DNA from: Candidatus Woesearchaeota archaeon
Lineage (GTDB): Archaea > Nanobdellota > Nanobdellia > Woesearchaeales > SM23-78
Assembly: GCA_016930415.1 (NCBI GenBank)
Contig: JAFGGS010000016.1
Location: forward strand, 275,340 to 339,339
Length of the DNA stretch: 64,000 nt
Reading direction: 5' to 3'
Part shown: in pieces, positions 1-64,000 of the stretch
Layout: every line of letters begins with the position of its first letter
Position numbering within the stretch: position 1 is the first letter of the stretch
Position numbers and translations under genes: made by a program
The notes under the pieces: generated by a model
Told to the model about the DNA's origin: nothing
What the model saw: only the letters and a program-made list of their open reading frames with translations
Database searches by the model: none

Positions 1-2
1 TC

Positions 3-275
3 ATCCACGGCGACCTCACCACGAGCAACATACTCATAGGCAAGGACGGAAACTTAGTTTTCATAGACTTCGGCCTCTCGTTCCAAAGCCACAAGGTAGA
101 GGACAAGGCAGTCGACATCCACTTGTTCAAGCAAGCGCTTGAGAGCAAGCACTTCAAGGTCTACGACGAGGCATTGAAGGAGTTCCTAGCAGGCTACAGG
201 AAAGCAGAGGGTTATGGCGAGATAATGAAGCGGCTCGAGGAAGTGGAGGCGCGCGGAAGGTATAGGAAGGGATGA
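3..275 (+). CDS. Bud32-type kinase, C-terminal fragment (5' end outside window)
   Basis: The open frame enters from the left edge and stops at TGA 273-275. The translation begins IHGDLTTSNILI and continues to FIDFGLS, which are the catalytic-loop HGD and the DFG metal-binding motif of the Bud32/PRPK family of small atypical kinases. Bud32 is part of the KEOPS complex that makes the t6A modification of ANN-decoding tRNAs. About 90 residues are visible. The N-lobe lies off the window, so whether this is a stand-alone Bud32 or the tail of a Kae1-Bud32 fusion cannot be seen. The next gene starts 4 nt after the stop, so the two are probably co-transcribed. Confidence 0.85.
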   Translation: MHGDLTTSNILIGKDGNLVFIDFGLSFQSHKVEDKAVDIHLFKQALESKHFKVYDEALKEFLAGYRKAEGYGEIMKRLEEVEARGRYRKG

Positions 276-279
276 TATC

Positions 280-2253
280 ATGAAAGGAAAGCCAAGTCTT
301 ATCTTTGTATTGTTGCTGGTTGTTTGCGCCTCTTTGGCTGCGCAGCCCGGCAGCGCAAAGACTTACCAGATGACCTTGCTCACAGTAGGCGAGGCAGGGG
401 ATGATCTCTTCGGAGGCACCGCCAAGGCATATCTCGAGGTCAAGCCAGGGTCAGGAAGGATATTCCTAGACTCGTTCCCGCTCACCAAGCTAGACACGCA
501 GATAAGCACAAGGTATGCCAATAAGATCGCGTGCGACTACAGGGACCTTGATTGCACAAGATATGATTTCTTCTACACGATAAGGGCAGATTCCACAATC
601 GTAGGGGGTCCTAGCGCCAGCGCTCCATTGACGATCCTGACAATCGCAGCCCTTGAGAAGCTTGACCTGAAGAACGACACTGTGATGACCGGCACCATCA
701 ACTCAGGAGGCAGCATAGGTCCTGTCGGCGGCATAAAGCAGAAGGCAAAGGCGGCGCAGGACGCTGGATTCGAGAGGATACTCATACCTAAGTTCTCCAT
801 AAGCGGCAAGGGCGGCAACGAGTCCAACGCGAGCACGAATCCTATAATAAGGTCCATCCAGATAACGACAACAAACAATAACACGCAGAACAGGAGTGAG
901 AACAAGAGCATCACCGTGGTGATAAACGATATACTCGTGAACAACACGGAGAGGCCTGAAGCGAACCATACTCCTGAAGAGAATGAAGCGGATGATAGAT
1001 CAGATGAGAAAGCGAGCGATTATGACCTGACTAACCTGACAATAGAGATTGTTGAGGTAAGAAGCCTTGAGGAAGCACTGCCTTATTTCACTGATAAGAT
1101 GAAGGCGAGGGAAGCGCTTGAGATAAGAGTCCCTGACGCATACATCAAGATGATGAAGGAGATATCAGAGAGCCTCTGCAACAAGGCCTATAGACTTAAG
1201 ATGAAGGTCAACTTAAGCGAGAGCGACCGCAACAAGACAGTCGACTTCGAGAGCAAGATAAATGCGAGTCTAGAATCAGGAGACCATTACTCCGCTGCCA
1301 GCTTCTGCTTCAACATGGGCGTTCTCTTGAGAAAAGCGAACATAAACGAGGTGAGCCTGAAGAGACCGGACAGGCTAGAGCTAATAAGAGCCAAGACCCT
1401 CCAGACAGTCGAAGCCCTCGACAATAATCTTGAGAACAGGACGATCTCGACCCTTCCTGAGATGGAGAGCTATATCATCGTCAAGGAGAGGGTTATTGAA
1501 GCCAAGCAGATCCTGAAGGAGATCAAAGGGAACATAACGGCTGACGAGCTCGCCTACGCGATCGAGAGGTATTACAGCGCAGCATACTGGTCCGTGTTCT
1601 TCAAGCTTAAGGGAGAGCCGATAAAGCTCGACCAGGATTTCCTGGAAGAGGCCTGTTACAAGAAGACTTCAGAGGCAGAGGAGAGACTCAACTATGCAGA
1701 CTTATATCTTCCTTCCATATTGAGAGCCACGAGAGAGGACATCGATGAGGCCCAGAAATATGCAAAAGAAGGCAACTACAAGATGTGCCTCTTCAAGGCA
1801 AGCTTTGCAAAGGCAGAGGCGAATCTCCTGCTCTCAAGCCTCTCTATCGAGAAGGAGCAGCTGGGAGACCTTGCCAGCGAGAAGCTCAGCTCTGCCGAGA
1901 GGCTGATTGCAAAAGAGAGCGCGAGGGGCTACTTCCCGATAATGGGCTACAGTTACTTCGAGTATGCAAGCTCCCTCAACGCAAACAACGAGTCGGTGTC
2001 CAGCCTGATATTCTCAGAGTATTCTCTTGAGCTGAGCAATCTAGAGATGTATTTCCCAAAGCACGGCTTCAGGCTTCCGAACGTCAATTATGAGGTATTG
2101 ACCTTGCTTGGTTTCACGTTCCTGGCGGGCATGGCTGCAGGCTCGCTCCTGACAATAAACCTCATCTTGAGGAGGATGAAAGAGAGATCCAAGGGACAAG
2201 CTGAGGCCAGAAGTGGAGTCAGGAGAGGCTCTGGCAAGAGAAGGATGAGATAA
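280..2253 (+). CDS. Secreted, membrane-anchored Lon-type (S16) serine protease
   Basis: The 657-residue protein starts with a hydrophobic signal (about 6-22, cleavage likely near AQPGSA), has an S16 (Lon) protease core at about 30-175, a long helical region and one C-terminal membrane segment (about 607-632) followed by a short basic tail. The Lon Ser-Lys dyad is recognisable: Ser112 in GGPSASAP and Lys155 in GGIKQKAKAA. There is no AAA+ domain, unlike cytoplasmic Lon or membrane LonB. The protease domain should face outside, which differs from LonB. A serine- and asparagine-rich, N-glycosylation-rich linker (about 180-245) follows the core. It starts 4 nt after the kinase stop, with AAGGGA just upstream. 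The substrate is unknown; surface-protein processing is plausible given the many surface proteins in this window. Confidence 0.8.
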   Translation: MKGKPSLIFVLLLVVCASLAAQPGSAKTYQMTLLTVGEAGDDLFGGTAKAYLEVKPGSGRIFLDSFPLTKLDTQISTRYANKIACDYRDLDCTRYDFFYTIRADSTIVGGPSASAPLTILTIAALEKLDLKNDTVMTGTINSGGSIGPVGGIKQKAKAAQDAGFERILIPKFSISGKGGNESNASTNPIIRSIQITTTNNNTQNRSENKSITVVINDILVNNTERPEANHTPEENEADDRSDEKASDYDLTNLTIEIVEVRSLEEALPYFTDKMKAREALEIRVPDAYIKMMKEISESLCNKAYRLKMKVNLSESDRNKTVDFESKINASLESGDHYSAASFCFNMGVLLRKANINEVSLKRPDRLELIRAKTLQTVEALDNNLENRTISTLPEMESYIIVKERVIEAKQILKEIKGNITADELAYAIERYYSAAYWSVFFKLKGEPIKLDQDFLEEACYKKTSEAEERLNYADLYLPSILRATREDIDEAQKYAKEGNYKMCLFKASFAKAEANLLLSSLSIEKEQLGDLASEKLSSAERLIAKESARGYFPIMGYSYFEYASSLNANNESVSSLIFSEYSLELSNLEMYFPKHGFRLPNVNYEVLTLLGFTFLAGMAAGSLLTINLILRRMKERSKGQAEARSGVRRGSGKRRMR

Positions 2254-2355
2254 TTCTGGTTTTAATAGCATCAGTTCATCTGTTTTTGATTGATGTTCTT
2301 GATCGATAACTAACAGGCTCAGCTCGCAGGCTATTTCACGATTATTAAACCCAAA

Positions 2356-2378
2356 GAAGACCTCAGATTGAGGTCTTC
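2356..2378. repeat. Perfect inverted repeat, 10-bp stem with 3-nt loop
   Basis: The arms GAAGACCTCA and TGAGGTCTTC flank GAT. The structure lies about 100 nt after the S16 protease stop. It could be a transcript-end hairpin of that gene or part of a structured RNA with the neighbouring 2387-2433 stem. The sequence after it is A-rich rather than T-rich on the plus strand, so a simple intrinsic terminator on that strand is not supported. Confidence 0.6.
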
Positions 2379-2386
2379 CCGGGAAA

Positions 2387-2433
2387 AAGAGGTGAGAGTG
2401 ATTCGTGAAAATATTTTCTCTAGCTCACCTCTT
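2387..2433. repeat. Inverted repeat, 10-bp arms with internal palindrome
   Basis: AAGAGGTGAG (2387-2396) pairs with CTCACCTCTT (2424-2433). The 27-nt loop contains the self-complementary GAAAATATTTTC. With the hairpin nine bases upstream this makes a two-stem array. Confidence 0.6.
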
Positions 2434-2626
2434 CTCTCGAGAAACTCTCTCACAGCTTTCTCTGCTTTCTAGAAATACAATACTACTATTTAAACTTTGC
2501 GCTGAAACACCATTACGGAATGGTGACAAAAACCAGGGTCGCTCCTGAGCCTGTTTTTGGCCGGAAGAATCATGGAAAAAACCACTCAAGAATTATTAAG
2601 GACTCCTGAAAACCAAACCTACAAAG

Positions 2627-3577
2627 ATGAGAATAATAACACCAGTCGCGATCCACGCCATGTTGATAATACTTATCGCGTGCACATATGCTCCAGAAGC
2701 CACGCCAGCAGAGAACGGGACTATAAAGACCTGCTTTAGCATGCAAGAGGACTGCGAGACAAGGCTTGCAGAGTTGATATCATCCTCTGCGCACGTCAAG
2801 ACAGCGCTCTATGACTTAGACGCACCCAGAATAATAACCGCCCTGAAAGACAAAGACACAGACTTGCTTATAGATGAGGACAACTACGAGGATTACGGCC
2901 AGGAGATAAAGAGCCCGGGACTCATGCACAACAAATTCTTCATACTGCACAACGCCTCTGGAAATGACTACGTGATCACAGGATCCACCAATCCGACCAG
3001 GAACGGCTTCCTAAAGAACGACAACAACATGATAATCATAAACTCACTCACGCTCGCGAATAACTACGAGGAGGAATTCTATGAGCTCAAGGAAGGAAGA
3101 GCGAGCAGAAAGACGACGTACACAAGGATCATTTTCAACGGCCACGAGCTTGAGAACTACTTCTGCCCGGAAGATAACTGTGAAGACGAAGTGCTAGAAG
3201 AGCTGGAAGCTGCCAACGAGAGCGTCCACTTCATGACTTTCAGCTTCACATCCGACAACATCGGAAAGCTCCTCATGAAAAGAAAAGAGGAACTTGACAT
3301 CAAAGGCGTGTTCGACAAGAGCCAGAGCGCGAGCAACAGGGAATACTCAGAATACCCTTGGATGAAGGAAGCAGGCATGGACGTGAAACTCTCAGACGGA
3401 AAAGGTAAGATGCACCATAAAGTCTTCATCATCGACAACAAGACAGTGATTACGGGCAGCTACAACCCGACAGCATCCGGGAACGCGAAGAACGACGAGA
3501 ACATGCTCGTCATCAGAGAACCAGCCATTGTCGAGAAATACCTGAAAGAGTTCGAAAGAGTGTGGAGTGAGAGCTAG
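2627..3577 (+). CDS. Phospholipase D-like protein, probable lipoprotein
   Basis: This 316-residue protein has a hydrophobic N-terminus ending in a lipobox-like LIAC (Cys19), so it is probably exported and lipid-anchored. Two PLD-type (HKD) motifs follow: MHNKFFILH at about 100-108 and MHHKVFIID at about 262-270, each followed by a GS-N-PT segment. The second is complete (His263, Lys265, Asp270). In the first (His101, Lys103) the usual Asp position is His108. PLD enzymes use the two histidines and lysines for phosphodiester chemistry, so activity is possible; the family includes nucleases and phospholipases and the substrate cannot be chosen from sequence. A strong Shine-Dalgarno sequence is not visible. 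The preceding 373 bp contain the only nearby promoter-like sequence. Confidence 0.8.
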   Translation: MRIITPVAIHAMLIILIACTYAPEATPAENGTIKTCFSMQEDCETRLAELISSSAHVKTALYDLDAPRIITALKDKDTDLLIDEDNYEDYGQEIKSPGLMHNKFFILHNASGNDYVITGSTNPTRNGFLKNDNNMIIINSLTLANNYEEEFYELKEGRASRKTTYTRIIFNGHELENYFCPEDNCEDEVLEELEAANESVHFMTFSFTSDNIGKLLMKRKEELDIKGVFDKSQSASNREYSEYPWMKEAGMDVKLSDGKGKMHHKVFIIDNKTVITGSYNPTASGNAKNDENMLVIREPAIVEKYLKEFERVWSES

Positions 3578-3603
3578 AGAGAGCTAGAAAGAGAATCAAA
3601 TAG

Positions 3604-4599
3604 CTATATCTCGACAAGAGAGTATTCTTCCTTGCCCATTCCTTGCCTCTGGGCTTCCTTGATCGAGAGGTAGGGGTCATGGTGGTGAAGCTCCTTGTAG
3701 AAGTCTTTGCCTTCCTGCTTTATCGAGAGATCCAGGCTTGCCTTGTCAGCAGCCACTATGTCGCTTGTCATGACTATCCCCACATCTTTTGCGACAGGGT
3801 CTCCTGGAAACGGGAAGCAATCGCAGTGCTTCGTGATGTGCCGCACGTCGTTCACATAGTAGACAGGCTTTCCCTCCAAGCTCTTTAGGGCGGCCCACGC
3901 GGCCTCGCACAGGAGGGTTTCGAAGTTCACGCTTATCTCGAGCGCGTCGTGCGGACAGTTGTAATAGCAGGTATCGCAGCCCATGCATCTGCTCTCGTTT
4001 ATCACGCACTTGTCCTTGACCTTGATGACCTTGAAAGGGCACACCTCCTCGCATATATGGCAGGCAGTGCACTTTTCGTTGACCTTAGGCATCCCGAGCT
4101 TGTGCTGGTCCCTCTTGGACTTAGGGCTCGCGCAGCCCATGCCGAGGTTCTTTATGCTTCCGCCGAAGGATGCGCAGTCATGTCCCTTGAAGTGGGTCAG
4201 GACGAGCATGGCGTCTGCCTCAGCCATCTCTTTTGAGACCTCGACGTCCATGTGGGCGGTCTTGAGTGTCACGTAATCGTCAGATATCATCACAGGGCAG
4301 CCCATCTTGTTTTCAGTGAAGCCGTGCAGCAGGGCGTTAGCCTTGTAGCCAGCCTTTATGTGCCTGGGCCCAGGGTACATGACGATAGTGTCGAACAGGA
4401 ATGGCTTGCAGCCAAGCCCTGTGAGGACTGAGACTGCTCGCTTGGCTAGCTCTGGCCTAAACATCCCCTTGCCTTCACCCATATGCAGCTTGACAGCCAC
4501 AGTCATGCCCTGCTTGAAGCCAGCATCCTCAAGTTCGGCCTCAAGGGCTTCTTCGAAGCCTGGCGACTCTGCGTCTCTCAATAAATGGACTTGCGCCAT
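3604..4599 (-). CDS. DUF362 protein with two 4Fe-4S clusters
   Basis: The 331-residue protein is a DUF362-family protein with a ferredoxin insert. Two cysteine motifs are visible: CTACHICEEVCP at about 180-191 and CMGCDTCYYNCP at about 205-216, each suited to bind a [4Fe-4S] cluster. The N-terminal half carries the family's conserved KLHMGEG and THFKGHDCASFGGSIKNLGMG segments. Family members are common in archaea and their biochemical role is not settled; electron transfer or metal handling is likely. It ends 26 nt from the convergent PLD gene. The ATG lies about 28 nt from the centre of an upstream TATA-like sequence, so the transcript may be leaderless. It is divergent from the small protein at 4783. 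Confidence 0.85.
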   Translation of the reverse strand: MAQVHLLRDAESPGFEEALEAELEDAGFKQGMTVAVKLHMGEGKGMFRPELAKRAVSVLTGLGCKPFLFDTIVMYPGPRHIKAGYKANALLHGFTENKMGCPVMISDDYVTLKTAHMDVEVSKEMAEADAMLVLTHFKGHDCASFGGSIKNLGMGCASPKSKRDQHKLGMPKVNEKCTACHICEEVCPFKVIKVKDKCVINESRCMGCDTCYYNCPHDALEISVNFETLLCEAAWAALKSLEGKPVYYVNDVRHITKHCDCFPFPGDPVAKDVGIVMTSDIVAADKASLDLSIKQEGKDFYKELHHHDPYLSIKEAQRQGMGKEEYSLVEI

Positions 4600-4621
4600 A
4601 GGGACGGTAATCAGGATAGAG

Positions 4622-4631
4622 ATTTAAATAT
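4622..4631 (-). promoter_or_regulatory. TATA box for the DUF362 gene
   Basis: ATTTAAATAT sits with its centre about 27 nt upstream of the ATG at 4599, the usual archaeal TATA-to-start distance, which implies a very short or absent leader. Confidence 0.6.
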
Positions 4632-4730
4632 GTTTTGAAAGAGTACTCGCCTGAGAACATTTCCATTTTAGAAATCTTTAAAAAGCCACCGCGATTCTCG
4701 CATATCTATCAGAAAGATTATTCAATAGGG

Positions 4731-4738
4731 ATTTAAAG
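4731..4738 (+). promoter_or_regulatory. TATA box for the SecB-like gene
   Basis: ATTTAAAG lies about 50 nt before the ATG at 4783. The predicted leader of about 25 nt contains GAGGTG (4769-4774), 8 nt before the ATG, a good ribosome binding site. Confidence 0.5.
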
Positions 4739-4782
4739 GGACTTAAAGGATAAGAAGAATTTTTCAGCGAGGTGCATGTTTT

Positions 4783-5190
4783 ATGGCAGTTATCGGATTC
4801 AATTTCACCAAGATGCTTGTTGAGAAGTACAGCCCTGTCAAGGGGAAGATCAGCATCAACAACAACGTCGGAATCACTGGACTTGAGGAGACCAAGCTCG
4901 ATATAAACACTGATAAGAAGAGCCTGAGGCTGACTTTCGAGTTCACATCAGCTTATGAGCCTAAGGTCGCCAAGATCCTCCTCGAAGGAGAGGTCATCTA
5001 CCTGATTGACAAGGATAAGGCCGAGGACGCTGTCAAGAACTGGAAGAAGAACAAGAAGGTCGACAAGGACGTCATGGCCCAGGTCCTCAACAGCGTGCTT
5101 GCGAAGTGCAACGTCGAGGCCCTTATCCTGAGCAGGGACATGAACTTGCCTCCGCCCATGCCTCTTCCCAAGGTCGGTGTGAAGGAGTAA
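4783..5190 (+). CDS. Small conserved protein, possible SecB-like fold
   Basis: This 135-residue protein is not one I can name with certainty. It has an N-terminal half rich in alternating hydrophobic residues (beta strands, e.g. KLDINTDKKSLRLTFEF), then a WKKNKK helix, a second helix (VMAQVLNSVLAKCNVEALIL) and a proline-rich C-terminus (NLPPPMPLPKVGVKE). This order of antiparallel strands, then helices, ending in a P-P-x-P-LP tail recalls the SecB/SecB-like chaperone fold, but no diagnostic motif fixes this. It is a single gene with its own promoter and a good GAGGTG ribosome binding site. A role in holding unfolded exported proteins would suit the surface-protein load here, but that is inference. 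Confidence 0.6.
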   Translation: MAVIGFNFTKMLVEKYSPVKGKISINNNVGITGLEETKLDINTDKKSLRLTFEFTSAYEPKVAKILLEGEVIYLIDKDKAEDAVKNWKKNKKVDKDVMAQVLNSVLAKCNVEALILSRDMNLPPPMPLPKVGVKE

Positions 5191-5262
5191 GTCCTCTGCT
5201 TTCCTAAAACTCATTTTCTTTTAGAAATAGAACCCGAAAGGTTTCCGGCGTATTTGTAAGAA

Positions 5263-5271
5263 TGCTTATAA
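5263..5271 (+). promoter_or_regulatory. TATA box of the ABC exporter gene
   Basis: CTTATAAAT sits inside the open frame that could start at 5262. Its presence argues that translation begins at ATG 5325 instead, leaving a leader of about 30 nt. Confidence 0.65.
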
Positions 5272-5324
5272 ATACTCCGCGAATAAATAGACCAACGAGA
5301 GAAACCACCCTAGAGGGAACTAGC

Positions 5325-7124
5325 ATGGCAAACAAGAACACCAGGAAAGAAGAGGAATTCAGCATAGACTACAAGTACAACCTGAAGCTATACTGGAGCA
5401 TCCTCAGGAGATACAAGCCCCTGATAGTGAGCATACTCGCAATAATACTGGTGCTTGAAAGCGCGCACACGTTCGACAGGTACCTATTCAAGATAATCGT
5501 GGACAAAGGGACGACCTTCATAGCAGGCACAATAACACGCGAAGCATACCTGCACGTATTACTCCTGATAGGAGCGGTATTCCTGGTAAGCATCGTGACC
5601 AAAGCCAGCCTCAGGTGGTTCTACTTCCACTGCGTGAACAAGATGGAAGTCAATATAATGCTCGATATAAAAACCAAGTTCCTGCACCACCTAGTCGGGC
5701 TCTCGTACAACTTCCACACGACCCACAAGACAGGAAGCCTAATAAGCAAGCTGATAAGAAGCGGAAGCGCAGTCGAAAGGATGACAGACACGTTCGTCTT
5801 CAACTTTTTCCCCCTCGCATTCCAATTAGTGGTGATAACAGCGTCAATAGTGTATTTCGACGTGACCTCAGCAGCGATAATAATCCTGATAGCAGCTTCG
5901 TTCATAGGCTACAGCATACTAATGGCAAAGAAGATGCAGTCAGCAAACGTAGAGGCCAACGAGGCAGAGGACTCAGAGAAAGCCCACATAAGCGACATAT
6001 TCACGAACATCGAGTCCATCAAGTACTTCGGAAAAGAGAAGGCTATACAAGAGAAGTACAAGCCCATAGGGGAGCAGACAAGAGACCTGCTGCTGCACTA
6101 CTGGAGCTACTTCAGGTGGCAAAGCGCAGGACTGAACCTTATACTAGGGATAGGGACGCTGCTGATCGTCTACTTCCCACTGGTCAAGATACTGAATGGA
6201 GAGATGAGCATAGGGACGCTCGTATTCATATACACGGTCTACGGAGGCCTGCTGAACAACCTCTTCAGCTTCGACCACGGCATAAGAGGATTCTACAGGT
6301 CAATGGCTGACTTCGAGTCGCTCTTCAAGTACTACAAGATAGAGAATGACATAAAAGACAAGCCGGGATCAGGGGACTTGCAGGTGAAGCGCGGAGAGAT
6401 CGAGTTCAAGGATGTCAGTTTCAGCTATAAGAACAGGCCTATCTTCAATAAGTTCAATCTCGTAATCCCAAAGAACAAGAAAGTCGCGCTGATAGGACCG
6501 AGCGGAGGAGGGAAGACATCACTCATAAGACTGCTATACAGGCTCTACGACGTGGACGAGGGAAAGATAACCATAGACGGGAAGAACATAGACAGTTTCA
6601 GGCAAGAAAGCTTGCGAAGCGAGTTCTCAGTAGTCCCCCAGGAATGCGTGCTGTTCGATGACACAGTCTACAACAACATAGCGTTCTCCAGGCCAGGCGC
6701 GACCAGGAAGGAAGTGATGCAGGCTATGAGGTTCGCCCAGCTGGACAGGATAGTCAAGAAATTCCCAAAGCAAGAGAACACGATCGTAGGAGAACGGGGA
6801 GTGAAGCTCTCAGGCGGCGAGAAGCAAAGGGTGTCCATAGCAAGAGCGATCCTGGCCGACAAGAAAGTCCTCGTCCTGGACGAAGCCACCTCAAGCCTGG
6901 ACTCAGAGACAGAGAGCGAGATACAAAAAGACCTCTACCGCCTGATGCAAGGAAGGACAAGTATAATAATAGCCCACCGCTTGAGCACAGTCATGCACGC
7001 AGACATGATAGTCGTCATTGACAAGGGAAAGATAACCCAGACAGGCAACCACAAGGACCTGATCAGGAAGGAAGGCATCTACAAGAAGCTGTGGAATTTA
7101 CAGAAAGGAGGTTACTTGGAGTAA
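5325..7124 (+). CDS. ABC transporter, fused membrane and ATPase domains (MsbA/Atm1 type)
   Basis: This is a 599-residue half-transporter that should act as a homodimer. Six membrane helices occupy about 30-315. The nucleotide-binding domain (about 350-590) has Walker A GPSGGGKT (from 391), Q-loop VVPQECVLF, signature LSGGEKQR (from 495), Walker B VLVLDEATSSLD (about 514-525) and H-loop IIIAHRLST. All catalytic residues are present. The architecture is that of type IV ABC exporters, which move lipids, peptides or drugs; the substrate is not predictable. An in-frame ATG at 5262 overlaps the TATA box and is rejected. GAGGGAA lies upstream of the chosen ATG. It is monocistronic, with a mobile element just downstream. 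Confidence 0.9.
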   Translation: MANKNTRKEEEFSIDYKYNLKLYWSILRRYKPLIVSILAIILVLESAHTFDRYLFKIIVDKGTTFIAGTITREAYLHVLLLIGAVFLVSIVTKASLRWFYFHCVNKMEVNIMLDIKTKFLHHLVGLSYNFHTTHKTGSLISKLIRSGSAVERMTDTFVFNFFPLAFQLVVITASIVYFDVTSAAIIILIAASFIGYSILMAKKMQSANVEANEAEDSEKAHISDIFTNIESIKYFGKEKAIQEKYKPIGEQTRDLLLHYWSYFRWQSAGLNLILGIGTLLIVYFPLVKILNGEMSIGTLVFIYTVYGGLLNNLFSFDHGIRGFYRSMADFESLFKYYKIENDIKDKPGSGDLQVKRGEIEFKDVSFSYKNRPIFNKFNLVIPKNKKVALIGPSGGGKTSLIRLLYRLYDVDEGKITIDGKNIDSFRQESLRSEFSVVPQECVLFDDTVYNNIAFSRPGATRKEVMQAMRFAQLDRIVKKFPKQENTIVGERGVKLSGGEKQRVSIARAILADKKVLVLDEATSSLDSETESEIQKDLYRLMQGRTSIIIAHRLSTVMHADMIVVIDKGKITQTGNHKDLIRKEGIYKKLWNLQKGGYLE

Positions 7125-7140
7125 AGTATTTATTTTTCTC

Positions 7141-7148
7141 TTCGTTAA
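7141..7148 (+). repeat. Left copy of 8-bp target-site duplication
   Basis: TTCGTTAA here is repeated exactly at 7272-7279, flanking the element at 7149-7271. Confidence 0.75.
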
Positions 7149-7271
7149 GGCTCTGTTGAAAATGTCGCCTTCGGCACCCCTTAGGGGACAACCCCTGCCT
7201 TTACAGCCGAAGAGTCTGCTTTTTTGGCAAAGCTCGTGCTGTAGGCTGTGGCGACATTTTCAACGCACCCC
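7149..7271. mobile_element. 123-bp MITE-like element with IS6-type ends
   Basis: The element begins GGCTCTGTTGAAAATG and ends in its near-complement, with a perfect 15-bp inverted repeat (GTTGAAAATGTCGCC at 7155-7169; complement at 7250-7264). It is bounded by an identical 8-bp direct repeat. IS6-family elements make 8-bp duplications and have ends of the form GG..CTGTTG.AAA, which matches. It carries no transposase, so it would need one in trans. Internally it can fold further: CTTCGGC/GCCGAAG (7169-7175 and 7206-7212) encloses a CCCC-TTA-GGGG hairpin (7177-7187). It lies between the ABC gene and the promoter of the next gene. A structured RNA is the alternative, but the duplication favours an insertion. 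Confidence 0.75.
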
Positions 7272-7279
7272 TTCGTTAA
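7272..7279 (+). repeat. Right copy of 8-bp target-site duplication
   Basis: TTCGTTAA matches 7141-7148 exactly. It lies directly against the promoter of the gene at 7338. Confidence 0.75.
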
Positions 7280-7283
7280 GAAA

Positions 7284-7295
7284 GATTTAAATATG
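7284..7295 (+). promoter_or_regulatory. TATA box of the coiled-coil gene
   Basis: GATTTAAATATG preceded by AAA resembles BRE plus TATA. It lies 12 nt from the end of the mobile element, so the insertion landed just upstream of the core promoter. Confidence 0.55.
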
Positions 7296-7337
7296 CCCGC
7301 ATCCAGTCTAGGCTAAGGAGGTGTTGGCGCTTACAAG

Positions 7338-8282
7338 ATGGGATTGTTCGATTTCATTATAGAGACCTTCGCAGACCCTGGCAGGTTCTTCAGGCTTAGG
7401 AGAAATGCTCATCGTGGCGGAGCAGGCTTTCATCACGAATCTCACGAGATCAAGAACTACATCAGGTACGCAAGAAGGTATCAGAGCAGGTTTGACGATT
7501 ATGCAAAAGAGCTGAATAACAACATAGACAGGCCGGTCAATAAGAAGGCACTAATCCATTCCATGGATGGATTCGCATCATCGGTCACTGAGGAGATCAA
7601 GGATTTATGCCACGTAATGGAGCGGGTATACAAGATAGTCTATAATCATATCGAGAAGTATCAGTTACGGAAGCTTGAAGCGCTCCACGAGGAGGCTAGC
7701 CGGAAATACGCTGAAAAGGGACAAAGCCTGAGGTTCAGGCATTACCTTGGAGGCTTCCATGAGAAGAAGAGAAAGCTGGATGAGAAGATAAAGCGAGTGA
7801 AGGACCTGGCAGTGGCCCAGCACCAGCCTAACTTATTCACAAAGATTAGGAACTTATCGGCCTTTTCAAGCAAGCACATCGAGAGGCAGATGAAGCTCGA
7901 CTACTTTCACTTAAGAAGGACATACCATAAGATCGAAGCCAAGACAGAATACCTGGAGGGTCGAGTCAAAATCCCCGAGTTCTCAAAGATAGAGAAAGAA
8001 TTCAAGGAGACCATCGACCTGGTGGAAGAGGAGTTAAGCCGAATCATAAGTCTTGCTGAGCACACAATGACCTTGATGCAAAGGATTCAGGACCAGATCG
8101 CAAAAACCGAGAAGAACCTTATGAGCAAGAAGCCCAAGGAAACAGATCCTGAGGATTTCAGGAGCGTATTCAACAAGCTAACGGAAGACCTTGGCCAATT
8201 GTCAAAAGGAGTCAGGTACAAGATAAGGCAGAACGCGGAAGCCGCGATATCTCTCTGGAAGGATGTCAAGCTCATAAATTGA
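7338..8282 (+). CDS. Helical coiled-coil protein of unknown function
   Basis: I do not recognise this 314-residue protein. It starts MGLFDFIIETF, a short amphipathic segment, and is then almost wholly charged helix with heptad-like patterns (about 55-110, 125-160, 190-270). It has no signal peptide, membrane segment or cysteine motif, so it is probably cytoplasmic. A similar MGLFD start occurs on the coiled-coil protein at 33026, which may be a membrane-binding or assembly tip, but the rest does not obviously align. AAGGAGG (7315-7321) is upstream of the ATG but 16 nt away, longer than usual. It is monocistronic. Confidence 0.75.
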   Translation: MGLFDFIIETFADPGRFFRLRRNAHRGGAGFHHESHEIKNYIRYARRYQSRFDDYAKELNNNIDRPVNKKALIHSMDGFASSVTEEIKDLCHVMERVYKIVYNHIEKYQLRKLEALHEEASRKYAEKGQSLRFRHYLGGFHEKKRKLDEKIKRVKDLAVAQHQPNLFTKIRNLSAFSSKHIERQMKLDYFHLRRTYHKIEAKTEYLEGRVKIPEFSKIEKEFKETIDLVEEELSRIISLAEHTMTLMQRIQDQIAKTEKNLMSKKPKETDPEDFRSVFNKLTEDLGQLSKGVRYKIRQNAEAAISLWKDVKLIN

Positions 8283-8335
8283 GAACAGGACCTTTCTTCA
8301 AACGTGTTCAAGCCCTTTTAAACAAGGAACAAAAC

Positions 8336-8345
8336 ACATATAAAC
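8336..8345 (+). promoter_or_regulatory. TATA box of the CDC48 gene
   Basis: ACATATAAAC is centred about 27 nt before ATG 8368, which supports a leaderless transcript and that start codon rather than the in-frame TTG at 8356. Confidence 0.55.
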
Positions 8346-8367
8346 ATGTGCCTATTTGCGACAGGGT

Positions 8368-10911
8368 ATGTCGAATGAGATCAGGCTCAAGGTGGCAGAA
8401 GCCATTCCTGAGGACGTGAACAAGGGTATCGTGAGGATCGACAGCACATTCTTGAAGCAGATAGACGTCCGCCCAGGCAGCATAGTCGAGATCGAGGGAG
8501 AGAGGGCTACTGTCGGTATCGCTGACCGCGCCCTTCCTGGAGACATGGGCCTAAACATCATAAGGACAGACCCTTTGATCAGGAGGAATGCCAAGACCAG
8601 CATCGGAGACGTGGTTACTGTCAGGAAGGCTGACGTGAAAGAGGCCAAGACAGTCACTATAGCACCTGCAAGGGAGGGCATGATGATCAAGGCAAGCCCC
8701 GAGATATTCAGGCGCGGACTCCTCGGAAGGCCTGTTGTCAAGGGCGACATAGTCTCTCTTGGCGGCACCCAGCGAAGAAGGAACACCATGGCAGGCCATC
8801 CTTTCTTTGACGAGATATTTCCCATGCTCAACGAGACTGTGAGCGGTTTTGGCCTGGGAGACCTGAAGTTCATAGTCACTGCCTGCGAGCCAAAGCAGGC
8901 AGTCCTCATAACAGAGAACACCAAAGTCACGCTGGTAGCAAAGGCGGCGGATGTCAGCGAAGAGAAGCAGATAGACGTCAACTACGAGGACATAGGAGGC
9001 CTTGATGAGGAACTCAAGAAGGTCCGAGAGATGATCGAGCTGCCCTTGAAGCATCCTGAGATATTCGACAGGCTGGGAATAGAAGCCCCTAAGGGAGTAC
9101 TCCTGCACGGACCGCCAGGAACCGGAAAGACTCTTCTTGCAAAGGCAGTCGCGAACGAGACCAACGCCAACTTCATACTGATAAACGGCCCTGAGATCAT
9201 GAGCAAGTTCTACGGCCAGTCAGAGGAGAACTTGAGGAACAAGTTCGAGGAGGCAGAGAAGAATGCTCCCTCGATCATATTCATAGACGAGATAGACGCG
9301 ATCGCCTCCAAGAGGGAGGAGAGCAAGGGAGAGGTCGAGAAGAGAGTCGTAGCCCAACTCCTCGGACTGATGGACGGCCTTAAGACCAGAGGAAAAGTCA
9401 TAGTAATCGCAGCGACCAACATTCCGAATGTCCTGGACCCTGCACTCAGGAGGCCTGGAAGGTTTGACAGGGAGCTAGAGATAGGAGTGCCTAACGAGAC
9501 TGGCAGGCTCTCGATCCTGAAAGTCCACACCAGGAACATGCCTATCACGCCTAACTACGACATAGGCCAGACCAGGAGGGCTGTGAGCGAGAGGATAGAT
9601 TCGCTCATGAGAGAGATGAATAGTCTCTCGAAGAAGAAGGAGAACGAGTCCTTGGCAGCGCTCCTCAAGACCAAGAAGGAAGAGCATGACATCCTGAAGA
9701 AAGCCTTGGAGAAGACCGGCAAGATGAAGAATGCAGACCTCCAGAAGCACATGGCAAGTCAGGAGACGACTCACCTCTTAGTAGAGGAAAAGGCAGCCAT
9801 AAGGACCATACTGCTGGAAGAGTTCCTGAAGAAGATCGCAAGCACCACGTACGGGTTTGTCGGAGCAGACTTATCAAGCCTTGCGCGCGAAGCCGCGATG
9901 ACTGTCCTGAGACGCGTGCTCTCAGACGTTACCTTGAAAGAGAACGAACCGATCCCTGAAGAAGTGCTCGCAAAGCTCATCCTGAAAGAAGGAGACTTCC
10001 AGGAAGCCCTCAAGGTAGTGCGACCAAGCGCGATGAGAGAAGTCCTTATAGAGATCCCGAACGTCAAGTGGGAAGACATAGGAGGCCTTGAGAACATCAA
10101 GCAAGAGCTCAAAGAAGCAGTAGAGTGGCCTCTTCAGAACAAGGATTCTTTCAGGAGGATGGGAGTCAAGCCTCCGAAAGGAGTCCTAGTCTACGGCGCT
10201 CCTGGAACCGGTAAGACAATGCTCGCAAAGGCAGTGGCTACGGAGTCCAAAGCTAACTTCATACTCATAAAAGGCCCTGAGCTCTTGAGCAAGTGGGTCG
10301 GCGAGTCAGAGAAGGCCGTGCGCAAGATATTCGAGAAGGCAAGACAGACCAGCCCGACAATCATATTCTTCGATGAGATAGATTCCCTTGTACCCAAGAG
10401 AGGCGGCGGGGGAAGCGATGACCACGTGACAGAGAGAGTTGTAAACCAGTTATTGACAGAGATCGATGGCCTGCAGTCATTGAACGATATAGTCATAATG
10501 GGAGCGACCAATAGGCCAGACATCATGGACACAGCCCTTCTCAGGCCTGGAAGGTTCGACAGGATCCTCTTAGTGCCAGCACCTGAGATGGAATCAAGAA
10601 AAGAGATATTCAAGGTTCACACCAAAGGAATGCCTCTTGACAAGGACGTCGTGATAGACGAACTCGTCGCGAAGAGTGAGGGATACGTCGGAGCGGACAT
10701 CGAGAGCATATGCAGGGAAGCAGCCATCTTCTCTCTTCGAGAGGACATGGAAGCCAAGACCATCAAGATGAAACACTTCGAGATGGCACTTGAGAAAGTG
10801 AAGCCTTCATCCACCAAGGAAGTAGAGGAAGCATACGCCGAGCTTGAGAACAGTTTCAGGGCGGCGCGCGGCAAGGAGATGAAGCAGGATAGGCCCTCAT
10901 ATTACGGATAA
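8368..10911 (+). CDS. CDC48/VCP-type AAA+ ATPase with an inserted helical arm
   Basis: This 847-residue protein has the CDC48 N-terminal double-psi barrel and following subdomain (about 1-185), a D1 ring and a D2 ring. D1 has Walker A GPPGTGKT (from 248) and Walker [11 protein letters not shown]2 has Walker A GAPGTGKT (from 610) and IIFFDEIDS. It uses ATP to unfold or extract proteins, typically for the proteasome. It is longer than usual archaeal members (about 730-750) because about 85 extra residues, strongly helical and charged, lie in D1 between MPITPNYD (about 391) and [10 protein letters not shown] (about 494). The C-terminus ends PSYYG, not a clear HbYX motif. ATG 8368 is preferred over TTG 8356 from promoter spacing. 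It converges with the MFS gene. Confidence 0.93.
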
Positions 10912-10959
10912 GCCAAGAGCACTCGAGATTCTAGAAGAAAAAATTAAGTGCGCATAATC

Positions 10960-12123
10960 CTATTCAGGACTCGCCAAAGTTCTAGCGGTGAGCGCCAACG
11001 CAAGAAGAGAGACGCCGCCAGCAATCACGAACAATATCCTCATGCCGTAAGCGACTGCTATGAATCCTGACGCTACTGAGAGGATGAAGTAGCCTATCCT
11101 TGCAAGCGAGGAATAGCTCCCGACAACAACTCCCTCGATGCCCTCCTGTTCCCCAGTCTCAGACATGAGAGTCCAGGCAGAGATGTTCCAGAAAGCAGAA
11201 GCCAATGCCTGGAAGACCACGAGCAAGCATAGGAACACTATGCTGTCCGCGAACCCCATCAGCGTGAAAGCAGAAGAGGCAAACAAGACAGAGATTATCA
11301 CCACCTTCGCGCTCCCGACCTTATCAACTATCTTTCCAGCAACTCCTTGGAACAAGTATGAGAATCCATCCAGGAAGAAGACCATTCCCACGGCCGCGTA
11401 GGTGTAACCCATCTGAAGCAAGAGAAGGGGCAGGAATATCTGGAATACAGGATTCTTTGAGTTCATAGCCGCGCCTAGGATGGCCATCGCTCTGAGCTTC
11501 TTGTGCGACAAGAATATCTTGATGGACCTCCAAGGATTGAAATCCCTCTTCTCAATCACAGGCTTGTGATGGCTCTTCCAGAGAGTAAGCCAAACCAAGA
11601 GTATCAGCATTCCGAAAAGCGAGAGCATGAGCGTGAACCTGATAGATACTAGCTGGGCAAGGTAAGCCCCTATCGGCGGTGCGATGAGGAATCCTATGTA
11701 TGAGAAGCTCAGGAACACTCCTGCCTTAGAACCTCGTTCCTCCTTTGACAAGTGATCCTCGACCTTGGCCAAGGTGATCAAGCCTACGCCAGCCCAGCCC
11801 ACTGCCGCGAGGAAGCGAGCAAGCATTATCATCGGGACGGTCGGCATCCAGATGTAGAGCACGGCAGCGATGGCCTGAAAGACAATCCCCGCGTATATTA
11901 TCCTTTTGCGGCCGACGTGATCAGCAAGAGCGCCTACGACCGGAGAGAACAAGACAAGCATAAGCGGGAAGCATGCAAAAACGATCCCCAGCATCTGATC
12001 GCTGATGCCCGCCTCCTTAAAATAGATCGGGAGCAGAGGCGCATATAAGTATATCATGAAGTTGAACAGCACGCTCACAAGCGTCGGCACTACAAGCTCC
12101 TTCCTCATGCTGAAGAAACGCAT
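10960..12123 (-). CDS. Major facilitator superfamily transporter
   Basis: This 387-residue protein has about 12 hydrophobic membrane helices in two halves. The first inter-helix loop has the MFS signature-like GALADHVGRKRI (about 60-75), typical of drug/H+ antiporters and related carriers. Secondary active transport is likely; the substrate cannot be assigned. A TATA-like TTTAAAAAAT (12147-12156) is centred about 28 nt before the ATG, suggesting a leaderless transcript. It is convergent with CDC48, separated by 48 bp. Confidence 0.88.
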   Translation of the reverse strand: MRFFSMRKELVVPTLVSVLFNFMIYLYAPLLPIYFKEAGISDQMLGIVFACFPLMLVLFSPVVGALADHVGRKRIIYAGIVFQAIAAVLYIWMPTVPMIMLARFLAAVGWAGVGLITLAKVEDHLSKEERGSKAGVFLSFSYIGFLIAPPIGAYLAQLVSIRFTLMLSLFGMLILLVWLTLWKSHHKPVIEKRDFNPWRSIKIFLSHKKLRAMAILGAAMNSKNPVFQIFLPLLLLQMGYTYAAVGMVFFLDGFSYLFQGVAGKIVDKVGSAKVVIISVLFASSAFTLMGFADSIVFLCLLVVFQALASAFWNISAWTLMSETGEQEGIEGVVVGSYSSLARIGYFILSVASGFIAVAYGMRILFVIAGGVSLLALALTARTLASPE

Positions 12124-12295
12124 AAGTAAGACGAGCGGATTCGATGTTTAAAAAATTTTTGGAATGATGACAGCCGCAATAGACATAACAAAGATATACA
12201 ACAAGAGCATGATTTTTTAGTAAGCTTTAAAAACTCTTGTTCACAGAAAGCATCTTATACTGGTTTTTGATGAGTATGTTGAAGGTGATTTTAAC

Positions 12296-12538
12296 ATGAG
12301 CGTAAGAAGGAAAGTCTTATCTGCCGCTGCTCTTGCGGCCATTGGAGTGATTACGGTAGGCGCAAGGAAGCTGCACCAGCACGACTATGACGAGAAAGCG
12401 CTCGCGCTCCTAAGAGGATTCGCATCCAAGGTGAAAGTAGAAGCTGACCGAGTGGAGAAAGCAGCCGCAAGAAGACTCAAGGCCAGGAGAGCCAGAAGGG
12501 CGAAGGCCAAGAAAGCAACCGGAAAGCGTAAGCGTTAA
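12296..12538 (+). CDS. Small basic protein with one N-terminal membrane segment
   Basis: This 80-residue protein is not recognised. Residues about 7-22 (LSAAALAAIGVITVGA) are hydrophobic and could be a membrane anchor; the rest is helical and ends in a very basic Ala/Arg/Lys tail (RRLKARRARRAKAKKATG). A basic tail on a membrane anchor could bind nucleic acid or ribosomes at the membrane, but this is a guess. It has GAAGGTGA about 8 nt before the ATG and a TATA-like CTTTAAAAAC near 12224-12233, which support a real gene. Confidence 0.65.
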   Translation: MSVRRKVLSAAALAAIGVITVGARKLHQHDYDEKALALLRGFASKVKVEADRVEKAAARRLKARRARRAKAKKATGKRKR

Positions 12539-12566
12539 AAAGAATAGTCTTCTTCTATATCAACAA

Positions 12567-13868
12567 GTGGTTATTTTGAGGCAGGGCGAGAAGGTACTCT
12601 TAAGATCAGGACAGGACAAGTATGAAGGCGTGTTCGTGAAAGAGGATGACTTGAACATATTCATAAAGCTAAAGAGCGGATACAACCTGGGAGTATCAAA
12701 GGCGAGCATTTCTGAAGTCAAGAGCGTCGACAATTCAAGAGAGGAAAAGAACCTGGAGAAGGAGAAGATGAAACCTATGAAACAAGACAAGTCATTGCCA
12801 ACCATCTCGCTCCTCCATACAGGAGGCACAATCGCGTCAAGAGTGGATTATGAGACTGGCGCAGTCACTGCAAAGTTCACGCCAGAAGAGATACTCATCA
12901 TATTCCCAGAGCTCACAAGGATAGCCAACATCAAGAGCAGACTCATCTCCAATATGATGTCCGAAAACATAAGGTTCCACCACTACAACGTCATGGCGCA
13001 GGCAGTAGAGGAGGAGATCCGAAACGGCGCCCAAGGAGTCATAATAACCCATGGGACAGACACGCTACATTACACCGGCGCGGCATTAAGCTTCGCACTG
13101 AAGAACGTGCAGATACCTGTCATGATCATAGGAAGCCAGAGAAGCAGCGACCGCCCAAGCACGGACTCTGCAATTAACCTGTTAAGCGCGGCCACGTTCA
13201 TAACGAAGACAAGCATGGCAGGCGTGTTCATATGCATGCACGAAGACATCAATGACGACAAGTGCATCGTGATAGAAGGCGTGAACGCAAGGAAGATGCA
13301 CACGAGCAGGAGAGACGCGTTCAGGCCGATCAACAAGACGCCGGTCGCAAGGGTCAACTACGCCACGAAGAAGGTGGAAGTCATAAGACCATATCCTGCG
13401 CCACAAGGAGAATTCACAGTCAAGCCCTTTGATGAGAAAGTGAAGGTTGGGTTGGTAAAAGTCCACCCGCAGATGTATGCAGAGGAATTAAGCCCTTATG
13501 ACAGCTTCGACGGACTCATAATAGAGACTACCGGCTTAGGACAAGCCCAGATAATCGCGTTCGACGACAAGTCAATCGAGAACGAGAAGATCATGCACGC
13601 GCTGTCCCGCATCGCGAAGAAGATACCAGTCGCGGCAAGCCCGCAGACGATATACGGCCGGGTGAACATGAATGTGTACAGCGAAGGCCGAAAACTAATG
13701 GACCTGGGAGTATTAGGCAACTATTGCGACATGACGCCTGAGACCGCATTCATAAAGCTTGCGTGGCTCATATCAAACCATAGCACGCAGGAAGTGAAGG
13801 AGTTCTACGATAAAAATCTACGGGGCGAGATTAGCGAGAGGAGCGAGAAGGAGACGTTCTTAATATGA
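12567..13868 (+). CDS. gatD: Glu-tRNA(Gln) amidotransferase subunit D
   Basis: This 433-residue protein is the asparaginase-like subunit of the archaeal GatDE enzyme, which releases ammonia from glutamine (or asparagine) to convert Glu-tRNA(Gln) to Gln-tRNA(Gln). An SH3-like N-terminal part (about 5-55) precedes the L-asparaginase I domain. Motifs are LLHTGGTIAS (about 83-92, first catalytic Thr) and THGTDTLHYT (second Thr-Asp pair). Length is normal for the family. The start is GTG. Its TGA overlaps the gatE ATG by 4 nt, so the two are translationally coupled. Presence of GatDE means that glutaminyl-tRNA is made indirectly in this organism, a diagnostic archaeal trait. Confidence 0.95.
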   Translation: MVILRQGEKVLLRSGQDKYEGVFVKEDDLNIFIKLKSGYNLGVSKASISEVKSVDNSREEKNLEKEKMKPMKQDKSLPTISLLHTGGTIASRVDYETGAVTAKFTPEEILIIFPELTRIANIKSRLISNMMSENIRFHHYNVMAQAVEEEIRNGAQGVIITHGTDTLHYTGAALSFALKNVQIPVMIIGSQRSSDRPSTDSAINLLSAATFITKTSMAGVFICMHEDINDDKCIVIEGVNARKMHTSRRDAFRPINKTPVARVNYATKKVEVIRPYPAPQGEFTVKPFDEKVKVGLVKVHPQMYAEELSPYDSFDGLIIETTGLGQAQIIAFDDKSIENEKIMHALSRIAKKIPVAASPQTIYGRVNMNVYSEGRKLMDLGVLGNYCDMTPETAFIKLAWLISNHSTQEVKEFYDKNLRGEISERSEKETFLI

Positions 13869-15283
13869 GCAGGCCGAACTACGAGGAACTTGGCTTCAAG
13901 TGCGGTATCGAGATTCACCAGCAGCTCGAGGGCAAGAAGCTCTTCTGCAACTGCCCGACCGATATCAGGAAGGACAAGCCTGACTTCGAGATAGTGAGGA
14001 GGCTTAGGGCCAGCGCCGGCGAAGAGGGAAGAGTCGACGCCGCCGCGCTTCACGAGCAGAAGAAGCAGAAGTACTTCATCTACCAAGGATACTACGACTT
14101 GACATGCGGCGTGGAGCTTGACGAGGAGCCTCCGCAGCCAACGAACACCGAGGCTCTCAAGACCGCGCTTCGCGTGGCTAAGATGCTAGGCTGCAGGATA
14201 GTCGACAAGATCCAAGTCATGAGAAAGACAGTGATAGACGGGTCTAACGTGTCAGGGTTCCAGAGGACTGCGCTCATCGGGATGAACGGCTGCTTAGAAG
14301 TGGGAGGAAAGATGTATGGAATCGAATCGGTCTGCCTTGAGGAGGAGGCGTGCCAATTAGTGAAGAGGACTGAGGATCACGACATCTACAACCTTAGCAG
14401 GCTAGGGATACCTCTCCTTGAGATCGCTACGGCGCCTGACATGAAAACCCCTGAAGAAGCAAGAGAGGTCGCGGCGAAGATAGGCATGATCCTGAGAAGC
14501 ACCGGCTCTTGCAAGAGAGGGATTGGCTCGATAAGGCAGGACGTCAACCTGAGCATCAAGGGAGGCTCGCGCGTAGAGATCAAGGGATTCCAAGAGCTGA
14601 AGAGCATCCCGAAAGTGATAGAATATGAGGTCGAACGACAGCTCAAGATCATCAAGAATGGCGAGAAGATGAAAGAGGAAGTCAGGAAAGCTGAAGCCGA
14701 CCTGACGACAAGCTTTCTTAGGCCCATGCCAGGGACTGATCGGATGTATCCTGAGACTGATATTCCTGAGATAACTCCAAACGTCAAGGGGATCGAGGCC
14801 ATAAAGACCATCGAGGAGAGGATAGAAGAGGCCATGGGCCAGTTCAGCCTTGCAAAGGAGCTTGCGACCCAGGCCGTGAAGGCAGGGATAGACCTTGCAG
14901 GCTATGCTGAGAGATACGCCAACCTCGAGCCGAAATTCATCGCAGACACGCTCATCAACGCCCCTAAGGAGATAAAGGCAAGGTTCAAAAAAGAAGTCGA
15001 CGCGCTAAAGCACGCCGACGAGCTCTTCGACAAGGTGAACCGCGGAGAGCTGCCGAAAGGAGCAGTCTTTGAGATACTGTCAGAGATCGCCCACGGCAAG
15101 AAACCGGACTTATCAGGATACAAGAGCCTGAGCGCCAAGGAGCTAGAAGCAGAGATAATAACGCTTGTAAAGAAGCAGAAAGACGCGACCACCCAGGCCT
15201 TGATGGGCTTAATAATGGGCAAACACAGGGGAAAAGTGGACGGGAAGACGGTCATGGATCTTCTTAAGAAACACAAGAAATAA
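13865..15283 (+). CDS. gatE: Glu-tRNA(Gln) amidotransferase subunit E, short form without insertion domain
   Basis: The sequence follows GatE closely at the N-terminus (GIEIHQQL, LFCNCP, RRLRASAGEEGRVD, YYDLTCGVELDEEPP, RKTVIDGSNVSGFQRTALI, SIRQDVNLSIKGG). GatE activates and amidates Glu-tRNA(Gln) using ammonia from GatD. At 472 residues it is about 150 shorter than usual GatE (about 600-630). The missing part is the AspRS-like (GAD) insertion: the chain goes from the helix VIEYEVERQLKII (about 255) almost directly to FLRPMPGTDRMYPETDIPEI (about 283-305). The C-terminal helical/YqeY-type tail is present (about 325-472). The size is that of GatB, but the N-terminal sequence and the GatD partner point to GatE. 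Confidence 0.9.
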   Translation: MSRPNYEELGFKCGIEIHQQLEGKKLFCNCPTDIRKDKPDFEIVRRLRASAGEEGRVDAAALHEQKKQKYFIYQGYYDLTCGVELDEEPPQPTNTEALKTALRVAKMLGCRIVDKIQVMRKTVIDGSNVSGFQRTALIGMNGCLEVGGKMYGIESVCLEEEACQLVKRTEDHDIYNLSRLGIPLLEIATAPDMKTPEEAREVAAKIGMILRSTGSCKRGIGSIRQDVNLSIKGGSRVEIKGFQELKSIPKVIEYEVERQLKIIKNGEKMKEEVRKAEADLTTSFLRPMPGTDRMYPETDIPEITPNVKGIEAIKTIEERIEEAMGQFSLAKELATQAVKAGIDLAGYAERYANLEPKFIADTLINAPKEIKARFKKEVDALKHADELFDKVNRGELPKGAVFEILSEIAHGKKPDLSGYKSLSAKELEAEIITLVKKQKDATTQALMGLIMGKHRGKVDGKTVMDLLKKHKK

Positions 15284-15302
15284 AAACCCGAAGCAAGAGG
15301 AT

Positions 15303-16133
15303 ATGATTCTTATGCAATGGAGCAAGCTTTTCGCACACAGAGTATTCTTCCAGGACAAGGCATTGCAAGACCTGAAGAGAGATCACATGTTCATAGACAT
15401 GCACACTCACACAGGATACTCCCATGACTCAAACACCAGAGTGAGTTCTCTGCTACGAACCGCCAAGAAGGAAGGGATAGGGCTTGCAGTGACAGACCAT
15501 CTTCAGGTAAAAGGCGCATTAGAGGCATGCAAAGACAGAAAAGTCTTTGTAATACCGGGGATTGAGATTGCGGCCAAGGAGAACAAAGAGATCCTGTTAT
15601 ATTTCTATAGCATAAAGGACCTCCTGGATTTCCACCAGAAAAATATAGAAAGAAGACTGACAACACATGAATATAAGCACGCAAGATTCAGGAACACCAT
15701 CAAATCCCTGAAATGCACCACTCCGATGATAGAACTGCTAGAACAAGCAGACGAATATAACTGCGTGAAGTGCATACCGCACCCATTCTCATACCTGCTG
15801 AGGAACAGCCATAAGTTCTTCTCCCAAAAAGACGGGAAGATGAAGCTCATCGACGCGATCGAGGTCGTGAACTCCACCATGAGCCCGAGCAGGAACAAGA
15901 AAGCGGCTAAATGGGGGATGAAGCAGAAGAAAGCCTTCACCGCAGGGAGCGACGCCCACACCGCCAAAGAGCTTGGGAAAGCCATGACCGCGACCAGAGC
16001 CAGCAATATCGAGGAGTTCCTAGAGCGGATACGTGAAAAACAAGGGATACTCCTGGGAAAGGAGATGAGCAGGAGGGAAGCGATAAATCATATCATAAGG
16101 CTTGGCCTTGTAAAAAGAGAGAAGATGGAATGA
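15303..16133 (+). CDS. PHP-domain metal-dependent phosphoesterase
   Basis: This 276-residue protein has the PHP fold metal motifs: DMHTHTGYSHDS (about 33-44), AVTDHLQ (about 62-68), the central glutamate in GIEIAAKEN, a His in CIPHPFSY and GSDAHT (about 217-222). These bind two or three metals and hydrolyse phosphate esters, as in histidinol phosphatase and the TrpH/RNase AM group. Substrate is unknown. Alternative ATGs occur at 15303 and 15312; AGAGG at 15296-15300 fits the second better, so the true protein may be three residues shorter. It follows gatE by 19 nt and is probably in the same operon. Confidence 0.85.
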   Translation: MILMQWSKLFAHRVFFQDKALQDLKRDHMFIDMHTHTGYSHDSNTRVSSLLRTAKKEGIGLAVTDHLQVKGALEACKDRKVFVIPGIEIAAKENKEILLYFYSIKDLLDFHQKNIERRLTTHEYKHARFRNTIKSLKCTTPMIELLEQADEYNCVKCIPHPFSYLLRNSHKFFSQKDGKMKLIDAIEVVNSTMSPSRNKKAAKWGMKQKKAFTAGSDAHTAKELGKAMTATRASNIEEFLERIREKQGILLGKEMSRREAINHIIRLGLVKREKME

Positions 16134-16159
16134 GGCTAGAATCGGCCAAGGAAGATTGT

Positions 16160-17272
16160 TCAGGCAAGCTCTTTCTCTAACAGCAGGTAATTAGCCGCCC
16201 AGAGCATTGACTCATCAGAATAGTAAAGAGCAGTCTTGAATGGTTTTCCACGCCTATCAAAGACTTCCAGGAAATTCTTATGCTCAAGCACGAGCTTCCT
16301 GTAAGCATTAAGATAACCTACCGCGATCTTCTTATCAGTCTTGGCCGCGACTGCTATGAACATCATCCCGATATGCGCCCACACAGCATCCCTCTCATAA
16401 TCGCCCGCGAATACCTCTAGCCTTATCATCTTGTGCGCTTTTTCCCTAGAAGACGCATATTTAAGAGGGAAAGGCTTGTTAAGATCCTCTTTCATGACAG
16501 ACGCAAGAGCAGACTTGCGCATGACAGGATCATGTATTATTCCAGACCAGAAAGGAAGAGTATTCGCTCCTCCGCAGACATCCTTCCCGCCAGACAAGTC
16601 ATCAAGGAAGTAGCTTCCGGTCCAGAAATGCTTTTTCAGAAGAGAGGCATAATCATACTTCTTGAATGGATTGGCGAGACCTAGGAATGCCAAATCCTCC
16701 CTTAGCATCGCAGTCATCACGTTATCATAACACGAGCTTGAACGGACAGAATAATCCTTCATGGAACTGAAATGGCAATCCTTACGGACAAGCCCGGTGT
16801 TCTTATCTATCACCGCATCAAAGTATCTCAAAGATTCCTTCTCTAGAAAAAAGCGATACCTCTCAACCAAGCTCTTGTCTCCAGCCACCTTAAGGGAGCG
16901 TACTATGAATGCCAGCGCGTCAGGAGAGTATACCTGAGGAAAGGTGAAAGCTTTTCCTCCAGGGCTGATTATCTGCTCGATCCGGCCGTGCTTCTCAAAG
17001 ATCGAGAGTGCATAGGCAAGAGTACTTATCACCTGCTTTTTATAGCCAAGCTTCACAAGGCTCTCAGCGCACCACCCGAAATCCCTGCAGTAGAACTCGC
17101 AGAAATGGCCTGCGCTCACCCTGAAATACCTCTTCTCATGGTCATAACAGGATTCTATGATCTGTCGGCAGATGGATTCGGGCGATCCTGAGTATCTCTT
17201 GATGCCAAAGAAGAGCACCCTGATTCTCCGGAAAAACATACGCAACGACTCCTTCAGGTAGACAAACATCAT
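16160..17272 (-). CDS. Six-hairpin glycosidase-like protein
   Basis: The 370-residue protein is alpha-helical with repeating aromatic motifs (FCEFYCRDFGWCAESL, FPQVYSPDALAFIVRSL, YDNVMTAML, LPFWSGI, WAHIGMMFIAVA, YSDESMLWAANYLL). This pattern of helix pairs with acidic and aromatic residues is that of (alpha/alpha)6 toroid glycosidases such as glucoamylase and trehalase relatives, although I cannot name the family. No signal peptide is obvious. Its ATG overlaps the stop of the upstream membrane protein gene by 4 nt, so the two are coupled. With a flippase-like partner a role in glycolipid or polysaccharide handling is plausible. Confidence 0.65.
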   Translation of the reverse strand: MMFVYLKESLRMFFRRIRVLFFGIKRYSGSPESICRQIIESCYDHEKRYFRVSAGHFCEFYCRDFGWCAESLVKLGYKKQVISTLAYALSIFEKHGRIEQIISPGGKAFTFPQVYSPDALAFIVRSLKVAGDKSLVERYRFFLEKESLRYFDAVIDKNTGLVRKDCHFSSMKDYSVRSSSCYDNVMTAMLREDLAFLGLANPFKKYDYASLLKKHFWTGSYFLDDLSGGKDVCGGANTLPFWSGIIHDPVMRKSALASVMKEDLNKPFPLKYASSREKAHKMIRLEVFAGDYERDAVWAHIGMMFIAVAAKTDKKIAVGYLNAYRKLVLEHKNFLEVFDRRGKPFKTALYYSDESMLWAANYLLLEKELA

Positions 17273-18486
17273 TCTTTTTCGGATTTCTTGTTGAAAATAT
17301 CCTTCGTCCTATTCTTATGCTTATGGAATATGAAATCATATCTCTTCTTCAGGGAATCTACATCCATGTAGGATATCTTATGCTTCTCAAGAGGTTTCTT
17401 CCTGAAAAGCTTCATGTCAAGAAAATCCTGCTTCCCTCCACGAAAGACCGTCAGCTTGACGACTGGATTGGCGTAATGCGCGTTGAAAGCCTCTCCGAAG
17501 ACCTTCTTCAACGATCCGTAGTAGAATGCCAGGCCAAGCGCTACCAAAACCCATATCATATCCCTCGCCCTGGTGATCATCGCAAGGCCGACTCCAGCAG
17601 CAGATCCTAACGCAAGCGAGCGGAAGAGCCAAGCCTGCATGAACTCAAGGCTTCCCAAACCCATAGGGACTGGTATCAGGAAAGACATTCCGACAACAGA
17701 GAATACCATGAACGTCTTGCCAAGCGACGGCGCCACACCAACCATCTTAAGCAGGAAGTGATACTCGACCATGGACAGGGAGAAAGCAAGTATGGTGAGT
17801 CCTAAGGCATAGAAATAAGCCTTCCTCTCTTCATTGTAGAACCTTATGATCGGCTTCTCAAACTCTGCAATTGCATGCTCATACTTAGAGAGGAACTTGA
17901 GCCTGTCAAGGTTCAGGAACCTGAAAAGCGCGATGAATATGGGCTTTCCCTGCCACATCCTGTTATAGAAAGTCCAGTTGACGAATATCAGGAAGCAGCA
18001 CAGGAGCGCAAGGAAGACTGCATAGCCCCCTGAGAGTGCATGGCTAAGGATCAACAGGAAACAGCCTATTGCGAACATGATCACCGTAAACGAGAGCTCG
18101 ATGGTCTTGTCTATCGTGATGGAAGTCAATGCCTGCCTGAAGCTTATCCCGTTCCTCATGCACATGGCAGCCCTCACAGGCTCCCCTGCGAGCTTGCCAG
18201 TAGGGGTCACGTAACTGACCCCGTAATCTATTACTCTATAGCTCAAGAGCTCTGAGAAAGTTATGTTCTTATGGCCTTGGGCGTGGAGCAAGACGTTCCA
18301 ACGTGCCGCAAAGGTAAGCATGATAAAGAATGAGACCAATAAGTAGCCTAGGAGGAGCGGCCAAGTCACGTTCTTAAACGCAGACCAGACGTCCCCGAAA
18401 GGATACACCCTCAGGACAAGCCATAACAATAGCAGACCAAGCGCGATAGAAAAGGTGACACTCATCGAAGTCCTGCTTATTTTCAT
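17269..18486 (-). CDS. LPG-synthase-type membrane protein (UPF0104/AglD-like)
   Basis: This 405-residue protein has about eight or more membrane helices and the conserved RWNVLLHAQG, DYGVSYVTPTGKLAGEPVRA and PIPMGLGSLE segments of the lysylphosphatidylglycerol synthase TM-region family. In archaea such proteins include polyprenol-phosphate sugar handling proteins (AglD) and putative lipid flippases. The catalytic aminoacyl-transfer domain of bacterial MprF is absent. A longer reading with 24 more N-terminal residues would run into the tRNA gene upstream and is rejected; ATG 18486 lies 32 nt after the tRNA 3' end. It is translationally coupled to the six-hairpin protein. Confidence 0.8.
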   Translation of the reverse strand: MKISRTSMSVTFSIALGLLLLWLVLRVYPFGDVWSAFKNVTWPLLLGYLLVSFFIMLTFAARWNVLLHAQGHKNITFSELLSYRVIDYGVSYVTPTGKLAGEPVRAAMCMRNGISFRQALTSITIDKTIELSFTVIMFAIGCFLLILSHALSGGYAVFLALLCCFLIFVNWTFYNRMWQGKPIFIALFRFLNLDRLKFLSKYEHAIAEFEKPIIRFYNEERKAYFYALGLTILAFSLSMVEYHFLLKMVGVAPSLGKTFMVFSVVGMSFLIPVPMGLGSLEFMQAWLFRSLALGSAAGVGLAMITRARDMIWVLVALGLAFYYGSLKKVFGEAFNAHYANPVVKLTVFRGGKQDFLDMKLFRKKPLEKHKISYMDVDSLKKRYDFIFHKHKNRTKDIFNKKSEKE

Positions 18487-18553
18487 CCCGACGACCCCTC
18501 GCCTGAAATAATTTAAACGCACCTGCGAGGATTCGAACCCCGGACCTACAGCT

Positions 18554-18627
18554 TTCACCTGCCTTTCAGTTAACTCTCACCATGCCAATGACGGCACTAG
18601 CGAAATGATCTTCATCAAGGAAAGTTT
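18554..18627 (-). other. tRNA intron 2, canonical position 37/38
   Basis: A 74-nt insert between A37 and A38. Near its ends CTTTC and GAAAG pair, and AGG close to its 3' end pairs with the CCT anticodon, with short unpaired runs on each side. This is a bulge-helix-bulge-like junction as recognised by archaeal splicing endonuclease. Confidence 0.8.
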
Positions 18628-18644
18628 TAGGAGGCTGCCGCGCT

Positions 18645-18677
18645 ATTTGCCCTCTCGGCCGGAAGTATCCTGCCGAC
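18645..18677 (-). other. tRNA intron 1, noncanonical in the D-loop
   Basis: A 33-nt insert after the GGAT of the D-loop and before A21. It contains TCGGC and GCCGA arms that fold into a hairpin. Without its removal the 3' half of the D-stem is displaced. The exact cut may slide by up to two nucleotides because AT occurs at both edges. Confidence 0.75.
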
Positions 18678-18721
18678 ATCCAGGCTGCGCTACAGGTGCA
18701 AATATCCTAGTTGTATCTTAA

Positions 18722-18735
18722 ATATCTTTTTAAAG
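18722..18735 (-). promoter_or_regulatory. TATA box of the tRNA-Arg gene
   Basis: On the minus strand CTTTAAAAAGATAT lies about 23-36 nt upstream of the tRNA 5' end, the usual place for an archaeal tRNA promoter. Confidence 0.6.
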
Positions 18736-18793
18736 CAAAAAAGTAAGGGTTGATTTATTAATGTTTTGCTAAAAGAACTGGGATTACGTGCCG

Positions 18794-19156
18794 CTAGTCG
18801 CGAGCGAGCTCGTCTAGGGTCCTGACCTTGCAGTACGCGCCCAAAAGCCTTCTTAGGTTTCCATGGGTGTGTGATCCGAAAGCGTTGGTTATGTCCAGGT
18901 GCAAGGCCTGCAACGTGCCGTTCTCATCTGGCAGCCAGCTCTCATCTACGCGCTCAGCATATAGGGCTGCTTCAACACCATCATAATGGAATCTAGCCGG
19001 AAGCTTATCTCCTCGGCGAGGAGTCCTCTGTTCAAAGCCAAAACCAGTAAGCAAGACTGTCAAATCAGAGACTGCCTCTGTTAACTCAGCCTTATCAGCG
19101 ATTATCACGTATAGCTGGAATTTCATATCATCATCCAAGGTAATGTCATACGGCAT
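18794..19156 (-). CDS. Small acidic protein of unknown function
   Basis: I do not recognise this protein. From ATG 19156 it is 120 residues long (MPYDITLDDDMKFQLYVI...). It has alternating hydrophobic segments (KFQLYVIIADKAELTEAV, AALYAERVDESWL, LQALHLDITNAFG) suggesting a small alpha/beta fold such as a ferredoxin-like domain, and no signal or membrane segment. In-frame codons further upstream (to 19219) lie in the promoter and are rejected; GAGG 7 nt before ATG 19156 supports this start. It is divergent from truD and both promoters share a sequence motif. Confidence 0.65.
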   Translation of the reverse strand: MPYDITLDDDMKFQLYVIIADKAELTEAVSDLTVLLTGFGFEQRTPRRGDKLPARFHYDGVEAALYAERVDESWLPDENGTLQALHLDITNAFGSHTHGNLRRLLGAYCKVRTLDELARD

Positions 19157-19189
19157 GTTTAGTCCTCTTTTCAGTAGTCGCATTACCGA

Positions 19190-19205
19190 CCATTTATAAA
19201 TCTTT
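19190..19205 (-). promoter_or_regulatory. TATA/BRE of the 120-residue protein gene
   Basis: The minus strand reads CGAAAGATTTATAAATGG. The same CGAAAGATTT-TAAATG pattern recurs before the GlgC-like gene (21986-22002). Confidence 0.65.
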
Positions 19206-19215
19206 CGGTAAGTAG

Positions 19216-19232
19216 CCACTCCCTAGTGACTA
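19216..19232 (+). promoter_or_regulatory. 17-bp operator-like motif, copy 1 (truD)
   Basis: CCACTCCCTAGTGACTA matches 21964-21980 at 15 of 17 positions. CACT and AGTG form short inverted arms. It lies between the divergent promoters of truD and the 120-residue protein, about 10 nt upstream of the truD TATA. On the minus strand AGTGGCTACTT stands in the same relation to the other promoter, so the site could serve both. Confidence 0.5.
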
Positions 19233-19241
19233 CTTTTTCTC

Positions 19242-19252
19242 AAAAGATTTAA
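19242..19252 (+). promoter_or_regulatory. TATA/BRE of truD
   Basis: AAAAGATTTAA is centred about 32 nt before ATG 19279, so transcription should begin near that ATG, and the in-frame ATG at 19255 is too close to be used. Confidence 0.6.
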
Positions 19253-19278
19253 TTATGACCGCACATCCCAGAAAGAAT

Positions 19279-20295
19279 ATGCACAAGGAAACGTACGAGC
19301 TAAAGAAGATCGCTGAAGACTTCATCGTGAAAGAGAACTCAACTGAGAAGATCCAAAAAGAGCTCAAGGAAAAAGGAGAATACAAGGTCTTCAGGCTCAG
19401 GAAGAAGCACTACACGACAGAGAACGCAGTCCAGCAGATAGCAAAAGCCCTTCGCCTTCCAAGAAAGAACATCGGATACGCAGGAAGCAAGGACTCAAAA
19501 GCGATTACTACGCAACTGATAAGCATCAGAGCAGCGCCAAAAGAGAACATCCTTGCTCTTCACCTAAATGACCTGGAACTCGAGTATCTTGGCGCAATGG
19601 AGGATCCAATCTGCCTCGGAGACCTGGAAGGCAACAGCTTCGAGATAACCATAAGGAACCTTAGCGAAAGCAAGGAAGATGCGCCTCGGAAGATAACCAT
19701 GTTCATCAATTATTTCGGAGAGCAAAGGTTCAGCAAGAACAACGCCGCAATCGGGAAAGCAATAATAAAGAAAGAATTCAAGAGAGCCACAGAGCTAATC
19801 ATCGAGTCATCCGCAGATGATGCTAAGAAGCTCGAAGAACACCTCTCGAAGAGCAGGAACGACTACGTCGGCGCTCTCAAAACCCTGCCATTCAAGACCC
19901 TTACCTTGTTCATACATGCATATCAAAGCAAGCTATGGAACGAAGCAGCAAAGGCACTGATAGAGGGAAATCCAGGCCGAGAAAACGAACTAATCCCACT
20001 AATCGGCTTCGGGACTGAATTCATGAGCAAAGAAACAGAAGAGACCTACAAGCAGATACTTGAGAAAGAAGGTGTGAGCCAGTCAGACTTCGTGATACGC
20101 GCAATCCCCGACCTCACCAGCAACGGAAGCGATCACACACTCTACGCAGAGATAAAAAACCTGAAGATCCAAGAGATGGAAGAGGACGAGCTAAACCCGG
20201 GAAGGAACAAGTGCAAAGTCACATTCTCACTAGCCAAAGGCTGCTACGCGACAGAAGCAATCAAAGCAATGATGGTACAAGACGCGCCGCAATAA
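19279..20295 (+). CDS. truD: tRNA pseudouridine synthase D
   Basis: The 338-residue protein is TruD, which isomerises uridine 13 (in archaea also position 35 in some tRNAs) to pseudouridine. The catalytic Asp72 lies in the conserved GYAGSKDSKAITTQ motif; FSKNNAAIG follows the FGEQRF motif (NYFGEQRFSKNN) and the inserted TRUD domain is in the central part. Length is slightly under many archaeal homologues (about 400), with a compact TRUD insert. The ATG at 19279 is preferred to 19255 by its distance from the TATA box; the mRNA is probably leaderless. It is preceded by a motif shared with the GlgC-like gene. Confidence 0.92.
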   Translation: MHKETYELKKIAEDFIVKENSTEKIQKELKEKGEYKVFRLRKKHYTTENAVQQIAKALRLPRKNIGYAGSKDSKAITTQLISIRAAPKENILALHLNDLELEYLGAMEDPICLGDLEGNSFEITIRNLSESKEDAPRKITMFINYFGEQRFSKNNAAIGKAIIKKEFKRATELIIESSADDAKKLEEHLSKSRNDYVGALKTLPFKTLTLFIHAYQSKLWNEAAKALIEGNPGRENELIPLIGFGTEFMSKETEETYKQILEKEGVSQSDFVIRAIPDLTSNGSDHTLYAEIKNLKIQEMEEDELNPGRNKCKVTFSLAKGCYATEAIKAMMVQDAPQ

Positions 20296-20326
20296 ATAAG
20301 GATAGACGCTCAACAGCAATCAATAT

Positions 20327-20338
20327 CTTTATAAATTT
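20327..20338 (+). promoter_or_regulatory. TATA box of the cysteine desulfurase gene
   Basis: CTTTATAAATTT lies about 60 nt before the start codon. Transcription would begin near 20358. Confidence 0.6.
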
Positions 20339-20349
20339 GCAGGGCGTAA

Positions 20350-20383
20350 CACCCCTCAGACCACAACAAGAAGCACAGGGGTG
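20350..20383 (+). promoter_or_regulatory. Inverted repeat overlapping the desulfurase ribosome binding site
   Basis: CACCCCT (20350-20356) pairs with AGGGGTG (20377-20383), and the right arm contains the GGGGTG ribosome binding site. If the left arm is transcribed this could hide the site; if transcription starts at about 20358 the repeat is more likely a DNA-binding site overlapping the start of transcription. Confidence 0.4.
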
Positions 20384-20391
20384 AATAAAGG

Positions 20392-21534
20392 TTGATTTTC
20401 AAGAAGCAGATAATCTACATGGACAACGCAGCCACGACCGCACTCGACCCGAAGGTCACGCAGGCCATGCTGCCTTTTTTCGAGCAGAAGTATGGGAACG
20501 CGTCTTCAAGCCATCAATTAGGCCGCCAGGCAAAAGAGGCATTGGAGCGTTCAAGAAGCGTGATCGCAAAGAGCATCGGAGCGAAGGCTGGCGAGATCTT
20601 CTTCACGAGCGGAGGGACCGAAGCCAACAACTTTGCTATCAAGTCAGTCGCTTTCGCCAACAGGAGCAAGGGAAACCATATAATCACTACCAAAGTCGAA
20701 CACGAGTGCGTATTGAATAGCTGCAAGTGGCTCGAGAAGCAAGGCTTCAAGGCCACCTACCTTGACGTTGACAAGGAAGGATTCGTGAACCCTGAAGAGA
20801 TCGAGAAGGCAATCACTCCGAAGACGATCCTGGTGTCGGTCATCCATGGAAACAACGAGATAGGCACGATCCAGGACTTGGCAGCCATAGGAAAGGTCTG
20901 CAGGAAGCATAGCGTCTTGCTCCACACAGATGCTTGCCAGAGCTACTGCAAGACAGACTTGGATGTCAATAAGCAACAAGTCGACCTAGTGACGCTCAAC
21001 GCCCACAAGATCCACGGGCCGAAGGGCGTCGGCGCGCTCTATATCAGGGAAGGAGTGAACATACTCGCCTGGCAGAGCGGAGGAGGGCACGAAGGAGGCC
21101 TAAGGTCAGGGACAGAGAACATCCCAGGCATAGTCGGATTCGCAGAGTGCGTGAAGCAAGGAGCGTCAAAGACCCACAGAAAGCACATGACCGCCCTTCG
21201 CGACAAGCTCATCTACGGAGTGCTCAAGATAGAGGGAGCAAGGCTTAACGGCCCGAGGGGCGATAAGAGGCTTTGCAACAACGCAAACTTCGTCTTTCCA
21301 GGGCTCGTCGGCGAGACCATAGGCGGCTATCTGGACCAGAAAGGCATCTGCTCCTCGACTGCAAGCGCGTGCACCGTGCATACGAACGAGCCAAGCCATG
21401 TCCTCCAGGCAATCGGCCTCTCAAAGGAGGAGGCGGAAGGAGGCCTTCGGCTCACGATCAGCAGGTTCACGACCGAAGAGGAAGTGGACAAGGCGCTGAA
21501 GGCGCTTCCAGGGATAATCGCGAAGATACGATAG
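20392..21534 (+). CDS. Cysteine desulfurase (NifS/IscS family)
   Basis: The 380-residue PLP enzyme takes sulfur from cysteine for Fe-S clusters and tRNA thiolation. It begins near YMDNAATTALDP; the PLP lysine is Lys206 in LNAHKIHGPKGVG, and the catalytic cysteine is Cys327 in STASACTVHTNEPSHVL. The active-site loop is of the longer group I (IscS/NifS) type. Start is TTG 20392, with GGGGTG 8 nt upstream. There is no iscU or other Fe-S scaffold gene next to it; the GNAT gene begins 3 nt after the stop, so the two are co-transcribed. Confidence 0.93.
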   Translation: MIFKKQIIYMDNAATTALDPKVTQAMLPFFEQKYGNASSSHQLGRQAKEALERSRSVIAKSIGAKAGEIFFTSGGTEANNFAIKSVAFANRSKGNHIITTKVEHECVLNSCKWLEKQGFKATYLDVDKEGFVNPEEIEKAITPKTILVSVIHGNNEIGTIQDLAAIGKVCRKHSVLLHTDACQSYCKTDLDVNKQQVDLVTLNAHKIHGPKGVGALYIREGVNILAWQSGGGHEGGLRSGTENIPGIVGFAECVKQGASKTHRKHMTALRDKLIYGVLKIEGARLNGPRGDKRLCNNANFVFPGLVGETIGGYLDQKGICSSTASACTVHTNEPSHVLQAIGLSKEEAEGGLRLTISRFTTEEEVDKALKALPGIIAKIR

Positions 21535-21537
21535 AAA

Positions 21538-21963
21538 ATGGCTGTCCGAAGAGCAAGACCAAGGGATCTTGAGGGAATATATAATATCGTGAAGGGCACA
21601 AGGGAATTCGAAGCCTCAAAAAACACGCGTTTCTTCAAGAAGCAGGAGCTTAAGGAGTGGATTTCCGACAGGAAGAGCAGCATAGTCCTAGTCTCAGAAG
21701 AAGGAAAGATAAACGGGTTCTTGTTCGCGAAGATAATCTCACGGAACTGGTGTATGCTGGATAGCATCGCAGTGTCGCCAGATCACAGGGGGAAAGGATG
21801 TGCCACCAGGTTGCTCGATAAACTGTACAAGGAGCTTAAAGCAAAGAAGTGCGACTACATCCAAGCGCTCGTCTTGGCAGGTAACAAGCAGACCAGAGGC
21901 TTCTGGAGAAAGAAAGGGTATTCTGAAGGAAACAAGTTTGTCTGGATAGAGAAATTCTTATAA
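21538..21963 (+). CDS. GNAT-family N-acetyltransferase
   Basis: This 141-residue protein has the GNAT fold with motif A SIAVSPDHRGKGCATRLLDKL (about 78-98), whose R-G-K-G-x-A loop binds acetyl-CoA, and a C-terminal KGYSEGNKFVWIEK strand. The substrate amine is unknown; homologues include RimI-like and small-molecule acetyltransferases. It starts 3 nt after the desulfurase stop and is presumably coupled to it. Its TAA directly abuts the regulatory motif of the next gene. Confidence 0.85.
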   Translation: MAVRRARPRDLEGIYNIVKGTREFEASKNTRFFKKQELKEWISDRKSSIVLVSEEGKINGFLFAKIISRNWCMLDSIAVSPDHRGKGCATRLLDKLYKELKAKKCDYIQALVLAGNKQTRGFWRKKGYSEGNKFVWIEKFL

Positions 21964-21980
21964 CCACTAACTAGTGACTA
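21964..21980 (+). promoter_or_regulatory. 17-bp operator-like motif, copy 2 (GlgC-like gene)
   Basis: CCACTAACTAGTGACTA begins at the first base after the GNAT stop codon and lies 5-10 nt upstream of the BRE/TATA of the next gene. It contains CACT-AACT-AGTG inverted arms and matches 19216-19232 at 15 of 17 positions. Confidence 0.5.
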
Positions 21981-21985
21981 AAAAT

Positions 21986-22002
21986 CGAAAGATTTTTAAA
22001 TG
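21986..22002 (+). promoter_or_regulatory. TATA/BRE of the GlgC-like gene
   Basis: CGAAAGATTTTTAAATG has its TATA centre about 28 nt before ATG 22024, suggesting a leaderless transcript from that ATG and ruling out the in-frame ATG at 22000, which is inside the TATA box. Confidence 0.65.
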
Positions 22003-22023
22003 ATCCCCATTTCAGGAAAGAAC

Positions 22024-23391
22024 ATGAGCACAAAGAACTACATCCCTGCAGAAGACGTGACTGCAGTCACGCTAGTCGGCGGAGAAGGCTCAAGGCTAGG
22101 ACCGCTAGTCTGGTCCAGGACAAAAGCAGGAGTCCAATTCGGCACATCAAGAGTCACTGCCGCAGCAATATCCAGCGCGTTCAACTCAGGAGTCGAAAGA
22201 GCAGTACTAGCAACACAATACCTGCCATTCAGCCTAAGGAAGTTCTATTCAACAATATATGGGGTGGAATGCGGACCAGACAGGAAGATCACGATAATAT
22301 CGCCTCACGACACCATGAAAGAAGATGCGACATACAGAGGAACTGCCCACGCATTCTCTGAAGCCCTCAAGATAGCAGGCCGCATGAACCCAAAATACGT
22401 GCTGGGACTCTCAGGAGACCACACATACAAGTTCAACTTCGCAGGGCTGTTCGACCAATTCTACGACAGGTACGATGACAACTCATTCATAGTACTGACC
22501 AAGAAAGTAAAGCGCGAAGAAGCTCACCGGTTCGGGATAATCCAGATAAAGAAAGGGAACACAAAAATAGTCTCGTTCAAGGAAAAACCACAAGATCATG
22601 AGCTTCCCGAAGGAGACGAGCTCGACGCAAGCCTAGGAATATACTTCGCACCGACAAGGGTATGGCAAAAGGCTCTTGAGATAGACCAGGAAAGGGCAAG
22701 GAGAGAAGAATCAGAACAAGACCTGGGAAAAAATGTCATCCCATTCCTCATAAACAGGCAAAACGAGTTCAAGGTCCACGCATTCCCATTCAGCGGGTAC
22801 TGGCAAGACGTCGGAGAACCTCAAGCGTATTATGAAACCTGCAAGGACGTCTTCCTGAAGAGGAACCCAGACCTGTTCGGAGACCCGACCTGGAAGATAG
22901 ACGGCATAGGAGAGCCCGAATTCATCGGGAACGGAAAACCATACTTCAAAGGGGGCGACGTCAAGATAAACGAGTCAAACGTCGGAGGAACAGTCATATC
23001 ACCTGGAACAACCATAGAGCGATCCACTGTAGAAGATTCCATCTTGCTAGGCCAATCACACAACCGAAGGACCAACGTCAGGAACTACACGACAATAAGA
23101 CGCGCAATCGTAGACAAGGCATCAGACATCGGCCCAAACGCAGAGATCACGAGTGAAGAAGGAGTCCTAATAGTCACAAAAGACACTAGAATCCCATCAG
23201 GCGTCAAGATAAGGCCGAAAGGAGACGCAGTGGTAGCCAGCCTTGAGCGCATGGCTGAGAACTACACAAACCTGACCAAATACATCGACAACCTAGAAAA
23301 GAAAGGCATAGCAGTACAACTCTACGACCCAGAAGGCAACGAACACCACCTAGAAGAAATTGTGACACTGGGAAAAGCGCTGAAACGATAA
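22024..23391 (+). CDS. GlgC-like sugar nucleotidyltransferase
   Basis: The 455-residue protein has an N-terminal NTP-transferase domain with LVGGEGSRLGPL (nucleotide-binding loop, about 16-27), KAGVQFG, YRGTAHAF and LSGDHTYKFN, all close to the ADP-glucose pyrophosphorylase pattern, and a C-terminal left-handed beta-helix (about 295-400) and short helical tail. GlgC makes ADP-glucose for glycogen; related enzymes make other NDP-sugars. No glycogen synthase or branching gene is nearby, so the sugar is not certain. ATG 22024 is preferred over 22000 because the latter lies within the TATA box. The gene has the same upstream motif as truD. Confidence 0.85.
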   Translation: MSTKNYIPAEDVTAVTLVGGEGSRLGPLVWSRTKAGVQFGTSRVTAAAISSAFNSGVERAVLATQYLPFSLRKFYSTIYGVECGPDRKITIISPHDTMKEDATYRGTAHAFSEALKIAGRMNPKYVLGLSGDHTYKFNFAGLFDQFYDRYDDNSFIVLTKKVKREEAHRFGIIQIKKGNTKIVSFKEKPQDHELPEGDELDASLGIYFAPTRVWQKALEIDQERARREESEQDLGKNVIPFLINRQNEFKVHAFPFSGYWQDVGEPQAYYETCKDVFLKRNPDLFGDPTWKIDGIGEPEFIGNGKPYFKGGDVKINESNVGGTVISPGTTIERSTVEDSILLGQSHNRRTNVRNYTTIRRAIVDKASDIGPNAEITSEEGVLIVTKDTRIPSGVKIRPKGDAVVASLERMAENYTNLTKYIDNLEKKGIAVQLYDPEGNEHHLEEIVTLGKALKR

Positions 23392-23418
23392 GCGACCCAT
23401 AATCCAAAGAGACATCGC

Positions 23419-24066
23419 TCATCCAAGCTTCTTCATTATGTCTAGGAACACCTTCTCGATCATCTGCTCGCCGTTTATCCGCAGGAGGACTCCTTTCTTC
23501 TCATAGAAGCTTATCAAGGGAGCAGTCTCAGAGTGGTATTTTGAGAGCCTCAGCTTCACTGCTTCTGGCTTGTCATCATCCCTCATTATCAGCTCCCCTC
23601 CACAGGAGTCGCACACGCCCTCGACCTTTGGCTTTAGGTAAATAATGTTGTAATTTGCCTTGCACTTGGAGCAGATCCTTCTCGCACCAATCCTCTCAAT
23701 AGACTTGTCATCCCCAACCTCTATAAGGATGCAGTGCTTTATCGGCCGCAGCCTGTCCAAGTTCTCTGCTTGGGAGATATTTCTCGGGTAGCCGTCAAGT
23801 ATGAATCCTGGCTTCGCATCGTCTTTCTTTAGCCTTTCAGCAACTATCTGGTTGGTTATCTCGTCAGGGACAAATATCCCTTTGTCTATAAGGTCTTTGA
23901 CTTTCCGACCAAGCTCAGTATCCTGCGTCCTCATCTCTCGGAATACGTCTCCAGTCGATATGTGAGGAATGTGAAACTTCCTCTCAAGCCTCTCTGCCTG
24001 CGTTCCTTTGCCGCTTCCTTGCGCGCCAAGCACAACTATGTTATTCTCCTTGTTTTTTTCATCCAT
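23419..24066 (-). CDS. adk: Adenylate kinase with zinc-binding LID
   Basis: The 215-residue enzyme interconverts ATP + AMP and 2 ADP. The P-loop is GAQGSGKGTQ (14-23), the NMP-binding region has STGDVFREM, and the LID has four cysteines (132, 135, 152, 155) arranged to bind zinc, as in many Gram-positive bacteria. This is the bacterial-type long Adk, not the short archaeal AdkA type. ATG 24066 is chosen because AAGGTGAG ends 6 nt before it and a TATA box lies 39-48 nt upstream; a TTG at 24093 would lie too close to the TATA. Confidence 0.95.
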   Translation of the reverse strand: MDEKNKENNIVVLGAQGSGKGTQAERLERKFHIPHISTGDVFREMRTQDTELGRKVKDLIDKGIFVPDEITNQIVAERLKKDDAKPGFILDGYPRNISQAENLDRLRPIKHCILIEVGDDKSIERIGARRICSKCKANYNIIYLKPKVEGVCDSCGGELIMRDDDKPEAVKLRLSKYHSETAPLISFYEKKGVLLRINGEQMIEKVFLDIMKKLG

Positions 24067-24104
24067 AAAAAACTCACCTTTCTTAGGATTCAAGAGGATT
24101 TCTG

Positions 24105-24114
24105 ATATAAATAA
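24105..24114 (-). promoter_or_regulatory. TATA box of adk
   Basis: The minus strand reads ATTTATATCA; the leader would be about 18 nt and contains the AAGGTGAG ribosome binding site (24080-24073). Confidence 0.5.
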
Positions 24115-24126
24115 TCTTCCAATAAC

Positions 24127-24615
24127 CTAGCCGAAATAGCCGTATTCCTGCCTGGACTCAGAGTCTCCTTTCCAAGTGTCCCTGAGGCGTTCCAGAACGT
24201 TTAATAACTCAGGCTTCACTGCAATCCAGTCCGAGTAGAATCTCTTTATCAGTGCCGCTGCCCCTTCTTCCGAGTAATTGAACTCCATAAGCAGGAGCTC
24301 TTTCTCGCCATATGATAGCTTCCGCATCAGCTCCAGCACCTTCTTCCGATCGTTATCTGAGAACCGTTCTGATTCCTGCATGTTCGCCAAGTGGTTTTCC
24401 GGCTGGATTATGTCGTTTAGTATCTTAAGCGCAAAGTCGCAGCGCTCCTGTATCTTGAAGAGTATGCTTCTCAAGAGGAATTTTCCTGGCTCTAGCTGAC
24501 CTAGCACGAATTCCCGGTCAAGTTCTTCTAGCTCCGCAAGCCCGTGCTTCTCCTTGAGCAGGTCGTAGTCCTTCTTTGCGTCTTTCTCCTTGTGACTATC
24601 TTTTTCTTCACTCAT
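24127..24615 (-). CDS. Acidic helical protein of unknown function
   Basis: I do not recognise this 162-residue protein. It has a charged, disordered N-terminus (SEEKDSHKEKDAKKD) and then predicted helices (LEELDREFVLGQLEPGKFLL, RSILFKIQERCDFALKILNDII, KKVLELMRKLSYGEKELLLMEF, AAALIKRFYSDWI). There is no signal or membrane segment. An upstream in-frame GTG (24627) lies in the ribosome binding site AGGTGA, so ATG 24615 is taken, 8 nt after that site. It is close to adk and on the same strand, but adk has its own promoter. Confidence 0.7.
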   Translation of the reverse strand: MSEEKDSHKEKDAKKDYDLLKEKHGLAELEELDREFVLGQLEPGKFLLRSILFKIQERCDFALKILNDIIQPENHLANMQESERFSDNDRKKVLELMRKLSYGEKELLLMEFNYSEEGAAALIKRFYSDWIAVKPELLNVLERLRDTWKGDSESRQEYGYFG

Positions 24616-24718
24616 GTTTTGCTTCACCTATCCTTCCTTACGGGCTGGTCGGTTGTTTTTAACTTTTTCTCTTATTTCATGATCCGCGGCATTTATTGGC
24701 TGATAAGACCAGAATAGT

Positions 24719-24732
24719 AACATTTATATATG
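24719..24732 (+). promoter_or_regulatory. Promoter of the RHH/HerA operon
   Basis: AACATTTATATATG is a strong TATA-like sequence in the 242-bp region between divergent genes, about 130 nt upstream of the first RHH gene. The implied leader is about 100 nt. Confidence 0.55.
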
Positions 24733-24736
24733 AGTT

Positions 24737-24749
24737 CTTGTAATACAAG
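24737..24749 (+). promoter_or_regulatory. Perfect 13-bp palindrome, candidate RHH operator
   Basis: CTTGTA-A-TACAAG lies 5 nt downstream of the TATA, where binding would block initiation. A second inverted repeat, TATAC-N6-GTATA (24758-24773), and a loose TACAAGT half-site near 24816-24822 follow. RHH proteins bind such short palindromes and usually repress their own operon. Confidence 0.5.
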
Positions 24750-24857
24750 GAGAATACTATACAATTACGTATACCAATCGAGATGTTTCGACTGAAAAGA
24801 ACACAAGAAAAATACAAGTAAACTACTAATGTCATACATACAACCTACAGGGGATTT

Positions 24858-25103
24858 GTGTTGAAAGGTAGACAAGCCAAGAACAGGACAAAAGAATCCG
24901 GAAAGCCACGAGAAGGGCAAACCGAAATAGTGAACATAAGAATCCCGAAAGACCTCATTCTAGAACTAGACTTTCTCGTAGAGAGAAGAGTGTTCAACTC
25001 ACGCTCAGAAGCCATAAGAGAATTTGCAAGAGAATACGTGCAAAGCCAAATGCACGAAAAAGACGCCAAAAGTTCTGAACAAGGGAGGAAGACAAAATGG
25101 TAG
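24858..25103 (+). CDS. Ribbon-helix-helix DNA-binding protein 1
   Basis: This 81-residue protein has a basic N-terminal arm (about 1-22), then the RHH pattern: strand EIVNIRIPKDLI (23-34), helix LILELDFLVERRV and helix SRSEAIREFAREYVQS. RHH (CopG/MetJ/Arc type) proteins are dimers that read DNA with the strand. The start is GTG 24858, or TTG 24861, which fits the GGGG upstream better. It is first in the operon and overlaps the next gene by 7 nt. It is likely to regulate the operon through the palindrome upstream. Confidence 0.82.
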   Translation: MLKGRQAKNRTKESGKPREGQTEIVNIRIPKDLILELDFLVERRVFNSRSEAIREFAREYVQSQMHEKDAKSSEQGRKTKW

Positions 25104-25393
25104 ACTCCATCGTGAGCATCAGGATGCCTTCCTCCCTGGTTCATGAACTCAAAAGCCTCTCGAAAGAGAACCACTTCCTAGACGTAAGCGAGGAGCTGCG
25201 AAGCATAATCAAGATCAAGACAAGAGAATACAAACTGAAGATAAGCGACGGCCAAAATATAACTGAAGAGAGAGAGGAGAAGATCGTAGAGAAACAGGTC
25301 GACTTCAAAACAGAGAATATCGTCAAGGAAGAGCTTGTCAAGCGGCTCAAGGAAATGATAAGGCAGCTTGAGAAGAACCATAAGGAAAGATGA
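25097..25393 (+). CDS. Ribbon-helix-helix protein 2 with C-terminal coiled coil
   Basis: This 98-residue protein has an RHH segment at the N-terminus (SIVSIRMPSSLVHELKSLSKENHFLDVSEELRS, about 4-37) and then about 50 residues of charged helix (TEEREEKIVEKQVDFKTENIV and following) likely to form a coiled coil. The second helix is less standard than that of RHH protein 1, so it may act as a heterodimer partner or bind protein rather than DNA. It overlaps RHH 1 by 7 nt and ends 7 nt before the surface-protein gene, so they are translated together. Confidence 0.72.
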   Translation: MVDSIVSIRMPSSLVHELKSLSKENHFLDVSEELRSIIKIKTREYKLKISDGQNITEEREEKIVEKQVDFKTENIVKEELVKRLKEMIRQLEKNHKER

Positions 25394-25400
25394 AAACAAG

Positions 25401-28400
25401 ATGAGAAGAACTAGCAGCATGAAAAGAAGCGGAGGGATGAAGAGCCCAAGCAGCCCCATGACAGGAAGAAGTCCGGCGGCTATCTTCATGCTAGCTACAG
25501 CAGCGATACTCATCACAATACTCACCATGATCATAACTTCCGCCCAAGCGTCTGCCATAATAGACCTCGTCTCACCAGAAGATGGGATGCACACGAACCA
25601 GAGCACGAACACGTTCGAATACTACCTCAACTTCAATGCGACCCAATGTACCATAAAGATAGACGGCACAAGCGCCAATACGACTCAAAGCAACAACGCA
25701 GGATTCAACACAATATCTGCTAGCGCCGCAATGGGCGAGCATCAATGGAAAGTCTCATGCGCAGGATCTAACGGGACAGAGGAGAGTGAGGAGAACCAAC
25801 TTACAATCGACTTAGTAGGACCTAGCATAGTGCTGTTCACCCCGCAGGATGGTGCGACGCTCACCACAAGAAAAGCGTCTTTGAGCTTCGTGGCGCTCGA
25901 CAACTTCGCTGAGCTGCTAGGATGCAGCATCAACATAGATGGGGAAGAAGCATATACTGTAGAAGCCAACAACAGCGAACCGATGACCATGACCACATAC
26001 GACTTCCCGGACGGAACGCATACCTGGAACGTGGGATGCAGCGACATGGCACAGAACTATAGAATGAGCGATACTAGAAGCTTCAAGACCAACACCACGC
26101 CCGCGGCGCCGACCTTCAGCATATCCCTCTCCAGGACGGCTTTCTACACAGGAGAGCAAGGCCAGATTACAGTCGCAGCTCCAGAAGGAAGCAGCGCAAG
26201 GGTCGAAGTATGCCCCGACACTAGCGGATTCGTCGAGTGCAGCGTACCCATAGACGTGCATAACTCGACCTCATTCCCTATCCAACAAGGATTGCCATTC
26301 CTCTACAATGCTAACAAGTACATAGTCGAAGCCTACTTCACGTACGCAAATTACACCGAAACGAAGACTGCAAGATACAATGTCAGCAGCAACATCGCAA
26401 TAAACGTAGACTACCCTGATAAGCCCAGGAAGAACGAGCCAGTGATGCTGGAAGCCAATGCGGGCGGAGGATATGGGACCTTGAACTACAAGTGGATATT
26501 GAGCAACGGGAACGTGGTCGAGAATAGGAAGGCCAACATCACGTACGCCTCAGCAGGAAACTACACTAACATAATAATCGTGACAGACGCTTACAACAAT
26601 TCAGTCAACAGGAGCATTTCCCTTGATGTCAGCGACTCCTACAAGATCAAGGTAATCGTGAAGGATGAGGAGACGCAAGCAAAGATATGGAAGGCCACTG
26701 TGGAAGTGGACGATCAGGAGAAAGACACCGACACCAATGGAGAGGTAGAGCTCTTCCTCAGGAAAGGCAAGAGAGACATCAGCATACTCGCAGAGAACTA
26801 CTCCCTCTACGCTGGCGAGCTTAACGTCACGAATGACGAGACATTTACAATACTGCTGATGCCGATGCAGCTGGTCAGGACAGAGCCACAAGTGACCTTG
26901 ACTTATCCCGACAACAACGCGAAGATAATGGGAGACTCCTCTGAACTGGGATTCAAAGTAGACCACAAGTACAAGACGAACTGCAGCATATACATAAGCG
27001 AGGAGCTGAACAGCGGCTTCTTCATCCACCTGGGAGATAAGGAAGTGGCTGCGAACGACAATGGAGAGAAGAGGATCCAGGTCATAGAGCTTGAGAACAT
27101 GACTTATTATTGGAAGGTGGAATGCAGTGATGATAAGGGCAAGACAGGATCCAGCGAGACCAGGAAATTCGACGTAGGGCTTAAGACATCGCTCTCCAAA
27201 GCAGGCAACGAGATCCAGCTCCTAAGCTCAAGGGTCAAGGAGTACGAGCTGCTGCTCTCGGACATCGCCAACATGCCGCCGGACCTGAAGGAGGGCGTAA
27301 CCAGGCTTGGTCTAGGCAAGCAGATTGAAGACGCGATAAAGGTCATGAAGGATGCAATCAGGGACATCGACGGCCTTTCCAGGAGCAACCAGCCAGCCGA
27401 CCAGATCGAGAGCTCTAAGAGGTCACTGTTTGAGAAAGCTGAGAGCGCATACCAGAAAGCGCCAGTAGATATAACCTTGTTAGGATCAGATTCGTTCGTG
27501 GACTACATAGAGTCCGCAGATCTAGAAGGGCTTGTCAATGAGGTCATCAAGTTAGAATACGGCGAAAACGAGAGCATCAACGCAAAGCAGGCCTTCAGCA
27601 GGATTGAGGAGCTTCAGCAGGAAGCAGTGATATCCACCAAGACCAAGAACCTCAGGGTGAGCTTTAGGGATGGAGCTCAGAAGGATATCACCTTGGTGAT
27701 AAGAGATATCAAGACCTACAACATAACAAGCGACGCCACGCTAGTGGAGGCCATACCTAAGGAAGTGGCGGCGAGCGCAGGAGAGATAAAGAGCGCGGCC
27801 GCGTTCAAAGTGATAAAGGATGACCCTATAATAAGCTTCCCGCTCTCCAAGGATGCTACGATAACATACTACTTTGAGAAGCACATCAGTCCAGAATCGC
27901 TTCGAGACATCAGGATAGCTGTCTTCACAGGCCTTGACAGGCTTGAGCCTGAATATGTAACTGGGTTTAGCATAAGCGACTTCGCGATTCCAGGAATCAA
28001 GAAGGGTTGGCTAATCCCGACCATAGTAATAATATTAGCAGGACTCGTTGTCTTCGCGACAAAGTACGAAGGTGTCAAGGCTGCAAAGTACGCGCTCTAT
28101 CTTGCCAAGAGGAAGAACACAGTCCACTACATCAACGTAATCCTAAGCGACATAGCAGATAACCTGCAAGCAGGCAACGTGCAAAAAGCGATCTCGCTCT
28201 ATGATGAGGCCAAGTCAGCGTATATTGATCTTCCAAGCATCGCAAAGAACGACGTGTATGAGAAGATAATGGATACTGCGAATAGGATCGAGAACTACCA
28301 GGAGACCCTTGCCAAGGATGACAGGCTGAAATCCATCACCGCACGGCTTCAAAGGACTGAGCAGATGATCTCTACGCAGCAGATAGGGATCGTGATACAT

Positions 28401-28523
28401 GATTACAAGCAGATAGAGGAGATGTATCACTCGCTTGAGGACAATGAGAAGGATGTTGTCCATGCAAGGATCGTGGACATAGGGAACAAGATACAGGTGA
28501 TGATCGACAGCAACAAGGCTTGA
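25401..28523 (+). CDS. Single-pass surface protein with Ig/PKD domains and cytoplasmic helical tail
   Basis: The 1,040-residue protein has an N-terminal signal or anchor (about 29-50), two Ig-like domains (about 55-230: VSPEDGMHTNQS..., FTPQDGATLTT...), a PKD-like domain (about 333-413, with NYKWILSNGNVVEN and ASAGNYTNIIIVTD), a carboxypeptidase-regulatory-like beta domain (about 414-483), another Ig-like domain, a helical stalk (about 600-720), a membrane segment (about 869-888, GWLIPTIVIILAGLVVFATK) and about 150 residues of cytoplasmic helices (VHYINVILSDIADNLQAGN and following). The topology is a large external arm and an internal helical tail, the right shape to signal or couple to cytoplasmic partners. 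ATG 25401 is chosen; a TTG 33 nt earlier lies inside the RHH gene. Confidence 0.75.
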   Translation: MRRTSSMKRSGGMKSPSSPMTGRSPAAIFMLATAAILITILTMIITSAQASAIIDLVSPEDGMHTNQSTNTFEYYLNFNATQCTIKIDGTSANTTQSNNAGFNTISASAAMGEHQWKVSCAGSNGTEESEENQLTIDLVGPSIVLFTPQDGATLTTRKASLSFVALDNFAELLGCSINIDGEEAYTVEANNSEPMTMTTYDFPDGTHTWNVGCSDMAQNYRMSDTRSFKTNTTPAAPTFSISLSRTAFYTGEQGQITVAAPEGSSARVEVCPDTSGFVECSVPIDVHNSTSFPIQQGLPFLYNANKYIVEAYFTYANYTETKTARYNVSSNIAINVDYPDKPRKNEPVMLEANAGGGYGTLNYKWILSNGNVVENRKANITYASAGNYTNIIIVTDAYNNSVNRSISLDVSDSYKIKVIVKDEETQAKIWKATVEVDDQEKDTDTNGEVELFLRKGKRDISILAENYSLYAGELNVTNDETFTILLMPMQLVRTEPQVTLTYPDNNAKIMGDSSELGFKVDHKYKTNCSIYISEELNSGFFIHLGDKEVAANDNGEKRIQVIELENMTYYWKVECSDDKGKTGSSETRKFDVGLKTSLSKAGNEIQLLSSRVKEYELLLSDIANMPPDLKEGVTRLGLGKQIEDAIKVMKDAIRDIDGLSRSNQPADQIESSKRSLFEKAESAYQKAPVDITLLGSDSFVDYIESADLEGLVNEVIKLEYGENESINAKQAFSRIEELQQEAVISTKTKNLRVSFRDGAQKDITLVIRDIKTYNITSDATLVEAIPKEVAASAGEIKSAAAFKVIKDDPIISFPLSKDATITYYFEKHISPESLRDIRIAVFTGLDRLEPEYVTGFSISDFAIPGIKKGWLIPTIVIILAGLVVFATKYEGVKAAKYALYLAKRKNTVHYINVILSDIADNLQAGNVQKAISLYDEAKSAYIDLPSIAKNDVYEKIMDTANRIENYQETLAKDDRLKSITARLQRTEQMISTQQIGIVIHDYKQIEEMYHSLEDNEKDVVHARIVDIGNKIQVMIDSNKA

Positions 28524-28589
28524 AGGCCTAAGAGCAAGACAAGCCTCGGGACGTAACCAAGATAAGAGATTGAAGAGACCAAGAACAAG

Positions 28590-31500
28590 ATGAAAGACAA
28601 GAACATCAAGAAGGAACTCGCATTCGGAATCCTGATATTCATACTCGTAGTGCTATCAATCAAGGGGCTCATCACTGTCGCGCAATACGTGGGATACGCG
28701 TCTTACATGGAGGCTGATGGGGGCACGATAACAGAGATAGAGCTAATAGCCAAGTTCGACGTGACCCATTGGAACGCGCTTTACGGGACTGCTTGGAGCG
28801 TCGGCTACACGAGCACTTGGATGTATAACCTGACAGGGAACACTACGCTTACGACTACCAATAACGAGAAGCACATGATATTCATGTGCTTTGAGCCAGG
28901 AGTCGAGCACGAGCTGTACGCAAGCATGGTGCCTGAGGCAGCAATAGACTTCAATACGCTAACTGCAGCTACGCCTGCTGAATACGACGCTTACATGAAT
29001 GTCAACGGCGCAAGCTTCTACTCGGCGACCAACACGTTCACAGAGACAGAGACCTTCGAGGTTGGGGAGAACTCAATCACTACAGCGGCGACTATCACGA
29101 TGCGTCAGTCAACAAGCAACGTCACCTCCTTCGTGACTGGTCTACTCAAGGATGGCAGCGGAAACCTCGTCTTGGTCACTAAGATACTGACCGCGCCGAT
29201 CCAAGGATACAACTACGGATTATACAATTACCAGATGCTCCTCCCGATACAGAACGCTGATTCACAATTGTATTATGTCTGGAGCGACCCCACAGACGAG
29301 TGCCCTGAAGGGCAGGGAGTGGCGCCATGGACTGGCTGGGTGTTCGGAAACGTGACAGACACCTCAGGCAATCCGCTTGGAGAGGTAGCGATAGTCGTAG
29401 GAGGCCAGGTCAACATAAGCGATAATGTCACTGGAGAATACACTGTCTACAACGTCGAGGAAGGCAACCACTCCATATTCGCGCTCAAGACAGGCTTCAG
29501 GGTGTATCATGGAGAGGTCAATGTGAGCAGGGATAACGGGACTGTCCATAACATAGTGCTCGTGGCTGAGCAGCCGCCTAACCCGCCGCTCCCAGGCATC
29601 GGACCTGGAGAGGATGCACCAGGCGATCAGACAGAGACTGGAAAAGGCCCTGGCCAGACCGTGAAGACCAAGGATGCAGAGTATGACATGCCTCCTGTCA
29701 TGCAGAGGCCGAAGAAGATTGAGGGAACTGACTACATCATATCGATCGCTGAGATCAACAGGAAGCTTAGGATAGGCAATTTCCTCCAGGAGAAGGTCAC
29801 GCTCTACAGCTTCAAGGAGACGTCGGCTAACGTCTTCTTCGAGATCGTCGGGAACGTATCGGACCTGATTAAGATTGACAAGGACTCTGTAATAATAGCC
29901 CCCAGGGACTCTGACTTCATAACCCTCACGATCTTCGGAGTCGGAGAGATAGGCATGTACAACGGAAGTCTAGAGATTACAGGGGACTTCAACGCGAGCA
30001 TACCCATAATCATAGAGATACTTCCGAGGGATAAGTTGCCGGTAGAGGCATTGTTGATAGATGTTGAGCTTGCGAAGAAGAACGTGTATCCTGGAGAGAG
30101 CCTGAAGTTCAAGACAGACCTAAAAAACCTCTTGACGGATCAGCAGTACCCTGTGAACCTGCTCTTCAGCATCCAGAACATCGAGGGCACAGAGACCCTC
30201 TGGACTTATGACACCAATGTCTTCCTCAAAACGAGCTTTTCAATAATAAAGACTGCCCAGATCCCGAGGGACACCAAGCCAGGGGATTACGTGCTTAGGG
30301 TCACTGCCAATTATCTCGGGCTGAACTCAGGGACTAGCCAGATATTCAGGATAGACACGCCATGGTATCTCATACTCATCTGGGGTCCGATCAGAGTCTG
30401 GCACCTACTCTTGTTCCTATTGATAGCGGCAGGAATCGCATTTGCAGTCTGGGATATCAAGAGAAGGATCGAGGAGAAGAAGAAGTTCCACCTGAAGGTG
30501 GATACCAACGAACTTCCCAAGCCAGGAGGAAGGAGCATCTGGGTCGGCAAGATCGCTGAGACAGACACGAAAACCTACTTCAACATGGAAAGCTTCATGA
30601 CTCACTGCATCGACGCAGGATCCACTGGCAGCGGTAAGTCAGTCTCGGCGCAGGTCATAATAGAGGAGATGCTCATGAAGGGAATCTCAGTCATAGTCTT
30701 TGACCCTACGGCCCAGTGGACTGGGATGCTCAGGAAATGCACTGACAAGGTTATGTTGTCGCTATACCCTTATTATGGGATGAAACCAACCGACGCAAAG
30801 GCTTTCAACGGCAACATCAGGATGATAACGAATCCCAGGGAGATAATCGATATCAAGAAGTACGCGAAGCCAGGCGAGATCCAGGTGTTCGCCTGTCACA
30901 AGCTGGAGCCTAAGGACATGGACATATTCGTGGCGAACAGCATCAGGCAGATCTTCCGCGCGAACTACGGCGAGAGCAGGGCCTTGAAGGTCATCTTCGT
31001 GTATGACGAGGTCCACAGGCTGCTGCCCAAGTTCGGCGGCTCAGGAGAGGGCTTCCTGCAGATAGAGAGGGGCTGCAGGGAGTTCAGGAAGTGGGGGCTT
31101 GGAGTCCTGCTCATCTCCCAGGTCTTGAGCGACTTCGTAGGAACCATCAAGGCCAACATAAACACTGAGATACAGATGAGGACGAGGGATGAGGGAGACC
31201 TGGATCGTATCAGGGTGAAGTACGGAGATGACGTCTTGAGGTCGCTCGTTAAAGCCACTGTCGGAAGCGGAATGGTAGAGAACCCGCAATATAATATAGG
31301 AAAACCTTACTTCGTGGCGTTCAGGCCTCTCATGCACAGTGTCCAGCGTCTTACTGATGAGGAGATAGAGAAGTACAACGAGTACAACGACCAGATCGAG
31401 CAGATGCAGTACGAACTTGAGGAGCTTGAGAAGCTTGGAGTGGACGTGTTCGACCTGAGGCTTGAACTCAAGCTCGCCCTTGACAAGGTGAAGACCGGAA

Positions 31501-32396
31501 GCTTCAACATGGTCCAGATCTATATAGAGGGCTTGGCGCCAAGGGTGAAGAAGCACTGGGCTAAGCTTGGCAAGGTCGCTCCCAAGCTTGAGAAAAAGGT
31601 GATTTCAGAGTCAGAACTGAAGGCTGATCTTGAGAAAGCAAAACAGGCCAGGGAGGCTTACGAGGCTGAGCAGAAAAAGAAGAATCCTGCCGGAGCAGGC
31701 GGCGCGGGAGGCGCTCCTAAAGAGCAGGACTTGTATAAGAAGGACGTGAGTCCTGAGAAGCTGCTGAAGCTCGTGAACGGCATGCTCGTAATCAACATGG
31801 CAAGCCTCTACGATGAGATCGCTGCGATGAAGGATGATGATTACGCTCAGCACGTGAATTACAAGAAGAACGACTTCGCTAATTGGGTCAGGGACGCGGT
31901 CGGAGACCCTGAGATAGGAGAGCTGATAAGATACTCTGAAGGCAAGAAAGACGTGTTGTCGTTCCTGGAGCTGCGGAAGAACAAGAAGCCTCTTCCGAAG
32001 CTTGATCCTGAGAAGAAGAAGCGCGTCGAGGAAGCGAACGCGGCAGCGGCAGCGGCAGCGGCGAAGGCCGAGGAGGAGGCTAGGAAGAAGGCAGGTCAGC
32101 AAGGAGGACAGCCAGGTCAACCGCAAGCACCGCAACAGCCAGGACAGCCAGCAGCGCCTGGGACTCCTACGACGGCACAGGCTCAGCCAGCAGCGACTCA
32201 GACAACCCAACCTGCGCCTGCGCAAACAGCTGCGCAGCAGGCATCTCCTCCGCCAGCGCCAGCACCTCCAGCACCTGCAGGTCAAGAGCAGAAGAAAGAG
32301 GAAGATAAAGGGATACCTAGCTTGGATGATGAGATGAACGCGCTCATAAAAGAAGTCCTTGAGGAAGACAAGGCGCAGGGTGGTGCAAATGCCTGA
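28590..32396 (+). CDS. Membrane-anchored HerA/VirB4-type ATPase with large external domain
   Basis: The 1,268-residue protein has a first membrane helix (about 9-32), an external region of about 560 residues including a carboxypeptidase-regulatory-like domain (about 250-325, WVFGNVTDTSGNPLGEVAIV) and Ig-like domains, a second membrane segment (about 591-620), and a cytoplasmic ATPase. Walker A is GSTGSGKS (about 677-684), Walker B VIFVYDEVH (about 800-808), and a sensor-like QVLSDF follows. This is the HerA/FtsK/VirB4 P-loop family, which forms hexamers that pump DNA or drive secretion. The tail has a coiled coil and an Ala/Pro/Gln-rich low-complexity stretch (about 1150-1235). A membrane-fixed ring with a large outside domain is unlike HerA of the NurA repair pair; no nurA is nearby. 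Confidence 0.85.
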   Translation: MKDKNIKKELAFGILIFILVVLSIKGLITVAQYVGYASYMEADGGTITEIELIAKFDVTHWNALYGTAWSVGYTSTWMYNLTGNTTLTTTNNEKHMIFMCFEPGVEHELYASMVPEAAIDFNTLTAATPAEYDAYMNVNGASFYSATNTFTETETFEVGENSITTAATITMRQSTSNVTSFVTGLLKDGSGNLVLVTKILTAPIQGYNYGLYNYQMLLPIQNADSQLYYVWSDPTDECPEGQGVAPWTGWVFGNVTDTSGNPLGEVAIVVGGQVNISDNVTGEYTVYNVEEGNHSIFALKTGFRVYHGEVNVSRDNGTVHNIVLVAEQPPNPPLPGIGPGEDAPGDQTETGKGPGQTVKTKDAEYDMPPVMQRPKKIEGTDYIISIAEINRKLRIGNFLQEKVTLYSFKETSANVFFEIVGNVSDLIKIDKDSVIIAPRDSDFITLTIFGVGEIGMYNGSLEITGDFNASIPIIIEILPRDKLPVEALLIDVELAKKNVYPGESLKFKTDLKNLLTDQQYPVNLLFSIQNIEGTETLWTYDTNVFLKTSFSIIKTAQIPRDTKPGDYVLRVTANYLGLNSGTSQIFRIDTPWYLILIWGPIRVWHLLLFLLIAAGIAFAVWDIKRRIEEKKKFHLKVDTNELPKPGGRSIWVGKIAETDTKTYFNMESFMTHCIDAGSTGSGKSVSAQVIIEEMLMKGISVIVFDPTAQWTGMLRKCTDKVMLSLYPYYGMKPTDAKAFNGNIRMITNPREIIDIKKYAKPGEIQVFACHKLEPKDMDIFVANSIRQIFRANYGESRALKVIFVYDEVHRLLPKFGGSGEGFLQIERGCREFRKWGLGVLLISQVLSDFVGTIKANINTEIQMRTRDEGDLDRIRVKYGDDVLRSLVKATVGSGMVENPQYNIGKPYFVAFRPLMHSVQRLTDEEIEKYNEYNDQIEQMQYELEELEKLGVDVFDLRLELKLALDKVKTGSFNMVQIYIEGLAPRVKKHWAKLGKVAPKLEKKVISESELKADLEKAKQAREAYEAEQKKKNPAGAGGAGGAPKEQDLYKKDVSPEKLLKLVNGMLVINMASLYDEIAAMKDDDYAQHVNYKKNDFANWVRDAVGDPEIGELIRYSEGKKDVLSFLELRKNKKPLPKLDPEKKKRVEEANAAAAAAAAKAEEEARKKAGQQGGQPGQPQAPQQPGQPAAPGTPTTAQAQPAATQTTQPAPAQTAAQQASPPPAPAPPAPAGQEQKKEEDKGIPSLDDEMNALIKEVLEEDKAQGGANA

Positions 32397-32904
32397 CGAC
32401 TCAGAATTGACGGACGAGACTCCTGAGGAGAAAGCGAAGAGGGAGAAGGACGAGGCAGAGCTCAAGAAGACCGTGGTAGAAGTGACTGAGACCAACAAGA
32501 AGATAGATGATGTTTATGATGAGAGGATGAGGATATTGGAGATGAAGAGGAAACTCGTCCCGACTGACGAGCAGGCTGAGGAAGAGCATCAGGGAAAGAT
32601 CCTCATGCTCAAGGAGAGATACGAGGATTTAAGGAGCAGGATAAGCCAGGCCCGCAGGAAGGGCAAGGATCCTATAATCGCTGACCTGATGACCAGGAAC
32701 ATCCCTGCTAAGATAAAGATCGCTGATGCTACCCGTGAGAAGAGGGATTTTGACCAGGTCGAGATCATGCTCAAGAACGTCGAGGCCGAGCTTGAGGAGG
32801 CGCTCAAGGAGGTCGAGATCAACGTCAAGATGGAGATAGAGCAGCGTTTGAAGAGTGACTTCCAGAAGGCCACTGGAAAGGTAGAGGAGGTTGAGGAGGA
32901 CTGA
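32389..32904 (+). CDS. Coiled-coil protein downstream of the HerA-like ATPase
   Basis: This 171-residue protein is not recognised. It is nearly all charged helix (KAKREKDEAELKKTVVEVTE, LKERYEDLRSRISQARRKG, VEAELEEALKEVE), so an elongated coiled coil is likely. No signal or membrane segment. ATG 32389 overlaps the ATPase gene by 8 nt and has GGTGG 7 nt upstream; the in-frame codon at 32359 lies well inside the ATPase gene. The tight coupling suggests a fixed-ratio partner of the ATPase, for example an adaptor below the ring. Confidence 0.72.
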   Translation: MPDDSELTDETPEEKAKREKDEAELKKTVVEVTETNKKIDDVYDERMRILEMKRKLVPTDEQAEEEHQGKILMLKERYEDLRSRISQARRKGKDPIIADLMTRNIPAKIKIADATREKRDFDQVEIMLKNVEAELEEALKEVEINVKMEIEQRLKSDFQKATGKVEEVEED

Positions 32905-33025
32905 CTAGGCAAGGTGAGGTGCGTTAAAACATAACTGTTAAAAAAAGAGGATTACAAGATATCGATTACAGGAAGAATAGGAGAGAAAGGAAAAAAGAGG
33001 AACGAGAGAAGAGGTGAGTTTAGCA

Positions 33026-34486
33026 TTGGGATTATTCGACAAGAAGCCCAGTAGGGATGATGTCATCGCGCAGGGAATCGCGCAGCAGGCAGCCGACGCA
33101 GAGGCAGCTGCAGGAGGGTCTGACAAGAAGGATGACATGTTCAGCTCCGGCAACCCTAAGGTTGACATGGAGATAGTCAAGATAAAGGCTCAGCTGGAGT
33201 CATTCAATGAGATAAGGAAGTCCAATTCTGAAAGGTTCTCAAGGCTTGGAGAGCAGATGGGAGAGCTTCGCGGCATGATCCTCGACACTAACAAGACGCT
33301 CTCCAAGGTAGAGGTGAGCGCGACCAAGGCTATAGACTTAGTGGAGAGCGTCCAGCCTGAGAAGCTCATGATAGAGATCAGGAAGATGGACGGCAAGGTC
33401 GAGAGCCTCAAGGCCAACATCGAGAGCAACGAGTCCATGATGCGAGACCTCATGGATGAGCTCAAGAAGATGCGTTCCCAGATGAACTTCTACAAAGGGA
33501 TAGAGCAGGTGGCCAAGCTCAACGAGGAGGTCAAGGGGGAGATCCTTGAGATAAAGAAGGTCGAGGCTACTATCGAGAGGCACGCTGACAAGGGAGAGAG
33601 TATATTCCTTGACATGGAGAAGAAGTTCGCGGAGTATGAGAAGTTCCAGAAGAAGGTGGACGACATGGACTCAGTGTTCCACGCGATCCAGAACGATTTC
33701 GACAAGATGAAGCTTGGCATAAGCAATAAGTCCGATCGGAAGGAGTTCATCACGCTCATCAACAAGTTCTCTGAGTTCGAGAAGCATACTAGTGAGGTAT
33801 TGAAGCTTCTGGATGAGAGGAATAGGAAGAACAGGAATGATATGAAGGAGGCAGTCTCCAAGATCAAGAAGATAGTCGCTAAAAAGCAGGGTCTGCGCAT
33901 AGATGACGTTGACATAAGCAAGGGAGACAGGGATCTTCCGGACCTGAAGCTCAAGCCTGAGCTTTTGATCACCAAGGAGGATGCTCAGAAGATCGAGGGC
34001 GCTCAGGAGAAGGAGGCCGCTGCCATGGATGCGCAGACAAAGGAGGCCCAGGAAGCTCTCGAGAAGAAGAAGGCTGATGAGCAGAGGAAGTCAGAGGAAC
34101 AGCAGAAGGCAGGGAGTGATGGGAAGGAGGAAGAGAAGAAGGGAGAGAAGAAGGATGAGAACAACTCGTCTGCGCCTCCTGAGAATCCGGAATTGACTCC
34201 GCCTCCGCCGCCTCCATCCAAACCTGCTCCTGAAAAAGCCCCTGAAAAAGAGCTTACACAACCAACCGAGCCTGTGCAGCCAGCTAAGGAAGCAGTACCT
34301 GATCAGGCTGAGCCCTCAGCAAGTCCTGAAGAGCCCGGAAAGAAAGGGGGAAGCCTGAAGGGATTCATAAACCTCGTGAAGAAGAAGGTGGATGACAGCA
34401 TCCAGCGCTCTGAGAACGGCGATCCTAATCTCTTAGGAGTGATCGGGCTCCGCAAAAAGGCCGAGAAGAAGGAAGAGCATGAATAA
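33026..34486 (+). CDS. Coiled-coil protein with proline-rich tail, possibly ArlCDE-like
   Basis: This 486-residue protein starts MGLFDKKPSRDDVIAQ, has a long coiled coil (about 45-290) and a low-complexity tail rich in Glu/Lys and Pro (about 310-425, including a run of six prolines) before a short conserved end (KGFINLVKKKVDD...LLGVIGLRKKA). The central segment (VQPEKLMIEIRKMDGKVESL... RSQMNFYKGIEQVAKLNEEV) resembles in style the FlaC/ArlC-type coiled coils of archaellum motors, but I cannot confirm homology. Start TTG 33026 is chosen because GAGGTGAG (33011-33018) ends 7 nt before it; an in-frame GTG at 33014 lies within that site. It is the last gene of the HerA operon by position. Confidence 0.7.
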   Translation: MGLFDKKPSRDDVIAQGIAQQAADAEAAAGGSDKKDDMFSSGNPKVDMEIVKIKAQLESFNEIRKSNSERFSRLGEQMGELRGMILDTNKTLSKVEVSATKAIDLVESVQPEKLMIEIRKMDGKVESLKANIESNESMMRDLMDELKKMRSQMNFYKGIEQVAKLNEEVKGEILEIKKVEATIERHADKGESIFLDMEKKFAEYEKFQKKVDDMDSVFHAIQNDFDKMKLGISNKSDRKEFITLINKFSEFEKHTSEVLKLLDERNRKNRNDMKEAVSKIKKIVAKKQGLRIDDVDISKGDRDLPDLKLKPELLITKEDAQKIEGAQEKEAAAMDAQTKEAQEALEKKKADEQRKSEEQQKAGSDGKEEEKKGEKKDENNSSAPPENPELTPPPPPPSKPAPEKAPEKELTQPTEPVQPAKEAVPDQAEPSASPEEPGKKGGSLKGFINLVKKKVDDSIQRSENGDPNLLGVIGLRKKAEKKEEHE

Positions 34487-34647
34487 AACAGCATAACTGA
34501 CAGCAAGCACACATTAATAAACACACATAAACACAGATTCACACATTTGTTCACATATTAATAGATGAATCGTTAGATAAATCTTGGATTCACAAAGGTA
34601 TATAAACCTGGAATGAATGCCAAGAATGGCAGAGCAGTGAATCATTG

Positions 34648-35889
34648 ATGATTAGCACCTGGCAGATAATAACCCTCATAATCCTTCTTTTCCTATCAGG
34701 ATTTTTCTCTGGCGCAGAGGTAGCTCTTATAAGCTTGAGCAAGCACAAGGTCCGCAAGCTGATCAGCCAGAGGTATGCCGGGGCGAAGTATATCAAAAAA
34801 CTTAAGGATAATCCTCACAGGATGCTATCCACAATTCTTCTTGGGAACAACGCAGTGAATATAGGTGCGGCGGCCCTGACGACTTCTATCGCGATCAGGA
34901 TGTTTGGCCATTATGCAGTCGGAATCGCGACTGGCATCATGACCTTCCTAGTGCTCATCTTCGGGGAGATTACCCCTAAATCAATCGCCACAGCTCATAA
35001 CGAGATAGTGTCCAGGATAGTTGCGCCTCCTATATGGTACCTAAGCCTGATCTTCTCCCCAATCCTGACGGTGCTAGAGTTCATGGTAAGCGCGATACCC
35101 AAGGTCTTCGGAATCAGCCTCAAACCCAAGAAGATGACTGAGGATGACATGATACATCTGGTGAAGATCGCTCAGGAGGAAGGGGCGATCCTTGACTCTG
35201 AGGAGAAGCTTATTACGAACGTGCTCTTGTTTGATAACAAGAAAATCAAGGCAGTGATGACTCCCAGGAGGAAGATCGTCTCTCTCGGTTCTGGTCTGAC
35301 CATATCCGGGGCCGTCAAGATATTCGCTAGGACTAAGTTCTCAAGGCTTCCGGTCTATGATGAGGTGAAGCATCAGTATATCGGCGTAGTCTACGCTAAG
35401 GAACTGATCGAGCATTCTGACAAGGGTGATGAGAGCATCACTTCTATAATGAAACCTACCTTATTCGTCTCAGGGAACATGGGGCTTTCAAGGATGTTCC
35501 AACTCTTCAAGGAGAGGCACAGCCAGTTCGCCCTTGTCCTGAACGAGATCGGGCAGGTCAGTGGGATGATTACGCTCGAAGACTTGCTTGAGGAGATCGT
35601 GGGCGAGATCCATGATGAGATGGAGACTGTTTCTGAGAAGATCGTCAAAATCAGTGACAAGAAATATCTTGTCGAGGGGGATACTGAGCTTGAGAAGATC
35701 AATGCCCAGTTCCAAGTCTCCTTGCGGCAGGATGGTTGCAATAATATCAAGGATTATGTCTATCATCAGCTTAGGAAGCAGAGGAAGGCTGCCTTTCCTG
35801 GAGAGCGTATCTGGATTAGTGACTTGACTATCAAACTCCAGGAGGTTGATGGGGAGAATATCGACCAGTTGATAATCGAGAGGAGATAA
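34648..35889 (+). CDS. CNNM/CorC-family membrane protein (DUF21, CBS pair)
   Basis: The 413-residue protein has a DUF21 (CNNM) membrane domain (about 1-180; LSGFFSGAEVALISLSKHKVRKL and FGEITPKSIA are the family hallmarks), a CBS-domain pair (about 200-325; PRRKIVSLG, FSRLPVYD, FALVLNEIGQVSGMITLEDLLEEIVGEI) and a C-terminal CorC_HlyC domain (about 340-413). The family exports Mg2+ or Co2+ with Na+ coupling and is regulated by nucleotide binding to CBS. A TTG lies directly before the chosen ATG. A TATA-like GGTATATAAACC (34598-34609) is in the upstream intergenic region, so it has its own promoter. Confidence 0.9.
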   Translation: MISTWQIITLIILLFLSGFFSGAEVALISLSKHKVRKLISQRYAGAKYIKKLKDNPHRMLSTILLGNNAVNIGAAALTTSIAIRMFGHYAVGIATGIMTFLVLIFGEITPKSIATAHNEIVSRIVAPPIWYLSLIFSPILTVLEFMVSAIPKVFGISLKPKKMTEDDMIHLVKIAQEEGAILDSEEKLITNVLLFDNKKIKAVMTPRRKIVSLGSGLTISGAVKIFARTKFSRLPVYDEVKHQYIGVVYAKELIEHSDKGDESITSIMKPTLFVSGNMGLSRMFQLFKERHSQFALVLNEIGQVSGMITLEDLLEEIVGEIHDEMETVSEKIVKISDKKYLVEGDTELEKINAQFQVSLRQDGCNNIKDYVYHQLRKQRKAAFPGERIWISDLTIKLQEVDGENIDQLIIERR

Positions 35890-36278
35890 GGATCTGGGGA
35901 GTAGATTCCCGGAAGGGGTTGATGAAGAAATAAAAAAGTATTTAAAGGGGTTTTCTTGTCTCTTGTTCAAAGGTTTTTAGGGGGATTATTATTTTGGGGA
36001 AACTTTTAGGGGATATACTAGCATCATCCTGTGTGGATGAGGTTTTCGAGAGTTCTTGAGATAGATTCATCCCCAACCAGAACCAATTATACTTCAGAAG
36101 ATTCAATATTAGACTTCTAAACATTTAAAAAGACAAAAAAAGAGAAACATTTATAAATTATACCATCTAAAAACAATAATGTTAGTTATATTTTAAGAAG
36201 TATAACTAAAAATAATTTAAGATCACGAAAAATCGGCTTGATTCAAAAGGCCAAAAACGCATCAGGGGGCGTGCAAGG
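35890..36278. other. AT-rich 389-bp intergenic region before the winged-helix gene
   Basis: No gene is seen. It holds a TATA-like CATTTATAAATTATA (about 36149-36163), a 9-bp inverted repeat (below), and a GAAGTATA sequence whose complement TATACTTC occurs about 100 bp earlier (near 36090). The composition is far more AT-rich than the flanking genes, as expected for a regulatory region or for a binding site array of the downstream winged-helix protein. Confidence 0.5.
36182..36209. repeat. 9-bp inverted repeat upstream of the winged-helix gene
   Basis: TTAGTTATA (36182-36190) and TATAACTAA (36201-36209) flank a 10-nt loop. It lies about 20 nt downstream of the TATA-like sequence, where a bound repressor could block initiation, or it folds in the mRNA leader. 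Confidence 0.5.
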
Positions 36279-36872
36279 GTGGTTGGAAACGCACTAGAAC
36301 AAGAGATAATAGAGCTCTACTCAGACAATCCAAGCTCAGTCTACAGCATAAACCAGATAGCCAGCAAACTCGGGAAGAAATACCCCTACATAAACAAGAA
36401 AGTCACCATCCTCATCAAGAACAAGATCTTCAAGAAGATAGTAGTGGGCAGAAGCCACCTCTGCAGCCTCAACCTAAAGAACGACGAGACAATATATCTT
36501 CTCATACTCAACGAGATAAGGAAGAAGAAGAAAGAGATGGAGCGAAGCCAAAGGCTCGAGCAAGCAAGCAAATACCTAGCCAAGGCAGCCAGGGCAGCGA
36601 ACATACCCCTCATTCTCAAGCAGAAAAACAGCATACTCTTCGTGCTCGACACAAAAGAAGCCAAGAACGAATTCGAGAAGAGCATGGTAAAGCAGGCGCT
36701 TCACGGCCACGAGGCAAGCCTCATGACAAAAGAGGAATTCCTGCAAGCGCTAAAAGAAGACAAGACCCTGCACGAAGACCACACCATACTGCACGGCTTC
36801 GAGAAGTACTACGAATACATACGAGAGATAGAGGACGAGCTGAAGATCAGATACTCGAAGCTCACCCCCTAA
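36279..36872 (+). CDS. Winged-helix DNA-binding protein with unknown C-terminal domain
   Basis: This 197-residue protein has an N-terminal winged helix (about 5-65: EIIELYSDNPSSVYSINQIASKLGKKYPYINKKVTILIKNKIFKKI), where helices VYSINQIASKLG and PYINKKVTILIKN form the helix-turn-helix. A C-terminal alpha/beta region (about 95-150, IPLILKQKNSILFVLDTKEAKNEFEKSM) is not assigned. The start is GTG with a G-rich site upstream. It ends 58 nt before the giant surface-protein gene on the same strand and is the obvious candidate regulator of it. It does not resemble the RHH pair. Confidence 0.75.
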   Translation: MVGNALEQEIIELYSDNPSSVYSINQIASKLGKKYPYINKKVTILIKNKIFKKIVVGRSHLCSLNLKNDETIYLLILNEIRKKKKEMERSQRLEQASKYLAKAARAANIPLILKQKNSILFVLDTKEAKNEFEKSMVKQALHGHEASLMTKEEFLQALKEDKTLHEDHTILHGFEKYYEYIREIEDELKIRYSKLTP

Positions 36873-36930
36873 TAATCCCCGAAGAAAGCATGAAGAAAAA
36901 GAAGACACAAGAGAACAAAAAGAAAACAAC

Positions 36931-39900
36931 ATGAGAATAGGAAAGGCAGGAGCCAGGACAGCGAAGACAGCCAATAGCATGGCAATGATAGTCATAGTGC
37001 TGGCCATAACCCTGCTGACGACTTCTGCAGCAGCAAACAACAACGTAACGCTGACCATCCCAAAGACGACATATTACTTAGGGGAGAGAGTCACCATCAC
37101 GATAACAGGAGCGCTCACAGACCACAGCCTAAAAGTCCAGACCCCAACCAAAAGCTACAAGTTCTCAGGAGAGATGAACGGACAGATACCGTTCATACCA
37201 AAAGAAGACGGGAATTACAGAGTCATACTGACCAAAGGCCAAACCCCCCTGCAAGACATAGCGTTCAAGGTTAGTTCGGCAGAGCAAACAAGCCCTCAAG
37301 AGCAGAGCCAAGTCCCGCCAACACCAGAAAATGCCAGCGAGAGCGAGGAGAACAAGACAAGCCAGCAGGAAGAACAAGTGCAGCAAGAGATGCAACAAGA
37401 AGGACAGACCGAGCCCCGACAAACCCAGAAAAACAGATTCATCAGGACAGAGAAGAAGACGTACAGCCTAGGAGAGACGGTCACTGCAGACATCTCCGCA
37501 GACCCCTTAGAATACCAGCTATACTATGAATACTCAGGATTGATCCAGAAGCACATGGGAGACTTCAGGAAGATAACCCTAAGACCGAAAGGGATAGGGC
37601 TTCACCTACTCATCCTCAGAGACAAGAACAACAGCCTCGTGGAAGAGCACGAGATCACAGTAGACGAGCCAGAAGGGAAGCCAGATGGAAACTTAAGCGA
37701 GAGCGATCAGCCCCAAGCGCAGGAAAACACCACTTCAACAGGCACGACCAACACAACAGGCATGACCAACACAACAAACACGACAGGCAGCACAATCACC
37801 AAAGGCGCAGCGCCAAGCAAGGAATATCACGATGCAAGATCGCTAATAGCGTTGTCTGACGGAACCGGACAACCGGTGCAAGCAGAGGTGCAGGCCGCAG
37901 CGAGCCAGCCAGGGATCGACACGCAGGCAACAGAGAACCAATCGTCGCAGACCTCGCAGGACCGACCGTTGAGGCCAGGGAAGTACGACGTCGTCATGGA
38001 CCTCAGCCAGGCTATCGGATCAGGAAAGATAAGGAGCATATCACTAAGCGACCTGCAATACAACGGAAGCGCGCTTGACCTCAGAGTAGAGGAGGTGCCG
38101 CTCGCAAGCATCAAGGAGACTGAGGAAGACAGGATAGGAAGCGAGATAATATCAGCCTACGCGATAGATCCCACAAGGCTCAACTTCACAAGAGGCACCC
38201 TGACTGCGACAGCCAATGGCAGGGAGCTCTGGAAATGCGCAGAGTGGAACTTCACGGCAAGGACTTGCGAAGGAAACTGGGCGAAAGTGATGAGCCTTAA
38301 GCCAGGCCAGGATTATGAATTGTTGCTCTCACCCCAAGACCCAGCATACGCAGAGACAGGAGTTGCCAGCATCAACACCAACCAGTCGGTTTACCAGCCA
38401 GGACAAGTCGCGCTGATAACCATAGTCGCTCTCGACACACAAGGACACCTAGTGCCGGCGGCACAAGTGAACGTGACAGTGACCATACCCGGAAGCACAG
38501 ACCCCATCCAAGTAAGGCAGACTGAAGAGCCAGAGCGAGGCATCTACGAGTTCGAGTACAACCAGACGCTGACTGAAGGGACCTACAACATGCAGGCGAC
38601 CGTGCTAGGCGCGGAAGTCAACAGCACGATGACGTCCAATTTCCTTGTGAGCAGCGCAGAAGAGTTCGAGATAATAAGGACGACGCCCCACACCACCGAT
38701 CCTTTCATGACAGACTTCCAGACGATCATAAGAGTCACCAGCAGGAACTACACAAGCTTCAACTACACAGAGACCCTGCCGGCGAACTTCACCATAATAG
38801 ACGCAGGAGGAGCGGCGGTAGTGGCCAGCAGCGAATCAATCCTGCTGACCTGGAGCATGACAAACAACACAGAGATAACATACACCGCAGTTCCGCCGCT
38901 CGTGACGCCAGAGCTATACGAGCTCAGAGGAACAATCGGATATTACGCCGCCAACGAGACGTATGAAACGTACGAGGAGGCAAGGGCATGGCTCCTCGCA
39001 GTGGACCCGCAATATGACACCACTTCCTCAGTAGAGATGAAAGTCTTGCCGCTGGACGAAGTCACGTTCGCAATCATGTACATAGACTCCTCGTCGCAAG
39101 ACGTGAGCATACAAGTCTTGAATACTACAGGATCAGTCCTTGTGAGCGAGACCGACCTCAATCTGGACGTAGACTTGGATGGAAGGGTTGATGGCGCAGT
39201 GATAAACAGCACGCACTTCGCAGTCGGGGTGTATGACAGCAGTGGCGGCGGAAACGTAGAGTACTATATCTATGACAGGTACGGCAACCAGGACCTGGGA
39301 GCGACGCAGGTCGACACAGGGGCTGGAAGGACAGTCGACATAGGTATGGCCAGCATAGGAGATCGGCTGGCGTTCGCATGGACAGTTGATGATGGCAGCA
39401 ACGACGTGAACGGCGAGATCTGGACCCTTGGGGGCGCTTCTGTTACAGCAGAGTGGAACGTGGATGGGAACGCGGCTCCGGATGACATACGGAGGAACGA
39501 CGTCGACGCGGCAGGCATAAGCAGCACCAGATGGGTAGTCGCTTGGTTTGATGATAACAGCGACGCAGTCAGGATAAGCCTATACGACCAGAATGGCGGA
39601 TCAGGCAACGAGGTGGCAGGGCCAGTAACCCCTGACGCGGCAGTCGGAGGAACCGCAGGAGTCGCAGTCACTGCCCTTCGCAACGGCTACGTCGCAATGG
39701 CGTATTATGACAGCGTAGACGATGACATCAGCATGGTGATATACGACACCAGCGCAGACTCGTTCGCGACAGTCTACGGACCAGCAGATATCAACACGAC
39801 CGTCGGGACCGATTCAAGACTCGCAATCTCAGAAGTTGAGTCAGACGGCCAAAGCATGATAGCGCTCGTCTGGTGGAACCAGGCGATAGACGCGATCCAA

Positions 39901-42900
39901 GCCACTGTCTACAACAGCACAGGAGGACTGGTCACGCCGCAGTTCATAGTAGACTCAGACCCAGCATCATCAACCTATCCGCTGCTAAGCGTGGCCGGCG
40001 CAGTCAACCACTCAGGAGTCAGCCTTTGCAGCAACACGTTCATAGTCGCATACAACAACGACACAGGAGATGCGTCATACAAGCAATACTATGTTAACGG
40101 AACCGACTGGAACGGAGTATGCCATAAGAACAGCCCGTCAACAGTCCCGACTGACATAAGATGCGATGGAAGCACCAATTGCAACATAGTGGTCACTGGG
40201 AGCGTAGTCATCAACAGCACAGGATCGACAGACCCTGACGGCGACAACATCACATACCACATAGAAGCATGGCTGCAGAACGTCAGCTCCGCAGAGCATA
40301 CGACAGACTTGTCATTCAACAGCACAATACCCTCAATCAGCTATGATTCCTACAGTTCCAGCAGTATAAGCGCAAGCACAACGCTCTCATGGGCTCACAC
40401 AATTGGCGGCGGAAGCAACAGGCTCTTAGTAGTCGGTGTTGCTGCAGAAGACGCCACCTCGGCGCAGACTGATGTCACAGGAGTCACCTACAACAGCGTC
40501 GCGATGATGCCTCTCAACGAGGAGGTCACAGGATCATCTTATTACGAGAACGTAGAACTGTGGTACATGCTAGAATCAGACCTGCCTGCAGCAGGCAGCC
40601 ACACAATCCAGGTGACAATTGGAGGGAACGCAGAGGATATAATAGGAGGGGCAGTCTCGCTCTCAGGAGTAGCGCAGCAAGCGCCAGAAGCCAACACCAC
40701 CAATGAAGACAATCAGGCAGGAAACGCCTACATCTACACTAGCATAACAACGTTGACCGACAATGCCTGGCTTGTGGACGTCGTAGGAAGCGGCAACGCA
40801 ATAGGAGGCTTCACTACAGCAACCACAGGGCAAACCGAAAGATGGGATACAGTTGCAGCAAGCTCAAGGGGCGCGATGAGCACAAAGGAGGTGTCAACCG
40901 CAGGCCTCACCTGGATGAATTGGACTGCTGCAGGATCAAACAGGATAACGCACGCAGTGGCGGCATTCGCACCTACTGCAGTAGACGTGAATAGCAGCTA
41001 CACGACTTATCCTGACGCAGACGGAGACTATGACCAGGTCGAGGATGTGACCGTCACTATAGAGGTCGACAGCTACGATCCGAGCGGAAGCTATGCTGAA
41101 TCATCGCTTTATCCGGATGTCCAACTAGAGCTGTATAACGGCAGCAGCTGGGTAAGCGTAGGACTGTTCGGGCTAAACAACACATACCTCGGAGACAGCC
41201 TGGATACAACCAACAGAATATTCAAGCTCAATACAACGCAGGCAAGCGTACTGGCCTCGTGGGCGACTTCATCCAACCAAGATGCAAGGATAAGAGGCGT
41301 GAACCTGGATTACTCAGGCGCATCCAGCCAGGACCAGATAAACATAACCACTGTGTGGGTGAACGTGACTGGTAGGAGATGGACAGAGATAGGCAACCAT
41401 ACCGAGACGACCGCGTTCACGTGGAACACGCAAAACATAACAGACCAGACCTGTGTGGACCTTCGAAGCAGGGCGATAGACTACGACGGGTCAGCCACGT
41501 TCAGCAGCTATTACACGAAGGGAGCCTGCATGAACCTAAGCGCCTTCCCGCCACCCCTGCTAAGCAACATCCAATGCTTCAGGACAGGGACTGGGTGGAC
41601 CGCCTGCAGCAACATATTGTTCGGGAGCACGATGGAGCAGGTCAGGGCAACCTGCACTTCCCAGATGGGGGGAAACATCACCAATGTCTCATTCAGCCTC
41701 TCAAACTCCCAGGACGCACACACCTACTTTGACGTCACTGCAACCACGAATTCATCAAGCGTCTGGACTTATGACATACCTGACCTCACCATCAGGGACT
41801 CAGGGAACTTCAACCTGCACGTGACCTGCAGGGAGAACCCGACGACAGAGGAAAACGTCGACTGGTGGATACCTTTCGGAACTCTCTCGGCCCAGATGAA
41901 CTATCCGACGACGCACATCAATGTCACCAGGAACCGGCTCTTCAACTGGTCATCCAATATCACCTGCAGCGGAGGGGAGTGCGGATGGATGAATGCGACC
42001 CTGGATCCGATCGAGGATTGGTGGAGCACCAATTACGGCTACAGGAGCATGATAAACGTGACGAACAACGACGGCTCCACAGCCCTCCAAGCAGGCCACA
42101 CAGTAAACTTCACGCTGAACCATTCGGGGCTTGTCAGCCAAGGAAAATCCCTGTCAAGCGGGAACGACGTGAGAGTCACTTACTACAACGGGACGAGCCA
42201 TGTCGAGATAGACAGGATAAACCTCAGTGCGTGGAACACAGCGACCACAGTGATTGCGTTCAGGCTTCAGGAAAGCCTCCCTGCATCCTCTGTAGGGGCC
42301 AATTACACAGTGTATTACGGGAATGGAGGCGCGGGAAGCCCGCCGCAGGACCCTTCAGGAGTATACTTCATATACGACCAGTTCAATGATTCATCTATAG
42401 GCAGCGATTGGTCCACTGCAGACAATGACCTTGTAGCAGGCACGAGTTTTGCGGAAGGGAACGATTACCTGCAGATAGACGCTGGAGGAGCAGACACCTG
42501 GACCGGCAACGACGAGTTCGGTGCAGTGTATCAGCAGATAACAGGGGACTTCGACGCGTATGCAAGGATAAACTACCAGGAAGCAGCGGATCCTTGGGCC
42601 AAGGCAGGCATCATGGCAAGGAACGACATGACCACCCCGGCTTCGTCGACTGGATACGTATTCATGGCCGAGACCCCAGGGAACGATTTCTCTTTCCAAC
42701 GGGATTCCAACAACAACGGATACCTAGACGCCAACACGCAAGGAGGAGCCACCACATATCCTGGGTGGGTGAGGCTTAGGAAGGTCGGAACAAGTTTCAC
42801 AGGATACTATGCAACAACCAATCCGGAGTCAGGAGGAACCTGGAACACAATCGCGAGTGCCACGATAACGTCCACCCTGACAACCCAAGACATAGGCCTC

Positions 42901-45900
42901 GCAGTGACGTCGCATGCAGGCACGACCCTAAGCAACGTAACTTTCGAGTTCATCAAAGTGACGCTGGTGATAGGGACTTCCCCTACAGCGCAGCTAGGGG
43001 AGGAAGAGACTTCAGGGAAAGGAGTCATACCCATGTATAGCGGGATGCCGTTCTACACAGATACAGCGAACCCGATGGTCGCAGCCAACAACTCCTGCCT
43101 ATTCAACATGACCAGCGGAGGAGTATGCACGACTGAATGGGATGTGAACGCGACCGGGAGCGCCGGCAGCACCTGGACCTTCTACGCCCAATACGAGTCG
43201 CTCAACTACTCAACCAACATGAGCGTCAAGAACACCACCCTGATAAACATCACGATAATAAGCAACCAGGCGCCATCCATGGTTTTCGTCAACATAAGCC
43301 CCAGCAAGCCAGGGCCAAGCACACCTCTCAACTGCACGTTCAGAGTGCACGACTCAAGCTACAACGACCCCTTGCTCGCGAACATCTCATGGTACGAGTC
43401 AGGCACGCTCAGATACAGCACCATATGGAGCGTCGTGAACGGCCAGACCACAGTCCACACGCTCTCTCCTGGAAACACGACAGCCGGCGAGACCTGGTGG
43501 TGCGGAGTGACCCCGAGCGACCACGAGCTTACAGGCAACCAATCCAATAGCACAAGCGTACTCGTCCTTGCCTCAGAGCCCCCTGTCATAAATAGCATCC
43601 AATGCCAGGAGAGCGGCGGGAGCTGGTCTTCCTGCAGCAACGTGCTCTTCAATGACAACCTGACCGGCGTGCGGGCGCAGTGCACAGACCCGGACGGCTA
43701 TGTCCTGAACGCGACCTTCAGGCTTGACAACGTCTTTGACAGCACGACGCTCTTCAGCAACTTCACGTCCGACAACAGCAGCTATCCAGGATACTGGTAC
43801 TTCAACAACACAGATACAGTGATAAGGGATTCAGGGCTGTTCACCCTGAACGTGACCTGTTGGGACAATTCGACGACGCCAGGGACGGGAAGCACTAACT
43901 GGACGATTCCCTGGGGGACGATAACAGGCAACCTCATAAATCCCGGCAGCGACGTGAACGTGACCCAGGACAAATACTTCAACTTCACGGCCAGGATCAC
44001 CTGCAGCGGGGGAGAGTGCGGATACATCAACGCGACGCTCGACCCGTCCAACTGGTGGAACGAGTCATTCTGGTACAGGCAGTCGATAAACCTGACAGAG
44101 AATTCAGGGAACACGCTTACAGACTACCAGTTCGCGGTGACCCTGAACACGGCGACGCCTATAAGCCAAGGCCATATGAGGAGCGATTGCGGAGACTTAA
44201 GGTTTGTGAACGGATCAGGCACGATGCTGAGCTACTGGATTGAGTCAGGCTGCAACTCAGCGAACACGCTAGTCTGGGTGAAGCATAGCCTGGCAGCTAG
44301 CAGCAGCCAGCTCATATACGCGTACTACGGGAACTCGACAGTATTGAACGCAAGCAACGCCACAGCGACGCTGTTCATCTACGAGGACATGACGACCGCA
44401 CCAACAGGCACGATGACCGGGTCGGCATGGTATGACAGCGGCAACGGACGGGTGGAGCTCACGAACACAGGAGGGAACCTGCTAGGATACCTATACTACC
44501 TCCAGAATCCAGGTCCTGGATTCTACGGAAGGTATGAGACTTGGGCAGGAGGAGGAAGCGGAGCGGACTCCACCTGGTTCGGAGTGCACGACACATCAGT
44601 ATCATCAGGAAGGGAGGACATCGTGAACGGCGGATACCACTTCACGGTCGACGAATGGCAGGACAGGGTGGCGTTCACCAAGAGCACTGTTGACAACGGC
44701 GCACCAATCGCATACTGGGGATCATCAACCCTTGACAACTCTCAGTGGCATAACTTCACGGTGTACTTCTACAATAGCGGGGCCAGCGCAAACGCACTCA
44801 TCTACTACGACCAAGTCTTGAGGGTCAACGGAACCGACAACTCGCCGCAGTCGACTGCAGGCAACTACTTCTTCGTCGGAGGAAGGACAGGAGGTTCCAC
44901 GAACTACCACTACGTGAGGAACATAAGAGTGATGAAATACGTCAACCCGCAGCCGACTGCAACACTCGGCACTGAGATCTCACAGACGAAAGGCATAATC
45001 CCGATGCACACAGGAGACCCATTCTACACGATAACCGCGAACCCGATGTACGCCGCCAACAACAGCTGCCTCACAGACATGAGAGGGGGAGATAGCTGCG
45101 ACACGACCTGGGTCGTCAACGCGACAGGCATCACAGGGGTGCCTTGGGAGTTCTTCGTGACATACAGCTCGATGAACTACTCAGATTACGGGGTCTCTAA
45201 CGTCACGAAGAAGATAAACATCACCATAACCGCCAACATGGCGCCCAACGTATCATACATATTCCTGAACCCAGAGTATCCGTTGCCAAACGAGGACCTG
45301 TACTGCAACTTCACGATCTACGACCCCAACTTCTTCGACACCCTGAGGGCCAACGTTAGCTGGTATCGCGGAACGACGCTGATGCACTCCCAGATAGTGA
45401 GCGCATCGAACGGCGTCGAGACGTACGGGATGCTCGGGTACGGCAACACGTCGCTATACGACGTATGGCACTGCGGAGTGAAGCCCTACGACGAGGACAC
45501 GTCAGGACTCCAGGTGAACTCGTCCAACGTGACCATAGACCTCACCAAGCCCCCGTCTATCCACGAGATACAATGCCAGAGGAACAACGCGACGTGGACT
45601 GGGTGCGGGAACATCACGTTCTACGACAACATCACAGGCATAAGGGTGAACTGCACGACAGATTACATGCCGATAAAGAACATGACAGTCAACATCACTA
45701 ACATCCCGGACGCGTACACGTTCTTCACCAACACCACGACCACAAACATAAGCCACTGGTGGTACGTCAACAAGACCCTGCTCATCAACAACTCAGGGAC
45801 GTACACGATCGGAGCGGTGTGCATGAACAACGAGTCAGGCATGGATGATTACTCAGTCTCATGGACAGTTCCTTGGGGGCACTTCGTAGTGACCCAGATA

Positions 45901-48900
45901 GACCCTGACTCCAACAGGGACGTCGAGCAGTACAGGTTCTTCACATACACAGTAAACATTAGCTGCGTCGGAGGAGAGTGCGGCGACGTCGAGGCAATAC
46001 TCGACCCGCGAGAAGATTCCGGAGAGGTATCTGAAGATATATCAGGAGAGATGTCGGGAGAGGTGTCTAGAGGAATCTCATACCTGCAGCCCCAATCGAC
46101 TCAATCCAGGCCAATAAATGGCAAGAAGCTCGGAAACCCAGAGTACCCGCATGGACTAGTCACAATCAACCCGGAGAAGCCAGTCTATGAACCTGGAGAG
46201 CGCGTGAAGCTGGCGGCAGTCGCCCTTGACAGTAAGGGAGACTTCGCGCCTGATGAAAAGCTGACATTGAGCATAGCCAGGCCTGACAAGAAGAAGGACA
46301 CGTTCGTGCTTGACCGAAGGCACGAGACCAAGCCAGGGCTTTACGAGACAGTATACCTGCCTGCCATGCAGGAAGGAACATACACAGTGACCGTCTCTTC
46401 AGATGGAAGGGTCAAGGACAGCACACAGACAACATTCGTGGTCAGCGACGACAGCCAGGATTATCCGTTCTACATCATAAGGGATGCGCCAGTAACCATA
46501 GACCCTTGGAGAGAGCATTTCAGGGCTAGCATAAGGATAGCTGCGAGAGATCCCGCGTCAAAGGCGGAAAACATCTTGTTGACGGAGAGGATCCCGCCCG
46601 ATTGGGAGATTATAGACCCGCAAGGCGCATACGTCTGGGAGTCAGAGGATTGGAAGGAGCTCGTGTGGACCATACGATTGCCTGGATTGACTGGGGAGGA
46701 CGCGCTAGCAGGATATACTGCAAGTATCCCGTTGGTATCCCCCAACAGATACGGACTGAAGGCTTCAGTGGCAAGCGGCGGAAGGACATATGACGAAGCC
46801 AGGCAATGGATGGTCGCGATCGACCCGACAGCCTATTACGTGGCGTATGCAGACACGACGAGCACATACAGCAGCGGCGGAGGATCAGCGACAGATGGAG
46901 GAAGCTACGCCAATACGGACGTGGCTGACTGCTCGGGAGGAACATGCACCCAGTCTAATTCGTGGGTGACCGGTCGAATAAACTTCAACAACGTAGAGCC
47001 CTACAACTGCATGGTCAACTCGACCTTGTCATTCAACGTGAGCAGCCTGAAGGCAATCTACATGCAGAACGTGACCATAACCTGGAACGGTTGCTGGCAT
47101 GGCACAGAGTCACTTGCAGCCAGCAGCTGCACAGGCACGTCCAACCCTGACTTCTACGACGGATCAGGAGGAGGAAGCTTCGACATGCTTATACAAAACG
47201 GCACTAGCTGGAGCAAGCTCGATTGCGTCAACACAGTAGGAAGCGAATGCGGAGCAGGAAGCATAATACCACTAGGTTCTGAAGGCGTATCGCCCTCCTG
47301 GGGAGACGCAGACACGTACCACACGTACAGGTACACTATCAAAGGGATAAACTCTACCTATCTCCAAAACAACAACCAGACGATAAACATAATGTGGAGG
47401 ATGTGGGGAGACGGCACTTGCGGAGACACCGACAGCGAGGACGACATACAGATGGCCATAGACTACGCCAATCTCAGCGTCGAATGGGCATACCTGACGA
47501 AGAGCGGCATGATATCAACAATCGCAGGCACAGAACCCTTCTACACGACAAGCCCCAACCCGCAGGACAAGGGAGACGTGAGCTGCCTATCAGACATGAT
47601 ATCGGGCAAGACCTGCACTGTCACATGGTCAGTCAACGCCTCAGGAGGCATAAACACGACTCACGAGTTCTACGTGATAGCCAACGTGACACAATACCCC
47701 TTATACGTCAACAACAGCGAATCGACTCATATATACATTACTATAAGGGACACCTCAGGGGTTCCGCCAGTGACGACCCTTGTATCCCCCGCCCACAACT
47801 CAGCGGTCGCGAACACAACAGTCGTATTCAACTGCTCAGCTACAGACAACAATGGCCTGGTAAATGCGACTCTTTACGGCAACTTCAGCGGGACGTGGTC
47901 ATCCGACGGGACCAACCCCTTCGGAGGCACCAGCAACAGCACAACCTTCAGCAGAACGCTAAGTGAAGGCACGTACATCTGGAATTGCCTAGCGTACGAC
48001 GACGATGGCAACTACGATTGGGGCAACAGCAATTACACAGTGACTGTCGACGTCACCAAACCTAACATAACCTTGGTCAACCTTGCGCCCGGCCAGGAGA
48101 TAACCAGCGGAAGCATACAGTTCAACTTCACGGCAAGAGACAACCTCGACCCTACATTGACATGTAACCTGACAGTGGACGGCGCATTCAACAACACGAA
48201 CATGCCGGCCACGAACGGGGCCTTGACATCAAGCCTGGTCACGGGGCTGGCCCAAGGGACACATTGGTGGAACGTGACCTGCTGGGACGACGCTGGAAAC
48301 ACCAATGTAAGCGAGAACAGGAACTTCACCATAGTAGATCTCCCACCGACAGTCGTCCTGAACACGCCAAACATGTACTCCCAGAACTATCCAGTCATAT
48401 CGCTATCATACACGCCGAATGACAACAATGGGATCGTGAACGCGACGATCTACATCGACAGCCAGATCAACCAGAGCGAGACAGCAGTAGACAACGGCGA
48501 GCCAAATGAGTTCGACGTGTACGGCCTCACAGAAGGATGGCATAACTGGACCGTGAACGTGACTGACGTGAGCAACCTATCGGCTCAAGCGCCCTGGATA
48601 TGGTTCATAATAGACTTCACCCCGCCGCAGATCAACGTGTACGCCCCTGCCAACAAGACCACTACCAACAATACGGACCTGTTCAACTTCTCAGTCACAG
48701 ACAACCTCCACACCAACGCGTATTGCAACATAACTATAAACGGAGTGGTATGGGATGTGAATTTCCAGGTCCAGAACGGGACTAACGTGTCCAGGACGAT
48801 AAGCAACATCCCTGACGGCAACAACTACTGGAACATCACCTGCTGGGACAACGCGAGCAACAGGAACACTAGTGAGACGAGACTGCTCAACATAAGCGCT

Positions 48901-51900
48901 CCTCCATACGTCACCCTGGACTACCCGCCGCCGAACTATACTCAGGCCGGAAGCACGCTAATGTTATACTACACTCCAAGCGACAACACCAACGTGACCA
49001 ACTGTACCCTGATAATAAACGGCGCGAACAACCAGACGAACGACACCATAATCAACAACCAGCAGCACAACTTCACGCTGACAGGCCTCACTCAGGCAGA
49101 GTACAACTGGACCGTGAACTGCTCAGACAATCTGGGACTGTACTACGCGCCCGAGCAAAGAAAGTTCATAATAGACTCGCAAGAGCCGAGCATCATGCTC
49201 AACGCGCCGGCGCCGAACCAGACAATAATCTCCAGGTGGATCAATTTCAACTTCACGGCGACAGATAACGTAGACCCAATCCTGATGTGCAATCTAACAA
49301 TTGACGGCACAGTCCGATGGATAAACGCCAATGCGCCTTCAGGGACCCCGGTAAACAACACCATAAACATAACGTTCGACGGCCTCCACTTCTGGAATGT
49401 CACTTGCTGGGATGATTCAGGAAACACCAATACCAGCCAGAACAGGAACTTCACGACCTCAAACCCGCCGGACATCACGCTCAACTACCCGCCAAACGGT
49501 TCATACGTGAACTATTGGCAGAACGTGACGTTCAACTACACCCCCTCTGACAGCGACGGCCTAGGCACTGCGTGGCTTATCATAAGCGGGACCAAGCAAG
49601 GCACTGACACCAGCCCTGACAACTATGTAGAGAACAAGATCACCCACAACTTCACGGCAGACGGAATCTACATCTGGACCGTGAACGTGACCGACACGAT
49701 AGGGCTTGAAGGAACAGCATCACCTGCCAGAACAATAATCGTTGACACTACCCCTCCCAACATAAGCATCATAACCCCATATGAGGGATACACAGCCAGT
49801 TGGAACAACGTCACATTCACCTTCAACGCAACAGACCTCTTAGATAGCGAAGTCGTGTGCAACGTATCCGTGGACGGCACGGCTTACTGGGACAATATCT
49901 CAGTAGAGAACACCACCAGCTTCACGTACTACTACGGCCTACGCGACGGAAACCACAACTGGTCTGTCTGGTGCATCGACAACGCGACCAACACGGCGAC
50001 CAGGCTTATAAACTTCACTGTGGACGCGCCACCTAACGTCACGCTCATATTCCCAAGCAACGGCTATAGAACCTACAACCAGACTATCAACTTCACGTAC
50101 ACTCCGGCCGACTTCTTCGGCTTCGACAACTGCTTGCTCTACCTGAACGGCGCTTACAGCAGGACAGACTATAATATAGAGAGGAACGTGATAAACAACT
50201 TCACCCTGGTAAGCATGAGCGAGGGTGACTACAACTGGACCGTGCTATGCACTGACGAGACTCCAGACAGCAACACGCACATGGCAGACTGGCAGAACTT
50301 CTCCATAGACATATCCGGGCCCACAATCTCGCTGGACGTGCCGAACGAGGGTGACTTCATAAACGACAACGACGTATACTTCAACTGGACCGCTACAGAC
50401 TACATAGGGACCCAGGTTAACTGCTCACTTTACATAGATGATGCCTTCAACAGCTCCCAGCAGCTTATCAGCGGGAGTAGCTTCAGCATAGTAGTGTACG
50501 ACCTGACTGAAGGCCCGCACAACTGGAGCGTGAACTGCTCAGACAACATCGGGAACTGGAGAGTCAGCGACATCAGGAACTTTACGATCAACGCGCCAGA
50601 CCTGTACATAAACACAAGCCTGTTGACATTCAACAACACCAACCCTGATCTTAACGAGCAGATAATGATAATAGCGAACGTCTCCAACATAGGAGGAGTG
50701 CCGGCGATGAACGCCTTCGTCGAGTTCTGGGACGGCGACCCCGGAGCCGGCGGGACGTATATAGGCAACGCTACCAAGAACGTGACCCAAGGGAACTTCA
50801 GCCTCTTCACAGTAAGCTGGACAATAACAGCAGGGCACCACACAATATACTTCCTCGCTGATCCATACCTGGCCTTGGTCGAACAGAACGACAGCAACAA
50901 CAACGCCACCATTAACATCTCGGTGCTCTCGGCCAACATCACAGCCCCGCCTAGCGGGAGCATGTTCAACGTAAGCTACGCTAATATCTCCTTCAACATG
51001 ACAGACTACACTGGAGGAAGCATCAACTACACCATATTCGTGAACGGCGCGGTCAACGCGACAGGATCGGCTACTGACCAGGATAACATGACAGTGCAGC
51101 TGTACTTCGCCACAGACGGCACGAAGACAATAATATTGCAAGCCAAGGATGGCCTTGGAAGGGCGAAGAACAGCACGCCAGCAACAATATACGTGGATAC
51201 CAGCGCCATGCCCATGCAGTTCATCACGCCGACCCCGCCAAACAACCATCTCCAGAGCACCACGAGCGTGATCATCAACGTGTCGCACTCAGAACCGAAC
51301 CCGGACGCCATCAAGCTATACTGGAACGGAGCCCTTAACATCTCGCAGAACTACTCAGGATCATACACTAACTTCACGCTAACAAGCCTAGGGGATGGGA
51401 TATACAATTACTACGTCTGGGCTAACGACACCTTTGGGTTCTCCAACCAGACAGAGACCAGGATATTAAGAGTAGACCTGAACCCTCCGATGATAATCCC
51501 ATTATCGCCGCTTGAGGACAGCACAGTGGCCAGCAACGCAGTCGAGTTCCTGTTCATGATAAACGACTCAAGCAGGTACGCGAACTGCAGCCTCTACATC
51601 AACGACACTTTCAACAAGTCGCTCTATAACATGCCGACCAACGCCAACGTCTTCTTCGCGCTGGAGATGGAGGACGGGGAGTACAGCTGGTACGTGAATT
51701 GCTCAGACGCTTTCAACAGGAGCAACGTATCTGACACAATCAACTTTACGGTGATGCAGTCGTATCCAGTATGGTCTAACATATGGTATGAGACCCATGA
51801 TTCAGACTGGGCAAACGAGACCGCGTACATAGACCTCGCCCCAGAGGATGACTTCACAGAGAACTTCAACAACTTCGAGCTTGACGCAGGAGACCTGTTC

Positions 51901-54900
51901 GCAGTGGTGAACGCGACGTCCCCGCTCATAGGAGGACTAGGAGGGATAATAACGCCGGGAACGCTGTGGTACAACGGGACATACCAGACAGAGGCGGTCC
52001 TGGCAGGATACCTCACCTGGAAAGTATACCTGACTAATGAGAGCGGAGACTACCTGATAGCACAGTACGGCGATGATAGCACGGGAGGAGTGGTGCTTGT
52101 AGACGACCCATTCCCGCAGTTCTCGCAGTCATCACAGAACGTGCCGACAGCCTGGATGGTAAAGCCTCTTGACAGGCTCAGGCTCGTCGTAGACATATAC
52201 AACGCAGACAGGCTCAACGAATACTATCATTACTGGGACGACAGGTCAGACTCCAGGATAGAGTTCGCGAACTTCATAGTAATAGGAGAAGTCAACGTGA
52301 CCATAGTAGAGCCTGCGAACAACATATCAACAGTTCCAGGAGAGATTTTCAACCAGACCTGTGAGGTAGATTGCCTTTATGGGACCTGCGTGAACACGTA
52401 CGTCTACGCCCAATACAACTCTACCCTGCCAATCAGCACCAACTGGACCAACATAAGCGGAAGCGGAAACCTGAAACTGAATAACGGAACGAACCCAGTC
52501 TTCCTGGGAAACATCAGCGCAGGCAAGACCAACGTCACGTTCGCGATCAACGGAACGACGGCCTCGATAAACAATGTGAGATGCTACGTCAAGACAGACT
52601 ACGATGACGACCTGAGCGACGAGACCAGAGAGATCGTGGTGAGCGACTTCGACGCGCCGACAGTCAACCTGAACTGGCCCACAGACAGGTCAGCCCACCC
52701 ACTCCAGAACATAACACTTAACTTCACAGTGACCGACAACGTGGCTCTCGCCAACTGCACGCTCTACTTCGACGGGACGTACAACCAGACCAAGTACTCC
52801 GCGAACCTCACCAATGGAGCGATCAACAACTTCACGCTGACGTACCTGACTGAGGGCAACCACACCTGGAACGTGACTTGCCAGGACACCAGCGGAAACA
52901 TAGGCAACTCCACTCAATGGATTTTCGTCATAGACAGGACTAGACCGGTCGTGACGCTTCTCCTGCCACCCGACACTGAGAGCCTAGTGGCCACAGCAGT
53001 GTATCTCAACTTCACAGTCACTGATAACATTGATGATTCGCTGACATGCAACCTCACGCTTGACGGCACAGTCATAAGGACTGCCTTCGAGGTGCAGAAT
53101 GCCAGCAACTCAAGCACGCTGGCAACAAGCCTCTCAGAAGGGACGCATTACTGGAACGTGACCTGCTGGGACAACGCGAGCAATATCCAGAACAGCAGCA
53201 CGTGGAGCTTCAGCACGTACGAAGCTCCAATCATAACCCTGATAAGGCCTGCCAACAACAACATAAGCAACAATCCCAACCAGACGCTCTTCTTCAACGT
53301 GAACGACTACACAGGCATCGAGAACTGCAGCCTGATACTGGACGGTGCGCTGAACCAGACAAAGTACAACTCTGAGATAACCAACAACGCGACCAACAAC
53401 TTCACGCTAACAGGGCTGAACGGGACATACTCCTGGGCCATCAGCTGCTACGACAACACGACAGTCCAAGCCCAGAACACCACCCAGACCTGGAACTTCA
53501 TAGTCGATATCGACCCGCCACAGCCAAGCATACTCACCTCCAGCGGGACCTGGTTCAACACTGCGACGCCCCAGATACAGTTCAACATCACAGACAACTA
53601 CGACCTGCTGATAAACTACACGCTGTACGCAAACGGGATTGAGAACATAAATGGAACAGTCGCCAACGCGAGTCTCGGAAGCCAAAATCTCAACACCTTG
53701 ACTCCGGATGGCGAGTACACCATAATCCTGCAGGGAAAAGACGACGCTAGCAACGTGCAGAACAGCTCAAACATCACGATATACGTGGACACGACCAAGC
53801 CATGGATCAACCTGAGCGCGCCCCCGCCCAACGAGAACTTCAACGCGACCTCTATACAGTTCAACTTCACAGCACACGACAACATGGCAGGATTCCTGAT
53901 ATGCAACTTCACCTTGAGCAACGGGATGAACGATCTCAACCTGAACCTGAGCAACGCAACGCTCCAGAGCATCAACAAGAGCGGGTTCGTGTCAGGGATA
54001 TACTACTGGAACGTGAGCTGCTACGACATAGCAGGCAACTGGAACACGAGCGCGACTTGGAACTTCACGATAAACACGCCAGACGTGACGATAACCTCCG
54101 CGAACATCACCTTCAACGAAAGCGAGTTCGAGGAAGGGAGGAACATCACAATCCACGCGAACGTCCAGAATATAGGGGGGGTTCCGGCCTACAATTTCAC
54201 AGTGCAGATCTGGCACGGGGACCCTGACGCGGGCGGAACGCAGATAAACGGCAACCTGACAATAACAAGCCTCGCTCCTAACGCCAACTACAGCGTGAGC
54301 GTGACCTACTCCCCGATAATAGGGCCGAACAACATATACGTCGCAGTAGACCCACCGACAGCAAGCAACGGAAGCATCTCAGAGGAGAACGAGAGCAACA
54401 ACAAGGCCAACAACACGTTCGAAGTCCCGCTCTACCACAAGTATGCAGGGAACATAACAGGCCTCATTGAGATCGAGAAGCAGAGCGTGAACCTGACATT
54501 ATACACTTGGAGCCCAGGAAATACCAGCGGAAGCCACATATTCGTCGCTGACCTGGAAGGAATAATCAACTTCCTAAGCCTACAAGCGATCGGCCGCGAC
54601 ACAACCAACCAGAGCACGGCAGACGACTTTGAAGAGATAGACACCGCCATAGGGAGCACAAACCTAAGCGACTCTATAAACAGGACGTACACGACTGCGG
54701 GCGCTCCAAAGGAGACCGGCATCATGAACATATACGGGTCAGACATACTTAACATCCCGCTAATCAACAGCTCAGCCAACACCACCTTCAAGACAGGCAT
54801 TCTCTGGGATGAAAGCGACGGAGGCCTAGAATACAACGGGACCCAGGATATCGTGTTCGTGAGCGAGACCAGCATAGGGAAGCAAGGAAGCAAAGGGATA

Positions 54901-54987
54901 TACGACTTCGAGATAGCAGTCCCTGCATTGCTACGGGACTACAACGCAGGAGGCAGCAGCGTAGCCTTCTATGTGGAGCTGAGATGA
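36931..54987 (+). CDS. Giant modular surface protein (6,018 residues), adhesin-like
   Basis: One uninterrupted frame of 18 kb. An N-terminal signal (about 18-37) leads to a Thr/Gln-rich region. Modules seen: macroglobulin-like MG2 unit (about 480-690) and a second copy (about 3075-3290); three long super-modules starting at about 1545, 2221 and 2879, each opening with IQC-x-W-x-C and holding GGECG; two DUF2341 domains (about 1697-1807, 2374-2477), each with a LamG-like segment; more than a dozen tandem Ig-like repeats (about 3580-5700) ending in variants of WNVTCWDDAGN; and two CARDB domains (about 4560-4670, 5718-5833). N-x-S/T sites are dense. No membrane anchor is seen at the C-terminus (SSVAFYVELR), so it may be held by a partner. 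Adhesion is inferred. Confidence 0.8.
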   Translation: MRIGKAGARTAKTANSMAMIVIVLAITLLTTSAAANNNVTLTIPKTTYYLGERVTITITGALTDHSLKVQTPTKSYKFSGEMNGQIPFIPKEDGNYRVILTKGQTPLQDIAFKVSSAEQTSPQEQSQVPPTPENASESEENKTSQQEEQVQQEMQQEGQTEPRQTQKNRFIRTEKKTYSLGETVTADISADPLEYQLYYEYSGLIQKHMGDFRKITLRPKGIGLHLLILRDKNNSLVEEHEITVDEPEGKPDGNLSESDQPQAQENTTSTGTTNTTGMTNTTNTTGSTITKGAAPSKEYHDARSLIALSDGTGQPVQAEVQAAASQPGIDTQATENQSSQTSQDRPLRPGKYDVVMDLSQAIGSGKIRSISLSDLQYNGSALDLRVEEVPLASIKETEEDRIGSEIISAYAIDPTRLNFTRGTLTATANGRELWKCAEWNFTARTCEGNWAKVMSLKPGQDYELLLSPQDPAYAETGVASINTNQSVYQPGQVALITIVALDTQGHLVPAAQVNVTVTIPGSTDPIQVRQTEEPERGIYEFEYNQTLTEGTYNMQATVLGAEVNSTMTSNFLVSSAEEFEIIRTTPHTTDPFMTDFQTIIRVTSRNYTSFNYTETLPANFTIIDAGGAAVVASSESILLTWSMTNNTEITYTAVPPLVTPELYELRGTIGYYAANETYETYEEARAWLLAVDPQYDTTSSVEMKVLPLDEVTFAIMYIDSSSQDVSIQVLNTTGSVLVSETDLNLDVDLDGRVDGAVINSTHFAVGVYDSSGGGNVEYYIYDRYGNQDLGATQVDTGAGRTVDIGMASIGDRLAFAWTVDDGSNDVNGEIWTLGGASVTAEWNVDGNAAPDDIRRNDVDAAGISSTRWVVAWFDDNSDAVRISLYDQNGGSGNEVAGPVTPDAAVGGTAGVAVTALRNGYVAMAYYDSVDDDISMVIYDTSADSFATVYGPADINTTVGTDSRLAISEVESDGQSMIALVWWNQAIDAIQATVYNSTGGLVTPQFIVDSDPASSTYPLLSVAGAVNHSGVSLCSNTFIVAYNNDTGDASYKQYYVNGTDWNGVCHKNSPSTVPTDIRCDGSTNCNIVVTGSVVINSTGSTDPDGDNITYHIEAWLQNVSSAEHTTDLSFNSTIPSISYDSYSSSSISASTTLSWAHTIGGGSNRLLVVGVAAEDATSAQTDVTGVTYNSVAMMPLNEEVTGSSYYENVELWYMLESDLPAAGSHTIQVTIGGNAEDIIGGAVSLSGVAQQAPEANTTNEDNQAGNAYIYTSITTLTDNAWLVDVVGSGNAIGGFTTATTGQTERWDTVAASSRGAMSTKEVSTAGLTWMNWTAAGSNRITHAVAAFAPTAVDVNSSYTTYPDADGDYDQVEDVTVTIEVDSYDPSGSYAESSLYPDVQLELYNGSSWVSVGLFGLNNTYLGDSLDTTNRIFKLNTTQASVLASWATSSNQDARIRGVNLDYSGASSQDQINITTVWVNVTGRRWTEIGNHTETTAFTWNTQNITDQTCVDLRSRAIDYDGSATFSSYYTKGACMNLSAFPPPLLSNIQCFRTGTGWTACSNILFGSTMEQVRATCTSQMGGNITNVSFSLSNSQDAHTYFDVTATTNSSSVWTYDIPDLTIRDSGNFNLHVTCRENPTTEENVDWWIPFGTLSAQMNYPTTHINVTRNRLFNWSSNITCSGGECGWMNATLDPIEDWWSTNYGYRSMINVTNNDGSTALQAGHTVNFTLNHSGLVSQGKSLSSGNDVRVTYYNGTSHVEIDRINLSAWNTATTVIAFRLQESLPASSVGANYTVYYGNGGAGSPPQDPSGVYFIYDQFNDSSIGSDWSTADNDLVAGTSFAEGNDYLQIDAGGADTWTGNDEFGAVYQQITGDFDAYARINYQEAADPWAKAGIMARNDMTTPASSTGYVFMAETPGNDFSFQRDSNNNGYLDANTQGGATTYPGWVRLRKVGTSFTGYYATTNPESGGTWNTIASATITSTLTTQDIGLAVTSHAGTTLSNVTFEFIKVTLVIGTSPTAQLGEEETSGKGVIPMYSGMPFYTDTANPMVAANNSCLFNMTSGGVCTTEWDVNATGSAGSTWTFYAQYESLNYSTNMSVKNTTLINITIISNQAPSMVFVNISPSKPGPSTPLNCTFRVHDSSYNDPLLANISWYESGTLRYSTIWSVVNGQTTVHTLSPGNTTAGETWWCGVTPSDHELTGNQSNSTSVLVLASEPPVINSIQCQESGGSWSSCSNVLFNDNLTGVRAQCTDPDGYVLNATFRLDNVFDSTTLFSNFTSDNSSYPGYWYFNNTDTVIRDSGLFTLNVTCWDNSTTPGTGSTNWTIPWGTITGNLINPGSDVNVTQDKYFNFTARITCSGGECGYINATLDPSNWWNESFWYRQSINLTENSGNTLTDYQFAVTLNTATPISQGHMRSDCGDLRFVNGSGTMLSYWIESGCNSANTLVWVKHSLAASSSQLIYAYYGNSTVLNASNATATLFIYEDMTTAPTGTMTGSAWYDSGNGRVELTNTGGNLLGYLYYLQNPGPGFYGRYETWAGGGSGADSTWFGVHDTSVSSGREDIVNGGYHFTVDEWQDRVAFTKSTVDNGAPIAYWGSSTLDNSQWHNFTVYFYNSGASANALIYYDQVLRVNGTDNSPQSTAGNYFFVGGRTGGSTNYHYVRNIRVMKYVNPQPTATLGTEISQTKGIIPMHTGDPFYTITANPMYAANNSCLTDMRGGDSCDTTWVVNATGITGVPWEFFVTYSSMNYSDYGVSNVTKKINITITANMAPNVSYIFLNPEYPLPNEDLYCNFTIYDPNFFDTLRANVSWYRGTTLMHSQIVSASNGVETYGMLGYGNTSLYDVWHCGVKPYDEDTSGLQVNSSNVTIDLTKPPSIHEIQCQRNNATWTGCGNITFYDNITGIRVNCTTDYMPIKNMTVNITNIPDAYTFFTNTTTTNISHWWYVNKTLLINNSGTYTIGAVCMNNESGMDDYSVSWTVPWGHFVVTQIDPDSNRDVEQYRFFTYTVNISCVGGECGDVEAILDPREDSGEVSEDISGEMSGEVSRGISYLQPQSTQSRPINGKKLGNPEYPHGLVTINPEKPVYEPGERVKLAAVALDSKGDFAPDEKLTLSIARPDKKKDTFVLDRRHETKPGLYETVYLPAMQEGTYTVTVSSDGRVKDSTQTTFVVSDDSQDYPFYIIRDAPVTIDPWREHFRASIRIAARDPASKAENILLTERIPPDWEIIDPQGAYVWESEDWKELVWTIRLPGLTGEDALAGYTASIPLVSPNRYGLKASVASGGRTYDEARQWMVAIDPTAYYVAYADTTSTYSSGGGSATDGGSYANTDVADCSGGTCTQSNSWVTGRINFNNVEPYNCMVNSTLSFNVSSLKAIYMQNVTITWNGCWHGTESLAASSCTGTSNPDFYDGSGGGSFDMLIQNGTSWSKLDCVNTVGSECGAGSIIPLGSEGVSPSWGDADTYHTYRYTIKGINSTYLQNNNQTINIMWRMWGDGTCGDTDSEDDIQMAIDYANLSVEWAYLTKSGMISTIAGTEPFYTTSPNPQDKGDVSCLSDMISGKTCTVTWSVNASGGINTTHEFYVIANVTQYPLYVNNSESTHIYITIRDTSGVPPVTTLVSPAHNSAVANTTVVFNCSATDNNGLVNATLYGNFSGTWSSDGTNPFGGTSNSTTFSRTLSEGTYIWNCLAYDDDGNYDWGNSNYTVTVDVTKPNITLVNLAPGQEITSGSIQFNFTARDNLDPTLTCNLTVDGAFNNTNMPATNGALTSSLVTGLAQGTHWWNVTCWDDAGNTNVSENRNFTIVDLPPTVVLNTPNMYSQNYPVISLSYTPNDNNGIVNATIYIDSQINQSETAVDNGEPNEFDVYGLTEGWHNWTVNVTDVSNLSAQAPWIWFIIDFTPPQINVYAPANKTTTNNTDLFNFSVTDNLHTNAYCNITINGVVWDVNFQVQNGTNVSRTISNIPDGNNYWNITCWDNASNRNTSETRLLNISAPPYVTLDYPPPNYTQAGSTLMLYYTPSDNTNVTNCTLIINGANNQTNDTIINNQQHNFTLTGLTQAEYNWTVNCSDNLGLYYAPEQRKFIIDSQEPSIMLNAPAPNQTIISRWINFNFTATDNVDPILMCNLTIDGTVRWINANAPSGTPVNNTINITFDGLHFWNVTCWDDSGNTNTSQNRNFTTSNPPDITLNYPPNGSYVNYWQNVTFNYTPSDSDGLGTAWLIISGTKQGTDTSPDNYVENKITHNFTADGIYIWTVNVTDTIGLEGTASPARTIIVDTTPPNISIITPYEGYTASWNNVTFTFNATDLLDSEVVCNVSVDGTAYWDNISVENTTSFTYYYGLRDGNHNWSVWCIDNATNTATRLINFTVDAPPNVTLIFPSNGYRTYNQTINFTYTPADFFGFDNCLLYLNGAYSRTDYNIERNVINNFTLVSMSEGDYNWTVLCTDETPDSNTHMADWQNFSIDISGPTISLDVPNEGDFINDNDVYFNWTATDYIGTQVNCSLYIDDAFNSSQQLISGSSFSIVVYDLTEGPHNWSVNCSDNIGNWRVSDIRNFTINAPDLYINTSLLTFNNTNPDLNEQIMIIANVSNIGGVPAMNAFVEFWDGDPGAGGTYIGNATKNVTQGNFSLFTVSWTITAGHHTIYFLADPYLALVEQNDSNNNATINISVLSANITAPPSGSMFNVSYANISFNMTDYTGGSINYTIFVNGAVNATGSATDQDNMTVQLYFATDGTKTIILQAKDGLGRAKNSTPATIYVDTSAMPMQFITPTPPNNHLQSTTSVIINVSHSEPNPDAIKLYWNGALNISQNYSGSYTNFTLTSLGDGIYNYYVWANDTFGFSNQTETRILRVDLNPPMIIPLSPLEDSTVASNAVEFLFMINDSSRYANCSLYINDTFNKSLYNMPTNANVFFALEMEDGEYSWYVNCSDAFNRSNVSDTINFTVMQSYPVWSNIWYETHDSDWANETAYIDLAPEDDFTENFNNFELDAGDLFAVVNATSPLIGGLGGIITPGTLWYNGTYQTEAVLAGYLTWKVYLTNESGDYLIAQYGDDSTGGVVLVDDPFPQFSQSSQNVPTAWMVKPLDRLRLVVDIYNADRLNEYYHYWDDRSDSRIEFANFIVIGEVNVTIVEPANNISTVPGEIFNQTCEVDCLYGTCVNTYVYAQYNSTLPISTNWTNISGSGNLKLNNGTNPVFLGNISAGKTNVTFAINGTTASINNVRCYVKTDYDDDLSDETREIVVSDFDAPTVNLNWPTDRSAHPLQNITLNFTVTDNVALANCTLYFDGTYNQTKYSANLTNGAINNFTLTYLTEGNHTWNVTCQDTSGNIGNSTQWIFVIDRTRPVVTLLLPPDTESLVATAVYLNFTVTDNIDDSLTCNLTLDGTVIRTAFEVQNASNSSTLATSLSEGTHYWNVTCWDNASNIQNSSTWSFSTYEAPIITLIRPANNNISNNPNQTLFFNVNDYTGIENCSLILDGALNQTKYNSEITNNATNNFTLTGLNGTYSWAISCYDNTTVQAQNTTQTWNFIVDIDPPQPSILTSSGTWFNTATPQIQFNITDNYDLLINYTLYANGIENINGTVANASLGSQNLNTLTPDGEYTIILQGKDDASNVQNSSNITIYVDTTKPWINLSAPPPNENFNATSIQFNFTAHDNMAGFLICNFTLSNGMNDLNLNLSNATLQSINKSGFVSGIYYWNVSCYDIAGNWNTSATWNFTINTPDVTITSANITFNESEFEEGRNITIHANVQNIGGVPAYNFTVQIWHGDPDAGGTQINGNLTITSLAPNANYSVSVTYSPIIGPNNIYVAVDPPTASNGSISEENESNNKANNTFEVPLYHKYAGNITGLIEIEKQSVNLTLYTWSPGNTSGSHIFVADLEGIINFLSLQAIGRDTTNQSTADDFEEIDTAIGSTNLSDSINRTYTTAGAPKETGIMNIYGSDILNIPLINSSANTTFKTGILWDESDGGLEYNGTQDIVFVSETSIGKQGSKGIYDFEIAVPALLRDYNAGGSSVAFYVELR

Positions 54988-55075
54988 GGACCATAGCAAG
55001 GTGCAGGGACAATAAAATCCAATGCGCATCAAAAGCGACAGGAGAACAGCAAAGTATTAGAATCATAAAGCCAAG

Positions 55076-58000
55076 ATGATAAGGAAAAAAGGGAGTGAGA
55101 TGGAAAGGAAAAAGAGGCAGGATGCAGGTGAGAGGAAGCGCTCCACTAACCTTATGCTTGTCTTGCTGCTGATAGTGATCATACCGACATCTATAATAGT
55201 CCTAGCTACCATATTCGACGCAGGGAACTACTGCACGCTAGGCCCGAACTGCGACTGCAGTTCGGAAATCGCCCAGTGCGGAGGGTCTTACGAGGTAGCT
55301 AACAACTTCAACACCATAGACAGCTGCCAAGACGGGGCTGCCAAGTCCAAGTACGACTTCGTGAACAACATCAGGACGACCGACCTCAACAAGTCAGGGC
55401 AGAACACTGAATACGAAGGTGGCGACAAGATAGAGTCTGAGATCCAGTTCAGGTGCTACCCAGGGGACTTCATAGTCTTCGCATACACCAACTACTCGAA
55501 CGCCACTACAGTGAACTGGACCAAGATATACGGCACGACCTGCACGATAAACGGATACGCAACCTACTTCCATAACCACACGCTGGACGACAGGGAAGGC
55601 TGGCACGGATTCAGGTACATAATCGCATACCAAGGCAGCAGCTCGATGACCTGCGCCCAATCATACCCTTACTCTGACAACGACGACATAGCATTATACG
55701 TCCACGCTCAGCCTGACAGCAGTCCCCCGACAATCAACAGCATAACGCCGGCTGAGGGGGAGAACATAGAGTACAGCGTCGGCATGACAGTCAACCTGAT
55801 CGTGAACGCGTCAGACACGGCAGGCGTAAAGAACGTGACCGCCAAGCTTGAGTGGACTGGGGAAACCCGTTACTTCAACTTGTCCAACGCCTCACTGGCA
55901 GGAGGACTCTTCAACGTGACAATGAATAACCTGACGAACCTGACAAGGTACAACGTGACAATCAACGCGACAGACAACCTCAACAACTCAGGCCTGACCA
56001 CCTCGTACTTCTTCATAGTCAACAACGCGTTCATGAACATAACATCACCCTCATTCGGGGTAACTTATCCTTACACGAACGTCACGCTCACGTTCAAGAT
56101 AGGCGACAACCTGACCCCTTTCCAAGAAGTGTACTATTACCTGAACGGGGGGAACAAGACGACACTGCCGCTGAGCGTGTCAGTCATCAACAACAACAGC
56201 GAAACAGTGACGATGCAGCATAACAACAGCCTGGATAACCTGTCGCAATCGTTCATAACCTACGAGTCGATGGAGATAAGCGAACTGATGCTGAGAGCGG
56301 CTAGCGGGACTCCCGAGCTCTTCAGCACGAACATACTGCTCCGCGGAGGAAACTCCACAAATCCCAACAGCACGACGTACAGGAACGTCACGCTCAACAA
56401 TTCATACGAAGGGAACCAGAGCTTCTCATGGGCCAATGCGACCTTCCAGACGCAGTTCACGCTCCAGCCAGGCACATGGTACTGGATCACCATGGCGCAA
56501 GCCAACACGACCCACTTCTTCAGCTGGGAAGCCAACCTTGACGGCTACTCGGAAGGCAGTTGTTCCGCAAACAACAGCATAGACCTCCTGTTCAAGGCCA
56601 TAGATATCTACAAGTACAGCACAATCGTCAACTCAACCGAGGGGAGTAACACGATAGAGGTGTGCGAGAGGAACTCAGCCAGCAACTCAGACTGCTCACT
56701 GACGAACTACAAGGCAGACACAAACCCGCCAGTCCTGGCAGTTCCCACAGAGACCTCTGACCCGATGGAGTTCGGGAACACGTCATCCCAGTTCATAAGG
56801 ATAACAGTCACTGACGCCGTGAGTTCCATAAACACGGCAGTGATAGAGACTGAGGGCACCAACCACACTATGGACGGCCTGGGAGGAGGACAGTACGAGT
56901 ACAGGTGGGACATATACAATACCACAGAGATAGGCATGCACTATTACAGGATCTACGCCAACGACAGCGTGGACAACAGGAACAACACAAGGATGTACAA
57001 CTTCACAGTCAGGGATAGCCTCCCGCCGGAGACCACGCTGCTGAACTACACTCCCAACACGAATTCAGACCTGGACCCTGAAGTCAACATCTCGATAAAC
57101 TACACCATAAGCGACTACGTGCAGGTCACTGAGGCCAGGCTGCAGTACGCCACCGCAAGCAACGCGGCAATCAATAACTGGACAAACGTCACTATGAGCA
57201 ACATCAGCTCGAACTTCTACTCTAACTTCACGCCTCTCGACGAGGGGAACTGGTCTTTCAGAGCTTATGCAATCGACCCTTACAACAATAGCGTGAACAC
57301 CAGCATGAACAACATAAGCGTCTTCTACGACAGGACCTGGGTGTTTAGCCCTGACGAGATGGAGACAGTCTTCACCACTGAGGGCGCGAGCGTGAGCCTC
57401 GGCAACATCACCATAAACAACACAGGAGACACCCAGCTGAACTTCACGCTGGCACAGACAAGCGGACTCCCCACAGTCACCATTACACCCAACAGTATAA
57501 CGATAGGCATAGCTGACAGCCAGATGATAAACCTGTCAACCACTGCGCCAGCGCAGAACCCGACGCCTTATCCATACAGCATCGACATAGCATGCGACAC
57601 TTCAGGCTGCGAGAGTGCGAACGAGACAGTCTACGGCTACATGATGGTCGGGCAGGGCGGCCCGTTCATAACACACTCTGAATTCCTGTACAGCTACGAA
57701 GTGGTGCAGGGAGACAGGAGCGTGCCCCTGAACGTGACCTTGAAGAACATCGGGAACGAGACAGCGTACAACATAAGTGTCGATTGGGTGCTTCCAACAG
57801 GATGGTTCTCTGACGATAATGTGAGCGCGTTCTTCGCCAACATGACACCCTACGCAACCACGTTCGTGACTGAGAGCCACGGAATAGTCGGATCAGTCCT
57901 CCTGAACGCGACCGTGGGACTGCAAAACCTGACAGTAAACATAGTATACTACACGACTGTGGGGGCGCAGAGGACCTACACAATAACAAAGACAGTGGAT

Positions 58001-59587
58001 GTAGTATACCCGCAGGATTATGAACCGCCAGAGACAGGAGGAGGAACCACCACCACGACAGGCGGAGGCGGCGGTGGAGGCGCAGGTACTGGAGGAGGAG
58101 GCATCCCGCCAGCGCCGAAGAGCTTCAACCTCACGATCGACGTCCCTGAGAGGATCACCATATTAAGAGGCCAGAACAGGACCATACAGGTCAACCTGAC
58201 GAACGACAACCAAGCGTACTTCTACGACTTGACGCTAAGGCTTGAAGGCTACCCGACTAGGAGATACTCCATAAGCCCTGCAAACATCAGCGTCCTAAAC
58301 CCTGGAGAGACCAAGGCGTTCAACGTATATATAGACGTGCCTGTCTATATGGGATACTCCCTCAACCTGTTGATGCTAAGCTTCAAGGGTAAGAGCCAGG
58401 AGCGCCTGAACGCATCCAAAAGCAGCTATGAGCAGACCAAGACTATGACGCTCATAGTATCGGAGATTGACGAGAGCGAGTCTGCAGGCTGCATCGCAGA
58501 GTCCGAGGCCTTCCTGCTGGAGATGCAGGCAGAGAACTTCAGCACCGCGAGAGTAGAAGCGCTCCTGGCAGAGGCTAAGGACGCATTCGCGACTCTCGAC
58601 TACACCTTAGTCAAGAACAACTGCGAAGCCATAAAGACCCTCAAAGAGACCTCGTTCGAGCTCAGGCAGAGGATGTCAAGCCTGCTTGAGGAGGCAACCA
58701 ACGCCCAAAAGGAAGGGTATGACATGAGAAACATCCTCAGGCTCCTCAACATATCCCAGGAGATGTTCCAGACAGGAGAGTACGAGAAGGCGCTCGAAAG
58801 AGTCCAGAGGACAGAGGAGGCCATGGCGCTCCAGGTCCAGACAGAAGACGCAAAACTAGGCAGGCGGCTTGCAAGGTTCCTCTCCAAATACTGGTGGGCA
58901 GTCATAATCTTCCTGGGAATAATGACTTATGTGAGCGGGATATACTATCAGAAGCACGTCCAGCAGCAGATAAAAGACAGGCTAGAGAGCCTCGGCAATG
59001 AGGAGGAATCAATAACAGAAGTCATGAAGAAGCTCCAGGAAGGATACTTCGCCCAGAAGAATGTGAGCACGAAAGTGTATGACCTGACAATGCAGGACTA
59101 CAAGAACAGGCTGGCAGAGATCGAGAACGAGAAGATCGACCTGAAGAACAAGAAGGTCAGGATGTTCAAGACTGACAACACCTACGAAGGCCTGCTCGTG
59201 CAGAAGGAGGAGATGCTCGCGCTAGTACGGGAACTCCAGGAGAACTACTTTGTCAACACCAAGATCGACAAGAGCACCTACACCAGGGCTTTCACGACCT
59301 TCAAGAGGAAACTCGCAGAGATCGAGAAGAAGATAAAGGTGAAGAAAAGGGAGATTGATACGAAGGAAGCAAGAAAGGGTGAAGAGACGGCGCAGGCCCG
59401 GGAAGCCCAGACCACAAGACCAACAGCCTCGCATGAGCCTGACAAGAAAAATATACTTGAGCAGAGGAGCGAGATGAACCCTAAAGTGAAGAGAGAGAAG
59501 AGGCCTGAAGGCGACGAAGAGAAAGATGATAAGAAGAACAAGAAGAAAAAGAGGCTCTCATACCTCCACAAGAAGCTCAACGAATGA
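55076..59587 (+). CDS. Single-pass surface protein with Ig-like domains and cytoplasmic coiled coil
   Basis: This 1,503-residue protein has an N-terminal signal or anchor (about 25-45), a Cys-rich segment (CTLGPNCDCSSEIAQCGG, about 53-70), several Ig-like domains with N-glycosylation sites, a Gly/Thr-rich hinge (about 988-1012), a beta domain, a helical stalk (about 1140-1260), a membrane segment (about 1272-1292) and about 210 residues of cytoplasmic charged coiled coil ending in a Lys-rich tail. The inside-outside layout parallels the 1,040-residue protein in the HerA operon. ATG 55076 is used; ATG 55100 is an alternative with GGGAG just upstream. It is 88 nt after the giant gene and may anchor it. 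Confidence 0.75.
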   Translation: MIRKKGSEMERKKRQDAGERKRSTNLMLVLLLIVIIPTSIIVLATIFDAGNYCTLGPNCDCSSEIAQCGGSYEVANNFNTIDSCQDGAAKSKYDFVNNIRTTDLNKSGQNTEYEGGDKIESEIQFRCYPGDFIVFAYTNYSNATTVNWTKIYGTTCTINGYATYFHNHTLDDREGWHGFRYIIAYQGSSSMTCAQSYPYSDNDDIALYVHAQPDSSPPTINSITPAEGENIEYSVGMTVNLIVNASDTAGVKNVTAKLEWTGETRYFNLSNASLAGGLFNVTMNNLTNLTRYNVTINATDNLNNSGLTTSYFFIVNNAFMNITSPSFGVTYPYTNVTLTFKIGDNLTPFQEVYYYLNGGNKTTLPLSVSVINNNSETVTMQHNNSLDNLSQSFITYESMEISELMLRAASGTPELFSTNILLRGGNSTNPNSTTYRNVTLNNSYEGNQSFSWANATFQTQFTLQPGTWYWITMAQANTTHFFSWEANLDGYSEGSCSANNSIDLLFKAIDIYKYSTIVNSTEGSNTIEVCERNSASNSDCSLTNYKADTNPPVLAVPTETSDPMEFGNTSSQFIRITVTDAVSSINTAVIETEGTNHTMDGLGGGQYEYRWDIYNTTEIGMHYYRIYANDSVDNRNNTRMYNFTVRDSLPPETTLLNYTPNTNSDLDPEVNISINYTISDYVQVTEARLQYATASNAAINNWTNVTMSNISSNFYSNFTPLDEGNWSFRAYAIDPYNNSVNTSMNNISVFYDRTWVFSPDEMETVFTTEGASVSLGNITINNTGDTQLNFTLAQTSGLPTVTITPNSITIGIADSQMINLSTTAPAQNPTPYPYSIDIACDTSGCESANETVYGYMMVGQGGPFITHSEFLYSYEVVQGDRSVPLNVTLKNIGNETAYNISVDWVLPTGWFSDDNVSAFFANMTPYATTFVTESHGIVGSVLLNATVGLQNLTVNIVYYTTVGAQRTYTITKTVDVVYPQDYEPPETGGGTTTTTGGGGGGGAGTGGGGIPPAPKSFNLTIDVPERITILRGQNRTIQVNLTNDNQAYFYDLTLRLEGYPTRRYSISPANISVLNPGETKAFNVYIDVPVYMGYSLNLLMLSFKGKSQERLNASKSSYEQTKTMTLIVSEIDESESAGCIAESEAFLLEMQAENFSTARVEALLAEAKDAFATLDYTLVKNNCEAIKTLKETSFELRQRMSSLLEEATNAQKEGYDMRNILRLLNISQEMFQTGEYEKALERVQRTEEAMALQVQTEDAKLGRRLARFLSKYWWAVIIFLGIMTYVSGIYYQKHVQQQIKDRLESLGNEEESITEVMKKLQEGYFAQKNVSTKVYDLTMQDYKNRLAEIENEKIDLKNKKVRMFKTDNTYEGLLVQKEEMLALVRELQENYFVNTKIDKSTYTRAFTTFKRKLAEIEKKIKVKKREIDTKEARKGEETAQAREAQTTRPTASHEPDKKNILEQRSEMNPKVKREKRPEGDEEKDDKKNKKKKRLSYLHKKLNE

Positions 59588-59685
59588 TCCGGGAATAGAA
59601 ACAGATAAATACTTAAATGATTAACCTGAAAAGAACCATCAGGGATATACTGAAAAAAAGAGGTCGGAAGGGGGCTTGAAGAATA

Positions 59686-61644
59686 ATGGATATGTCTCAG
59701 TATAAGCAGGAATTTCTCTCAGAGGCAAGAGAGCACCTTGAACAGATAAACGAAGGTCTCCTCGCCCTGGAAAAAGACCCTTCTGACTCAGAGAACATCA
59801 ACAAGGTGTTCAGGTCATTTCACACGCTGAAAGGCAACTCAGGAGCCATGGGCTACCAGAAGTTCGCTGAGCTCGCACACGTACTGGAGGACCTGCTCTC
59901 AAGGATACGCGAAGGAAAAATCCAGATAGGCCAGGAGATAATGGACTTAGTCTTTGAGGGATGCGACGTGATCGACAGCGGACTCACCGCCATAGAGAAG
60001 AACACTCCTGAGGAATTCAGCGCAGAAGGGATAATAAGTGAGGTACAGAAGTTCACGCAGGAGAGGCAGGATACGGCCAGCATAAGCATGGAGGCCAAAG
60101 CCCGCCTAAACGAGAATGACCAGATAATGATCGATCAGAGGAAGAGCGCAGGAAACAACGTCTTCCGCCTGGTTACGGTCTTCGAGTCAGGGAACCAGCT
60201 CAAGGGGCCGAAAGCGATGGTCATGCTCAGGCTAATCAGGGGAGCAGGGGAAGTCATAAAGACAAACCCTTCTGAGGAGAGCGTAAGGGAAGGACGTTTC
60301 AGCACAGAATTCGAGACCCTACTCTCCACCAGGAAGAGCAAGGAGGAGATAACAGAGATAGTCAATAGGCTCACGGGAATCAAGCACATCTTCGTCCTCA
60401 CAATGGAGGAGACATATGAGAAGCCCAAGGAGACTGTGCACGAAGAGAAGGAGCATGCAAAGAGCCAGATACTCAAAGGCCACCACGATGAGGTCCTAAA
60501 GCAGATACAAAGCGTAAGGGTCAACATGAACAAGCTTGACAAGCTCATGAACCTCGTTGGAGAACTGCTCATAAGCAACATCAGGCTCCAGGACATAGAC
60601 AAGAAACAGGACTACACTCATCTCAAGACCACGCTAAAGGCGATCGACAGGCTTATACTTGACCTTCAGGACGAGGTCATGACTGTCCGCATGATACCCA
60701 TAGGCAACGTATTCAACAGGTTCACCAGGATGGTCCGGGACCTGTCAATGAAGGAAGGCAAGAAAGTCAACCTGATAATAGAAGGATCAGAGATGGAGTT
60801 CGACAGGACAGTCCTAGACCAGATCGGAGACCCGCTCGTGCACATATTAAGGAACTGCGTAGACCACGGCATAGAGACTCCTGAAGAGAGGATGAACGCC
60901 GGAAAGCCAGAAGTAGGCACGATCAAGCTGATAGCCAAGAGGGAGAAGAACAGTGCGACCATCAGGATAAGCGATGACGGCCAAGGGATAGACCCTAAGC
61001 TCATCAAAGAGACTGCCATCAAGAAGGGCAAGATAACCGCAAAAGATGCAGAGAAGATGAGCGAACAAGAATTGCAGATGCTCGTCTTCAAGCCAGGAAT
61101 GAGCACCAATAAGATAGTCACTGAAGTGAGCGGACGCGGAGTCGGGATGGATGTGGTCATCACGAAGACCAAAGAGCTAGGTGGAAGCGTAAGGCTCCAC
61201 TCAGAAGTCGGGAAAGGCACCAGGGTCACGCTAACGCTCCCTCTTAGCGTCGCGATCATAAGCGCACTGCTCATCAGGGTGGCGAATGACATCTTCGCAA
61301 TACCTCTGAACGCGATTGACCAGACAGTCGACCTGGAGACAAGTAACATAAAGACCATCCAAGGCCACGAACTCTTCGTGCTCAGGGGGAATGAAATACC
61401 CTTGTTCTGGCTCCACGACCTACTAGGAACCGCACCGCAGGAGAAGAAAGATAAGTTGACGGTGCTCATAGTCAACAAAGATGAGGAGAAAGTAGGCTTG
61501 GTTACTGACGAAATATTATCCCAGCAGCAGATACTGATAAAAGGTCTCCAGGACAGCGTGAAAGGACTGAGAGGAGTGTCCGGCGCGACAATACTTGGGG
61601 ATGGCAGTGTAGCGCTCATACTAGAAGTGGACACTTTAGTATGA
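59686..61644 (+). CDS. cheA: Chemotaxis histidine kinase
   Basis: The 652-residue CheA has all expected parts: HPt domain with His46 in FRSFHTLKGNSGAMG; a P2-like region (about 130-250) that binds CheY; dimerisation helices (about 270-340); a GHKL ATPase with N-box HILRNCVDHG (from 386), G1 DDGQGID (about 430) and G2 GRGVGMD (about 484); and a CheW-like P5 domain (about 520-650). It autophosphorylates and passes phosphate to CheY. A TATA-like AAATACTTAAATG (about 59608-59620) lies upstream, so the chemosensory cluster has its own promoter. No MCP or CheW gene is beside it within this window. Confidence 0.95.
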   Translation: MDMSQYKQEFLSEAREHLEQINEGLLALEKDPSDSENINKVFRSFHTLKGNSGAMGYQKFAELAHVLEDLLSRIREGKIQIGQEIMDLVFEGCDVIDSGLTAIEKNTPEEFSAEGIISEVQKFTQERQDTASISMEAKARLNENDQIMIDQRKSAGNNVFRLVTVFESGNQLKGPKAMVMLRLIRGAGEVIKTNPSEESVREGRFSTEFETLLSTRKSKEEITEIVNRLTGIKHIFVLTMEETYEKPKETVHEEKEHAKSQILKGHHDEVLKQIQSVRVNMNKLDKLMNLVGELLISNIRLQDIDKKQDYTHLKTTLKAIDRLILDLQDEVMTVRMIPIGNVFNRFTRMVRDLSMKEGKKVNLIIEGSEMEFDRTVLDQIGDPLVHILRNCVDHGIETPEERMNAGKPEVGTIKLIAKREKNSATIRISDDGQGIDPKLIKETAIKKGKITAKDAEKMSEQELQMLVFKPGMSTNKIVTEVSGRGVGMDVVITKTKELGGSVRLHSEVGKGTRVTLTLPLSVAIISALLIRVANDIFAIPLNAIDQTVDLETSNIKTIQGHELFVLRGNEIPLFWLHDLLGTAPQEKKDKLTVLIVNKDEEKVGLVTDEILSQQQILIKGLQDSVKGLRGVSGATILGDGSVALILEVDTLV

Positions 61645-61767
61645 ATGATCCTGGAAAAGGCGCAGGACCGATAAGTTTAAAAGAATACGAGAACGTAAGA
61701 TACACAACCAATTAAGTATGCTATCAAGCTCTAGAAAAAAAGAAAAAAAAGAAGAGGCAAAGAAAAA

Positions 61768-62124
61768 ATGGCTAAGATAATAGTTGTGGATGACTCCAAC
61801 CTGATTGCCGCGGTGATCTCGCATTTCGCAAAAGGATATGATTGTGAGATCCTGACAGCAAGAGACGGGGAAGAGGCGATCGAGAGGTACAAGTCCGAGA
61901 AGCCGGACCTGGTCTTCCTGGACATAAAGATGCCAAAGATGAACGGAATACAAGCTCTTGAAGAGATCAGGAAGATAGATCCTGAAGCGAAAGTCGTCAT
62001 GTGCACTGCGCTGAAAGAGAAGGCCCAGGAGGAGAAGGCCAAGGCATTAGGGGCGTGCGGCTACATCACTAAGCCCTTCACGAAAGAGGACATCACAAGC
62101 ATACTGAAGAAATACCTGAAATGA
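61768..62124 (+). CDS. cheY: CheY-type response regulator 1
   Basis: The 118-residue single-domain receiver has the acidic pocket VVDDSN, phosphoacceptor Asp in LVFLDIKMP (about position 51), Thr in MCTAL and Lys in ITKPF, so it should be phosphorylated. It has its own TATA-like AAGTTTAAAAGA (about 61671-61682) about 90 nt upstream, suggesting extra control, and AGAGG before the ATG. In archaea CheY-P acts through CheF on the archaellum motor; no such genes are seen here. Confidence 0.92.
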   Translation: MAKIIVVDDSNLIAAVISHFAKGYDCEILTARDGEEAIERYKSEKPDLVFLDIKMPKMNGIQALEEIRKIDPEAKVVMCTALKEKAQEEKAKALGACGYITKPFTKEDITSILKKYLK

Positions 62125-62164
62125 TAGTATATATTCGGAAAAAAGAGAGGGGTGTCAAAGAAAA

Positions 62165-62530
62165 ATGAAAATACTAATCGTGGATGACTCCGCGTTCATG
62201 CGGACAATGATAAAAAATGTTCTTAAAGACGGCAACCACGAGATATTTGAGGCAGGAAACTTCGACGAAGCAGTCAAGGCTTTCAAGGAGAACAAGCCAG
62301 CACTCATCTTCCTCGACGTCATAATGCCCGGAAAGAACGGAGTGGAGACGCTAAAAGAGATAAAGAACATCGACAAGGAAGCCCACGTGGTGATGTGCAC
62401 ATCAATCGGGGGGCAACAGAAGATCATAGACGAGTCGGTTTCGGCAGGGGCGGATGACTTCATCATAAAGCCTTTCAAGGCAGAGGACATACAGAAAGTA
62501 GTGAACAACATAGCCAATCCTGCAAAATAA
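62165..62530 (+). CDS. CheY-type response regulator 2
   Basis: The 121-residue receiver has VDDSAFMRTMI, Asp in LIFLDVIMPGKNG, Thr in MCTSIG and IIKPF, so it is complete. Its VDDSAFMRTMIKNVL start is closer to classic CheY than that of regulator 1. Two CheY proteins beside one CheA often split roles as output and phosphate sink. It begins 40 nt after regulator 1 and is followed at 15 nt by the cheC start. Confidence 0.92.
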   Translation: MKILIVDDSAFMRTMIKNVLKDGNHEIFEAGNFDEAVKAFKENKPALIFLDVIMPGKNGVETLKEIKNIDKEAHVVMCTSIGGQQKIIDESVSAGADDFIIKPFKAEDIQKVVNNIANPAK

Positions 62531-62545
62531 GCCCGGGTGATATAT

Positions 62546-63199
62546 ATGGAAGAAAAAGAAACCGGGCAAAAAGTAAAGCTTACATCACTTGAACTGGACG
62601 CACTCAAAGAGATGGGAAACATCGGGACTGGAAATGCAGCGACATCCCTCTCAAAGTTCATCAACAAGAACGTCGACATGAACTTTCCCGAGACAAAGTT
62701 CGTCCACGTGAGCAAGTTCTCAGAGACAGTAGGCGGCCCAGAGAAGATGGTGGTGGGAATCTACCTCCAGATCAGCGGTGAAGTCCATGGCGAAGCCATG
62801 TTCTTGTTCCCTGAAAAAGGGGCTTATGAGCTAATCGACCTCATACTGTCCAAACCACTTGGGACGACCAAGCGAATGGATGACATGGACAAGTCAGCCT
62901 TCATGGAACTATCCAACATACTGACAGGATCATTCCTGAACGCTCTTGGAAACATGCTCGAAGCGAAGATACTCCCGTCAGTCCCGCACGTCGCAGCAGA
63001 CATGGCACAGACCCTTCTTGACTTCATACTGATAAAGATAAGCAAGTGCGCAGACACGCTTCTCTACGTTAAGACAGGAGTCAACGTGGAAGGGCATAAG
63101 ATAGACGGCGAGTTCACAGTCCTCTTCGACCAGGACTCCCTCAAGAAGATAATCTCAAAGATGCATGACAAGTACGGCCTTGAGAGCCCAGGAGCTTAG
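62546..63199 (+). CDS. cheC: CheC-type CheY-P phosphatase
   Basis: The 217-residue protein has both phosphatase helices of the CheC family: ALKEMGNIGTGNAATSL (about 14-30, Glu and Asn) and FMELSNILTGSFLNALG (about 113-129, Glu and Asn). It should remove phosphate from CheY and bind CheD. In bacteria CheC and CheD form a complex and CheC raises its activity with CheD bound. An in-frame GTG at 62537 is part of the ribosome binding site; ATG 62546 is taken. Confidence 0.93.
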   Translation: MEEKETGQKVKLTSLELDALKEMGNIGTGNAATSLSKFINKNVDMNFPETKFVHVSKFSETVGGPEKMVVGIYLQISGEVHGEAMFLFPEKGAYELIDLILSKPLGTTKRMDDMDKSAFMELSNILTGSFLNALGNMLEAKILPSVPHVAADMAQTLLDFILIKISKCADTLLYVKTGVNVEGHKIDGEFTVLFDQDSLKKIISKMHDKYGLESPGA

Positions 63200-63316
63200 G
63201 CAGGACCCCAAGAAAACGCCGAGCCATCCAGGACGGAAAAGAGGAGAAGACAAGAATATCTGTCACTAACCAACCGATGGCTCGTCAACAGCGACAATAA
63301 CGAAAAAAAGAGGAAA

Positions 63317-64000
63317 ATGACCGACATAGTAGTGGACATGGGATCAGTGGCGCTAGGATACGAGCATGACAACCTGATATCAGTAGGACTCGGCTCGTGC
63401 GTAGGAGTGGCTCTGTACGACCCTGAAAAGAAGATAGGAGGGATGGCGCATATCATGCTTCCTAACAGCAAGGAGATACCAAGCCAGCAGATAGAAAGAA
63501 AAGCGTTGATAGCAGAAAAGGATTCCAAGATAAGAAGCAGCCTGAAAAACACACTGGCCCACCTAGGATTCGCATCAATCACAGAGACAGAGGAGAAGGA
63601 AGGCACGCTTGCAAAATACAAGGAGACCAGCCCCTCAATCGCATTCATAAGCGCGTTCCTCCCGCCGACAAACGGGGTGGACACTGCAAAAGCCATACTC
63701 TCGAAAGAGCCAAACGCGCCCATAGTGATAATGAGCCCGCCAACGGACAGGACCACAATATCATATTATAGCCAAGAAGGCGCAAAAGAAGTCATGATCT
63801 CTCCCTTCACAGAAGAGAGAGTCAGGAGCGTGAGTGAATTCATCCTGGGAATCAACCAACTCAAGTTCGCTGACAAAGCGATACAGGTCCTGGTAGAGCT
63901 CATGGTCAACAGAGGAGCCGACAAGCGCCGCCTGGTAGCCAAGATAGCTGGAGGAGCCCACATGTTCCCCACACTCATGGACGAGGAGGTCATAAACATA
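63317..64000 (+). CDS. cheD: CheD with a degenerate receiver domain nested inside, incomplete at window end
   Basis: The frame runs unbroken to the right edge (228 codons, no stop). Residues 1-50 are CheD: Ser22, Cys28 (VGLGSCVGVALYD) and His45 (MAHIMLP) match the Thr-Cys-His triad of CheD receptor deamidases, with Ser for Thr. CheD resumes at about 182 (LKFADKAIQVLVELM ... LVAKIAGGAHMF). In between, residues about 63-177 fold like a receiver: IAFISAFLPPTNG, IVIMSPPT and VMISPFTEERV match CheY beta3, beta4 and beta5. The phosphoacceptor Asp is Ser112 and the Lys is Ser162, so it should not be phosphorylated. AGAGG precedes the ATG. CheD deamidates receptors and regulates CheC, whose gene is just upstream. 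Confidence 0.88.
   Translation, partial: MTDIVVDMGSVALGYEHDNLISVGLGSCVGVALYDPEKKIGGMAHIMLPNSKEIPSQQIERKALIAEKDSKIRSSLKNTLAHLGFASITETEEKEGTLAKYKETSPSIAFISAFLPPTNGVDTAKAILSKEPNAPIVIMSPPTDRTTISYYSQEGAKEVMISPFTEERVRSVSEFILGINQLKFADKAIQVLVELMVNRGADKRRLVAKIAGGAHMFPTLMDEEVINI

Follow-up and report, generated by a model that had tools for sequence, protein, structure and literature searches.

A membrane-anchored HerA-fold ATPase with a predicted extracellular arm, encoded in a conserved operon of DPANN-type archaea

The stretch of DNA analysed here (the window: 64,000 nt of Candidatus Woesearchaeota archaeon, assembly GCA_016930415.1, contig JAFGGS010000016.1, positions 275,340-339,339, forward strand) encodes a protein whose architecture we confirmed as a first transmembrane segment (TM1), an outside arm of beta domains (about 570 residues), a second transmembrane segment (TM2) and an intact HerA-fold ATPase. 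Computational analysis establishes the reading frame and its motifs, the HerA fold, a predicted topology, a family of relatives and an operon. With about even confidence, we read the protein as the motor subunit of a SPEARE-type cell-surface machine of DPANN archaea.

Architecture and predicted topology

A sequence-only reading had proposed a HerA-family ATPase fused to an Ig/carboxypeptidase-regulatory-like region, with Walker motifs that follow a second membrane segment closing a large extracellular region, and the reading frame, motifs, domain matches, AlphaFold2 (AF2) models and relatives bore this out (Table 1). Pfam DUF87, the HerA central domain, scores 43 bits in the window protein against a cut-off of 23. 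Walker A lies at the residues given in that reading, and Walker B (about 800-808) and TM2 (591-620) lie very close to where they had been placed. The CarboxypepD_reg domain was found in 27 of the 29 relatives with a window-type arm and is present in 5-6 copies in longer arms. The order TM1, arm, TM2, motor recurs in more than 60 loci and is therefore neither due to chance nor an artefact of fused reading frames or a frameshift.

AF2 modelling of the arm on an alignment of 29 arms (mean pLDDT 77.5, pTM 0.43, so that the relative placement of the domains is unsure) gave, in order, TM1, an N-terminal beta domain, a further beta domain at the site of the CarboxypepD_reg match, the disordered linker (329-373), a pair of Ig-like sandwiches and TM2. 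Foldseek searches with this model returned many beta-sandwich and tandem Ig-type proteins, all with low TM-scores. The model of the stalk, TM2 and motor, built on the family alignment, was confident (pLDDT 89, pTM 0.74); its top PDB match was Sulfolobus HerA, and HerA structures dominated the matches, followed by the coupling protein TcpA and FtsK. When the motor sequence profile was compared with solved structures, solely HerA-type chains matched at E <= 0.001. In the model about 20 residues separate the TM2 helix from the motor's first strand, and there is therefore no space for a HAS barrel.

Topology was assessed from charge statistics in the 63 relatives whose N-terminus is complete. Across TM1 the mean net charge falls from +2.4 to -0.5, and across TM2 it rises from +1.1 to +4.4; 90% (TM1) and 92% (TM2) of these proteins obey the positive-inside rule. 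On the basis of these charges and the CarboxypepD_reg/Ig content, the arm is predicted to lie outside rather than in the cytoplasm, and the motor inside.

Table 1. Features of the window discussed in the text (window coordinates; residue numbers refer to the ATPase)
Feature	Coordinates	Strand	Remarks
Small ORF similar to the RHH-type gene found ahead of the operon in relatives	25097..25393	+	
UP1000 upstream partner	25368..28523	+	1,051 aa; TM at ~38 and ~880; Ig/PKD-type outside part; helical cytoplasmic tail
Membrane-anchored HerA-fold ATPase with predicted extracellular arm	28590..32396	+	1,268 aa; uninterrupted frame
TM1	28614..28682	+	~residues 9-31; N-terminus inside; from hydropathy, charge statistics and AF2 helix 6-39
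N-terminal beta domain of arm	28707..29324	+	~residues 40-245; without Pfam family
CarboxypepD_reg domain	29343..29561	+	residues 252-324; Pfam score under cut-off in the window protein
Pro/Gly-rich disordered linker	29574..29708	+	residues 329-373; pLDDT < 50
Two membrane-proximal Ig-like beta-sandwich domains	29727..30359	+	~residues 380-478 and 485-590; predicted structures
TM2	30396..30464	+	~residues 603-625 (hydropathy stretch ~592-625); positively charged stretch next
HerA-fold motor core	30522..31349	+	residues 645-920; joined to TM2, no HAS barrel
Walker A GSTGSGKS	30618..30641	+	residues 677-684; intact
Walker B IFVYDE	30993..31010	+	residues 802-807; intact
REFRKWG...LLISQV motif	31077..31124	+	~residues 830-845; aligns with REGRKF...(I/T)(T/S)Q motif of HerA-like proteins
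C-terminal KNDF domain	31734..31964	+	~residues 1049-1125; distantly DUF5752-like; separate gene beside the motor elsewhere
KNDF/coil-group small cytoplasmic coil protein	32359..32904	+	181 aa; overlaps end of ATPase gene
COIL2 cytoplasmic coiled-coil partner	33014..34486	+	490 aa; no known family
Giant secreted Ig-type protein	36931..54987	+	6,018 aa; N-terminal signal-like segment

Affinity of the motor

All 32 family members grouped in one clade, with support of 100/99, in a tree built from 86 motor sequences (296 columns, LG+C20). This clade sits on a long stem branch and is separate from VirB4-like proteins, from the HerA class of ~505 aa and from the DUF87 classes of ~660 and ~440 aa. 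TrwB, on a very long branch, was placed elsewhere than the window clade. The sister group of the motor clade is not fixed by this tree, and the long stem and long branches call for caution. The best NCBIfam matches (CedD, HerA, TraC and TraD) reached 27-38 bits against cut-offs of 366-970. By fold, the affinity of the motor is with HerA rather than VirB4.

These data bear on a rival explanation, a DNA repair helicase of the usual HerA type that became anchored in the membrane and acts together with a nuclease. In its favour are the HerA fold and the fact that the motor is the sole DUF87 match of the source assembly. However, no NurA was found in a search of this assembly, which is 91% complete, whereas 7 of the 14 controls were positive. 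Nor is there a HAS barrel between TM2 and the motor, and the clade stands apart from the soluble HerA-like classes, which many relatives encode as well. We regard such a helicase as highly improbable, and reject a HerA-NurA repair pair in particular, given the lone DUF87 match, the absent NurA and the separate clade; the motors do not nest within the soluble HerA-like classes, the point on which the sequence-only reading had asked for a phylogeny.

Distribution, arm lengths and paralogues

A scan of 84,980 species genomes revealed relatives at 278 or more loci. The best 80 of 278 all come from DPANN-type archaea and are labelled Woesearchaeota, Nanoarchaeota/Nanoarchaeia, Pacearchaeota, Diapherotrites, Aenigmatarchaeota, 'Nanohalarchaeota', one Euryarchaeota and other archaea. 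Within the window's own order, at least 18 of 59 genomes have a motor-level match, and these span many family-level groups. The motor profile also matches 33 of the 34 genomes of another DPANN phylum, about two thirds of them very strongly; the weak matches there may be other HerA classes. A viral origin was rejected, as no relative was found among the viral contigs searched, and so was a plasmid origin, the plasmid matches consisting of distant HerA/FtsK proteins alone with at most ~30% identity.

In complete loci the arms fall into a short class (215-240 residues), the window class (545-576) and longer arms of up to 1,184 residues, and across the family they range from 215 to ~15,400 residues. 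The spacing from TM2 to Walker A is constant (74-85 residues) throughout the family. The motor makes up the C-terminal portion of ORFs with 15,809, 9,165, 8,149, 4,197 and 3,995 aa (genomes G029, G027, G047 and G054). The longest of these (G029:C41, L032-L034), with TM1 at 21, TM2 at 15,417, Walker A at 15,494 and no internal stop, exceeds the 9,409 aa given for the largest protein of cultivated archaea (PMC10266531). Motor-containing open frames of 12,145 and 10,914 aa occur in other DPANN genomes.

It is this hugely variable arm length, combined with a constant motor and TM2 spacing and with an arm covalently joined to the motor in all complete members, that would suit a mechanical tether, in which nothing is transported across the membrane and ATP hydrolysis rearranges, clusters or retracts the arms and so tunes adhesion. 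Yet known translocases have just such a HerA fold, with the catalytic motifs intact, and we know of no HerA-type ring that solely moves arms; we therefore think such a tether unlikely.

A giant-arm motor adjoins a short-arm motor (695-726 aa) in four loci (G029C41, G029C97, G027 and G054), and there the paired motor cores are 82-93% identical as against 22-26% for TM2 plus stalk. These pairs fit recent duplication or gene conversion. In other genomes (L117, L120 and L141) the giant-arm and short-arm motors are old, separate lineages in the tree. One reading of these sequences is that giant-arm and short-arm subunits may form mixed rings. We suggest, tentatively and with low confidence, that the motors are kept alike so as to build one ring with unequal arms, in which one tether or a few would extend to as much as ~15,400 residues; the window lineage would then be a one-motor form with the giant as a separate secreted protein. 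A 1,418-aa long-arm paralogue in another genome (G020:C13, L048) has lost the Walker B glutamate (DGIHT versus DEVHR) and is possibly an inactive subunit.

The operon and its surroundings

Clustering of the neighbours at 79 loci gave a repeated order of an RHH-type gene, UP1000, the motor, a KNDF/coil protein and COIL2, frequently with 4-bp overlaps. In relatives UP1000 has two TM segments with PKD, Ig and CarboxypepD_reg domains outside. It is found upstream of 30 of 39 long-arm motors, and COIL2 is found downstream of 36 of 42 long-arm motors versus none of 16 short-arm motors. The KNDF domain is fused to the motor C-terminus in some members, including the window protein, and at locus L137 a coil of the KNDF/coil type seems, by eye, to be fused to the motor; fusion and adjacency together suggest that the motor and the KNDF/coil proteins form a single complex. 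This small domain (motif HVN..KNDFANW) is present in several copies per genome (e.g. L092:12082-13308 and L074:12506-13357).

In the window and several relatives the operon is followed by a giant secreted Ig protein. The last ~780 residues of the window giant are ~50% identical to the ends of giants in two other genomes (G002 and G003). Directly ahead of the giant surface-protein genes lies a gene of ~195 aa (36279-36872 in the window), by eye a winged-helix regulator; similar-sized genes precede the giants at G029C93, G054C7, G047C9, G006C28, G002C2 and G003C34, with sequence similarity confirmed in 8 loci only. A chemotaxis cluster comes directly after the giants (59686-64000, continuing in G000:C1 to ~347500), in which CheA and CheC were identified by Pfam and CheY, CheD, a receptor, CheW, CheB and a CheR-like gene by eye. 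KaiC-like ATPase genes lie a short way downstream of the motor in a few loci (L119, L123 and L113). We considered and rejected a part of an archaellum: the T2SSE ATPases of the source genome are on other contigs and the chemotaxis cluster lies downstream, yet COIL2 matches no family.

Proposed function

We favour, by analogy, a contact-associated translocase that would carry DNA more likely than protein, with the direction of transport left open, because CedB and CedD are the nearest functional precedent. Six copies of the protein (the number is taken from HerA) would form an ATPase ring at the inner membrane face, fixed by TM2, with TM1 and TM2 holding the beta-domain arm outside. The arms and UP1000, probably together with the nearby secreted giant Ig proteins, would bind a partner cell or surface, and the ring, driven by ATP, would then draw a polymer (DNA being the most likely) across the membrane through a pore. 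For COIL2 and the KNDF/coil proteins we propose a cytoplasmic role in coupling or regulating the ring. A hexamer that carries six arms, already pictured in the sequence-only reading, is plausible by homology; we infer hexamer, pore, substrate, direction and partner cell alike, and we know of no host for the source organism.

A translocase is supported by the intact Walker A/B and SQ motifs, the HerA-type fold, the charge statistics, the rigid TM2-Walker A spacing, the conserved operon and the order of arm, TM and ATPase common to SPEARE proteins. Against it count, above all, the recurrent conserved neighbours, among which no VirB6/CedA-like channel and no VirB2/CedA1-like pilin was recognised, and the operon, in which no nuclease or relaxase was found. 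The same neighbours matter for protein secretion, in which the ring would energise a type-IV-secretion-like injector delivering effector proteins into a partner cell. This has been put forward for nanohaloarchaeal giants of the same architecture (PMC10266531), and the motor is related to the HerA/VirB4/VirD4 superfamily and has giant secreted proteins encoded nearby. However, there are no recognisable VirB partners among the conserved neighbours, the VirB4 N-terminal domain (PF03135) has no match in the window protein or in the four short-arm paralogues tested, and the motor does not join VirB4 with support in the tree, so that we consider protein secretion possible but rather doubtful.

By what means DPANN archaea obtain material from their hosts or act on them is still debated, and the SPEARE giants are thought to act on the hosts of symbiotic archaea. 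With a motor common to at least 278 loci and a defined set of partner genes, the scattered SPEARE giants become one testable machine, whose short-armed version, at 1,268 aa, lends itself much better to expression and imaging than do proteins of 6,000-16,000 residues. The combination of arm, TM and ATPase is not new, as SPEARE proteins already have it (PMC6642349, PMC10266531). New here are the Woesearchaeota form with its short arm, a fold whose affinity is with HerA rather than VirB4, an operon that recurs across the family, a constant TM2-Walker A spacing and the homogenisation of paralogues, none of which we found described in the open literature (subscription journals and preprints lay outside the search).

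Comparison with known systems

The HerA of HerA-NurA, the archaeal DNA end-resection translocase, has the same motor fold and intact Walker A and B motifs. It differs in its N-terminal HAS beta-barrel, for which the short TM2-Walker A segment of the window motor has no counterpart, and in being soluble with a NurA partner, where the window protein has two conserved predicted TM segments and no NurA. In VirB4 of type IV secretion systems, CedB and TedB an N-terminal domain precedes the motor, whereas here TM2 directly precedes it. CedB and CedD of the Sulfolobales are TM-anchored HerA-like ATPases, two paralogues that are both needed for DNA import (PMC11868833). The window motor resembles them in its anchoring and fold, and CedD is its best NCBIfam match, though at 38 bits against a cut-off of 600; in place of their VirB4-like N-terminal domain it has the large outside arm, and CedA/CedA1 were not seen nearby. 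Similar in layout are the coupling proteins VirD4, TraD and TrwB, which likewise consist of TM1, an outside segment, TM2 and a cytoplasmic RecA-type motor. Their outside segment is short by comparison with the arms of the window family; the window motor shows no supported grouping with TrwB, and no conjugation genes were seen with it.

The SPEARE proteins of Nanohaloarchaeota, of up to 8,553 aa, were described as having an arm outside, a TM segment and, in the cytoplasm, a conserved region interpreted as a restriction enzyme (Hamm et al. 2019, PMC6642349). In 2023 this region was reinterpreted as a VirB4/TraG-like ATPase that has another ATPase as its neighbour, and a role in secretion was proposed (PMC10266531); one SPEARE protein was seen in a symbiont proteome (PMC6642349, PMC10266531). 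Weak matches to ResIII (type III restriction) in 30 of 61 motors would explain the older 'restriction' label. Cytoplasmic SPEARE-like sequences were also reported from Woesearchaeota and others, including a 9-kb vent-sediment contig with the match RLG14629.1 (PMC6642349). Our locus L137, whose motor is ~60% identical to the window motor, is a contig of 9,424 bp from a nanohaloarchaeal MAG of Guaymas origin, and because this size fits the reported one it is probably that match, which would then belong to the window motor family. The giants in the genome search centred on L137 do not have a halophile-like composition. The kind of protein is partly known, the halophilic SPEARE proteins being compared by published description only.

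On that footing, the SPEARE proteins and, by prediction, the window protein have arm, TM and cytoplasmic ATPase in the same order. SPEARE proteins contain at least one laminin-G domain, whereas the window protein has no LamG match at E <= 0.1. They run to thousands of residues, as against 1,268 aa for the window protein, whose relatives in turn reach 15,809 aa. In two species the SPEARE gene has been reported to adjoin a second ATPase gene; some relatives likewise have a second motor, but the source genome, with its single DUF87 match, has none. Unlike the SPEARE proteins, the window protein has a CarboxypepD_reg/Ig arm and belongs to a defined operon that also encodes COIL2 and KNDF/coil proteins.
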